Source: Spirochaetota bacterium
Lineage (GTDB): Bacteria > Spirochaetota > UBA12135 > COTS27 > JAFLEE01
Length of the DNA stretch: 42,316 nucleotides
Direction: 5' to 3'
Assembly (NCBI GenBank): GCA_017302015.1
Contig: JAFLEE010000042.1
Location: forward strand, 1 to 42,316
Notes under the pieces: model-generated
The model's database searches: none
Seen by the model: only the letters and a program-made list of their open reading frames with translations
What the model was told of the DNA's origin: nothing
Made by a program: the position numbers and the translations under genes
Shown here: piece by piece, positions 1 to 42,316 of the stretch
Position numbering within the stretch: position 1 is the first letter of the stretch
Layout of the letters: every line of letters begins with the position of its first letter

Positions 1-63
1 GTCTTGCTTGAACTCCCGACCGATCTTTTTCCGGGTCTTTTTCCCGGGGATTTGCTCGTCCAT
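1..63 (-). CDS. Transposase OrfA-like N-terminus, cut by window edge
   Basis: Only the first 21 codons lie in the window. The start is the ATG at 63-61, preceded by a GGAGG-type ribosome binding site at 71-75. The peptide is very basic and runs MDEQIPGKKTRKKIGREFKQ. The K/R-rich stretch followed by REFKQD matches the usual opening of IS3/IS911 OrfA proteins (HTH_Tnp_1, commonly RRKFSREFKLEAV), which supply the DNA-binding half of the OrfAB transposase. The helix-turn-helix itself would be outside the window. It could also be another transposase with a related N-terminus. Confidence 0.6.
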   Translation of the reverse strand, partial: MDEQIPGKKTRKKIGREFKQD

Positions 64-125
64 AAACCTTCCTCCTTAGATTATCGGAAGGCTTAACTCA
101 CTGTCCACTTTATTGAGACAGATCA
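1..125 (-). mobile_element. IS3-family-like insertion sequence, one end only
   Basis: The minus strand from 125 begins with TG and reads TGATCTGTCTCAATAAAG, continuing as AGTGGACAG, which resembles the terminal inverted repeats of IS3-family elements. About 60 bases further in is a transposase-like start codon with a strong ribosome binding site. The element continues beyond the left edge, so the other terminal repeat and the target duplication cannot be seen. The boundary at 125/126 rests on two things: the TG tip, and the AraC-like reading frame that resumes exactly at 126. Family assignment is by resemblance of the end and of the OrfA N-terminus only. Confidence 0.65.
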
Positions 126-491
126 GAATTAGCGGCGCTCCAGTACGCCCATTTTTCCCCGCCCGTCCGCCGCGGTCTTTCCCACCTGGAAGGGCATTAC
201 CGCAAGCAGGTGAGCGTCGCCTCGATGGCCAAGGCCGCCGGGATCCACCGCTCGCATTTTTCCCGTCGCTTCCATCGGGAGACGGGGAGCAGCCCGGTGG
301 AAAAGATCCTCGAAATACGCATGGCCCATGCCCGGGGCCTCCTGGCCGAGACCTCCATGCCCGTGGGGGAGGTCGCCCGATGCGTGGGGATGTCCCCGAA
401 GCATTTCCTGAAAGCCTTCCGAAAAACGTGCGCCCGTACCCCGGGCCAGTACCGGCGGGAAGTTAGGCCCATCCAGGCGGACGCAACATAA
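126..491 (+). pseudogene. AraC-family regulator, 5' part removed by IS insertion
   Basis: The visible part is a complete AraC-type C-terminal DNA-binding domain with two helix-turn-helix units. The first runs around SMAKAAGIHRSHFSRRF and the second around PVGEVARCVGMSPKHFLKAF, ending with the family-typical RTPGQYRR. The frame stays open and plausibly coding (ELAALQYAHF, then LSHLEGHYRKQVSVASM) right back to base 126, where the insertion-element end begins. The N-terminal effector domain is missing. A GTG at 210 could start a short peptide, but it would begin inside helix 1 of the domain, so I treat this as a broken gene. It lies on the same strand just upstream of the LamG/GH-A operon and was probably its regulator (inference). 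Confidence 0.8.
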
Positions 492-517
492 AGATACCTC
501 AAGTCATAAAAAGATCC

Positions 518-546
518 TTGACCGATTTTCGATCGCGGACTAAAGT
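518..546 (+). promoter_or_regulatory. Candidate sigma70 promoter of LamG/GH-A operon
   Basis: TTGACC at 518-523 and TAAAGT at 541-546 are separated by 17 bases, in the gap between the broken AraC gene and the LamG gene. The first start codon (582) is about 30 bases downstream of the predicted start point, with an AAGGA ribosome binding site at 570-574. Assigned by consensus match only. Confidence 0.5.
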
Positions 547-581
547 TGCTTGGAAGAAGGGCATTTTTCAAGGAACTCCGC

Positions 582-1319
582 ATGAGGAAACCATTCGCCA
601 TTTCCATCCCCTTGGTTCTCGCGCTTTTTGCGGTCGCCATGGACGGGCAGAACCTCCTCGTGAAAGAGGATTTTAACGAAGGCCGGGTCACGGCGGCGGG
701 GGGGCATCTCCAGGGGACGGGGATCGTCGACGACAAACGCGGCGGAAAATGCATCACCGGCAGCACTGCGGCCTATTTTCCCGTATCCAAATATTGGAAC
801 CTGGCCGGCGGCACGGTGGAGTTCAAGGTGTGTTTTCTCGAACCTTCCACCAATGCCTCCCTCGATAATTGGTGTTTGTTTCGGATCCAAGCTCCCTTCC
901 TCGGGCAAAAGGATTCGTTCGCCAATTCGTTCAATATCATCAACGGGTGGGGCGCCGGACTTTTCCTGCTCCTGGGGGACAAGGCGGGATCGCGTACCAC
1001 GCTTCGATACACGGGCGTGAGCGCTTGGCGCCCTGGCGAATGGCACCTCGTTTCGTTCGCGTGGAAAATTGAAAATCCAGGACGATCCTGGGTGGCCCTC
1101 TACGTGGATGGGGCCCTGGCGAATGCCCGGAAAGACTTCACCCTCGAGTTTGAGGAGGAAGCCTGGAAGGGTCTAAAGACAATGGAGACCCCGACCGACC
1201 TCGCCAGCCACCAGAAGGGAAGCGTTCTCTTCGGCGGGGGCTGGGGGAAGAACGCCGCCGGCTGCATCGACGACGTGAAGATCTGGGATTTCCCGCGCCC
1301 GTATGATTTCGTGAAATAG
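582..1319 (+). CDS. Secreted LamG/concanavalin-like protein
   Basis: A 245-residue protein with a signal peptide (MRKPFAISIPLVLALFAVAM, predicted cleavage near residue 22) and one jelly-roll LamG/concanavalin-A-like domain filling the rest. The hallmark strands are GGTVEFKVCF, then PGEWHLVSFAWKI followed by WVALYVDGALA, and a closing CIDDVKIWDF. Such domains usually bind carbohydrate; no catalytic residues are recognisable. The ATG at 582 is preferred over an in-frame upstream start at 546 because it has an AAGGA site and opens directly on the signal peptide. Its stop is 13 bases before the next gene, so the two are almost certainly co-transcribed, and it may act as a binding accessory for that enzyme (inference). 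Confidence 0.75.
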   Translation: MRKPFAISIPLVLALFAVAMDGQNLLVKEDFNEGRVTAAGGHLQGTGIVDDKRGGKCITGSTAAYFPVSKYWNLAGGTVEFKVCFLEPSTNASLDNWCLFRIQAPFLGQKDSFANSFNIINGWGAGLFLLLGDKAGSRTTLRYTGVSAWRPGEWHLVSFAWKIENPGRSWVALYVDGALANARKDFTLEFEEEAWKGLKTMETPTDLASHQKGSVLFGGGWGKNAAGCIDDVKIWDFPRPYDFVK

Positions 1320-1332
1320 GGGAAGGACCTGC

Positions 1333-4300
1333 ATGAACCCGATAGCGCAGCTTCAAAAATGGGCGATCCTCATACTCGGCGTTTCCGCGGGGCTATGGGG
1401 AGAAAATCTCCTCCTTGAGAACTCATCTTTCGAGTCGGGACGTTGGGGGTTCGATGCCTCCCCCGTAGTGTTTTTGCGAAATTGGGACCGTTTCACCCCC
1501 CCGATGATCACCGCTGAAACCGCCGCGCACGGCACCCATTCCCTCAAACTCATGAATCCCACCGGGATGGACGCCATCCAGGTATTTTTCCCCGCCCGCG
1601 AATTCAAAGAAAGAACCCACCTGGTGGTTTCCTTTTATGCCAAGGCCAGCGTGGAGAAGACCCCCCTCCTGGCCGGCATGCTATGCGGTTGGAAGCGGGT
1701 CATCGAGAAGAACATCGACCTCGGGAAGGATTGGGCCCGTTACCAATTCGAGGGGGATGTGGGGGTGGACTTCGTGAAGGAGTCCTCCGCGGGAGGGGCT
1801 CGGGGGATGTATGCGCTCACCCTGTCCCTGTTCTCCGCGAAGAAGCCGGTCTTCGGGGACGTTTGGATCGACGCCATCCAGATCGAAAGGCAAGCGTTGA
1901 CGGAATACGCGCCGGCGAAAACCCTCGAGGCGACCCTCGACTTCGCGGACTTCCCGAATCGCCGTAGCCTCGTCTATTTCGCCGGCGAAAAACCCGAGGC
2001 GGTATTGACCGTGGCCTCCACGCGCGCCGTGGCCGCGGCCGAAGCGCGGATCACCGTCAAGGATACCCTCGGGGGGCAGGTCCTCTTCGACGAGAAGAAG
2101 TCGGTCGCGCTGGACGCGAAAGGGCAGGGGAGCGTGCGGGTTTCCCTCCCGGCGGTGGCGCGCCGGCATTACCGCATCGAGGCGGTCGTCACAAGCGGGG
2201 GGGGTCGGGCCACGGCCCAGCGGGTCTTTGGCGGTATCGTCGACCTCTCCAAGAACCAGATTAGGTCCAAGCGCTTCGGAGGAAGCATCGAGATGATGGA
2301 AGAAGCCCGGGCCTATTACATGGCCCCGGCGGATCCCTCCTATCGCATGGCCGCCTACCGCGAAAAGCCGGAGGTCTATGCCAGCCTCGCCCGCAAAATC
2401 GGATGGCAATGGATCCATTTCTACGGGCAAGTGGGCATCGGCATGGTGGCACCGGAGAAGGGGAAGTACCAGTGGCGGGATGCGGACGCGTGCACCGATC
2501 TCTACCTGAAACTGGGCCTCGAGATCATGGCGCTGACGACCTCCCATGGCAATTACCAGGGTTGGTACTTCGAACCCAAGTGGATCCTCACCGGCCCGAA
2601 GAGCCTGGGGGGGAACAACGCGGGAAAAGACTCCCCCCTCGTCAACGCGGAGGATTTCGGGCGCTTTTGTTTCGACCTCGCCGAGCATTTCAAGGGCCGC
2701 ATCGACCTCTGGGAGAGCTGGAACGAGCCCGGGGTGAAGATGCGCGCCGAGGAGTACCTTCCCCTGTTGGCGGCCTGCTACACGAACATGAAGCGGGCCA
2801 ACCCGGCTTCGAGCGTGCTGGGCCTCTGCGGCACGTGGGATATGGGCGGCGACCTCTATGGTTGGGTGAAGCGCTGCCTCGCCCTGGGCGCCGGGAAATA
2901 CATGGATGAGATCGGCATCCACGGCTACCACACCAAGGACCGCGATTATATCGCCCGGGTCCGCGCCACGGCCAAGGAACTCACCGGGAAGGAGTGGAAG
3001 GTCTGGGACACCGAAAGCGGCAGCGAGATCCTCCAGGATTACGGCTATCCCGCCTATTTTAATTGGGAAAGCCCGACGGAATACCGTTTCGACGGCCTTC
3101 TCACCATGCTCAGCAAGCATTACGCCAATGAAATGGCCAGCGGGGTGGAGCGCCAGAGTTGGTTCAATCTCATCGGCTCCTACGGATGGATCGGGAAGCC
3201 CGACTACGCACTGATGAATTATGATGGATCGCCCAACGCGGCCATGATGGGGCAGAACTACCTCATCGAGCAGTACGAGGGCGCGCGGCTTCATCGCGAG
3301 GTGCCCGTCGAAGGCGGCACCGTGGCCTACGTCTTCCAGAAGGGCAATGAACCGTTCCTGGTGTATTGGAATGAAACCTTGGAGACCGAGGGCAGTCTCC
3401 CGATCGAAGGCGTCCAGGTGCTCGATATGATGGGGGGGCGCCTTCCGGTTCGGAGCGAGGGCGGAACGACGCTCCTTAAAATCGACAAGACGCCGCGTTA
3501 CGTCACCGCCGCGGGCATGGGCGCAGAAGCCCTGGCATCCGCCGTCGGACGCATCACGGTGCGGGGCGCGAGCGCCCTAAAATTAGGCCGCATCAGCCTT
3601 TCCGTCTCCGGTGAAACGCCGCTCCTCGTGGCCAGCGTTAAGAACACGGGGGCGCAGCCCCAGCGGCTAGAAGTCGAGACGATTTCCAAGCCCGCTTGGG
3701 TTTCCGCCGGTGTCCGCGAATCGCGCCTCCTTCCTGGGTTCACGAATCTCGACCTCTCCTGGCGCTTGCCCATGACCCTGCCGGGCGATGATAATCTTTT
3801 GCGATTAGCCTTTGAGGTTCCTTCGGGGACCTTGGTGGCGAATATTCCCCTGAACATCCAGTCCGCACGGAGAGGAGCGGGGGTGCTCATCGACGGGCTC
3901 GCCGGGGATTCCGCCTGGAATGGGGCCCTATGGGGCCCCATCGGTCACTTCGCCACTATGGCCTCTTCCTACGACGAAAAGTCGCTCCATTTCTTCTTCA
4001 AGGTGAAGGACAATGAGGTGGTGAACTACCGCGACTATTCCGCCACCGCGCTTCCATCATGGAAGACGGACGGGGTGGAACTCTATTTCGATCTCGACCG
4101 GGAAGGCGACTTCTCCCAAAGCACTTTCAACCAGGATGACCTGCAACTCGCCTTCGCCGTGAAATGCGGTCCGGCCTCAAAGGACGAGGTCAACAAGGGC
4201 CCCGACGTCTACGCCGGCAACAAGAACTTTCCGGCGGACAAGGTGTCGATGAAGACGACCCGAAGCGGCGAGGGGTACTTGATGGAGATCGGCATCCCCT

Positions 4301-4470
4301 GGGAATGCTTTTCGGCGCTCGGATACAAGAAAAAAAGCCTCATCGGCTTCGCCGCTTCCGTTCGTGATTTGGGGAAGAATTACGAAGAACGCGCCCGCGC
4401 CTTTTGGGCGGGAGACAATGACAATTACCGGGATACTTCGAAGTTCGGGTTATTGTTACTGATGCCCTGA
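1333..4470 (+). CDS. Secreted multidomain clan GH-A glycoside hydrolase with CBM9-like C-terminus
   Basis: A 1045-aa secreted enzyme. Residues 1-23 are a signal peptide, and about 24-195 are a CBM4/9/22-like beta-sandwich starting at the usual LLLENSSFE. About 200-310 are Ig-like, and about 315-700 form a (beta/alpha)8 domain of the GH39/GH5 type. The acid/base is probably Glu465 in LWESWNEPG and the nucleophile Glu561 in VWDTESGSE. A beta-sandwich with the motif VLDMMGGRL follows. The end (about 850-1045) is a CBM9/DOMON-like domain opening with LIDGLAGDSAWNGA. The substrate cannot be read from sequence; neighbours suggest a plant or algal heteropolysaccharide. A GGAAGGA ribosome binding site lies just upstream and the LamG gene ends 13 bases before. 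Two other genes in the window encode likely paralogues. Confidence 0.8.
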   Translation: MNPIAQLQKWAILILGVSAGLWGENLLLENSSFESGRWGFDASPVVFLRNWDRFTPPMITAETAAHGTHSLKLMNPTGMDAIQVFFPAREFKERTHLVVSFYAKASVEKTPLLAGMLCGWKRVIEKNIDLGKDWARYQFEGDVGVDFVKESSAGGARGMYALTLSLFSAKKPVFGDVWIDAIQIERQALTEYAPAKTLEATLDFADFPNRRSLVYFAGEKPEAVLTVASTRAVAAAEARITVKDTLGGQVLFDEKKSVALDAKGQGSVRVSLPAVARRHYRIEAVVTSGGGRATAQRVFGGIVDLSKNQIRSKRFGGSIEMMEEARAYYMAPADPSYRMAAYREKPEVYASLARKIGWQWIHFYGQVGIGMVAPEKGKYQWRDADACTDLYLKLGLEIMALTTSHGNYQGWYFEPKWILTGPKSLGGNNAGKDSPLVNAEDFGRFCFDLAEHFKGRIDLWESWNEPGVKMRAEEYLPLLAACYTNMKRANPASSVLGLCGTWDMGGDLYGWVKRCLALGAGKYMDEIGIHGYHTKDRDYIARVRATAKELTGKEWKVWDTESGSEILQDYGYPAYFNWESPTEYRFDGLLTMLSKHYANEMASGVERQSWFNLIGSYGWIGKPDYALMNYDGSPNAAMMGQNYLIEQYEGARLHREVPVEGGTVAYVFQKGNEPFLVYWNETLETEGSLPIEGVQVLDMMGGRLPVRSEGGTTLLKIDKTPRYVTAAGMGAEALASAVGRITVRGASALKLGRISLSVSGETPLLVASVKNTGAQPQRLEVETISKPAWVSAGVRESRLLPGFTNLDLSWRLPMTLPGDDNLLRLAFEVPSGTLVANIPLNIQSARRGAGVLIDGLAGDSAWNGALWGPIGHFATMASSYDEKSLHFFFKVKDNEVVNYRDYSATALPSWKTDGVELYFDLDREGDFSQSTFNQDDLQLAFAVKCGPASKDEVNKGPDVYAGNKNFPADKVSMKTTRSGEGYLMEIGIPWECFSALGYKKKSLIGFAASVRDLGKNYEERARAFWAGDNDNYRDTSKFGLLLLMP

Positions 4471-4710
4471 CGATCGGGTTCATCGCGGTGGGACGAGCGT
4501 CCGAACATAGGGGAGTAAACTGAGGGTGGATTTGGGTTCAATCGGTGGGGGAGGGAATGGGTTTTTCTTGAGGTTTGATGGGTGATGTTGAATTCGGGAT
4601 TGCAACGCTTGGTGACCCAATATCACATAATAGCCCATTGTTCGCGAAATCTTTCATCTACCCCTATCCCCCTCAAAGTTCCCCTACCTCATCCCATCCC
4701 CCGCCACCCC
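4471..4710. other. Intergenic gap between convergent genes, G/C-run asymmetric
   Basis: This 240-bp gap separates the 3' ends of the GH-A gene and the GH95-like gene. No convincing gene is seen. The part nearest the GH95-like stop (4661-4710) is almost pure C/T on the plus strand. The minus-strand transcript therefore carries several runs of three to five G immediately after the stop codon. A second G-rich patch on the plus strand (about 4541-4562) precedes a run of T. No classical hairpin-plus-U terminator is clear. Confidence 0.5.
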
Positions 4711-6915
4711 CTACAGAAGCTCCCTCCCCTCTCCCTCCTTGAACAAATAAGTCCTCACCTCCCCACCTATCTCTAATTTGAGACTTCCGCCCGCCGCACT
4801 GAGAACGCTCACACGCCGCAATTCACCGCGCTCCCATCGCGCCGCCATCGTGAATCCGCCCGGCAGCCGAACTCCTTCGAAGGAAGCCGTTTGCCACCGC
4901 TCGGGAACGCCCGTGAACAAGTGGATCACGCCCCGCCGTTCATGGACGAGCAGTTCCAGGAGCGCCGTGGCGCCGGCCATCGTCCCATCGAGTTGCATGA
5001 TCTCGGTGGATTCCTTCGGCTGTTCTTGGAGTTCCCGGCGATGGGAGGAGAGTCCCCCGAATCGGGGGATGTAGACGGTCGCCATGCTTTCGTTGATGAA
5101 CAGTTCCCTCCAAATATTCAGGAGGTGGAGCGGGCTCTCCCGAAGGCCCACCCGGGCATGCAGGATGGCCGCCCAGGGCATGCACCATTCGCTCCACATG
5201 CCGATGCCTTTCTCCACCCAGCCATCGACGGTTTTATCGATCGTGGCCGCATGCTCCTCCGCGCGGGGGTCGATGGCGTCGAACGGATAGAGAGCGCCTA
5301 GGTGCGAGTGGTGGCGATAGGATTCGGGCAGGTCCTGCCCCTCCCATAGGGCGATCCGTTTCCCATAGTCACCCGGGGGGCGATAGGCGGGGGCGGGGAC
5401 CGCCACCGTGGCGTAGGGGGGGAGGCGAAGCTGGATGTCGCGCCAAATAGGTTTGGGCGGGATCCCCAGGCGCCTCGCCGCTTCCATGAGGGATTCCGCT
5501 AATCGATGGATGCAAGCGAGTTGCCACGAGGAATCGCGCCCCGCCTCGGCCTCGTGATGGCGGGCGCCGAACTCCGGCGCGGGGCCCAATGCCAGGGACA
5601 GTTGCCCCCCGCGTTCTTCCAGCATGGCCTCGTGGCTCGCCATGGCCCCCGACATGAAGGGCCAGGCCCGATTCGAAAGGAAGTCGGCGTCGAGGGAATG
5701 GCGGTAATACTCCCAGTAGAGCAATGCGAGCCAGCCCGTGACCGATTGGTCCAAGCCCGAGTGCGGCCGCAGACCGCTTTGGCATTGGCGCCCGAGATCG
5801 TTGACGCTATGGGTGAGCATCAAGCCGTCTTTGATCCCGAACATCCGCTCGGCATTCTGGCGCATCGCTTCCTGGTACGGCTCGGAATCGAGCATGGCGA
5901 AGAGCGGCATCAGATGGGAGAGGTTCCCCGAGCGGAAACCGAGGGTATAGATCTGCTGGATATTCACGTTCATCGTGTAATCGCCGCCCCACGGGGGCAT
6001 TTGGTATTCCTCGAGCCAGGGACCCTGGAGCGGAGCGGGGCGGGGGGCGCGGGGGTTCGTCGCGCAGGCGAACTTGTACTGGGCGTACGCGTAGAAGCGC
6101 ATGAAGAAATCATCGGGGATTTCGACCTCGGGGACGCCCGACCAATAATGCGCCCACCAATCCCCGGCCTGGATGCGGCGGGTTGGGGCATCCACCCTCA
6201 GGAAACCGGCCCGGATAGAATCGAACTCGGTCTCGCCCGTTTCCCGGTCCTGCGTCAAGGCGAGGTGGAGGATGCGCCCCCCCGAGATCTCGCCAGATAG
6301 GGCGGTGAGCCCCGGGTCTTCGGGGCACGCTTGGAACCATCCCGCCAGATCCGGTCTTTCCGCGAGGACGGGCGGGAGGAAGCCGCGTTTTTCAAGGTCC
6401 CCGCGAACCCATTCCCAGGCGGGTTTGGCGCTCACCGATTCGATGGAGCGGTCGGGATCCCCGATGAGGAGGATATCTTCGGCAGGCAAGAGCGTGAAGG
6501 TCAATGACCCCGCGTCCTTCTCTCCCTCCGCGAGGAAGACTTCCAGGAATCCTCGCCCGAGGTGCAGGCGCGCGCCTTTCGGACGCTTTCCCGCCGCCAG
6601 GGTGAACTCGAACCGGCCTCCCGGAAGGAGCGTGGAGGAGAACGGCGGAGGGGGATGGTTCGGGTCGCGGAACGCGCCCTTTAATTTTTCAGGATCCCGG
6701 GGATCGTGGATCCCGAGTAATTTCTGGTAGGTGACGCCGGCGGGAAGCAGCACGCCATGGCGATGGTCCCAGAAATCGTTGCGCGACACGGTGAGGTTGA
6801 TTTTGTCCGTTCCCCAAAGGAGGGCCCCGAAAGAACCGTTGCCCAGGGCGATGCCGCAATGGGTCCGGGGAATGGGAAAGGGGAAGTCGAGGATCGGGAG
6901 GCGACCTAAGTTCAT
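4711..6915 (-). CDS. GH95-like glycoside hydrolase (alpha-L-fucosidase/galactosidase family)
   Basis: A 734-residue protein without a signal peptide, so probably cytoplasmic. The N-terminal beta-sandwich (1 to about 230) opens with ALGNGSFGALLWG, the GH95 opening. An (alpha/alpha)6 barrel (about 250-650) and a C-terminal beta domain follow. GH95 landmarks are present: MNVNIQQIY (Asn316 and Asn318, matching the paired catalytic asparagines), HHSHLGALYP, and MQLDGTMAG (Asp643, matching the catalytic Asp). GVIHLFTGVPERW matches the usual EIHLLPALP segment. The acid region reads IALWEGQDLPE and is aligned differently from the family QEW motif, so substrate preference may differ. GH95 enzymes invert alpha-1,2-fucosyl or alpha-L-galactosyl linkages. 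It lies 49 bases after the GH-A gene as the last gene of the GntR operon. Confidence 0.75.
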   Translation of the reverse strand: MNLGRLPILDFPFPIPRTHCGIALGNGSFGALLWGTDKINLTVSRNDFWDHRHGVLLPAGVTYQKLLGIHDPRDPEKLKGAFRDPNHPPPPFSSTLLPGGRFEFTLAAGKRPKGARLHLGRGFLEVFLAEGEKDAGSLTFTLLPAEDILLIGDPDRSIESVSAKPAWEWVRGDLEKRGFLPPVLAERPDLAGWFQACPEDPGLTALSGEISGGRILHLALTQDRETGETEFDSIRAGFLRVDAPTRRIQAGDWWAHYWSGVPEVEIPDDFFMRFYAYAQYKFACATNPRAPRPAPLQGPWLEEYQMPPWGGDYTMNVNIQQIYTLGFRSGNLSHLMPLFAMLDSEPYQEAMRQNAERMFGIKDGLMLTHSVNDLGRQCQSGLRPHSGLDQSVTGWLALLYWEYYRHSLDADFLSNRAWPFMSGAMASHEAMLEERGGQLSLALGPAPEFGARHHEAEAGRDSSWQLACIHRLAESLMEAARRLGIPPKPIWRDIQLRLPPYATVAVPAPAYRPPGDYGKRIALWEGQDLPESYRHHSHLGALYPFDAIDPRAEEHAATIDKTVDGWVEKGIGMWSEWCMPWAAILHARVGLRESPLHLLNIWRELFINESMATVYIPRFGGLSSHRRELQEQPKESTEIMQLDGTMAGATALLELLVHERRGVIHLFTGVPERWQTASFEGVRLPGGFTMAARWERGELRRVSVLSAAGGSLKLEIGGEVRTYLFKEGEGRELL

Positions 6916-6964
6916 GGGGGGCTTCCTGTGGACGGGGTGGAAGTGGCGACGAGGCGATTACCGC

Positions 6965-9682
6965 TTAGGGCGCCAGGGCGGCGGCCAGGCGTTCCGCGTT
7001 CCCCTTCATCTGCAGGTAACGCGGATAAGAATCGAGTTTCACGACGGTTTTTTCCCCGGAGCGGGGGAGGGGATTCCCCATCAAATCCCGCACGGAGACG
7101 CCATCGACCCCGATCGCCAAACGTCCCTCCGGTGCGCCTATGCGTCGCCACGCGACCGCGAGGGAATCGCCTTCCCCTTCGAAGAGGAAGCAGGCGGTCT
7201 GCCCATCGAGGGCGAGGCTGCGTACGAAGCGTTTACCGGAGAGAAATTGGATGCTGGCCGCGAAGGCCGGGACCACCGGTTTCGGGAGGCCGTTGTACTC
7301 CAGCATCTGGAGCCCCCCGGTCGCCGCCGGACCATTGTCTTCCGCCAGATCGTACCAATAGAGGCGTTCGATGCCCGCGGCCAGGGCCGTGGCGTACGCT
7401 TGGGCCAGGAGCGCCGGCGCCAAGCGCTTCGGCGCTTTCACGCCCGAATAGAAGGGGCTATAGTAGGACTCGTGGCCATCCCCCACCCCGCACTCGGTAT
7501 TCCAGATGGGGAGGTTTTTCCCATTGGCGAGGATGCGGCGGCGGTTGGCTTCTATATTGGAGGCCCATTCCTCCTCGGGGCCCGCCGATCCGCTGGATAG
7601 ATAAGCGTGGTGGCTGAAGACGTCGATCTGCTGGGCCGCCCCGGCGGCGAGGCAGTCCGTATTCCACCCCCGTTCGTAGAGGGTCCCGCAGACCCCCACC
7701 ACGGGGGTCACCGCGTCGGCTTTCTTGATTTCCTCCCGGGAGATCGCGAGGAGATCCACATATTGTTGCGGGCTTCCCCGCCACCAATCCTGTAGATACG
7801 GTTCGTTCCAGATCTCCCAAGCGTCGACGAGGCCGCGGAACCGGCCGGCCAGAGCGGCGGAGAAATCGCGCCAAGGCCCGGGTTCGGGGGGGTGCTTCGT
7901 GCGCTCCCACTCCTTCACGGTTGCGGGTGCGGTGGAAGCCCACATGGAGCCGAGTTCCATGTTCGCCAGCAGGTGGATGCCCGCCTCCTTCGCCCGTCGA
8001 AGGACCGCCTCCTTCGCGGGCTCCCAACGGGGCGCCTGTCCCCGCTCGGGTTGGAGCATCGCCCACCTCAGGTAATTGTCGTCGTGGAGCCTGAGGCTGC
8101 CCACCCCGATCTTTCCGGCGATGCGGCAGAAGGTTTCGGAGGAAAAGGTGTTCACGCCGAAGAGCCCCGCCCCTCTGCGCGCCTCGGGAAGACCCCTCGG
8201 CAGGATCGCGAAGGGGGCGATCCCTCGGGAGAGGACCGCGCTCCCCGCCCTGAGCGTCCACTGGGCGCAGAAGGATCCGAGTAGCGGCGTCTTCCACGCA
8301 ACGGAGCGGGTGAAGGTCGCCACCCCTTTTTCGTCCATGGGCAGGGAGCGTGCATGCACGATTTCGCCGAAGACGTTCTCGACCGCGAGATCCAGGTTCC
8401 AGGGCGAGGCCCGGTCGGTGGCGCGCCCCTCTGGAACGCTCATGCGGGCGTTCAAGGAGACCGTTTCTCCTTCCACGTAGAGCCCATGCTCCGCGGAGGT
8501 CGAGCCGACGATCTCGACGGCGGGCGCCAGGTCGAACGGCGAGAGCCCGCCCTCCTCCAATTGCACCGCGTCGATCCAGACCTTGCGCGCGCTGAAATCG
8601 TTGGTCTTGAGCCAGGTGCCCGGCATGGCGATGCAGGCCACCATCGTTCCCTTGGGGCATGCGCCGACCTCGAACGAAAACGCGACTCGTTGCCAATCCC
8701 CGGTGAGGCGCACCGCCTTGGTGATGGCGGGCCTCGAACGGGCCGCATAGCGGGCCTCAAGGACCGCCTCGATCCCCGGTTCGCTGGTTTTGAGGAAGGC
8801 GCTTAAGGTGTAGACCTTGCCTTTCGCCACCGCCACGGCGGGGCTCTGGATCCGCCCCCCGGCCTCGTACCACCTCGGCCACGCGTCGTAGCGCATGCTT
8901 TGGGCGCCGTGGACCTTCTCCCGGTTGTCGAGGAACATCTGGTCGTCGCGGGACCTGCTCTGCATCGTGTAGGAGAATCCCCAATGCTCCAGGCTCCCCT
9001 CGAATGAGGCATTGCGCAGCAGGTTCGTCCCCGTGGGTTTGGATACGGGAGTCGCGGCCGTCCAGGCGATCGTTCCGGCGGCCTGTTGAAGAACGGTTTC
9101 ACGGGCGAACTCGGCGGCATCGAGTTCCCGCATCCCGAAATCGTCCAGGAGCATGGTGTCGCCGATGAGCGTCAGGCCGTAGCCGATGGCGATGCGGAAT
9201 TGGGTGAGGTCCTGCCCGGGGTCCAGTTGGATGAGCAGGCTGTACTCCGACCACTCCGAGTTCACCTCGCCGTAATACTTATGGTATCCCTTCGCCCATT
9301 TCGCGTCGGCGCACTGGATATTGGCCGCGATGGAACCTTGGACCGCGATGGCCTTCATCCAAACGCTCGCCTTGAAATACCGCACCGCATCGGTCGGAGG
9401 GATCGGCGTGAAGGGCGGGTAGACGCCGAAAAGGCCCCCGTCGTTGAGTCGGATCATCGCCAGGGCGGCGCTTCCGGTATGGGCCTCGTTGGTGGAGAGG
9501 AGTTTCCCTTCGGCTCGCGTCTTTCCGGGGATGGGCTCCCCGCGATAGCCGAGGGCGCCGCCGCGATCCCCGATCTCCACCGATGGATTGGGGAGGAGGT
9601 TCGTCTTCCCATCGATCGGATACGCATAGAGGTGAAAGACGAATGGGATGAGGATTCGCAGGGGGCTGGGGTTGGGCGTCAT
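6965..9682 (-). CDS. Secreted clan GH-A glycoside hydrolase with two N-terminal CBM4/9-like modules
   Basis: A 905-aa protein with a short hydrophobic N-terminus (ILIPFVFHLYAYPIDG) that is probably a signal sequence. Two galactose-binding-like sandwiches follow. One runs about 27-175, starting TNLLPNPSVE; the other about 215-385, starting TNLLRNASFE and ending VWIDAVQLEEGG. An Ig-like segment (about 390-490) precedes a (beta/alpha)8 domain from GLFGVNTFSSETF. Glu627 in WEIWNEPYL is the likely acid/base and Glu730 in IWNTECGVG the likely nucleophile. The C-terminal sandwich carries VRDLMGNPLP, shared with the window's two other GH-A enzymes. It lies between the GntR gene (51-base gap) and the GH95-like gene (49-base gap). 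Closest by pattern to GH39 and related GH-A families; substrate unknown. Confidence 0.78.
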   Translation of the reverse strand: MTPNPSPLRILIPFVFHLYAYPIDGKTNLLPNPSVEIGDRGGALGYRGEPIPGKTRAEGKLLSTNEAHTGSAALAMIRLNDGGLFGVYPPFTPIPPTDAVRYFKASVWMKAIAVQGSIAANIQCADAKWAKGYHKYYGEVNSEWSEYSLLIQLDPGQDLTQFRIAIGYGLTLIGDTMLLDDFGMRELDAAEFARETVLQQAAGTIAWTAATPVSKPTGTNLLRNASFEGSLEHWGFSYTMQSRSRDDQMFLDNREKVHGAQSMRYDAWPRWYEAGGRIQSPAVAVAKGKVYTLSAFLKTSEPGIEAVLEARYAARSRPAITKAVRLTGDWQRVAFSFEVGACPKGTMVACIAMPGTWLKTNDFSARKVWIDAVQLEEGGLSPFDLAPAVEIVGSTSAEHGLYVEGETVSLNARMSVPEGRATDRASPWNLDLAVENVFGEIVHARSLPMDEKGVATFTRSVAWKTPLLGSFCAQWTLRAGSAVLSRGIAPFAILPRGLPEARRGAGLFGVNTFSSETFCRIAGKIGVGSLRLHDDNYLRWAMLQPERGQAPRWEPAKEAVLRRAKEAGIHLLANMELGSMWASTAPATVKEWERTKHPPEPGPWRDFSAALAGRFRGLVDAWEIWNEPYLQDWWRGSPQQYVDLLAISREEIKKADAVTPVVGVCGTLYERGWNTDCLAAGAAQQIDVFSHHAYLSSGSAGPEEEWASNIEANRRRILANGKNLPIWNTECGVGDGHESYYSPFYSGVKAPKRLAPALLAQAYATALAAGIERLYWYDLAEDNGPAATGGLQMLEYNGLPKPVVPAFAASIQFLSGKRFVRSLALDGQTACFLFEGEGDSLAVAWRRIGAPEGRLAIGVDGVSVRDLMGNPLPRSGEKTVVKLDSYPRYLQMKGNAERLAAALAP

Positions 9683-9733
9683 GTCGGATCTCCGAAGGGG
9701 TTCATGCGGGGGGAATCGTGGGATGTCGGGGCC

Positions 9734-10774
9734 TCAGGAAGGGGCCGTCGTGGCCTGGAGTTCGGGGGCCACCACCGTTTCGCCGGGCTTAAAATCCGGC
9801 TCGGTCAAACGGCGGAACACCTGCTGGGCCGCCAGGGTCGCCGTCTCATGGCGAAAGAAGAGGATCTGGGCATCGGGGGCGCGCTGGGCGCCGAAGGTTC
9901 CGAAGAAGGTTTGGTCGACCACCCGGGGAAGGCCGCCCGCTTGGGCGCCTTCCAACGCCCGGTCGACGGCGGCGTACTCGGACCCATAGCAGAAGATCCC
10001 GTCGCAACCCTTCTCCAAGGCGCGCCGCGTGGCCGCGATGAAGTCGCCGTCCCGGGGGATGATCCTCGCCCGGTCGAACGGCTGGCCCCGCTCGTCGTGG
10101 GCGGCCATCCATCCCCGGAGAAAGGCCTCCATGACCCCATGCCCCTGCTCGTGGCCCGCATAATAGGCGCGTTCTATTTTTCGGTCGAGGAGCCAACGCG
10201 CCGCCAGGCGGCCGGCGGCCTCGTAATCCATCGTCACGTGGAAGGGATCCCCGCACGGGGGATTGCCGACCACGCAAACGGGCAGCGTCCGCCGGATCTT
10301 CCGGATGGCGGCGGCGTGGGCCGGGAGCGGCCGGACCCAGATCACCGCGTCGGGGCGGTACATCGCGATCTCATCGACGATCTGCTCCCGCGTGCCCACG
10401 AGGTTCGCCGTCTGCAGCAGGATGGGGAGGTTCTTGAAGACCTCGCAGAACCCGGCGAGGAGGTCCATGTAAAGCCCGTTGAGCGAGACGTGCTTCCCGT
10501 CGCCCCAGACCACCATCGTCCGGAAGAATTGGACGTTTCCCCCGGCTTGGGTGCGGCCGCCCGGGGACTGCACGAACATGCCCTTCCCGGGCTTGACCAC
10601 GAGCCAGCCCTCGTCGATGAGGTCCTTCAGGGCCTTGCGCGCGGTGGTCCGGGAGATCCCGAGGCGTTTGCAGAGTTCCCGCTCGGATTGGATGCGGGTC
10701 TGCGTATCGGTATGGCGCAGCGCGAGGTCCACGCAATACTGGCGGACGCGCATATAGGCGGGGATGAAGGCCAT
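9734..10774 (-). CDS. GntR-type winged-helix regulator with LacI/periplasmic-binding-like effector domain
   Basis: A transcription factor of about 346 aa. Residues 1-75 form a GntR winged helix (RIQSERELCKRLGISRTTAR, then ALKDLIDEGWLVVKPGKGMFV). The remainder is a periplasmic-binding-protein-like sugar domain as in AraR-type regulators. Examples are MYRPDAVIWVRPLP, then LPVCVVGNPP, CDGIFCYGSEYAAVDRAL and a closing ETATLAAQQVFRRL. I choose the ATG at 10774. A GTG at 10804 would add ten residues, but it coincides with the transcription start predicted from the promoter at 10808-10836. Neither start has a good ribosome binding site. It heads an operon with a secreted GH-A enzyme and a GH95-like enzyme, and an inverted repeat at its own start point suggests autoregulation. 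Confidence 0.85.
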   Translation of the reverse strand: MAFIPAYMRVRQYCVDLALRHTDTQTRIQSERELCKRLGISRTTARKALKDLIDEGWLVVKPGKGMFVQSPGGRTQAGGNVQFFRTMVVWGDGKHVSLNGLYMDLLAGFCEVFKNLPILLQTANLVGTREQIVDEIAMYRPDAVIWVRPLPAHAAAIRKIRRTLPVCVVGNPPCGDPFHVTMDYEAAGRLAARWLLDRKIERAYYAGHEQGHGVMEAFLRGWMAAHDERGQPFDRARIIPRDGDFIAATRRALEKGCDGIFCYGSEYAAVDRALEGAQAGGLPRVVDQTFFGTFGAQRAPDAQILFFRHETATLAAQQVFRRLTEPDFKPGETVVAPELQATTAPS

Positions 10775-10783
10775 GGGTTTAAC

Positions 10784-10836
10784 TGGTACTGAAAAAGATA
10801 CCACCTAAGTATCGTCCGGATCCCGGGGCTTGTCAA
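10784..10836 (-). promoter_or_regulatory. Promoter and candidate operator of the GntR operon
   Basis: On the minus strand, TTGACA (10836-10831) and GATACT (10813-10808) are separated by 17 bases and predict a start near 10801. An inverted repeat TGGTA-N10-TACCA (arms 10784-10788 and 10799-10803) lies exactly over that start. It follows the GT-N-AC rule of GntR-family sites, so repression by the GntR protein encoded just downstream is the simple reading. The arms are only five bases, so chance cannot be excluded for the repeat taken alone. Confidence 0.55.
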
Positions 10837-10940
10837 ACGCGCCGTCGTCCTCCGGGGCGGCGGGGTCCCGCGCCGGGAGCCCGCGGGTCCCCCCGCTGCG
10901 GCCGGCCTGCCTTTTCCCGGGGTGTATGGAAGAATACCCC

Positions 10941-13010
10941 ATGTCCGCGGCCGCACCCCGCACCTTCACCCCCAAGGCCATCCTCCTCGGGCTCGGCGGG
11001 GTGGTCTTCATCTGCGCCTTCGGCTTCTTCAACGACGACCAACTCAAGCAGACCCTTTTCATCGGGAACCATTTCCCCATCGGGGTGCTGCTCTATTTCC
11101 TGCCCGTCGTCCTCATCTGGAACCCGCTCATGAGCCGGTTCTTCCCGCGGCTCGCCCTGGGGGTTCGCGAACTCGTGCTCGTCCTCGCGGTGGTGCTGTC
11201 GGCGGCCTGGGTGCCCAACTCGGGGTTCTACCGATATTACCAGCGCATGCTCATGATCCCCGTGGTCAATAACCCGGGGCAGACCATGTGGCAGAAGTAC
11301 CAGCTCATGGACTACCTGCCCGCGAAGCTCTTCCCCTTGGACCGCGACGTCAAGAACCCCGAGTTCGAGAAGGTCTATAACGGGTTCAAGCAGGGGCTGA
11401 AATCCGGCGACGAGAATATCGGCCTCTTCGCCTGGCCGGTGAAGGCCTGGCTCGCCCCGCTCCTCAAATGGTGGCTCCCGCTCATCCTCACCTTCTCCGT
11501 ATTGCTCTTGGCGATGTCCCTGGTGGTGCACCGGCAATGGGCCGTGCACGAGCAGCTCACCTATCCCTTGGCCGCCGTCTTTTCCATGCTCTTCCAGCGC
11601 GGCGGGGCCTCGCCGATCCCCGACGTGTTCCGCTCGCGCCTGTTCTGGTGGGGGTTCCTGCCCGTGGCCCTCATCCAGGGCGTGAACCTCGTGGCCAAAT
11701 GGTACCCCGCGGTCGTCCCCGATATCGCCATCCAATGGTGGTCCGACGGGCCGCTTCGCAACACCTTCGGCGAGAACTTCGCCTTCTTCATCAACCCGTC
11801 GGGGCTCAACTCGGGCAAGATCTTCTTTTCCGTCATCGCCCTCACCTATTTCCTCCCCGGCGAGATCGGCCTCTCCCTGGGGGTGGCCAACCTCCTCTGG
11901 GGCTTCGTCGGGCTCCAACTCTACGCCGGCAGCGGCTACGTGCTCACCGGGCACGACCATCCCTCGGCGCTCGCCGGCGCCTACGTGGCCTACACGGCCA
12001 TCCTCCTCTTCACGGGCCGGGCCTATTATTGGACCGTGGTCAAGCGGGCCTTCCTCATCGGCAAACCCGCCGAAGGGGAGCGCCTGGGCGTGGCCGCCTT
12101 CCGCGTGCTCGTGGGGGCCTTCGTCCTCTTCATCGCGATCATGGTCGCCATGGGCCTCGACCCCCTCATCGCCGTCTGCTACGGGCTCACCGCCATGCTC
12201 CTCTTCCTCGTCTTCAGCCGCATCATCTGCGAGACGGGCCTGTTCTTCCTCAACGGTTGGCAGCCCGCCGCCATCCTCCTCACCCTCTTCGGGGGGACGG
12301 CCGTGGGGCCGGGCCCCATGGTCTTCATGGCCCTCATCGGAAGCGTCCTGCACCACGATATGCGCGAATGCATGATCCCCTACGTGGCCACCGCGCTTCG
12401 GGTCGCCGACCATGGGGACGTGCCGAAGAAGGGCCGCCTCGGCCTCGCCATCCTCGCCGGGATCCTCCTGGCTCTGGGCGTGGGTTTCGTCGTCTCCAAT
12501 TGGGTGATGTACAATTGGGGCGCGACCAAGGACACCTACGCCTCCAGCCAGGCCCCCAATTTCATCTTCAATCCCGCCGTCGACGCCGCCGTTCAATCCG
12601 AGGCCGTCGGGAACCTCGACCTCGCCGTGGGGAGCGCCGGCCTCGCCAAGCTCGCCCTCATCCGGCCCGACCCCAAACTGCTCAAGTTCTTCCTGCTCGG
12701 CTTCGGCCTCGTGCTGGTGTTCGCCATCCTGCGCTTTTCCGTCAAAAAATGGCCCCTCCACCCGGTCATCTTCCTCGTCTGGGGGACCTGGCCGCTTAAG
12801 ATGTTCTTCTATTCGTTCTTCATCGGCTGGCTCGTCAAGGTCCTGGTCCAGCGCTTCGGGGGCGGGCAGGTCTATATGCGACTCAAACCCCTCTTCATCG
12901 GGATGGTCCTCGGTGAACTTGGCGTGGCCGCGGCCTCCATCGCCATCGGGTACGTCTACTTCCTGGCGACGGGTTTGGCTCCGCCCCCGGTGGGCATCCT
13001 GCCCCCCTGA
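10941..13010 (+). CDS. DUF6785/DUF6784-type (OPT-like) multi-span membrane protein
   Basis: A 689-aa integral membrane protein with roughly 14-16 hydrophobic segments. The opening, FFNDDQLKQTLFIGNHFPIG, then ELVLVLAVVLSAAWVPNSGF, matches my memory of the DUF6785/DUF6784 family. That family resembles oligopeptide transporters and is common in Planctomycetes, Lentisphaerae and relatives. Other family-like parts are VVHRQWAVHEQLTYPLAAV, GHDHPSALAGAYVAYTA and the extended loop around NWGATKDTYASSQAPNFI. Function has not been shown; uptake of glycan products is a guess from the divergent GntR operon. The ATG at 10941 is preferred to one at 10926 because GGAAGA at 10928-10933 is well spaced for it. 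A hairpin follows the stop. Confidence 0.75.
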   Translation: MSAAAPRTFTPKAILLGLGGVVFICAFGFFNDDQLKQTLFIGNHFPIGVLLYFLPVVLIWNPLMSRFFPRLALGVRELVLVLAVVLSAAWVPNSGFYRYYQRMLMIPVVNNPGQTMWQKYQLMDYLPAKLFPLDRDVKNPEFEKVYNGFKQGLKSGDENIGLFAWPVKAWLAPLLKWWLPLILTFSVLLLAMSLVVHRQWAVHEQLTYPLAAVFSMLFQRGGASPIPDVFRSRLFWWGFLPVALIQGVNLVAKWYPAVVPDIAIQWWSDGPLRNTFGENFAFFINPSGLNSGKIFFSVIALTYFLPGEIGLSLGVANLLWGFVGLQLYAGSGYVLTGHDHPSALAGAYVAYTAILLFTGRAYYWTVVKRAFLIGKPAEGERLGVAAFRVLVGAFVLFIAIMVAMGLDPLIAVCYGLTAMLLFLVFSRIICETGLFFLNGWQPAAILLTLFGGTAVGPGPMVFMALIGSVLHHDMRECMIPYVATALRVADHGDVPKKGRLGLAILAGILLALGVGFVVSNWVMYNWGATKDTYASSQAPNFIFNPAVDAAVQSEAVGNLDLAVGSAGLAKLALIRPDPKLLKFFLLGFGLVLVFAILRFSVKKWPLHPVIFLVWGTWPLKMFFYSFFIGWLVKVLVQRFGGGQVYMRLKPLFIGMVLGELGVAAASIAIGYVYFLATGLAPPPVGILPP

Positions 13011-13033
13011 TCGCCCCCCGGACCCTTCGGCTT

Positions 13034-13058
13034 GGCGAGGCTCCGCTCGCCGTGTTTT
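13034..13058 (+). terminator. Candidate intrinsic terminator after the DUF6785 gene
   Basis: GGCGAG (13034-13039) and CTCGCC (13046-13051) form a six-base stem with a six-base loop, followed by GTGTTTT, 24 bases after the stop codon. The U-tract is short. The gene on the other side (ending at 13098) converges on it. Confidence 0.45.
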
Positions 13059-13097
13059 CGATGGAGCGGGTACCCAGAACGCGGAGGTCGCCCTCGA

Positions 13098-13931
13098 TCA
13101 GGGGCGCCGAAGGATCGCGCGGGCCGCGAAGAAACCGGCGATGGCTCCGCCCAGGGCCGCCGCGAGGCGAATCCACCATTCGCTTCGGCTCCGGCGTGTC
13201 TCGCGTTCCCGCCAACGGGGTTCCAGGTCGATCGTGAGGGTTTGGAGACGGTATTGGGTGGACACCTGCTCCGTACGCAGGGTCCGCATCCGTTCGATTT
13301 GCTCGACGTAGCGGTTGGTCTCCGGGCGCTGGAAGACGGTGGCCTGGGTGAGGATGGAAGTCCGTTCGGCCTCGCTGAGGGCGCGGGTCTCGAGGACGAG
13401 GTTCGAGAGGAAATCCCAGCGGATCTCGAGGGCGTTCGTCGGGAAGATCCTGATCTCGTTGGAAAAACGGAGGTTCGTCACCCATTGCGTCGCCTTGGTG
13501 ATCTGGCGCCTTCCCTCGGGAGTCGCGTAGAAATCATAGGAGAGGTTCGTCAGGGTGGAGCGGGGCGTATTGGTGACGAGGAATCGATTGGTGCGGACGA
13601 GGGGGGGCAATGGGAGGACGACCAGATTGGTGAGGAAATACGCCTGGGTCGATACCCGCTCATTGGTGATGACGGTCCAATTGCTGCTCACGGATTCCAA
13701 GACCGGACTCAGGTTGGTGGTGACCACGAGGCGTTCTTCCTCGACTTGGGTGATCCGCTCCCGCTGGATGTGGAGCGTTTCCGGGCGGGTGGAAAAGACG
13801 GACTGGGTGACGACCCAGGGCTGGTAGACATTGGTTCGGATGAAACGAAGTTCTTCCTCGTCACCGATTCGGCCGTGCCTGCAGGAGGCGAGGAGCGAGA
13901 TGGAAAGGAGGATGGGCAGGTGCTTTTTCAT
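13098..13931 (-). CDS. T-N-rich lipoprotein with C-terminal membrane helix, unknown function
   Basis: A 277-residue protein that I do not recognise. It opens with a lipoprotein signal (MKKHLPILLSISLLASCRHG; lipobox LASC, lipidated Cys at 16, Arg at +2, which does not retain it at the inner membrane). The body is rich in Thr-Asn pairs at irregular but frequent spacing (TTNLS, ITNER, LTNLV, RTNRF, VTNTP, LTNLS, VTNLR, PTNAL). It then becomes charged and helix-prone (YVEQIERMRTLRTEQVSTQY). The last 26 residues hold one hydrophobic helix, LAAALGGAIAGFFAARAIL, flanked by Arg. The start is the ATG at 13931 because it opens on the lipoprotein signal. It follows the PorV-like gene on the same strand after 162 bases. 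A lipid anchor at one end and a membrane helix at the other would allow it to span the periplasm (inference). Confidence 0.65.
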   Translation of the reverse strand: MKKHLPILLSISLLASCRHGRIGDEEELRFIRTNVYQPWVVTQSVFSTRPETLHIQRERITQVEEERLVVTTNLSPVLESVSSNWTVITNERVSTQAYFLTNLVVLPLPPLVRTNRFLVTNTPRSTLTNLSYDFYATPEGRRQITKATQWVTNLRFSNEIRIFPTNALEIRWDFLSNLVLETRALSEAERTSILTQATVFQRPETNRYVEQIERMRTLRTEQVSTQYRLQTLTIDLEPRWRERETRRSRSEWWIRLAAALGGAIAGFFAARAILRRP

Positions 13932-14093
13932 GGGTCGTCGATGCCTTGTTTGGAGGATGGTGTCGTCGCGGGAAGGAGCCATGCGGTCGAGGCGGATGGG
14001 GTTTCGTCGGGAAGGGCTCAATGGATGGAACGGAGCGTCAGGAAGGGCTTCGGGCCCGTTTCCGGTCCCGCGCGTTCGGAAGGGGTCTTCCCA

Positions 14094-15017
14094 TCACCTC
14101 GCGTAGACGATCTGGGCCACGGTCTCCCCGCCGGGCCTTCCGGGAAGGCCGACGAGGTCGAGGCCGAGGGCGCTGGGGCCGGGCAGGTCGAACATCACGC
14201 CGCCGCCCACGGTGAAGGAGGGATTGGCCTCGAAGCGCGAGCCGACGCGCAGGAAGAACATCTTGCGGAAGCGGCCCTCCAGGCCGAGGTTCACCCCGAC
14301 CCCGTCGACCTCGTTCCACGAACCTTCGACGGAGGCGGCGAAGTCGAAGTGCTTGTTGAGGTCGAAGGAGAGCGAGAGGGCGGCGTGGGCGGTGGGGGGC
14401 AGGCTGAAGAGGCCGGTGGTCTTGGAGCCCACGAGCAGGCCGCGCCCGTCGGCGGCGATGCCCAGGGTGAATCGCGAGGCGATGGGCGCGGTGAAGAGCG
14501 CCCCCACCTGGGCGAATTGGGCGTTCTGCTTGACGCTGTCGAGGGTCTCGGCGGCGATCTGGAACCCGGCGCCGATGCGGAAGCGGGCGCGATCGGCTTC
14601 GCCGAAATGCAGCGCCGCGGCGGCCGTGGCGCGGATGGACCCCGCGGGCACCAGGCGCCCCCCGTCGCCGGCGAACTGGAGGTCCCCGGTGATGGAATCC
14701 ATGAGGAGCCCCGAGGCGCCGAGGCCGAAGGAGAAGGCCCCGAGTTTGAACGCGGCCCCCCCGGCGAGGAGCGTGGTGCCGAGGTGGAGGTTCATCCCCA
14801 GGGCGAAGGAGACGGGCAACTCGAGGGAGCCGAGGTAGGAGGGGTTGTACCACAGGCCGTCCATGGCCTCGCCCCCGGACCTGGGCATCCCCCCGCACCA
14901 CGCTTCCTTGGGCGAGACGGGGATGTTGATGAAATCCAGGGAGGCGCCGCGGCCCCGGGGGGCCAGGGCGAAGGAGGCGGCGAGGAGGACGAGGGCGGCG
15001 CGGGGGAGGTATTTCAT
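14094..15017 (-). CDS. PorV/PorQ-like (UPF0164-type) outer-membrane beta-barrel protein
   Basis: A 307-aa protein with a signal peptide (1 to about 24) and alternating hydrophobic beta-strands to the C-terminus, ending in an aromatic/hydrophobic strand (TVAQIVYAR). The start of the mature part, IPVSPKEAWCGGMPRSGGEA followed by LWYNPSYLG, corresponds to the PorV/PorQ pattern in which a G-rich turn precedes the NPA-type motif. The strand pattern FSFGLGASGLLMDSITG and FRKMFFLRVGSRFEA also fits FadL-like PorV barrels. In type IX secretion PorV binds the C-terminal signal of cargo at the outer membrane. The gene starts ten bases after the stop of a large beta-helix protein that carries such a C-terminal domain, with GAGGAG as ribosome binding site. 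No PorU sortase or translocon gene is in the window. Confidence 0.7.
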   Translation of the reverse strand: MKYLPRAALVLLAASFALAPRGRGASLDFINIPVSPKEAWCGGMPRSGGEAMDGLWYNPSYLGSLELPVSFALGMNLHLGTTLLAGGAAFKLGAFSFGLGASGLLMDSITGDLQFAGDGGRLVPAGSIRATAAAALHFGEADRARFRIGAGFQIAAETLDSVKQNAQFAQVGALFTAPIASRFTLGIAADGRGLLVGSKTTGLFSLPPTAHAALSLSFDLNKHFDFAASVEGSWNEVDGVGVNLGLEGRFRKMFFLRVGSRFEANPSFTVGGGVMFDLPGPSALGLDLVGLPGRPGGETVAQIVYAR

Positions 15018-15027
15018 GGCGGGCTCC

Positions 15028-18000
15028 TCAGGGCATCACCATCACGGGGAGGACCTTCTCGCCCTTGGCGCTGACGACGCGCAGGAGATAGGTGCCGGCG
15101 GGGACGGGATTGCCCGCCTTGTCCCGGGCGTTCCAGGAGACCGCGCCGCGGCTGGAGACCGGGGGCAATTCCACGACGAGGCGGCCCGAGAGGGCGTGCA
15201 CGGTGACCTTGCTGTCGGCGCTGAGGTTGAGGAGTTGGATGCCCGCCGCCTCGCCCCGGTAGGGGTTATTGAGGGCGCAGGCCTTGGAGAGGTCGTCCTG
15301 CATGCCGCCGAAGACGCTCAGGTCGAAAGCGCGCAGCACGAGTTCGCCCCCCTCCATGCCGCCTCCGGTGGTCACCGCCCGCAGATCCACGAGGTTCGAG
15401 GCGGCGAGGTTGGAGACGAGGAGCCGGTTGGTGGTGGAGGTCTCCTGGAAATTGGTGGCGCTGGCCAAGAGGGCCCCGTCGGGGACGGGCGTCCAGGCGC
15501 CCCCCGCGGCGGGGCGCAGCGAGAAGGCGAGGCCGTAGCGGTCATTGACGCCCCGGTCGGTTTCGCATTGGAGGACGAGGAGGCCCTTCCTCGCGTCGGC
15601 CTTGGCCGTGAAGCGGGTGAGGGTGGCCAGGAAGGTGTAGTCGGCGCGGTTGGTGGCGCTATTGTTCCCCGCGCCATCGCGGCCATAGTAGAGGAGGGAG
15701 GTGTTGGCCGACACGAGGACGTTGGTGCCGCCGGTGCCGAATTGCCACCAATTGGCCCCGTCATTGGTGCTCCAATAGGCGTAGTCCTTCGTGGTGGAGA
15801 GCGCGGCGCTGAAGGCGACGTTGGTGAGGCAGCCGGCCGGGCTCACGCCGACGACGGGGGCGCCGTTATCGAAGGTCCAGGTCGAGGAATTGGTCGCGCT
15901 GTAATTGCTGAGGATGTCGCGGCCGTAGGTGAGGAGCGTGAGGGAATTGGAGATGATGAAATTGGTCCCTGTCGTCGGGAAGGAGTACCAATTGGCCCCG
16001 CCGTTGGTGCTCCAATAGCCCGAGTTCTCGTTGGCGGTGAGGGTGACGGTGAAGGGGGCGTTGGTGAGGCCGGGCAGGGGGCTCACCCCGATGACGGGGG
16101 GGGTGAGGTCGAGGACGTAGGTGGCGGTATTGGTGGCGCTCGTGTTGCCCGCCCCATCCCGGGCGAAGACGCGCAGCACGACCCCGTTGGATATGACGAG
16201 GTTGGTGCCGGCGGTCGTGTAGGCCACCCAGGAGGCCCCGCCGTTAGTGCTGTAGAACCCATTGTTTTCGGTGGTCGTCAGGGAGACCGTGAAGGCCACG
16301 TTGGTGGTGAGGGAGCCCGGGGAGAAGCCCGCCGTGGGCGCGACGGAGTCCCAGGCGTAGGTGTAGGTGTTGGTGGCCGAGACCGCGCCGTCGACCGCGT
16401 AGGCGAGGAGGGTCCGCGCGTTGGAGATGATGACATTGGTGCCCGCAGTGGGGTAGGAGTACCAATTGGCGCCCCCGTTGGTCGACCACCATCCGGTGCC
16501 GGTATTCACCGCCAGGGCGGCGGTGAAGGGCGCGTTGGTGGTGAGGTTCCCCGGCGTGGCGGTGGCGCTGGCGGCGAACCAGGGCACGGAGATCCCCGGG
16601 GAATAGGCGCATTCGTTGGAGTTGGCGTCGCGCACGGCGACGTAATAATTCCAGTTGTATCCCACGGGCGGGGCGTCCACGTAATTCGTGGTGCCGACGG
16701 CGGCGACCTGGGCGAGGAACTCGGCGTCCACGAGGTTCGACCAACCGAGGAGCGCGTTGGTGCTGCGGTAGACGGCGTAGGCGCCGAAATCCCCGGCGGC
16801 GGATTGGGGGCTCCAGGTGAGGACGAGGTTCCCGGGGGTCCCGTTGGAGGAGGTGAGGGTCAGCGGCGCGTCGGGCGGCAGGAAATCGCCGTTCTTCCCC
16901 GCGGGGCGGGTGAGCCAGGGGGTGATGGCGGGGGCGCCGACGAGGGCGAAGTTGCTGAAGGACCGCGACCCGAAATAATTGGTGCGGCATTCCAGGAGCC
17001 CCGAATCCCCGTAGAGGCTGAGGGCGTTATTGCTGAGGTTGTTGAGGGTGACGATATTGCTCTGGCCCGCCTCGTTGCTGACGGCCAGGATCGTGGACCC
17101 CCCGAAGCTATTGTATTGGACCAGGGTGTTCGTGGAATGGCGCATGACCACGGCGAGGGCATTGGATCCGAAGGCGTTGCTGAGGGCGGCATTGCTCATG
17201 TTCCCGGTCTCGAACCAGAGGGCGCGCGCATTGCTGGTGAAGGTGTTGGCCGCGATGGTGAGGTTGGTCGAGAGGGCCACGCGCATGGCGATGGCGTTAT
17301 TGGAGAGCCAATTGGATCTCAGTTCGACGTCCGAGATCACGGAGAGATACATCCCCTGTCCCGTGGTGCGCCTGACGGTGTTCTTGAGGTAGCGCTCGAA
17401 GCGCCGCACGCCCGTGCCGTTGGCGTTGATGTTGAACCCGTTGGTGCCGACCCACGCGCCGTCCACCGTGTTCTCGCGGTACTCGTTGGACACGCAGACG
17501 TTGGCGGCGTAGATCCCCATGTCGAAGCAATTGGAGACGTTGTTCGACGCGTAGAGCCCGTTGCTCTCGCTCACGGGCACCATGCCCCGCGGGCTGTCGT
17601 GGACGAAATTATTGAGCCAAACGTTCGACAGGCACTGGTTGCCCCGCGTTCCCTGGTAATTGGAATAGAGGCGGTTGGAGAGGAAGAGGTTGCCGATGCA
17701 CGAGGGGCCCTGGGCGACGATCCCCGCGGCCCCGCTCGTGAAGGGGGTCCCATAGATCGTATTGCTGCAGACGAAGGAATACTGCGGTCCGGCGTTGGCC
17801 CCGGTGCTATAGAGCATGAGGCCGTTATTGCTGCTGAAGCCGATCTCGTTGCCGTAGAACATCACGTTGGAGCCGTTATAGGCGATGGAGATGCCCTTGT
17901 AGTTCGAGATCACGATGTTGTTCATCAGCATTTCGTTCGTCGCGTAGGCGGACTCGAGCGAAATCCCGAAACTGGAGGTGTTCCACAGGTGGCCCGTGAC

Positions 18001-19935
18001 GCGGTTGGAGACGTAGACATTCGACCCGCTCCAGGATTCGACGCGCAACCCCTGCTGCTGGGCGACCCCCATGAAGAGGTTATTTTCGCGGACGACATTG
18101 GAAAAGCCCCGGTAGAGCACGAGGCCGTAGGAGAAGTTGGAAGAGCACGCATTCCCCAGGATCAGGCCGTTGGTGAGGCCCTCGATCCGCATGCCCGTCT
18201 GCGCGTTGGAGTGGGCCTGGTTGCTCAGGAAGAACGACCCATTGCCCTTGCCCGCCGCGTTATTGGTGTAGGCGTAGGAGAGGTAGCCGTTGGTGTTGAA
18301 GCGGGACATATTGCCGATGACCCAATTGCTCTCGCCCTTGAAATAGAAGCCCGCGGCCCCGCATTCGGAGGCGATATTGTTCTGGACCAGATTGCCGAAG
18401 GCGCCGTTATAGATGACGAATCCGTGGTTGCTGGCGCACCAGCGGACCTCGTTGTCGGCGACGACGAGGTTCGAACTCCCGTTGGCGCGGAGCCCCCATT
18501 GGCCGTTGAGGTGAGACCTATTCGAGAGGATGTAACCGTTCGTGATGGCATCGATGCGGATGCCGTCGTAAAAATGATTGCTCACCATGTTGTTGACGAC
18601 GCGATCCCCGAAGTTGGTGATGCCCCCGCCGAGGAAGATCCCGTACTGCTGCCATTTGCCGCCGTGGATCTGGTTCCCGTAGAAGAGATTAGAGTTCGCC
18701 ACGGTGCCGCCCCGGTAGATCCCGTATTGGCCGTTGGTATGGGCTTGGTTCGAATAGAGGGAGATATTCGTTGAATCCGAAATGTAGAATCCGGAACCGT
18801 TCCCGAAGACGCCGTTGCTGAAGGCGCAGTTTTCCCAGGCCATCGTGCCGGATTTCTGGGCGTGGAAGCGCATCCCCATCCACTGGTTCGAATAAGACAT
18901 GTTGGAGTAGACGAAGTAGGGCCCGCCGGTATAGAAGAAGAAGCCGAGGCCCGAGGCCAGGGCGGTGGCGTAGGCCGTGTTGCTCGCCACGAGGATATTG
19001 CTGGCCCCGCTGGCGTTCAGATGGAATCCGATGTTCGTGTTGAAGCGCGCCCAGTTTTCGGTGACCGTCGCGTTGCGCGGCGAGCCGCCCAATTGGATCC
19101 CCACGTGGTTGGATTCCACCAGGTTCCGGTAGACCCGGGCGGAGTAGCTGTTATTGATGTAGATCCCGCCGCCGCTCCAATAGGTGGCATTCCACCCGCA
19201 GCCGGCAACGTAGTTTGAACTCACGTCATTGGAATCCGACGAATCGACTTTGATCCCGATCGGATGGCACTCCAGGGCGATATTGCTGAAAAGTCGGTTC
19301 GACAACCCGTTGCGCGACTCGATCCCGTTGGAATTGCTGATCACCGTGCAGAATTGCACGGTATTTGATCGGCCAGAGAAGACGACGATGCCATTGTAGA
19401 GGTTGGTCGCGGCATAGCAGCCCGTGACCAGGTTGAAATTGGCGTTGGTGAGGCACAGCCCGTGCTGGAGATTGGAGACGAACTCGAGGTTGCTGAAGGA
19501 CCCGGAGGAACTCTGCTGGCGCAGGGCGGCGACGCCCGCCCAGGCGCTGAAGCGGATGGAATCGACGGTGACCGGCCCGCAATTGGTGATGTCCATCCCT
19601 ACCGCCGCGGCGGCATTCCCGAAGAGGTGCGCTTTCGTCCCCGCTCCGCCGTAGGCCGGCGAGGTGCCGATGTAGAGGTTGGTCTTGCTGTTAACCGACA
19701 CGGGGGCATTGGTGAGATCGGCGACGAGATAGACGGAATAGTTGTTGGTACCGGCATCGATGGCGGCCTGGAGGGTCGCGTAATACAGTTTGGTGAGATC
19801 GTTGGAGACGGCACCCTGGGGAAAGGCATGCCCGGCAAGCAGGATCAAAAGGCCAAGAAGGATGGCCCCTAAACCCTTCGAATTTCTACTGGAAAATCGG
19901 TTTTTAGCGTCACTGTAAACGATTTCATTTTTCAT
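15028..19935 (-). CDS. Giant secreted right-handed beta-helix surface protein with T9SS/FlgD-like C-terminal domain
   Basis: A 1635-aa protein. Signal peptide about 1-41 (hydrophobic core GAILLGLLILLAGHAF). Residues about 60-1015 are parallel beta-helix turns with Asn at turn ends (for example NLVTGCYAATNLYNGIVVFS), as in pectate-lyase-like and NosD/CASH folds. Fn3-like about 1020-1115 (GNLVLTWSPQ, then AYAVYRSTN). Four tandem domains of about 80 aa, about 1126-1440, resemble the chitobiase/beta-hexosaminidase C-terminal family (GWWSTNGGANWYSYPTAGTN). After a linker region, the last 80 residues from NPYRGEA form a FlgD-Ig/type A sorting-like domain (NPVPAGTYLLRVVS). No lyase active-site residues are certain, so it may be an adhesin or binding protein rather than an enzyme. 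It is first in an apparent operon with the PorV-like barrel. Confidence 0.8.
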   Translation of the reverse strand: MKNEIVYSDAKNRFSSRNSKGLGAILLGLLILLAGHAFPQGAVSNDLTKLYYATLQAAIDAGTNNYSVYLVADLTNAPVSVNSKTNLYIGTSPAYGGAGTKAHLFGNAAAAVGMDITNCGPVTVDSIRFSAWAGVAALRQQSSSGSFSNLEFVSNLQHGLCLTNANFNLVTGCYAATNLYNGIVVFSGRSNTVQFCTVISNSNGIESRNGLSNRLFSNIALECHPIGIKVDSSDSNDVSSNYVAGCGWNATYWSGGGIYINNSYSARVYRNLVESNHVGIQLGGSPRNATVTENWARFNTNIGFHLNASGASNILVASNTAYATALASGLGFFFYTGGPYFVYSNMSYSNQWMGMRFHAQKSGTMAWENCAFSNGVFGNGSGFYISDSTNISLYSNQAHTNGQYGIYRGGTVANSNLFYGNQIHGGKWQQYGIFLGGGITNFGDRVVNNMVSNHFYDGIRIDAITNGYILSNRSHLNGQWGLRANGSSNLVVADNEVRWCASNHGFVIYNGAFGNLVQNNIASECGAAGFYFKGESNWVIGNMSRFNTNGYLSYAYTNNAAGKGNGSFFLSNQAHSNAQTGMRIEGLTNGLILGNACSSNFSYGLVLYRGFSNVVRENNLFMGVAQQQGLRVESWSGSNVYVSNRVTGHLWNTSSFGISLESAYATNEMLMNNIVISNYKGISIAYNGSNVMFYGNEIGFSSNNGLMLYSTGANAGPQYSFVCSNTIYGTPFTSGAAGIVAQGPSCIGNLFLSNRLYSNYQGTRGNQCLSNVWLNNFVHDSPRGMVPVSESNGLYASNNVSNCFDMGIYAANVCVSNEYRENTVDGAWVGTNGFNINANGTGVRRFERYLKNTVRRTTGQGMYLSVISDVELRSNWLSNNAIAMRVALSTNLTIAANTFTSNARALWFETGNMSNAALSNAFGSNALAVVMRHSTNTLVQYNSFGGSTILAVSNEAGQSNIVTLNNLSNNALSLYGDSGLLECRTNYFGSRSFSNFALVGAPAITPWLTRPAGKNGDFLPPDAPLTLTSSNGTPGNLVLTWSPQSAAGDFGAYAVYRSTNALLGWSNLVDAEFLAQVAAVGTTNYVDAPPVGYNWNYYVAVRDANSNECAYSPGISVPWFAASATATPGNLTTNAPFTAALAVNTGTGWWSTNGGANWYSYPTAGTNVIISNARTLLAYAVDGAVSATNTYTYAWDSVAPTAGFSPGSLTTNVAFTVSLTTTENNGFYSTNGGASWVAYTTAGTNLVISNGVVLRVFARDGAGNTSATNTATYVLDLTPPVIGVSPLPGLTNAPFTVTLTANENSGYWSTNGGANWYSFPTTGTNFIISNSLTLLTYGRDILSNYSATNSSTWTFDNGAPVVGVSPAGCLTNVAFSAALSTTKDYAYWSTNDGANWWQFGTGGTNVLVSANTSLLYYGRDGAGNNSATNRADYTFLATLTRFTAKADARKGLLVLQCETDRGVNDRYGLAFSLRPAAGGAWTPVPDGALLASATNFQETSTTNRLLVSNLAASNLVDLRAVTTGGGMEGGELVLRAFDLSVFGGMQDDLSKACALNNPYRGEAAGIQLLNLSADSKVTVHALSGRLVVELPPVSSRGAVSWNARDKAGNPVPAGTYLLRVVSAKGEKVLPVMVMP
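15620..16560 (-). repeat. Four tandem ~240-bp repeats encoding chitobiase-C-like domains
   Basis: Four in-frame units of about 80 codons inside the beta-helix gene, starting near 16560, 16320, 16083 and 15840. Each has the frame LTN-(A/V)-(P/A)-F, then a (W/Y)-STN-(G/D)-GA-(N/S)-W core, GTN, and a (Y/D)-GRD-like strand, ending SATN. Units three and four are also very similar in DNA: ccaattggccccg at 15994 and at 15752, each followed by near-identical bases to ctccaatag. This points to fairly recent duplication of at least that pair. Confidence 0.8.
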
Positions 19936-20350
19936 GGTCCCCCACAGGGCGCAATTTGCTAGTTACTAAACAATCAACATGGAACCATTCGAATAGTGAA
20001 AATAATATCATCAATTTTAATCATCAATCACCACAGCTGGATTGTTCAGTGAATAGGGAAATCCCTTAGGGGCCCCTTGAATGATCAATATTTGTCGGAT
20101 TTGCTAGGCGGAATCCGGTTCGTCGGGTTTCGAGGCAGCGCTTCTTTTCCTCCGCTGGGCCCCTCCGGCGAATAGCGCACTAAAAGAATTATGTCATCCG
20201 GGCTCCTTGATTCCGCGGGAATTGCAGATTTTCCCCGACCTTGCCCCTCCTCCGGTTCCATTCGCCGGTCTTCGCCCCCCAGCCGAGCCTTTATATTGAA
20301 GCTTTTAGTAAAAGTGAACTCATCTCTTTTCCTCCCCCCAGTTCAAATGC
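19936..20350. other. Intergenic region upstream of the beta-helix gene
   Basis: About 415 bases without a convincing gene. The 19,960-20,050 part is markedly AT-rich for this genome and probably holds the promoter of the minus-strand beta-helix operon, but I cannot pick a clear -35/-10 pair. A small perfect inverted repeat CTTTT-AGT-AAAAG occurs at 20302-20314. The remainder is GC-rich and featureless. Confidence 0.4.
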
Positions 20351-20563
20351 GCTAGCGATTGGTATCGTGCTCGCCGGTGGAAGCGCGCACCCTGGTGGCA
20401 GCTAGGGAACCCCGCAGGGGCGCATCAGCGCCACCACCAAACACGCATCCGAGACGAAAGACTGGCGCTGCGGCGCCCCGAAGGGGTTCCCTACCTGCCA
20501 TGGAGGAAGAGGAACCCCCGGCGAGACGATGGTTTGCCAATCTTCGCCCTATTTCGCGCTAGC
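20351..20563. repeat. Large imperfect palindrome / stem-loop element
   Basis: Two 37-bp arms (20396-20432 and 20464-20500) are inverted copies that agree at about 31 of 37 positions (TGGCAG, TAGGGAACCCC, GGGGCGC and CAGCGCC are all shared). A 31-base loop separates them. Weaker inverted similarity continues outward: ATCGTGCTCGCCGG at 20364-20377 against the complement of about 20517-20530. There is also GCTAGCG at 20351 against its complement at 20557-20563. The right end enters the last codons of the EamA gene. It could be a transcription terminator, a REP/BIME-like unit or a MITE remnant. Confidence 0.7.
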
Positions 20564-21457
20564 CAGAATGATGAGCACGGCCCCCGCGAGGATCCCAAGG
20601 AGCGGGAAGAACTTCGCCCGTAGGTTTTGTTCGCGGAAGACGAAGCCGCCCAGGCTGAAAGATACGAGTACGGAGGAGCGGCGCAGGATGGTGAGGAGGG
20701 CGACGAGGGCCCCCGTGATCGCGAGGGCCTTGAAGTAGACGAAATCGGCCACGACGAGTAGGAGGCCGATGGCGAGGATGGAGGGCCGCATCGAGAAGGG
20801 CGTCGTCTTGCGGCGCCGGGGGTACCAGACCAGGGCGCAGACGAGCAGGAGAATCGCGGCGTTATAGAGGCAGTACCAAGCCTGGACGGTGAGACGGTCG
20901 ATCTTCAGGGTCGAGAGCAGGTACTTATCCCAAAGGGAGCATCCGGTGCCGATGATCGCCGCGAGGGCCATGAGGAGGATCCACGGGTTCTTGGAGAACC
21001 GGATGCCCTCCTTTTCCCCGGCGCGGCCGAAGAACCCGTAAGAGACGACCATGAGCGCGAGCCCCGCCCATTGCCAGGGGCCCAGGCGTTCCCCGAAGAT
21101 CGTCATGGCGCCGAAGAGGGTCCAAAGGGGTTCGCTGGCGCGGATGGGGGTGACGACCGAGACGGGCAGGTTCTTGAGGGCGTAGAAGGCGCAAATCCAA
21201 GACGAGACCACCATGGCGCTCTTGGCGAGGATGAGGAGGTGCCCATGGCAGGACGGCGGGGGGATGAACCAACGGGCGCCCGACGCCCAATCGGGGAGAA
21301 CGGCGGAGAGGAGTGCAAACGGCGCGAAGACCAGCGCCATCACGCTCACCGAGAGGAAGAGCACGGGGAGCACCGCGTTCCCGCGCAGGGCGTGCTTCTT
21401 CGCCACGTCATAGGCGCCGAGGAAGAGGGCGCTCAGCGCGCCGAGGAGGATCCACAT
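20549..21457 (-). CDS. EamA/DMT-family transporter
   Basis: A 302-aa membrane protein with about ten hydrophobic helices arranged as two EamA repeats, typical of the drug/metabolite transporter superfamily. Family-like parts are LGALSALFLGAYDVAKKHAL at the start, VSVVTPIRASEPLWTLFGAM, then IFGERLGPWQWAGLALMVV in repeat one, and ALVALLTILRRSSVLVSFSL in repeat two. The export or import substrate cannot be inferred. It starts five bases downstream of a small lipoprotein gene (21462-21821) and must be translated with it. The 3' end runs into a large GC-rich palindrome. Confidence 0.85.
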   Translation of the reverse strand: MWILLGALSALFLGAYDVAKKHALRGNAVLPVLFLSVSVMALVFAPFALLSAVLPDWASGARWFIPPPSCHGHLLILAKSAMVVSSWICAFYALKNLPVSVVTPIRASEPLWTLFGAMTIFGERLGPWQWAGLALMVVSYGFFGRAGEKEGIRFSKNPWILLMALAAIIGTGCSLWDKYLLSTLKIDRLTVQAWYCLYNAAILLLVCALVWYPRRRKTTPFSMRPSILAIGLLLVVADFVYFKALAITGALVALLTILRRSSVLVSFSLGGFVFREQNLRAKFFPLLGILAGAVLIILASAK

Positions 21458-21461
21458 CCGC

Positions 21462-21821
21462 TTACTCGCCCCAGGAGATGCGGTATCGGAAGGGGATCTT
21501 CCCGACGCGGTGGTTGCCCCCGTAGCGCTCGGAGTCGAACGATAGGACGGTTGTGTTCGTGACGCCGTCGGCGCCCACGATCACCCGCCAGAGGCCCCCG
21601 CGATAATCCATGCCCAACGCATGGACGTTGGTCGGATCGAAGAGGAGGCTCGGCTTCACGGCGGGGAGGGGCTCCCGCTGGGCCGCGGGGGGGGTGCGAA
21701 GTTCGGGCGGCGGGTTCGTGGGGGATGGGAGGGACGGCGTGCTCCTGCGGGAACAAGAGGCCATGGCGAGAAAGAGAATGCCGGCGAGGATCGAAGCGGT
21801 AATGAAATGAGGCTGCATCAC
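21462..21821 (-). CDS. Small lipoprotein of unknown function
   Basis: A 119-residue protein. The N-terminus is a lipoprotein signal (MMQPHFITASILAGILFLAM, lipobox MASC with Ser at +2). A proline-rich linker (PSLPSPTNPPPELRTPP) follows, then a small compact domain with DYRGGLWRVIVGADGVTNTT and a hydrophobic C-terminal strand ending RYRISWGE. I do not recognise the family. It ends four bases before the EamA transporter start, so the pair is probably translationally coupled. ATG codons at 21821 and 21818 are equally possible starts. Confidence 0.65.
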   Translation of the reverse strand: MMQPHFITASILAGILFLAMASCSRRSTPSLPSPTNPPPELRTPPAAQREPLPAVKPSLLFDPTNVHALGMDYRGGLWRVIVGADGVTNTTVLSFDSERYGGNHRVGKIPFRYRISWGE

Positions 21822-21914
21822 GGGGGCCTTGGATCTCGAAGTTCCCTCATTATAGCAGCCGGTGGGTCATTCCGCCCTCCAAAACGAGCCGTCTCGCCAT
21901 GGCAAAATCGCCCC

Positions 21915-22268
21915 ATGCGGTTTCTTCTGTTTAGTGTCTCCTTTACGTTGATTTTTTCCTGTGCATCCACCCATCCCCCCGAAAAACTCCCTGCGACCGA
22001 GCGGGAACTCCGTGCCTTCCTCGAAAAGCGTATCCCGATCGGCACCGGCATTGAGGATGGGAGGGCGCTTCTCCTGGGCTGGGGTTTCTCCGTCCAATCC
22101 CAGGTGGGGGCGCGATTTGAGGGATTATCCGCTCCCTCCGATTTTCTCTACGGAGATCTTGAGGGGCGGACGGGATCTCTCGTGGCCCGGCGCGTCCAGG
22201 TTGCCCTAGTGCATCCTAATGGACGCATCCTAAGGGTCCTGGCGACGATGGGGCTGACCGGCCCGTAA
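21915..22268 (+). CDS. Small putative lipoprotein, unknown function
   Basis: A 117-residue protein starting MRFLLFSVSFTLIFSCASTH, a short lipoprotein-type signal with lipobox IFSC and lipidated Cys at 16. The mature part has a charged helix (ATERELRAFLEKRIPIGTGI), then GWGFSVQSQVG and a C-terminal beta segment (RRVQVALVHPNGRILRV). Some diderm lipoproteins with a helix followed by a small beta domain look similar, but I cannot name a family. The ribosome binding site is weak. It is divergent from the 21821 lipoprotein gene and 60 bases upstream of the LacI-type regulator gene. Coding status rests on the signal peptide and codon pattern. Confidence 0.55.
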   Translation: MRFLLFSVSFTLIFSCASTHPPEKLPATERELRAFLEKRIPIGTGIEDGRALLLGWGFSVQSQVGARFEGLSAPSDFLYGDLEGRTGSLVARRVQVALVHPNGRILRVLATMGLTGP

Positions 22269-22328
22269 AAAAATCCGCCATCCTCCCCTGGCTCGAATTG
22301 TGATACCATGGGGGCCGAGAAGATCCCG

Positions 22329-23315
22329 ATGCCCCGACCTACCCTGAAGGACCTCACGGAAAAAACCGGCTTTTCCCGCTCCACGGTGGCGACGATCCTG
22401 CGCGGGGAAGAAGGGCGCTTCGCCCAAGAGACCGTGGCCCGGGTCAAGAAGGCCGCCCAAGAATCGGGGTGGAAACCCAACCAGCAATCGCGCAATCTCC
22501 AGAAGCAGCGCTTCGGCGCGTTGCTCTACGTCTTCGCCACCGTGGGCCGGCACTCCAACGCGTCCCCGGCCCTCCTCGTGGGGTTGGGCGAGGCGGCGGA
22601 ACGCCAGGGCTACCATCTGGTCATCCAACCGATGGATGCCGAACTCCCCCGCGAGACCCCGGCGTTCCTCAATGTGCGCTTCTACGACGGCATGATCGTG
22701 AACATGAACCGCTTCCACGCCGAAGCGGCCGACGCCATGGAGAAATGGCTTAACCGCTTCGAGGTGCCCGTGGTCTGGCTCAACCACGACCGGCCATGGA
22801 ACGCGCTCTACCCCGATGAAGAGGGCGGCGCCCGCTTCATCGGGAAAAAACTCATCAACGCCCATGCGCGGCGCGTGCTCTACGTGGGGCCCGGCGCCAC
22901 GGGGCATTTCTCCGCCGTCCATCGGCCCAAGCGCCTGCAGGAACTCCTTTCCGCCGCCGGCATCGCCATGGAGCGGGTGGGGGTGGACGCCCCCGAACCC
23001 GGATCCTATTTCGGCCCCGAGAGCGCCGCCGCCCTCCGTCGCCTCGACCTGGCCTCCTTCGACCATCTGGTCTTCTACGGGCCCTACCTCATCGCCCGCT
23101 TCCTGGCCCACACCGCGGGGCGCTTTTCCGCACCGCCGCGCATCCTCTCCTTCGATTGCACCGAGAGTCAAGATCCCCCCGGCATGTGGCCCGGGGTCTC
23201 CATCCCTTGGGACGAACTGGCCCGGCGGGCCGTCGATATGGCGGTAGGTCGGGTGGAAGACGGCGGGAAGCGCGCCCCGAGCATCGTCGTCGACGGCGTG
23301 CCGATCGGGGTGTAG
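22329..23315 (+). CDS. LacI-family transcriptional regulator
   Basis: A 328-aa regulator. Residues 1-60 are a LacI-type helix-turn-helix with hinge (MPRPTLKDLTEKTGFSRSTV, then ATILRG and KKAAQESGWKPN). The rest is a periplasmic-binding-protein-like sugar-sensing domain (FGALLYVFATVGR, FYDGMIVNMNRF, VPVVWLNHDRPW, and RILSFDCTES near the end). I prefer the ATG at 22329 because it gives the canonical LacI N-terminus; an in-frame ATG at 22308 would add seven residues. The stop is only about 10 bases upstream of a -35 box whose promoter carries a palindromic operator, so it most likely controls the downstream 1099-aa glycosidase (inference). Confidence 0.88.
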   Translation: MPRPTLKDLTEKTGFSRSTVATILRGEEGRFAQETVARVKKAAQESGWKPNQQSRNLQKQRFGALLYVFATVGRHSNASPALLVGLGEAAERQGYHLVIQPMDAELPRETPAFLNVRFYDGMIVNMNRFHAEAADAMEKWLNRFEVPVVWLNHDRPWNALYPDEEGGARFIGKKLINAHARRVLYVGPGATGHFSAVHRPKRLQELLSAAGIAMERVGVDAPEPGSYFGPESAAALRRLDLASFDHLVFYGPYLIARFLAHTAGRFSAPPRILSFDCTESQDPPGMWPGVSIPWDELARRAVDMAVGRVEDGGKRAPSIVVDGVPIGV

Positions 23316-23323
23316 ATTTGCGG

Positions 23324-23371
23324 TTGACAAGGGCGCTTCTTGTCCCCTATAATCTAATTGCACCGGTGCAA
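23324..23371 (+). promoter_or_regulatory. Near-consensus promoter with LacI-type operator
   Basis: TTGACA at 23324-23329 and a perfect TATAAT at 23348-23353 with an 18-base spacer. A perfect 14-bp palindrome TTGCACCGGTGCAA covers 23358-23371, over the predicted start point (about 23360). The central CG and two-fold symmetry fit LacI-family operators, and a LacI-type gene ends just upstream. The next gene begins at 23415 with GGAGGG as ribosome binding site. Confidence 0.85.
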
Positions 23372-23414
23372 ATTTGGTGATTTTCTAAATCTATTTTCGC
23401 GGAGGGATCCCCCC

Positions 23415-26400
23415 ATGAAGACGTTCGCGCTAACACTCGCCCTGTTTTCCCTGTTCCTCGCCGCGCTTCTTCCCGCCGCGCCCTTGGCTTGGTGGTCCTT
23501 CGAAGAGGGGGCCGGCCTCCCCGTGAAGAACCAGGTAGGCGGGGGGCTCGATGGAAAACTCGTGGGCGCGGTGGCCTTTGTCCCGGGCCGCTCGGGGCGC
23601 GCGGTGCGCCTTTCCGGGAAGGAATGGATCGAGGTGCCCAGCGCCGCGCCGCTTAACCCGAAGGGGGCGTTCTCGGTCAGCCTTTGGATGAAGACTTCCG
23701 AGGCTGGAAGCGCCCAGGCGCCCTACTCGGGCGTGTTCGGCAAGTACGCCTACGCCGATGGGGCCAACCCCAAGGGCTCCGGCTTCGATTGCATTCTCCA
23801 TAAAGACGGCATGCTGCGCTTCTCGGCGCGGGGGGCCTCGGCCATCGATACGGGCCTGACCCAGAAAAAGGTCGCCGATGGCGATTGGCACCACGTCACC
23901 CTTTCGGTGACGACGTCGCGGATCGTGCTCTTCGTCGACGGAAAAAAATCCGCCGAAGCGACGGGCACGTGGACGCCCTCCGCCAACGAGCGGCCCTTCA
24001 CCCTCGGCTACCGCGACGGCGGGATGCCCGGCTTCATCGGCCTCCTCGACGAGGTCAAGTTCTGGGACCGGGCCCTGGGAGAAACCGAACTCGCCGCCGA
24101 AATGGCGCTTCCTGCGAGCGCGGCGGTCCCCGCGGCCGTACCCGCCGCGGTGGAGGAGGCCTCGGGCCCCTCCAGCAATGTGGTGAAGAACCCCGGCTTC
24201 GAGGAGGAGGGCGATTGGAACTTCAATAACTGGGCCAAGAACGACGCCAGCGGCGAGCGGGTCACCGACAACCCCCGCTCGGGGAAATACGCCTACCGCC
24301 TCGAGATGCGCAAGGTCTTCGGCGCGGTGAACCTCCAATTCGCCCAAGACATGGCGGTGCGCCCCGGGCAGGCCTTCGAACTGCGGTTCTGGATGCGGGG
24401 CAAGGCCAATAGCAAGCCGGTGAACGTGCAATTCCGGAAGGGCGGCGCCCCCTACACGACCTACTGGTCCCAGGACGTGCCCATCATGGAGCGCTGGACG
24501 GAGTACGTCTACACCGCCGTGCTCTCGGACAAGACCGATCCCGCCGATACCCGCTTCTTCTTCAACCTCAACGAAGAGGGCGGCCTCGTGTGGATCGATG
24601 ACGTGAGCGTGCGCGAGCTCCCCCCGAAGGAGGGGGGCGTCCCCCTCGTGGGGAACCAATTGGCCAACGGGTCCTTCGAGGTCGGACGCGACCATTGGGT
24701 CGCCCGCTTCCGCGAGAACGGAAACGGCCCGAATGCCGGGGAAATCGCCAATGAGCGGAATATCCAGGGGGGCCTCTTCACGCCCGAGGTGGCCGACGCG
24801 CCCCATGGCAAGCGTGCGCTTCGTTTCGAGGTCTTTCCCCAATGCACCGTCTTCCTGAGCAGCTATTTTTTCCCCCTGCGTTACGGCGCACCCGCGACGG
24901 TTTCCCTCATGATCAAGCCCCCGGCGGTGGGAAAGACCCTCGAGGTGCGCGTCGGCTACGGCAAGAACAGCGTCCAGAACGCGGTGGTGAAGCGCTTCAA
25001 GGCGGAGAAGGAGGGGTGGCAGCCCTTCGCGTTCGCCTTCACTCCCCCCGTCTCCTCTTCCCGCACCTATTACCTCGAGTGCACGACCTGGGACGCGGGG
25101 GAATGGATGCTCGATGCGGTGGAGGTGCGCGAGGGCGAGGCGCCCGCGGCCGACGGGGGCCCCCGCGGGGTGAACGTCGGTTGGGAGTGCGTGGATGACA
25201 AGCACCCCGGGAACCTCTTCGACAAGGGCGAGGCCGCGCGCTTTCGCGTTCTCGCCGAGGCGCGGGGCGCCTCCCTCCCGCTCTTCGGGCGCGTCGTGGA
25301 TGTCAACGACCGGGTCGTCGCCCGGCTTGAGGCCCCCATCGCGCTCCAGGGCGGCCTCGGGCAAACCCTGGTGACCGTTCCTACGGATCGGTTCGGGGGA
25401 TTCAAACTCGAACTCTACGCCGACGCGGGATATGCGGGCTTCCCGGCCACCGAGATCCTCTACAACGTCGTCCCGAAATTGAAGGATCCCAAGCAGGTCC
25501 CCGATTCTTTCTTCGGGAGCCATTTCAACACGACCCCCTATAACCTGGAGATCGCCAAGCGCGCGGGGTTCCGCTGGCTGCGCCTGCACCCGCCGCTGCC
25601 CACCAAATGGTGGAGCATCGAGAAGGAGCAGGGAAAGAAAGAGTACTTCACCGCGGGGGTGGAGCGCGCCTACGCCATGGGCTTCAAACTCCTGGGCAAT
25701 TTCGACCAGGTGCCTCATTTCTACGCCGATGCCGACCCCAAGAAGCCCGTGGACTCCTATAACCGCTGGTGGAACAGCTACCCCCCCAAAGATTGGGAGG
25801 AGTGGCGCAAGTACATGGTGGGCACCTACGGGGCCTTCGGGAAATGGGTGAAGGCCTGGGAAATCTGGAACGAACCCGACGGGGGCTTCCTTTCGGTGCC
25901 TCCCGGCAAGACCAAGGAAAGCGCCTACCTCGAAATCGTGCAGAACACGGCGCGCATCGTGCGGGAGGAGAAGATGGACCTCACCCTCATCGGCTGCGCG
26001 GTATCGAGCCTCACGCGGCCGCTCTACAGCAACGTGCTGCTCTCCGGGGGCGCCGAGCTCCTCGATGCGGCCTCCTTCCACTTCTATTTTGAAGACCAGT
26101 CCCCCGAGGAGGCCCCCGGCCGGACCGGGGTCGATTGGGTGAAATGGACGCGCACCCTCAAGGGCCGCGACGGGAAACCCCTCGAAGCCTGGCACACCGA
26201 GGGCGGCCCCTGGCTCGCCGACGGCGCCTCGTGGATGAAGGGCGCCCGGGTGCCCACCTCCAGCACGCTCACCATGGCCGACCTCAGCGGGGCCCTCGTG
26301 CGCACCGTGGCCGCGCTCAAGGCCGTGGGGTGCCGCCGGCATTTCCAATACCAGGCCCTCTCCCATCCCGCCGGCAACCGCGTCTTCGGCGATGAGACCT

Positions 26401-26714
26401 CCTCGTTCTTCGACCGCAACGGCATCCCGTTCCCGAGCCTCGCCGCCCACGCCACCGCCGTCTCCTTCCTCGAGGAACTCGACGGAGCGGGCCTCGACCA
26501 GATCCCCGCGGGGGAGGCCAAGTTGACGGTGGCCCATTTCGCACGGTCCGGGAAAAAGGTGGATGTCGCGTGGAGCCGCATCCCCGTGAAACTCGCCGCC
26601 GCCGGCGCCCTCAATTGGAAGAATGCAGAGGCCTTCGACATGATGGGGAACCCGGTGGCCCTCACGGGCGAGACGGTTCTGAACCAGGCGCCGCTGTATT
26701 TGGTGAGGAAATAG
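23415..26714 (+). CDS. Secreted LamG-CBM-CBM-clan GH-A glycoside hydrolase
   Basis: A 1099-aa secreted enzyme. A signal peptide (1 to about 22) precedes a LamG domain (about 25-235; LAWWSFEEGAGLPVKNQVGG, then HHVTLSVTTSRIVLFVDGKK). Two CBM4/9-like sandwiches follow: about 252-405, starting SSNVVKNPGFEEEGDW, and about 412-582, starting GNQLANGSFEVGRDHW. An Ig-like segment lies at about 583-695. The (beta/alpha)8 domain runs from DSFFGSHFNTTPYNLE to about 1000. Glu820 in WEIWNEPDGG is the likely acid/base and Glu929 in AWHTEGGPW the likely nucleophile. The C-terminus has AFDMMGNPV, shared with the other two GH-A enzymes. Expression is probably controlled by the LacI-type protein through the operator at 23358-23371. 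Pattern closest to GH39; substrate unknown. Confidence 0.8.
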   Translation: MKTFALTLALFSLFLAALLPAAPLAWWSFEEGAGLPVKNQVGGGLDGKLVGAVAFVPGRSGRAVRLSGKEWIEVPSAAPLNPKGAFSVSLWMKTSEAGSAQAPYSGVFGKYAYADGANPKGSGFDCILHKDGMLRFSARGASAIDTGLTQKKVADGDWHHVTLSVTTSRIVLFVDGKKSAEATGTWTPSANERPFTLGYRDGGMPGFIGLLDEVKFWDRALGETELAAEMALPASAAVPAAVPAAVEEASGPSSNVVKNPGFEEEGDWNFNNWAKNDASGERVTDNPRSGKYAYRLEMRKVFGAVNLQFAQDMAVRPGQAFELRFWMRGKANSKPVNVQFRKGGAPYTTYWSQDVPIMERWTEYVYTAVLSDKTDPADTRFFFNLNEEGGLVWIDDVSVRELPPKEGGVPLVGNQLANGSFEVGRDHWVARFRENGNGPNAGEIANERNIQGGLFTPEVADAPHGKRALRFEVFPQCTVFLSSYFFPLRYGAPATVSLMIKPPAVGKTLEVRVGYGKNSVQNAVVKRFKAEKEGWQPFAFAFTPPVSSSRTYYLECTTWDAGEWMLDAVEVREGEAPAADGGPRGVNVGWECVDDKHPGNLFDKGEAARFRVLAEARGASLPLFGRVVDVNDRVVARLEAPIALQGGLGQTLVTVPTDRFGGFKLELYADAGYAGFPATEILYNVVPKLKDPKQVPDSFFGSHFNTTPYNLEIAKRAGFRWLRLHPPLPTKWWSIEKEQGKKEYFTAGVERAYAMGFKLLGNFDQVPHFYADADPKKPVDSYNRWWNSYPPKDWEEWRKYMVGTYGAFGKWVKAWEIWNEPDGGFLSVPPGKTKESAYLEIVQNTARIVREEKMDLTLIGCAVSSLTRPLYSNVLLSGGAELLDAASFHFYFEDQSPEEAPGRTGVDWVKWTRTLKGRDGKPLEAWHTEGGPWLADGASWMKGARVPTSSTLTMADLSGALVRTVAALKAVGCRRHFQYQALSHPAGNRVFGDETSSFFDRNGIPFPSLAAHATAVSFLEELDGAGLDQIPAGEAKLTVAHFARSGKKVDVAWSRIPVKLAAAGALNWKNAEAFDMMGNPVALTGETVLNQAPLYLVRK

Positions 26715-26721
26715 CGGGGGA

Positions 26722-26769
26722 GGCGGGCCGGGGCGCGCGGGGGTCGTTCGGTCGCCGCGCAGGCCCGCC
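26722..26769 (+). terminator. GC-rich hairpin after the GH-A gene
   Basis: GGCGGGCC (26722-26729) pairs with GGCCCGCC (26762-26769), and inner GCGCG (26733-26737) with CGCGC (26756-26760), just after the stop at 26714. An AT patch (GATATTTAAAAATC) follows, without a proper U-tract. It may attenuate rather than end transcription into the esterase gene. Confidence 0.4.
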
Positions 26770-26847
26770 CGCGCGATATTTAAAAATCGGCGGGTACGGT
26801 ATCATCTGGCTCCCGGGCGCCGAAGGCCTCGGAGCCGGAGCCGCCCC

Positions 26848-28929
26848 TTGAAACGAATCCTCCCCGCGATCCTCTTCTTCGTCCTCGACTGCGCCACCGC
26901 CGAGGCCTTCACCCTCCACCCGATCTTCGCCGACAAAATGGTGCTCCAGCGCGACCGCGCCATCCGCATCTACGGCCAGGGCGACGAGGGCGAGACGGTG
27001 ACCGTGGAGTTCGCCGGACAGACCGCCACCGCGGTGGTCGCCTCCGGAAGGTGGAAGGTCACCCTCAAGGCCATGAAGGCCGGCGGCCCCCACTCCCTCA
27101 AGGTACGTTCGGCCAAGGGCGAGGTCGTCGTGAAGGACGTCCTCATGGGCGATGTGTGGCTCGTCACCGGCCAGTCCAACATGCAGACGAGCGTCAAGTA
27201 CTACCTGACCAAAGAGGGGGCGATCTACGCCAAGCTGCTCGCCGATGCGCTCACCTATTCCAACGCCTCCATCCGCCTGTACAAACAAGCGACCATCGTC
27301 TCGGAGGACCGCCGGGCCCTCCCCGGCCTCGATCGCGGCTGGGGGTCGAACTGGAGGGAAGTGAGCCCCGGGAACGTGGGCGATTTCTCGGCCACCGCCT
27401 ATTATTTCGGGAAGGAGGTGCAGGAGGCCGTGAAGATCCCCATCGGCCTCGTGCACGCCACGGTGGGGGGCACGCCGGTGGAAGCTTGGGTGCCGAAAGA
27501 GGTCCTGGCCACAAACGCCGCGTTCGCCGACGTGCTCGCCGGCTACCGGCTCGCCCTCGACGCCTTCCCGAAGGCGAACTCCAATTTCCTCGCCGCCCTC
27601 GACGATTGGAACGCGAAGCGCAAGGCTGGGGCGAGCAATCTGCCCGCCGCGCCCCGGGCCCCCATGGGCCCCGCCAACCAGCGGCGCCCCAACGGGCTCT
27701 TCAACGGCATGATCGCCCCCTTGGTCGATTTCGAGGTGAAGGGCGCCATCTGGTACCAGGGCGAGGACAACGCCCGAAATTATTCCAATGCGGTGCTCTA
27801 TCGCGGCCTCTTCAAGGCCATGATCCTCAATTGGCGCTTCGAGTTCAAAAACCCCGACATGCCCTTCCTCTTCTGCCAATTGGCCGGCTTCGGGAAGCAG
27901 TCCCCGAACGTTGAAGACAAGACCTGGTCGTACCTGCGCGAAGCCCAGGCCGCGGCCCTCGATCTACCCCATACCGGCATGGCCAACCTCATCGATGCCG
28001 GCCTCGAGGATGATATCCACCCCCCCTTCAAGCACGAGTCGGGCGAGCGCCTCGCCGCCCTCGCCAAGGCGAAAGTCTACGGGTTGGGAAACGTACCCTG
28101 CGGCCCCGTCTTCTCGGGCGTCGCGTTCAATGGGTCCAAGGCGGTCCTGCGCTTCGACCAAGTGGGCTCGGGCCTCGTCGCGAAGGAGGTCCAATTGGGC
28201 CTCAAATATAAGCTCGAGGCCGGGGACCTCCGGGGTTTTGCCGTGGCGTCCACCGATGAGGCCTTCGTTTGGGCCAAAGCCGAGATCCAGGCTAACCAGG
28301 TGCAAGTCACCCACCCCGAAGGCAAGCCCATCACGGCCGTGCGCTACGCCTGGGCCAATTTCCACCTGGCGAACCTCTATAATAAAGAAGGCTTCCCCGC
28401 CGCGCCGTTCCGCACCGACGATTGGTCGCCCGAGCGCGTGCCCCTCGAGGTGCGCAAGGCGACCGTCGGCATGGTGAACGTGGCATTGCGCTGCCCATGG
28501 TCGAGCAGCAATGCCAACCCGCTCACCGCGACGCGGGGCATCTACGGCGACCTCACCGATGGCGTCTGGAATTCTGATGGGGGTAATGGCTGCTTCTCCA
28601 CCGACTCCGGCTCCCAATTCCCCAAAGAGGTGGTCATCCGCCTGGGGAAGCCGAGCCGGCTCAAGACGCTCGTCGCCTTCGGCAGCGCGGTGGGCGGCAC
28701 CCGCAACGTCGAACTCGCCCTCTCGGTGGACGGGAAAACATTCGAGGCCGTCGGCAAGAAGACCTTCGACAATTATTCCGACGCCATCTGGGTCCTTCCC
28801 CTGGACAAGCCCCGCGAGGCGGCCTTCATCCGCATCACGTTTTTGGATGTCTACGAGATCGGCTTCATGAAGCAGAAAAGCGGCCACGTCTTCCTGCGGG
28901 AACTCATGGCCTTCGGGGATGGGCGCTGA
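26848..28929 (+). CDS. Sialate O-acetylesterase-like SGNH esterase with discoidin-like C-terminus
   Basis: A 693-aa secreted esterase. It begins with a TTG start (26848) and GGAG ribosome binding site, then MKRILPAILFFVLDCATAEA as signal peptide; no ATG is available nearby. The N-terminal beta domain (about 22-100) opens with LHPIFADKMVLQRD, typical of SASA/DUF303 proteins. The catalytic nucleophile is Ser110 in TGQSNMQ, and Asp389/His391 in DDIHPP complete the SGNH machinery. AIWYQGEDNA is another family block. The C-terminus (about 550-693) is an F5/8-type C-like sandwich. Such enzymes remove acetyl esters from sialic acids or plant polysaccharides; here a role in deacetylating a decorated glycan fits better. 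It follows the GH-A gene after 133 bases with a hairpin in between. Confidence 0.82.
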   Translation: MKRILPAILFFVLDCATAEAFTLHPIFADKMVLQRDRAIRIYGQGDEGETVTVEFAGQTATAVVASGRWKVTLKAMKAGGPHSLKVRSAKGEVVVKDVLMGDVWLVTGQSNMQTSVKYYLTKEGAIYAKLLADALTYSNASIRLYKQATIVSEDRRALPGLDRGWGSNWREVSPGNVGDFSATAYYFGKEVQEAVKIPIGLVHATVGGTPVEAWVPKEVLATNAAFADVLAGYRLALDAFPKANSNFLAALDDWNAKRKAGASNLPAAPRAPMGPANQRRPNGLFNGMIAPLVDFEVKGAIWYQGEDNARNYSNAVLYRGLFKAMILNWRFEFKNPDMPFLFCQLAGFGKQSPNVEDKTWSYLREAQAAALDLPHTGMANLIDAGLEDDIHPPFKHESGERLAALAKAKVYGLGNVPCGPVFSGVAFNGSKAVLRFDQVGSGLVAKEVQLGLKYKLEAGDLRGFAVASTDEAFVWAKAEIQANQVQVTHPEGKPITAVRYAWANFHLANLYNKEGFPAAPFRTDDWSPERVPLEVRKATVGMVNVALRCPWSSSNANPLTATRGIYGDLTDGVWNSDGGNGCFSTDSGSQFPKEVVIRLGKPSRLKTLVAFGSAVGGTRNVELALSVDGKTFEAVGKKTFDNYSDAIWVLPLDKPREAAFIRITFLDVYEIGFMKQKSGHVFLRELMAFGDGR

Positions 28930-28971
28930 TTGGGCCCTCAGGTAGAATCGCGCATATCGCTATAAGTCATT

Positions 28972-28989
28972 CAGGCTCCCAGGAGCCTG
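28972..28989. terminator. Short perfect hairpin after the esterase gene
   Basis: CAGGCTCC-CA-GGAGCCTG is a perfect inverted repeat with eight-base arms and only two bases between them, 43 bases after the esterase stop. There is no U-tract on either side, so it may be a protein-binding site rather than a terminator. Confidence 0.35.
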
Positions 28990-29095
28990 TCATGCTTGGC
29001 GCGGAGTGCCCAGCTTTATCGTCGGGGAGTCCGATTTTGGTGCCTTTGGAAATTGGATTTTTAGGGTTGAAATCCGACTAATATAAACCATAATG

Positions 29096-29133
29096 CACAA
29101 AAGTCTTGACTTTTGTGTCATACGGATTAAAAT
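29096..29133 (+). promoter_or_regulatory. Promoter and palindromic operator of the DUF4143 ATPase gene
   Basis: TTGACT (29106-29111) and TAAAAT (29128-29133) are spaced by 16 bases. A perfect inverted repeat with ten-base arms (CACAAAAGTC at 29096-29105 and GACTTTTGTG at 29108-29117, two bases between) overlaps the -35 box. The start codon begins only seven bases after the -10 box, so the message is predicted to be leaderless. The region is clearly more AT-rich than its surroundings. Confidence 0.7.
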
Positions 29134-29139
29134 AGTCGC

Positions 29140-30288
29140 ATGATTCGCCTCCGAAATGCGGCCATTCTCAGGGATACCGCACGCAAAATGGTCTTTCTCA
29201 CGGGGCCAAGGCAGGTGGGGAAAACCTGGCTTGCAAAAGAATTACTGGCGCAAACCTCCAAAGGCACCTATCTGAACTACGACCGTCTGGAAGACCGGCG
29301 GATCATCCAGAAAGAAGCCTGGCTGCCTTCCAGTGAATTGATTGTCTTCGATGAACTCCACAAGATGCCCAAATGGAAGGCCTTTCTCAAGGGGGTCTTC
29401 GACACGAAGCCCGCGCAGACGCGCATCCTCGTCACCGGCAGCGCGCGCCTAGACACGTTCCGCCAGGGGGGCGATTCGCTGGCGGGGCGCTTCTTTGGAC
29501 ATCACCTCATGCCGTTTACGTTCGCCGAATTGGCCCGCCTTCGGGCGATGGGGGCGGAGGTCCCCTTTCCCCCCGAAAGAGAGACGGATCTCCTCGCGGG
29601 GCGCGGCGGCTTTCCCGAACCGCTCCTGGCTCCCGATGAGCGCGAGGCGCGTCGATGGCGGCAGGCGTACGTGGATGGGCTCATCCGCGAAGACATCCTC
29701 GATTTCGAGCGCATCCTCGATCTGCGGGCCATCCGGCTCGTGCTGGATCTCCTGCGGAAACGGGTCGGTTCGACGGTATCCTACCGGTCGCTCTCCGAAG
29801 ATGTCGCCGTCGCGCCCGCCACCGTCAAAAAATACGTCACCATCCTCGAGGCGCTCCACATCGTCTTCCGGGTCAGCCCCTGGTCGCGGCATATCGCCCG
29901 GTCGCTCCTGAAAGAGCCCAAACTCTATTTCTACGATACCGGCCTGGTGGACGGGGATACGGGCGCGGTGCACGAGAATCTCGCCGCGGTCTCGCTCCAA
30001 GCCCATACCCTGGCGCGGCGCGACCTCGAGGGCATCGATGCCGAACTCCATTTCCTGCGCACCAAAGACGGCCTCGAATGCGATTTCTGCCTCGTGGAAG
30101 GCGGGGAGGTGCGCGAAATTCTCGAGGTCAAGTACCAGGATGACACGCCTTCGAAGCCGCTGAAGAAATTCCAAGCCATGACCGGGGCCCCCGCCCGGCA
30201 ATTGGTCTGGGAGCTGCGGCGCGAGCGAACGGAGGGGCCGATCCGGGTGGAAAGCGCCTTGAATTATTGCCGGGCTTTGGAGGCGTAG
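29140..30288 (+). CDS. AAA-type ATPase with DUF4143 C-terminal domain
   Basis: A 382-aa cytoplasmic protein of the AAA_14/DUF4143 family. Walker A GPRQVGKT at 22-29, Walker B LIVFDELHK with Asp71/Glu72, and sensor-like ILVTGSARLD. The middle carries a winged helix (about 215-250; TVSYRSLSEDVAVAPATVKK). The C-terminus has the PD-(D/E)xK-like signature Asp315...Glu329-x-Lys331 (ECDFCLVEGGEVREILEVKY). The biological role of these widespread proteins is not established. There is no ribosome binding site before the ATG, consistent with the leaderless promoter just upstream. It is a single-gene unit unrelated to the glycan genes around it, and the AT-rich promoter suggests independent acquisition. 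Confidence 0.85.
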   Translation: MIRLRNAAILRDTARKMVFLTGPRQVGKTWLAKELLAQTSKGTYLNYDRLEDRRIIQKEAWLPSSELIVFDELHKMPKWKAFLKGVFDTKPAQTRILVTGSARLDTFRQGGDSLAGRFFGHHLMPFTFAELARLRAMGAEVPFPPERETDLLAGRGGFPEPLLAPDEREARRWRQAYVDGLIREDILDFERILDLRAIRLVLDLLRKRVGSTVSYRSLSEDVAVAPATVKKYVTILEALHIVFRVSPWSRHIARSLLKEPKLYFYDTGLVDGDTGAVHENLAAVSLQAHTLARRDLEGIDAELHFLRTKDGLECDFCLVEGGEVREILEVKYQDDTPSKPLKKFQAMTGAPARQLVWELRRERTEGPIRVESALNYCRALEA

Positions 30289-30372
30289 AAGGCGCGGCGG
30301 TCGGATCGGGTGTCCTTAAAAAAACCATGCGTTTGGGGGGGAATCCTTCCGCGGCCATCGTGGTCCATGAAA

Positions 30373-30423
30373 ACGCCCCGAGAAGAAGGCGCGCTTTGCG
30401 TGTCGGCCTTCCCCCCGGGGCGT
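30373..30423 (-). terminator. Intrinsic terminator between convergent genes
   Basis: ACGCCCCG (30373-30380) pairs with CGGGGCGT (30416-30423), with further pairing of AAGG and CCTT inside. Read on the minus strand the stem is followed by TTTTC, so it should terminate the Gfo/Idh/MocA fusion gene that ends at 30475. It could also serve the ATPase gene from the other side. Confidence 0.6.
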
Positions 30424-30474
30424 TGATCCAATGGACTTGAAGCGCGACGCCGGCTTAAGCCACCCGGTCGCGTC

Positions 30475-32484
30475 TCATTCCCCCAAATTAAGCCACTTGC
30501 ATTCCTCGGGCGTGAGCATGAGCCCCAAACCCCGGAACGAATCCGCCGTTTCGGCGGGCACGCGGGGCCCGATGAGCGGGAAGGTGGGGAAGGGCTGGCT
30601 GAGCACGTAGGCCAGCGCGATGGTCACGCCGGAGACGCCCTTCTTTTTCGCCAGTTCCAGCGCCCGCGCCTGCCGCTGGAAATTATCGTCGCTGTACCAG
30701 CAGTGGGAGAGGCTCTTGTCGGCGAGGAGGTCGGGGCGCGCCCGTTCCGGCACGAAGAAGCCCCGCGCCTGGCTCGACCAGGGCATGAGGGCCACCTGGT
30801 TCTTCGTCAGCCAGGCCCGCGAGGCGGGGTCGGAGAACGAGAGCGAGCCGCCCCAGACGGGGTTCACCATGCGCGCCAGGCTCAGGTTATTGCTCACCGC
30901 CGAGAAGGTGTTCAGGCCCTTCTTCTTCGCGTAGTCGTTGGCCGCCTGGAGCCGCTCGATGGTCCAGTTCGAGGCGCCGAAGACGCGCATGCGCCCGGCC
31001 TTCTGGTGCTCGTTCATCACGTCGATGAACTCGCCCACGGGGATGTCGGTATTGTCGCGGTGCATCATGTAGATATCGACGTAATCGGTCTGCAGGCGCT
31101 GGAGGCTCTCGAGATGCTGCTTCGTGAGGCTCGCGGGGTCGCAGAAGGGGGTGTGGGCCCCCTTGTCGAGGATCACCACCTGCTCGCGCAGGTTTCTAAG
31201 GCGGATCCAGGTGCCCAGGTTCGTCTCGTGCTTGCCGCCGCCGTAGATGTAGGCGCTGTCGAAGGCGTTCCCGCCACGCTCGAAATAATCGTCGAACATC
31301 ACGCAGGCCTGGCTGAGGGTGTTCTGGTTATCGACGCCCATGACGAGGCGCGCGACCGGCTTCTCCAGGCCGGGGACCTTCCCGTAGATCATGGGGGCGT
31401 CTTTGCGCCTCACGAGCGGGCGCTTGTGGAGCGGCAGGGACCAGCCCGCTTCCTTCTCCGCGTCGTACTCCAAGCCGATCTGCTCCCGCCAGGCGTCCTG
31501 GAGGCGGATATTACCGAGGGTGTCGGCGTGGGACATGGCGGGGAATTTCGCCTGGCCGGCGGCGAGGTTCTCGGCCACGGTGTCGGCTTCGATGCCGTAG
31601 AGCCATTCGGGGGTCTCGACGAGGATTTCCTGGACGTCCTTCTCGCTGTTCTTCTTGAGGAGGATCTTCGAGACGCCCCCCTCGCGGGAGACGACCCACG
31701 GCGTGGGCACCACGAGGTTCCCCGCGCTGCCGTAGATGCGCACCACGTTGTCCTGCATCACCGAGACGCCGGTGGAGAGTTCGGCGGTGATGCCCTTCTC
31801 GAACTTGGCCACGGCGCACGACCACTCGTCGCATCGGCTCTCGCCGATCATGCCGACCGCCTTGAACTCGACGGGCTCGGCGAACTCGCGGCCCAGGGCG
31901 ACCCCGGCGACGAGGCGCGCCATCGTGGTGGGGTAGCCGCCCACGTCCAGGATGCCCCCGCCCCCGAGGGCGTTATTGAAGAGGCGCTTCTCGGGGTTGA
32001 ACCCCCCGTGGAAGCTGAAGGCGGCCTGGATATGCCGCACCTCGCCGATGGCCCCGGACCGGATGAGATCGACAAGTTTGGCCGTCTGCGGGTGGCAGCG
32101 GTACATATAGGCCTCCATGAAGAAGACCTTGTGCCTCTGGGCGCATTCGATGACCGCGGCCACCATGGCGGCGTTGAGGGAGGCGGGCTTTTCACACAGC
32201 ACGTGCTTGCCCGCCTCGGCGGCGCGCATGGAGAGTTCGGCGTGGAAGGGGTGGGGCGTGGCGATATAGACGGCGTCGACCTCCCGGTCGGCGAGCAGCG
32301 CCTCGTAACTCGGGTGGCGCCTGGGCACCCCGAACTCGGCCCCGAATTTCTCCGCGCCGTCGGCGCTGCGGCTTCCGACCGCGGCGAGGACGCCGGTTCG
32401 GCTATGGGCGACGCCCCGGGCGAAGGCCTTGGCGATGCCTCCGGTGCCGAGGATGCCCCAGCGCAATTTCTTGGTGGAATCCAT
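30475..32484 (-). CDS. Gfo/Idh/MocA oxidoreductase fused to an aldo/keto reductase
   Basis: A 669-aa two-enzyme fusion. Residues 1 to about 345 are a Gfo/Idh/MocA NAD(P)-dependent dehydrogenase: Rossmann motif WGILGTGGIAKAFARG at the start and Glu98-Lys99-Pro in HVLCEKPAS. The sandwich domain contains GGGGILDVGGYPTTMARLV. Residues about 365-669 are an aldo/keto reductase barrel with an intact tetrad: Asp409 and Tyr414 (AFDSAYIYGGG), Lys441 (ILDKGAH) and His475 (YMMHRDN). No signal peptide; cytoplasmic. Both halves are likely active on sugars or polyols, perhaps one oxidising and the other reducing with shared cofactor (inference). The start has TAGGAG as ribosome binding site. It is divergent from the histidine kinase gene. 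Confidence 0.88.
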   Translation of the reverse strand: MDSTKKLRWGILGTGGIAKAFARGVAHSRTGVLAAVGSRSADGAEKFGAEFGVPRRHPSYEALLADREVDAVYIATPHPFHAELSMRAAEAGKHVLCEKPASLNAAMVAAVIECAQRHKVFFMEAYMYRCHPQTAKLVDLIRSGAIGEVRHIQAAFSFHGGFNPEKRLFNNALGGGGILDVGGYPTTMARLVAGVALGREFAEPVEFKAVGMIGESRCDEWSCAVAKFEKGITAELSTGVSVMQDNVVRIYGSAGNLVVPTPWVVSREGGVSKILLKKNSEKDVQEILVETPEWLYGIEADTVAENLAAGQAKFPAMSHADTLGNIRLQDAWREQIGLEYDAEKEAGWSLPLHKRPLVRRKDAPMIYGKVPGLEKPVARLVMGVDNQNTLSQACVMFDDYFERGGNAFDSAYIYGGGKHETNLGTWIRLRNLREQVVILDKGAHTPFCDPASLTKQHLESLQRLQTDYVDIYMMHRDNTDIPVGEFIDVMNEHQKAGRMRVFGASNWTIERLQAANDYAKKKGLNTFSAVSNNLSLARMVNPVWGGSLSFSDPASRAWLTKNQVALMPWSSQARGFFVPERARPDLLADKSLSHCWYSDDNFQRQARALELAKKKGVSGVTIALAYVLSQPFPTFPLIGPRVPAETADSFRGLGLMLTPEECKWLNLGE

Positions 32485-32523
32485 GGAAAACTCCTATGGG
32501 AAGATATTTTGAAAATCAGAAGG

Positions 32524-32535
32524 TCCCATATGGGA
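32524..32535. promoter_or_regulatory. Palindrome between divergent oxidoreductase and kinase genes
   Basis: TCCCATATGGGA is a perfect 12-bp palindrome about 40 bases upstream of the oxidoreductase start codon and 70 upstream of the kinase gene. It may be an operator for the fusion gene. No regulator for it is evident in the window. Confidence 0.4.
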
Positions 32536-32604
32536 TCTATTATGGGCCACCGCCCCCCAAACGTCAAGGGAAACGCGTGCCAAACGGGGATTCAGGCGGA
32601 AAAG

Positions 32605-33897
32605 ATGTATAATCCTTGGAAAATGGGCCGTAAGAGCGCCTTGGATGGCAATCGCATCTCGCTCATCCGCAGCATCCACCTCTTCGGGTCCGGCTGCTTC
32701 TTCTGCTTCGGGGCGATCTATTTCCTGCTCCTCCACAGCACGTATATGCTGGCGGCGAATTGGATCTTCGGGGCGCTCGGGCTGCTGAATTGGTTCGCCC
32801 TGCGGTCCCCGGGGTCGGATGACCTCAAGGGGCATCTTTTCCTCGCCATCGTTTACACGGGCCTCCTCAACGTCACGGTGCACGTCGGGGCGGGCCTCGA
32901 GCCCATGATCTATTGGGGCCTCTCCGTTTCGGTGGCCGCGGCGTTCTCCTTCCGCATCCCGGGGATCCTCTTCTGGGTCGCCCTATGCATCGTGTTCTTT
33001 CCGCTCACCTACGTGCTGAAGGTCCATGTCTTCCCCGCCAGGGTCCTCCCCCTCGATGGCGCCCAAACGCGCATCCTCACCGCGGCGACCTATCTCGGCC
33101 TGCTCTCCTTCCTCGCCTTCGTCGTCTACCAATTCCAGCAAAAACTCGGGCGGGCCCTGGGCGCCCTCCAGGGGAGGAACCGGGAACTCGAGATGCTCTT
33201 CCGCGTGGTCAGCCACGACCTCTCCGGTTCGGTGCACCTCGTGCGCGGGCACGGCGACCTCCAGAAGGTCGAACTCGCCGCCCTCCAGGGCCGGCCACTC
33301 GAGGCCGCGGCCCTGAAGCGCCTCGAGGAGAATAACGACCGCATCCGCGACGGGGCCGAGCGCCTCCAGACCATCCTGGGGAGCGTGCGGGAGTACGCCC
33401 TGGCGGCCTCGGGGAGCGCGGGACTCAAGGCCGAAGCCGTCCATCTCACCGAGGTCCTCGCCCCCTGCCGCGCGGCCCTCGAGGCGCCCATGCGGGTCAA
33501 ATCCCTCGCTTTCGACCTCGCGATCCCCGAAGGCTTGCCCGCCGTGCGCTTCCATCCCCAGACCCTCGCCGACCAGGTCCTCATGAACCTGCTCACCAAC
33601 GCGGTGAAGTTCTCGCCGCCGGGCGGCCAGATCCGTCTGGGGGCCCGGGTCGAAGGGAATCGCGTCGTGCTGACCATCGAAGACGAGGGGAAGGGTTTCC
33701 CCTCCGAAGAGGTCCAGGATATCGATGCCCGGGTCGGCTTCTCGACCCCGGGCACCCTGGGCGAGAAGGGAACGGGCTTCGGGCTCGCCATCGCCCAGGC
33801 CTACCTGCAGCGCTACGGGGCGACGCTTCGCATCGAATCGCGATCCACCCCCGGGTCCCACGGCGTTCGCGCCGTGGTGGCCCTACCCCTGGCTTGA
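32605..33897 (+). CDS. Orphan membrane sensor histidine kinase
   Basis: A 430-aa histidine kinase. Residues about 20-180 hold around six hydrophobic helices (HLFGSGCFFCFGAIYFLLL, then WIFGALGLLNWFAL and ILFWVALCIVFFPLTYVL) with no large external domain. The HisKA helix has the H-box FRVVSHDLSG with His204 as phosphoacceptor. The ATPase domain shows the N-box LMNLLTNAVKFS, G1 EDEGKGF and G2 GEKGTGFGLAI. The start at 32605 has GGCGGAAAAG upstream; an alternative ATG is at 32623. No response regulator gene is adjacent, so the partner and stimulus are unknown. The last 15 bases overlap the end of the activase gene on the other strand. Confidence 0.87.
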   Translation: MYNPWKMGRKSALDGNRISLIRSIHLFGSGCFFCFGAIYFLLLHSTYMLAANWIFGALGLLNWFALRSPGSDDLKGHLFLAIVYTGLLNVTVHVGAGLEPMIYWGLSVSVAAAFSFRIPGILFWVALCIVFFPLTYVLKVHVFPARVLPLDGAQTRILTAATYLGLLSFLAFVVYQFQQKLGRALGALQGRNRELEMLFRVVSHDLSGSVHLVRGHGDLQKVELAALQGRPLEAAALKRLEENNDRIRDGAERLQTILGSVREYALAASGSAGLKAEAVHLTEVLAPCRAALEAPMRVKSLAFDLAIPEGLPAVRFHPQTLADQVLMNLLTNAVKFSPPGGQIRLGARVEGNRVVLTIEDEGKGFPSEEVQDIDARVGFSTPGTLGEKGTGFGLAIAQAYLQRYGATLRIESRSTPGSHGVRAVVALPLA

Positions 33898-36800
33898 GGT
33901 CGCCACCGGGGCGGCCGTCTCCGCTCCCCGGGCCGCTTCCCGCTCGCGCCGCCGCTGGCGGTCGGCGAGGACCATCATGAGCAGCCGATTCTCCACGTTG
34001 GCGGCGCTGGAGTCCGGGTCGTAATCGAGGCATTGGATCTGGGCGTCGGGCAGCCGCTTCTTGAGCGCCTTCACGAGCCCCCGCCCGGTGATGTGGTTGG
34101 GCATGCAGCCGAAGGGCTGGACGATGACGAAGTTCTCGACCCCGCGCTTGGCCCAGGCGAGGATCTCCCCGGGGATGAGCCAGCCCTCCCCGGCGAAGAT
34201 GGTGCGGTCGACGAACGATTCGATGAGCGACGCCTGCTCGTGGATGTCGGGGGGCGCCTCGTGGTGGACGAAGCGGCGCGAGAGTTCCTGGACCGCGGTG
34301 AGCACCTTCACGTAGAGGCGCTCCTCGATCCCGGCGACCAGGCTCTTGACCCAGGGGTTCGACACGAAGCCCCGCTTCACCTGGTCCTGGGCCCGCAGGG
34401 TCGAACTGCGGAAGAAGGGGATCATGTGGGGGAGGAGGACCTCCATGCCGTGGCCCTCGAGGTAGGCCACCAGGTTGCGGTTGGCGCTGGGGTGGTAGTT
34501 GAGGAGGATCTCGCCGATGACCAGCACGCGGCTCTTGGGCCGGCTGCGGTCGACGGGGATGGCGTTGAACGCGTCCACCGCGGCGCGGAAGGCCGCGAGC
34601 GCGCCCCGGGTGCCGGTCTCGAGTTCCTTGGCGATGAGGGCGAGTTGGGCGCGGAACACGCCGTCGGTCTCGCCGGGGCGCGTCTCGTAGGGCCGCGTGG
34701 CCTGGAGCATGTCGGTGAGGCAATCGGCCAGCGCCACGCCCCAGACCATGCGCATCTTGAAGCGCGTGCCCATATGGTAGCCGGGGTGGGCGCCCTTGGT
34801 GTCCTCCCCGCTGGTGACGACGGGGACCTCGGGGTAGCCCGCCTCGTCGAAGGCCTTGCGGGCGAGCACGGCGTACTGGCCCGCGCGGCATTCCTGGCAA
34901 TTCTTGGCCACGGCCAGCGCGCTGTTCTTGGGGTCGGCCTTGCCGCACTCGAAGGCGCGCAGGGCCTCGCCCACGTTGATCTGGGCCGGGTAGCAGGTGT
35001 CGTTGTGTACGAAGCGCTTGCCGAGTTGGATCGCCCGATCGTCCGCCTCCGCCAAGAGCACGGTGCGGTAGCCCTCCCGGCGCAGCACCGCCGTGATCAT
35101 GGGCCCGAAGGCGGGGGCCAGGTTGGGCACGAGCACGCTCATCTTCTTGCGGTCGCTCTTTCGGAACTTCACGGGGAAGGGGTCGGAGAGTTCGCCCACG
35201 GGCCGCGGCACCTCCTGGGCCTTTCGGGCGCGGTTTTTCTGCACGGTCTCGACGAAGGACTGGATGCGGATGCGCAGCGGGCCCCGGGCGTCGCCCTCGT
35301 CGAGTTTCAGGATGAGCAGGCTCTTGTCGCCCACCTCGCGCAGCACGCGCTCCATCTCGTCGCTGATGACGGCGTCGTGGCCGCAGCCGAAACTCACGAC
35401 CTCGGCGACCTCGAGGCGGGGGTCGCGGGCCCCGTGGAGGGCCGCGGCGTACATCCGCGCATGGAAGGGGTTGAGGATCTCGCTTCGGACGCCCGAGACG
35501 TCGGTGCCCGCCAATGGATAGGCGTCGGGCACGATCACGGGCACGCCGAGGCGGGTGAAATGGCGCGAGAGGTCGTGGTTGACGAACCCGTCCTGGTGGT
35601 ACGGGCGGCCGGCGAGGAGCACGGCGAAGGTCCCCTTCGCCTCGGCCCAGGCGAGGGCCCGCTTGCCCGCCTCGAGCATGGCGTCCTTGTATTCCGCCAT
35701 CACCCGGTCGCCCTGGGCGATGGCCTTGCGCACGAGCCCCTCGTCCAGGCCGAAGGTCTGGGCGAAATAGCGCTCCACCTGGCGATAGCGCAGCGCGTGG
35801 GTATTCCAATAGAAGGCGGGACTATCGTAGGGGATTGCCCGGGAGCCGAAGGGGTCGTTCGTCTCCTGGATGACGAGGGGGTAGCCCTCGATGACGGCGC
35901 AGATGTGCACCCCCTCGCCGCGCTTGTCCTCCGCGGGGAGGGTGAAGACCTTGGGGAAGAAGATGCGGTCGACGCCGGCGTCGAGGAGGGCCTGGACGTG
36001 CCCGTGGACGAGTTTCGCCGGCAGGCAGGCCGTGTCGCTGGGCACGTGGGAAAGCCCCTTCTCGTAGACGCGGAAGGTGGAGGCGGGGGAGAGGACGACG
36101 GTGAAGCCCAGGCTGCGGAAGACCGCGTTCCAGAAGGGGTAACTATTCCAGAACTCGAGCACCCTGGGGATGCCGATGCGAAGCCCGCGTGCCTCGGCAT
36201 AATAGGTGAGTTCGGGCTCCCGGAAGAGGAGTGCCTCCTGGTCGGCTGCGGTGTCGGGCACGGCCTTCATGCGGGCATGGGCCTCCTTGGCCTGCTCGCG
36301 GATCTGGGCGTCCTTCGGGTCGCCCAGTACCTCGCCGCGCTCGCAGCGGTTCCCGGTGACGAAACTGCCGCCGCCGGCGAAATGCACCACCGAGCGGCTG
36401 CAATGGTTGGAGCAGAACCGGCACACGTTGCCCGTCTCGGTCTCCCAACGGAGTTCATCGAGCCGGTCGAGGCCGATGAAGGACGAGGCCCGCTCCGATT
36501 CGCCCCGACGCACGGTTTCCCGATGCTTCTTAGCCAGGAGCGCCGCGCCCCAGGCGCCCATCTCGCCCGGGTAGGGGGGGCGGGTGACGGCCTTGCCCAC
36601 GGTCTTCTCGAAGGCCCGCAGCACGGCGTCGTTCTTGAACGTACCGCCCTGCACGACGATGCGCGGTCCGAGGGCGTCCAGGTTCGCCAGGCGCACCACC
36701 TTGGTGAAGACGTTCTCGACCACCGAGTGGCAGAGCCCGGCGAGGATATCGTCGGGGCCCTTGCCGTTGCGCTGCTCCGTGGTGACGGAGGAGTTCATGA

Positions 36801-38325
36801 ACACCGTGCACCGCGAACCCAGTTGGGAGGGGCGGCCCGCGTTGAAGGCCGCGTCGGCGATCTGGTCCACGGGGATGCCCAGGGTCTTGGCGAAGGTCTC
36901 GAGGAAGGAGCCGCAGCCCGCCGAGCAGGCCTCGTTGAGCACGATGCGCGTGATGACGCCCTGGTGGAGCCAGATCGCCTTCATGTCCTGCCCGCCGATA
37001 TCCAGCACGAAACTCGCCCCGGGATCGCAGTGGACGGCGGCCTCGGCATGGGCCACCGTCTCCACCGAGTGGGTGTCGGCGTGCACGGCCTTGGCCACCA
37101 GGTGCTCCCCGTAGCCGGTGCTCGCCACGCCGAGGATCTCGGGGAAGGCCTCCTTCGCCGCGAAGGCCGCGCGCACGCCGAGGAGGGCCTCCTTCAGGAC
37201 CTCCAGGGGTTTCCCCCCGTTATTGGCGTAGAACCGGTGCAGCGGCAGGCCGGCCTCGTCGGTCACCATGACCTTGAGGGTGGTGGAGCCCGCGTCGATG
37301 CCGAGATAGATTTTCGGCCGGTCCCCCGGCGCGTAGTCGGGGAGGGCGAGGTCCGCAAGGCGCCGCTCTCTGCGGTAGCGGGCGGCGGCCTCGGGGCTCT
37401 CAAAGAGGGCTTCGAGGCTAGAGGTCTTAGCGGCGTCGCGGCTCACCGTCAGGTCTTTCAGGGCGCCCTTCCCCTTGTATCCGTTGGGCCGGTCCTCGAA
37501 GGCCGCCCCGATGGCCAGGGCGGCGCCCATGGCGACCACGAGTTCGGGCTGCTCGGGCATGAGCAGGTCGTCGCGGCCCAATTTGAGCCGCTCGGCGAAG
37601 ACTTCCACGAGTTTCGTCTGGTACTTGAAGGGCCCGCCGAGGAAGAGCAGCGGCGCCTCCAATTCCATCCCCTGGGCCAGGCCGCCGATGACCTGGCGCG
37701 CCAGGGCGTGCAGGCAGGAGAGGGCGATGTCCGCGGGCTTCACGCCGGAATTAAGCAGCGGCTGCACGTCGGTCTTGGCGAAGACCCCGCAGCGGCCCGA
37801 GACGTCGAACACCTGGGCGCCCTCGTGGGCCAGGGCCGCGAAATCCCCCGGGCTCACCTTAAGCAGTTCGGACATCTGGTCGAGGAAGGCGCCCGTGCCT
37901 CCGGCGCACACGCCGTTCATGCGCATGTCCGAGACCGCCGGGCTGCCGCCGCCCTCGGGCACCCGCAGGAAGAGGACCTTGGCGTCTTGCCCGCCGAGTT
38001 CCACCGCGGTGCGGGTATTGGGGTAGAGTTTGCGGATGGCCATGGAGCCGGCCACCACTTCCTGCACGAAATGCCCGCCCAGGGCCCGGGCCACCGGCTC
38101 CCCGCCGCTGCCGCAGGCCGCCAAATGGAAATCCGCCCCCGGGAATAATTCGTGGGCCTCGAGGAGGAGTTCCCGCGCCGCCCCCACCTGGTCCGCGAAA
38201 TGCCGCTGGTAGCGGGAATGGACGAGCTCATCGCCCCCCGGGCTCCACACGGCGAGTTTGACCGTGGTCGAGCCCACATCGAGGCCGGCCCAGAGGGTTT
38301 CTGCGGTGGGATGGGTTTGGGTCAT
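33883..38325 (-). CDS. Giant BadF/HgdC-type acyl-CoA dehydratase activase with two activase domains and DUF2229/HgdB-like region
   Basis: A 1480-aa cytoplasmic protein. Two ASKHA ATPase domains: the first opens with GLDVGSTTVKLAVW (about 14) and the second with LGIDAGSTTLKVMV (about 341). Each has the two Cys that bind the bridging [4Fe-4S] cluster in HgdC, with the same 39-residue spacing: Cys140/Cys179 and Cys467/Cys506. About 640-1000 is DUF2229-like (IGIPRVLEFWNSYPFWNAVF). The rest has HgdB/DUF2229-type blocks with HNDTCYPAQINVG and KNCQECRAGQYAV. Activases inject an electron into 2-hydroxyacyl-CoA dehydratases using ATP. Fused proteins of this size occur in anaerobes, with unclear substrate. 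No separate dehydratase subunits are nearby. The start has GAGGG upstream. Confidence 0.87.
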   Translation of the reverse strand: MTQTHPTAETLWAGLDVGSTTVKLAVWSPGGDELVHSRYQRHFADQVGAARELLLEAHELFPGADFHLAACGSGGEPVARALGGHFVQEVVAGSMAIRKLYPNTRTAVELGGQDAKVLFLRVPEGGGSPAVSDMRMNGVCAGGTGAFLDQMSELLKVSPGDFAALAHEGAQVFDVSGRCGVFAKTDVQPLLNSGVKPADIALSCLHALARQVIGGLAQGMELEAPLLFLGGPFKYQTKLVEVFAERLKLGRDDLLMPEQPELVVAMGAALAIGAAFEDRPNGYKGKGALKDLTVSRDAAKTSSLEALFESPEAAARYRRERRLADLALPDYAPGDRPKIYLGIDAGSTTLKVMVTDEAGLPLHRFYANNGGKPLEVLKEALLGVRAAFAAKEAFPEILGVASTGYGEHLVAKAVHADTHSVETVAHAEAAVHCDPGASFVLDIGGQDMKAIWLHQGVITRIVLNEACSAGCGSFLETFAKTLGIPVDQIADAAFNAGRPSQLGSRCTVFMNSSVTTEQRNGKGPDDILAGLCHSVVENVFTKVVRLANLDALGPRIVVQGGTFKNDAVLRAFEKTVGKAVTRPPYPGEMGAWGAALLAKKHRETVRRGESERASSFIGLDRLDELRWETETGNVCRFCSNHCSRSVVHFAGGGSFVTGNRCERGEVLGDPKDAQIREQAKEAHARMKAVPDTAADQEALLFREPELTYYAEARGLRIGIPRVLEFWNSYPFWNAVFRSLGFTVVLSPASTFRVYEKGLSHVPSDTACLPAKLVHGHVQALLDAGVDRIFFPKVFTLPAEDKRGEGVHICAVIEGYPLVIQETNDPFGSRAIPYDSPAFYWNTHALRYRQVERYFAQTFGLDEGLVRKAIAQGDRVMAEYKDAMLEAGKRALAWAEAKGTFAVLLAGRPYHQDGFVNHDLSRHFTRLGVPVIVPDAYPLAGTDVSGVRSEILNPFHARMYAAALHGARDPRLEVAEVVSFGCGHDAVISDEMERVLREVGDKSLLILKLDEGDARGPLRIRIQSFVETVQKNRARKAQEVPRPVGELSDPFPVKFRKSDRKKMSVLVPNLAPAFGPMITAVLRREGYRTVLLAEADDRAIQLGKRFVHNDTCYPAQINVGEALRAFECGKADPKNSALAVAKNCQECRAGQYAVLARKAFDEAGYPEVPVVTSGEDTKGAHPGYHMGTRFKMRMVWGVALADCLTDMLQATRPYETRPGETDGVFRAQLALIAKELETGTRGALAAFRAAVDAFNAIPVDRSRPKSRVLVIGEILLNYHPSANRNLVAYLEGHGMEVLLPHMIPFFRSSTLRAQDQVKRGFVSNPWVKSLVAGIEERLYVKVLTAVQELSRRFVHHEAPPDIHEQASLIESFVDRTIFAGEGWLIPGEILAWAKRGVENFVIVQPFGCMPNHITGRGLVKALKKRLPDAQIQCLDYDPDSSAANVENRLLMMVLADRQRRREREAARGAETAAPVATSSQG

Positions 38326-38600
38326 GTTTGGGATCCCTCTATTGGCGCTGAAAAGCCACTAAATTTAGAATCGTTTTAGAAAGAAAGCAGAAGCCTGCTT
38401 ATTGGACTCGACAGATAAATGAATTATAATCGATATTATATGTTGAGAATATCCAATATAAAACTAAAATGTTTCACTCGATTTCACTCACCAAGGCCTA
38501 TCCATCTTAGGAAGCGATGACCCCACGAATTGTCAGAGAAGCGGCCTATTACCCTCGCTGCCGCTTCACCTGCGAAGAACCCGGCCGCGGGGGACCGTGA
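38326..38600. other. Intergenic AT-rich block
   Basis: 275 bases between the activase start and the GH127 stop. Bases about 38340-38490 are unusually AT-rich. They contain TATAAT boxes on the minus strand (38428-38423 and 38440-38435) and one on the plus strand (38425-38430), plus a six-base-arm hairpin AAGCAG-AAGC-CTGCTT at 38385-38400. This is probably the promoter of the activase gene; a good -35 box is not obvious. No gene is seen. Confidence 0.45.
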
Positions 38601-40505
38601 TTAGAAATAGATACTGAAAAAGTGGTCGTCTTCGAGGATCTCGTTGCCTGCCGAGGCGTAATCGCAGACGCGGGTCTTCACGGCCACGCCCTCGGATTTC
38701 AATTCGACCTCGAAGGCCTGGCGCACCTCCGTAGAGGGGATGGGTGCCAATCGGCACTCCACCCCCGGCCCCGGAAGGAACGGCCCGTCGAACATCTCCT
38801 GCGCGGTATTGCCCACATACCGGCTACGGGCGAGGAGGAGGGGCCCCGCCCTCAGGGTGAACCGCGGCTTGGACACCATCTGCCGAAACGGCACGGGCGA
38901 AATGCTTTCGTGGTTGACCCAGCGTTCGGCTTGCCAACTCTTTTCCTGCGGCGCGGGAGCGGAATCGGGGAGCCGCTTAAGGACCGGGGTGCGATCGAAG
39001 TGTAACGAGATCGCGGTTTCCCCGGCGGGCACCTCGATTTCTAAAAAGTCGCCGGCGGGGGCCTCGTGGGACTTCCCATTGGCCTCGATGCGGGTGCGGG
39101 CGCTATGGCCCGGCATCCTCAGGAAGAGGGTCGCCACGGCCTCCGCGCCGACGCGAAGCTCTGCCGACCCGCGGGAAAGGTAGGCGCCGCCGATTTCGAC
39201 CATCACCGAGCCCCGGGGGGTGCGCACCCGCGCGCGGTGCTCGGTATAGAGGTTCACATAGACGGCATCGCCCTGGACCATCACCGCCGTCTGGGCGGCG
39301 TCCATCATGGCGCGCGGCATATTATTGACGCAGCAATGGTTGCGGCTTAAGCCCGCCTGGCTGCGCACCGTGTAATGGCGCCCGCAGCTGCGGACGCCGC
39401 GGGCCCCCCATTTGCCGTCGCGGTAGATCGAGGCCAGGAAGGCGTTGAGATAGCAATGCTCGAAGGCGTCCAGGTAGGCGGACTTCCCGGTGAGGGCGAA
39501 GAGTTCGTGGGAGAGGCGCATCCAGTGGATCGCGTCGCAGGGTTCGCTGATCCCGTTGGGCTGCGCCGCGGCATGGGCGAAAATATCGTTATACCCCACG
39601 CTCCCCATGGCGTTCCCCTCGCACCGGAGGATGAGCGCGTGGAGGTCCTCGACCGCCGCCAAGAGGGGCGCCTCGCCCGTGATGCGGTAAAGGGCCAAAA
39701 GCCCGTCGAGGCAGGAGAGCATCTCATAGGCCTTGGCCCATTTCCAGGACTCGGGCGCCCATTCGTGGACGGGCTTGCCGCTTCGGGCGTTCGCCAGCAG
39801 ATTGGGCATTCTTCCCGAGGGATCGTCCCAGGCGCGGGCGATCCCCCGGCAAAAATCCAAGTAACGCGCATTGCCGGTGCGCTCGAAAAGGAGGAGCATG
39901 GGTTTCAGGATGGAAGCACTGGGCATCCCGAGGAAGGTGCCGGTGTCGCGCAGGTCGACCCCCTGCTCGTTCAATTGGGAAAGGAGCTGGTCGGCGAAGC
40001 GGACCGCAGCGGCCAGGATCTCCCCATCGCCGAGGAGGCGGTGCGCCTCCAGGAGGCCCCAGAGCGTGTACTTGCGGCACCAGATATTCCAATTCCAATC
40101 GCAGGCCCAGCCCATCGTCGCCCGCGCCGCGTCCTTGTCGGCCGGAAAGATCGCCTTCTTGTTTCGGTAGGTGCCCAGATAGCCGTCGGCTTCCTGGTAA
40201 GTCAGGAGGGATTTCACCCCCCGCCGGATGCGTTCCTTGAGGGCCGCCTCTCCCGTGTATTCGCAGACTCGTACGGCGCCGAGGATGAACTTCCCCCAGA
40301 ACTCCCCCTGCCAGAGCCCGACCACCCCGGAGGCGTCGTCGACCTTATTATGGAAGGCCGCTTCCGCCTCTTGGTAAACCCCATCCCACGCATCGTCGGA
40401 AAGCACGCGCTCAAAGAGGAAGCGGTCGATCTGGGCGCCGATGCTTCCTAAAATCCTCGTTTCGTGGAGCGCCGCGGCCTCGATGGGGGGATGGACCTGA
40501 TGCAT
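38601..40505 (-). CDS. GH127-family (DUF1680) beta-L-arabinofuranosidase-like enzyme
   Basis: A 634-aa protein lacking a signal peptide, so probably cytoplasmic. The (alpha/alpha)6 barrel occupies about 30-430 (WQGEFWGKFILGAVRV, then ADGYLGTYRNK and WAKAYEMLSCLDGLLALY), followed by two beta-sandwich domains. The Zn/catalytic signature of HypBA1-type enzymes is intact. Glu321 and Cys323 occur in SEPCDAI, and Cys391-Cys392 in RNHCCVNNMPRAM. One Cys of the pair is the nucleophile in the characterised retaining enzyme. GH127 releases beta-linked L-arabinofuranose. CAGGAA precedes the ATG at 40505. It is divergent from an AraC-family regulator gene with a 133-base shared control region. Confidence 0.85.
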   Translation of the reverse strand: MHQVHPPIEAAALHETRILGSIGAQIDRFLFERVLSDDAWDGVYQEAEAAFHNKVDDASGVVGLWQGEFWGKFILGAVRVCEYTGEAALKERIRRGVKSLLTYQEADGYLGTYRNKKAIFPADKDAARATMGWACDWNWNIWCRKYTLWGLLEAHRLLGDGEILAAAVRFADQLLSQLNEQGVDLRDTGTFLGMPSASILKPMLLLFERTGNARYLDFCRGIARAWDDPSGRMPNLLANARSGKPVHEWAPESWKWAKAYEMLSCLDGLLALYRITGEAPLLAAVEDLHALILRCEGNAMGSVGYNDIFAHAAAQPNGISEPCDAIHWMRLSHELFALTGKSAYLDAFEHCYLNAFLASIYRDGKWGARGVRSCGRHYTVRSQAGLSRNHCCVNNMPRAMMDAAQTAVMVQGDAVYVNLYTEHRARVRTPRGSVMVEIGGAYLSRGSAELRVGAEAVATLFLRMPGHSARTRIEANGKSHEAPAGDFLEIEVPAGETAISLHFDRTPVLKRLPDSAPAPQEKSWQAERWVNHESISPVPFRQMVSKPRFTLRAGPLLLARSRYVGNTAQEMFDGPFLPGPGVECRLAPIPSTEVRQAFEVELKSEGVAVKTRVCDYASAGNEILEDDHFFSIYF

Positions 40506-40543
40506 GGGGATTCCTGAATTTATAAAATCGTATCGATCATGAA

Positions 40544-40573
40544 TTGTCGAATCGATTCAGAATCAAGTATAAT
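40544..40573 (+). promoter_or_regulatory. Promoter of the AraC gene in a divergent control region
   Basis: TTGTCG (40544-40549) and TATAAT (40568-40573) are spaced by 18 bases and face the AraC gene. A perfect palindrome GAATCGATTC lies at 40549-40558, and more ATCGAT-type repeats are close by (CGTATCGATCATG at 40529-40541). A TATAAA-type box at about 40518-40523 on the minus strand could serve the GH127 gene. An AraC protein could control both directions from here (inference). Confidence 0.5.
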
Positions 40574-40638
40574 GGCGTAAATATCCGTATGGAATACCGT
40601 TTTGTCTTGCATGTTTGCTTTTTTGTCCAATTAGGGGG

Positions 40639-41427
40639 ATGCCCGTGGAATTGACGGAGCGCAGCCCGTTTGCGGCCCTCGAATGGGTCACCGGGCGCTC
40701 GGTGCGGGAAGGCGCGAGCCGTTGGATGGGCCGCGCAAACCAATGGAATCTACTTCTGAGCGTGAAAGGATGCGGCCGGGTGGACCTGGAAGAGGGCGGG
40801 GTCGATCTTCCCCAAGGCTCCCTTGCCCTCATCGCCGCGGGCCCCAAGCGGGAGTTCTCCGTGGAGAAGGGATGGGACGTCTACTGGGTGCATTTCCGGC
40901 GGGAAGAGACGGGCGCCGTGGCTAGGTGGCCCGAGGTATTACGGGGCGTGCACCTCGTCACGGCTCCCAAACCCGTCTTCGATGCGGCGCGATCGGCCTT
41001 CATCGAACTCCATGGATACTCCATGGCGCAGCCGCCTGGGTGGAGGCCCCTGGCCCTCTGCCTCCTGGAGAGCGTAATATTGAGGGGCAATGCGGCCTCG
41101 GCCCACGGCGTAAGCGATCTCCGCTTGGAGCGGGCGAGAGACCTCCTGGAGACGCTGGACGGTTTCGGGGGCCTGGATGGGGTCGCCGCCGCCTGCGGCC
41201 TTTCCCGATCGACTTTTTTCTCGAGGTTCAAGAAGGCCTACGGCGTTTCCCCCCGCGGCTACCGCGAGGCCCGCATGCTCAGGCGCTCCCTGGAACTCAT
41301 GGACGACGAGCGCCTCAGCCTGGGCGAAATTGCCGCGCGCATCGGGATGCCCAATCTCTTCTATTTCTCTGCGCGGTTTAAGAAAGTCTACGGCTGCGCG
41401 CCCTCGAAATACCGCGGGCGCGCCTGA
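40639..41427 (+). CDS. AraC-family regulator, divergent from GH127
   Basis: A regulator of about 262 aa. Residues about 1-140 form a cupin-like sensing domain (VDLEEGGVDLPQGSLALIAA, then GWDVYWVHFRREE). Residues about 160-262 contain two helix-turn-helix motifs, LDGVAAACGLSRSTFFSRFK and LGEIAARIGMPNLFYFSARF, with the family ends GVSPRGYREAR and GCAPSKYRGR. Start choice is open: an AGGGGG at 40633-40638 touches the ATG at 40639 but is optimally spaced for an in-frame GTG at 40645. It probably senses a sugar released from the arabinose-containing glycan and activates the divergent GH127 gene. Its 3' end overlaps the convergent PhyH-like gene by 50 bases. Confidence 0.87.
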   Translation: MPVELTERSPFAALEWVTGRSVREGASRWMGRANQWNLLLSVKGCGRVDLEEGGVDLPQGSLALIAAGPKREFSVEKGWDVYWVHFRREETGAVARWPEVLRGVHLVTAPKPVFDAARSAFIELHGYSMAQPPGWRPLALCLLESVILRGNAASAHGVSDLRLERARDLLETLDGFGGLDGVAAACGLSRSTFFSRFKKAYGVSPRGYREARMLRRSLELMDDERLSLGEIAARIGMPNLFYFSARFKKVYGCAPSKYRGRA

Positions 41428-42316
41428 GTGGCAGGACCTCGGCTTCACTGGGCGGGGCGGCGGATTCCTTGAAGGGGGCCTGGCCCGACGCTTTTTCTTG
41501 GGCGGGATAGAGGCGCGGATTTAATTGGCTTGCCGCCAGATCCCCGGGGACGAGATCCGGCATCCAATGGGCGAGGTCGCCGGCCTGGTTCGCGTTGGCG
41601 GGCGCCGCGACGCGGGCGCCGTCCTCGAAATAGATGATCGTCATGACCGCCCGGGCGGCGTCGCTGCGGTTGGCTCCCGCCCGGTGGAAGGTCCACCCGT
41701 AGTGGAAGCTCACTTCGCCGAGGTCGAAGGGGGTCTCATGGCAGTCCAGGCCATTTCGCGCGAGTTGCTCCGCGATGGCCGCTTCGCTGCGGTCGCTGAT
41801 GGCGAGGTCCCGCCCCTCGGTGAGTCGGTGGCTCGCGGCGCTGAAGGCCAGGGGGCCCATGGGAAGCGGCGTGGCCTGGAGGGGGATCCAGGCGGTGACG
41901 GTGTTCGCCGTGTCGAGGGGCCAATAGAACTGGTCGGCGTGCCAAGGGGTATGGCCGCCGCCGGCTTCCTTATAGAGGGCCTGGTCGTGGTAGAGGCGGA
42001 CCCCGTCCACGCCCATGAGGTCGGCGGCCAAGCGGGCCAGGCGCGCCGAGAAGACGAACGCACGGACATCCGGGCTTTCGCGCCACAGATTCATCACCTG
42101 GAGGAAGGCGCGCTGGTAGGTATCGCGCTCGGCGAGGGGTTTGGTATTGGTGTTGAGGCGCTTCACCTCCGCGGTGATGAGGGCCTCGAAATAGCTCAGG
42201 GCGTCGGCGGACAGCACCTCTTTCAATTTGATGAACCCGTCTTCCTGGAAGCGCTGCCGCGTCTGGCGGGAAATAAGGTAGGGCGCTGCGAGTTCGCGGG
42301 CGAGGGAGAGAGGGAG
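41378..42316 (-). CDS. Phytanoyl-CoA dioxygenase (PhyH)-like protein, 5' end outside window
   Basis: The frame is open to the right edge, and codons before the TTG at 42226 continue as coding (QRFQEDGFIKLKEVLSADAL, a typical PhyH opening), so the start is beyond 42316. The core shows the Fe(II)/2-oxoglutarate dioxygenase triad: the HxD in TPWHADQFYWP (His 41941-41939, Asp 41935-41933), and the distal His with Arg in FHYGWTFHRAGANRSD. The TVTAWIPLQ strand is another family block. PhyH-like enzymes in bacteria hydroxylate diverse small substrates; the substrate here is unknown. The C-terminus has a basic tail that overlaps the end of the AraC gene on the other strand. Confidence 0.82.
   Translation of the reverse strand, partial: LPLSLARELAAPYLISRQTRQRFQEDGFIKLKEVLSADALSYFEALITAEVKRLNTNTKPLAERDTYQRAFLQVMNLWRESPDVRAFVFSARLARLAADLMGVDGVRLYHDQALYKEAGGGHTPWHADQFYWPLDTANTVTAWIPLQATPLPMGPLAFSAASHRLTEGRDLAISDRSEAAIAEQLARNGLDCHETPFDLGEVSFHYGWTFHRAGANRSDAARAVMTIIYFEDGARVAAPANANQAGDLAHWMPDLVPGDLAASQLNPRLYPAQEKASGQAPFKESAAPPSEAEVLPLRRARGISRARSRRLS

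Follow-up and report, generated by a model that had tools for sequence, protein, structure and literature searches.

Type IX secretion has been described as confined to Bacteroidota or to the Fibrobacteres-Bacteroidetes-Chlorobi group (PMC4793230, PMC11205867), and our search of open-access literature turned up no account of it for Spirochaetota. In F. johnsoniae, loops of PorV bind the C-terminal domain (CTD) of the cargo within the SprA pore, and the lateral gate is where the complex of carrier and cargo leaves (PMC10994853). Type B cargos of the same bacterium have SprF-like shuttles of their own, which are produced in stoichiometric amount and are kept as anchors (PMC12618676). Some of these type B operons also encode PorE-like peptidoglycan binders (PMC12618676). 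Here we analyse a locus from a Spirochaetota MAG (5.4 Mb, 93% complete), in which the gene of a 1635-aa protein is followed by the gene of an outer-membrane barrel. The preliminary description of this DNA had proposed that cargo, barrel and a neighbouring lipoprotein form one compact surface-display unit. Our analysis makes it probable that the cargo and the barrel are a unit of a SprA-PorV type route, by which Spirochaetota would have a type IX-like system in abbreviated form.

The window, that is, the whole stretch of 42,316 nucleotides that was analysed, carries the following features at this locus:

15028-19935, minus strand: the cargo gene (ORF), encoding 1635 aa with a Sec-type signal peptide
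Cargo residues 116-1050 (approximate limits): a right-handed beta-helix (Pfam Beta_helix 8.3e-39, NosD 2.7e-30)
Cargo residues 1149-1387: four repeats of about 79 aa each, with STNGGANW motifs
15031-15315, minus strand: the last 95 residues of the cargo, a type A-like CTD with a GxY motif
14094-15017, minus strand: a PorV/PorQ-family outer-membrane barrel of 307 aa, assigned with NF033709 and profiles, and the proposed private carrier
13098-13931, minus strand: a T-rich predicted lipoprotein of 277 aa with an LLASC lipobox in its sequence

The gene ends given in the preliminary description agree with the ORFs, and its claim that the 1635-aa protein ends in a type A sorting/FlgD-like domain was borne out by several searches, with a length of 80-90 residues for the domain. 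The last 95 residues matched TIGR04183 (Por_Secre_tail) with E 2e-4 and 21.2 bits, the cut-off being 23, and matched the CTD of PorZ with E 2e-7; Pfam FlgD_ig was found at residues 1569-1625 (E 1e-4). A profile built exclusively from 23 pairs in other genomes recovered this CTD among the 2654 ORFs of its own genome at E 1.5e-10, and all credible matches of that profile in the genome are terminal in their ORFs. Searching the PDB with the CTD profile retrieved the C-terminal domains of PorZ and PorU as well as FlgD, and, more weakly, the RgpB CTDs and the trapped cargo 8glk_D. TIGR04183 was matched by 25 of 31 CTDs at E<=0.01. The Pfam model of the same domain, PF18962, had zero matches in the genome, and Por_Secre_tail is seen here only through TIGR04183 at weak E values or through the profiles that we built.

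The barrel gene starts exactly 10 bp past the stop codon of the cargo, with a GGAG ribosome-binding site within the gap. With the PorV_fam model NF033709 the barrel scored E 2e-4 and 21 bits, against a curated cut-off of 90, and with the relatives-only profile it scored E 7e-17 among the 2654 ORFs. A profile of ten barrels of this genome matched PorV (6h3i_F) at 1.9e-8, with FadL-type proteins ranking behind, and several barrels of the family in relatives exceed the PorV_fam cut-off. A PorP match of one relative barrel was weak and secondary (5.7e-6 vs 1.5e-49 for PorV_fam). These results agree with the preliminary description, which had placed a PorV/PorQ-like barrel ten bases after the cargo and had named an unrelated FadL- or OmpW-type channel as the finding that would speak against it. 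AlphaFold2 run on the single sequences of the barrel and the CTD gave pLDDT values of 33 and 36, and the models were uninformative. That the barrel and the CTD of the window each fall under the curated cut-offs counts against assigning the locus to a SprA-PorV route.

In the genome as a whole, ten PorV_fam matches were found, and at E<1e-4 there are 17 proteins with a CTD. Twelve of the 17 CTD genes have a directly adjacent barrel gene on the same strand, recognised by the profile from other genomes only: the pair in the window and those on contigs C97, C17, C155 (two), C94, C112, C96, C57, C80, C1 and C109. Two weaker pairs lie on C116 (found with the mixed profile only, 8e-8) and C135 (by inspection only), the cargos of C24, C164 and C101 are orphans, and so are the barrels of C89 and C138. 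The cargo gene comes first except in C94 and C109, and the gaps range from -10 to +86 bp. By chance, about 0.9% of CTD genes would have such a neighbour; the probability that 14 of the 17 do is then roughly 1e-26, and for the 12 strong pairs it is still negligible. The coupling of one dedicated carrier to one cargo, as proposed in the preliminary description, is supported.

Cargo-then-barrel loci are also present in seven genomes of relatives (G003, G005, G014, G026, G036, G037 and G046); these loci were selected for containing barrels and demonstrate recurrence, not the fraction of genes that are paired. We tabulated 36 pairs from eight spirochaete genomes; in 35 of them the cargo precedes the barrel, and the two genes are mostly no more than tens of bases apart. 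CTD counts per genome in the other spirochaetes include FlgD proteins and are not cargo counts. Several barrels at the relatives' loci stand without a neighbouring CTD gene, such as L110, L111, L120, L121 and the only barrels of G010, G022 and G049. The preliminary description had asked whether the order cargo-barrel-lipoprotein recurs elsewhere: the cargo-barrel pair does, at many places of its own genome as well as in relatives, and the lipoprotein has no relative among the 60 genomes searched.

The bodies of the paired cargos are unrelated to each other (beta-helix, Fn3, PKD, laminin-G, Reeler and deacetylase-like), and the feature that they have in common is the CTD. Moreover, the similarity between CTDs correlates with that between their barrels, with a Mantel r of 0.59 (p<1e-4) for the 36 pairs and of 0.60 (p 0.0002) for 13 pairs of this genome; a rank-based Mantel analysis within the genome was not significant (p 0.10). 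Pairs that are inherited as units would show such a correlation, which is compatible with cognate recognition and can also arise from linkage alone. Both observations bear on a metabolic explanation of the pairing, which takes the barrels for FadL/UPF0164-like channels that pass breakdown products, with the adjoining cargo binding or degrading the substrate. PorV does belong to the FadL superfamily, some barrels of the family match UPF0164 and FadL relatives, and most of the loci inspected in spirochaetes that have just one or two PorV_fam genes show no CTD partner. However, the common CTD on otherwise unrelated neighbours and the correlated similarities of CTD and barrel count against it, and we consider the metabolic explanation improbable.

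The genome also has a single gene for a SprA/Sov homologue, 2289 aa long (contig C16, L027:2174-9043). It matches surface_SprA TIGR04189 in three collinear segments with E 1.9e-32, below the 200-bit equivalog cut-off. A profile of 14 sequences, comprising this protein and 13 spirochaete relatives, matched F. johnsoniae SprA (6h3i/6h3j) at 8e-38; phmmer with the single SprA sequence against the PDB returned nothing. Of the 60 genomes in the comparison, 25 have SprA matches, and these co-occur with PorV_fam (24/44 vs 1/16, Fisher p 8e-4, a value that is not corrected for phylogeny). The SprA gene is unlinked to the cargo-barrel pairs. It could be argued that the barrel itself translocates the cargo, as in a SprA-independent pair resembling two-partner secretion; the tight pairing, the unlinked SprA gene and two barrel-rich genomes with zero SprA matches (G034 and G036) would fit this. 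Yet the solved complexes show PorV docked at SprA in the role of a carrier (PMC10994853), a FadL-like barrel of 307 aa would be an unlikely conduit for a protein of 1635 aa, the present genome does have SprA, and both of the genomes that show none are less than 80% complete. Translocation by the barrel therefore appears very improbable.

The search of the genome for further type IX parts, which the preliminary description had called for, yielded this SprA/Sov homologue and no recognised sortase or motor. No C25 peptidase (PorU; PF01364) was detected in the genome, 93% complete, and the same search gave strong matches in G032 and G046, two other genomes of the phylum. The best GldL (PorL) match had E 0.25 and is not credible. 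For GldM (PorM), the candidate at C94 (E 0.008) was rejected, being a methyl-accepting-chemotaxis-like coiled coil; the GldM search of the 60 genomes gave no match, and it also gave none in any control genome, which makes this a weak negative. The pore places a translocon gene in the genome, and a complete type IX apparatus is not supported by these searches. Nevertheless, the system might be complete, with a motor and a sortase that are divergent or unrecognised, carriers that are recycled and cargo that, as in P. gingivalis, is cleaved and linked to LPS. The genome does have SprA, PorV-like barrels and type A-like CTDs, and divergent GldL and GldM can escape family profiles, as the failure of the GldM search on the controls illustrates. 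Against it stands the missing C25 match, the same search having given strong ones in G032 and G046; in addition, a recycled common carrier would not require a separate barrel gene for each cargo. We regard a complete system as unlikely, though less so than the two other alternatives.

We favour, as the probable reading, an abbreviated SprA-PorV type route, which would operate as follows. The cargo would be exported by Sec, and its CTD would dock with the PorV-like barrel that belongs to it, at the barrel's extracellular loops, while this barrel is positioned at the lateral gate of the single SprA pore of the genome. Release of the cargo-carrier complex to the outer membrane would follow. As the search gave no PorU-type sortase and the carrier is encoded with the cargo, the CTD probably stays uncut and the carrier probably remains bound as a surface anchor. 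Some carriers of the family are fused to OmpA (G014, G026), LysM (C80) or TPR (C112, G005 C135) modules, and these fusions, together with the private carrier genes and the lack of a recognised sortase, argue for carriers that remain in place as anchors. The homologies of SprA, barrel and CTD, the recurrent pairing and the correlated similarity of CTD and barrel are observed, and the docking at SprA, the one-to-one use and the permanent anchoring are inferred.

The third gene of the locus fared differently. The preliminary description had included in the unit a T-N-rich lipoprotein with a C-terminal membrane helix. The lipobox is there, and the composition is as described (32 T, 13 N, ten TN); the C-terminal hydrophobic stretch is only weak, the best 19-residue Kyte-Doolittle mean being 1.83 at residue 256. 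With this lipobox and this weak stretch, it is possible that the protein reaches from the outer to the inner membrane. As an operon member the lipoprotein was rejected for want of support: its start lies 162 bp past the stop codon of the barrel, relatives of it were detected neither in its own genome nor in 59 other genomes, and it is no shared part of the other cargo-barrel pairs. A scan for sigma-70 promoters and terminators found sites no more numerous than in shuffled sequences. We treat the lipoprotein as a neighbour of unproven role and co-transcription.

Since large surface proteins with a Bacteroidota-type export tag mostly have their own adjoining carrier and a matching pore is encoded in the genome, the data suggest a simpler relative of type IX secretion in Spirochaetota. 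A SprA-PorV-CTD core with no recognised motor or sortase in spirochaetes would set the central machinery apart from components that came later and would help to ask what energy translocation truly needs; natural one-to-one pairs of carrier and cargo would allow CTD recognition to be worked out by covariation. More tentatively, and with rather less confidence than in the route itself, we raise the possibility that simplified SprA secretion lacking the GldLM motor and the PorU sortase is widespread in Spirochaetota. Its type A-like cargos would have private PorV-like barrels as permanent anchors, some of them built into the peptidoglycan by way of OmpA or LysM modules to which they are fused, and one carrier per cargo could be the older state, with the shared PorV a refinement of Bacteroidota.

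Comparison with the described systems places the spirochaete pairs between two branches. With the type A branch of type IX secretion (F. johnsoniae, P. gingivalis) they share the SprA/Sov pore, a barrel of the PorV family and a type A-like CTD (TIGR04183) at the extreme C-terminus. That branch has one shared PorV, whereas here there are many barrels, mostly one per cargo, in another phylum, Spirochaetota, and with neither a C25/PorU sortase found nor a recognised GldL or GldM. UPF0164/FadL-superfamily barrels of Treponema belong to the same superfamily, and some spirochaete PorV_fam members match PF03687; unlike in our pairs, no adjacent CTD cargo has been shown for them. The type B cargos of F. 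johnsoniae (SprB-SprF, Fjoh_3952-Fjoh_3951; PMC12618676) share with the spirochaete pairs the cognate pairing, a few orphan cargos and orphan shuttles and, in some cases, a PorE-like peptidoglycan-binding partner in the operon (PMC12618676), whereas some spirochaete barrels are themselves fused to peptidoglycan-binding modules. The shuttle gene lies directly downstream of the cargo, as it does in 35 of the 36 tabulated pairs. The type B signature of a TIGR04131 CTD with a PorP/SprF barrel is not what we find: the CTDs match type A, and the barrels match PorV_fam and PorQ models better than PorP. The proposal that the arrangement is distinct from the dispersed genes of Bacteroidetes accordingly stands in part, as cargo-shuttle pairs are known from F. 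johnsoniae (type B/SprF-like; PMC12618676), while the combination of a type A-like CTD with a PorV-type carrier differs from them. The spirochaete pairs appear to apply the private-shuttle logic of type B to type A-like CTDs and PorV-type barrels.

A genome search found expanded sets of 26 to 32 genes of PorV_fam, the barrel family of the proposed private carriers, per genome in G014, G026, G036 and G005, each a single spirochaete MAG of ~3 Mb. Several PorV-like barrels of the host genome bear additional domains or matches:

L102:2990-5611, contig C80, 873-aa PorV-like barrel carrying a LysM insertion
L032:9570-11516, contig C112, PorV-like barrel with a TPR tail, 648 aa
L101:1-1644, barrel gene 5' of the C109 cargo, with a second match to the model of the anti-phage protein ProA

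The ProA profile match covers residues 330-525 (E 7e-13). Barrels with OmpA or TPR tails occur in the genomes of relatives.

Further genes follow some of the cargo-barrel pairs or their barrels:

L034:6580-7662, 3' of the C155 pair, probable outer-membrane barrel
L100:7702-8877, 3' of the C57 pair, probable outer-membrane barrel
L116:2902-7128, L119:2550-6776 and L134:1-2874, very long ORF after the barrel, three genomes

No family matches were obtained for the extra probable barrels of C155 and C57, which resemble each other at their ends. The long ORF, ~1408 aa where complete and carrying TPR repeats in the L116 copy, is a conserved third gene in three genomes and a candidate periplasmic partner.

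One host pair lies inside a gene cluster:

L031:3425-12116, contig C94, barrel-cargo pair within a cytochrome-like cluster

Its cargo is a Reeler/choice-of-anchor V protein with a FlgD-like C-terminal sorting domain, and a porin-like protein belongs to the same cluster. The pair lies amid multihaem-cytochrome-like CxxCH proteins, an arrangement that suggests a possible role of the proposed SprA-PorV-type secretion route in extracellular electron transfer.

Genes for glycan breakdown abound in the remainder of the window:

1333-10804 and 26848-40505, abundant glycan degradation genes (GH95, GH39-like, GH127, SASA esterase, CBM9)

This gene content is consistent with a polysaccharide-degrading lifestyle.

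Homologues of the type IX outer-membrane pore SprA also occur outside both Bacteroidota and Spirochaetota, in a candidate division FCPU426 MAG (L053) and an Elusimicrobia MAG (L054).
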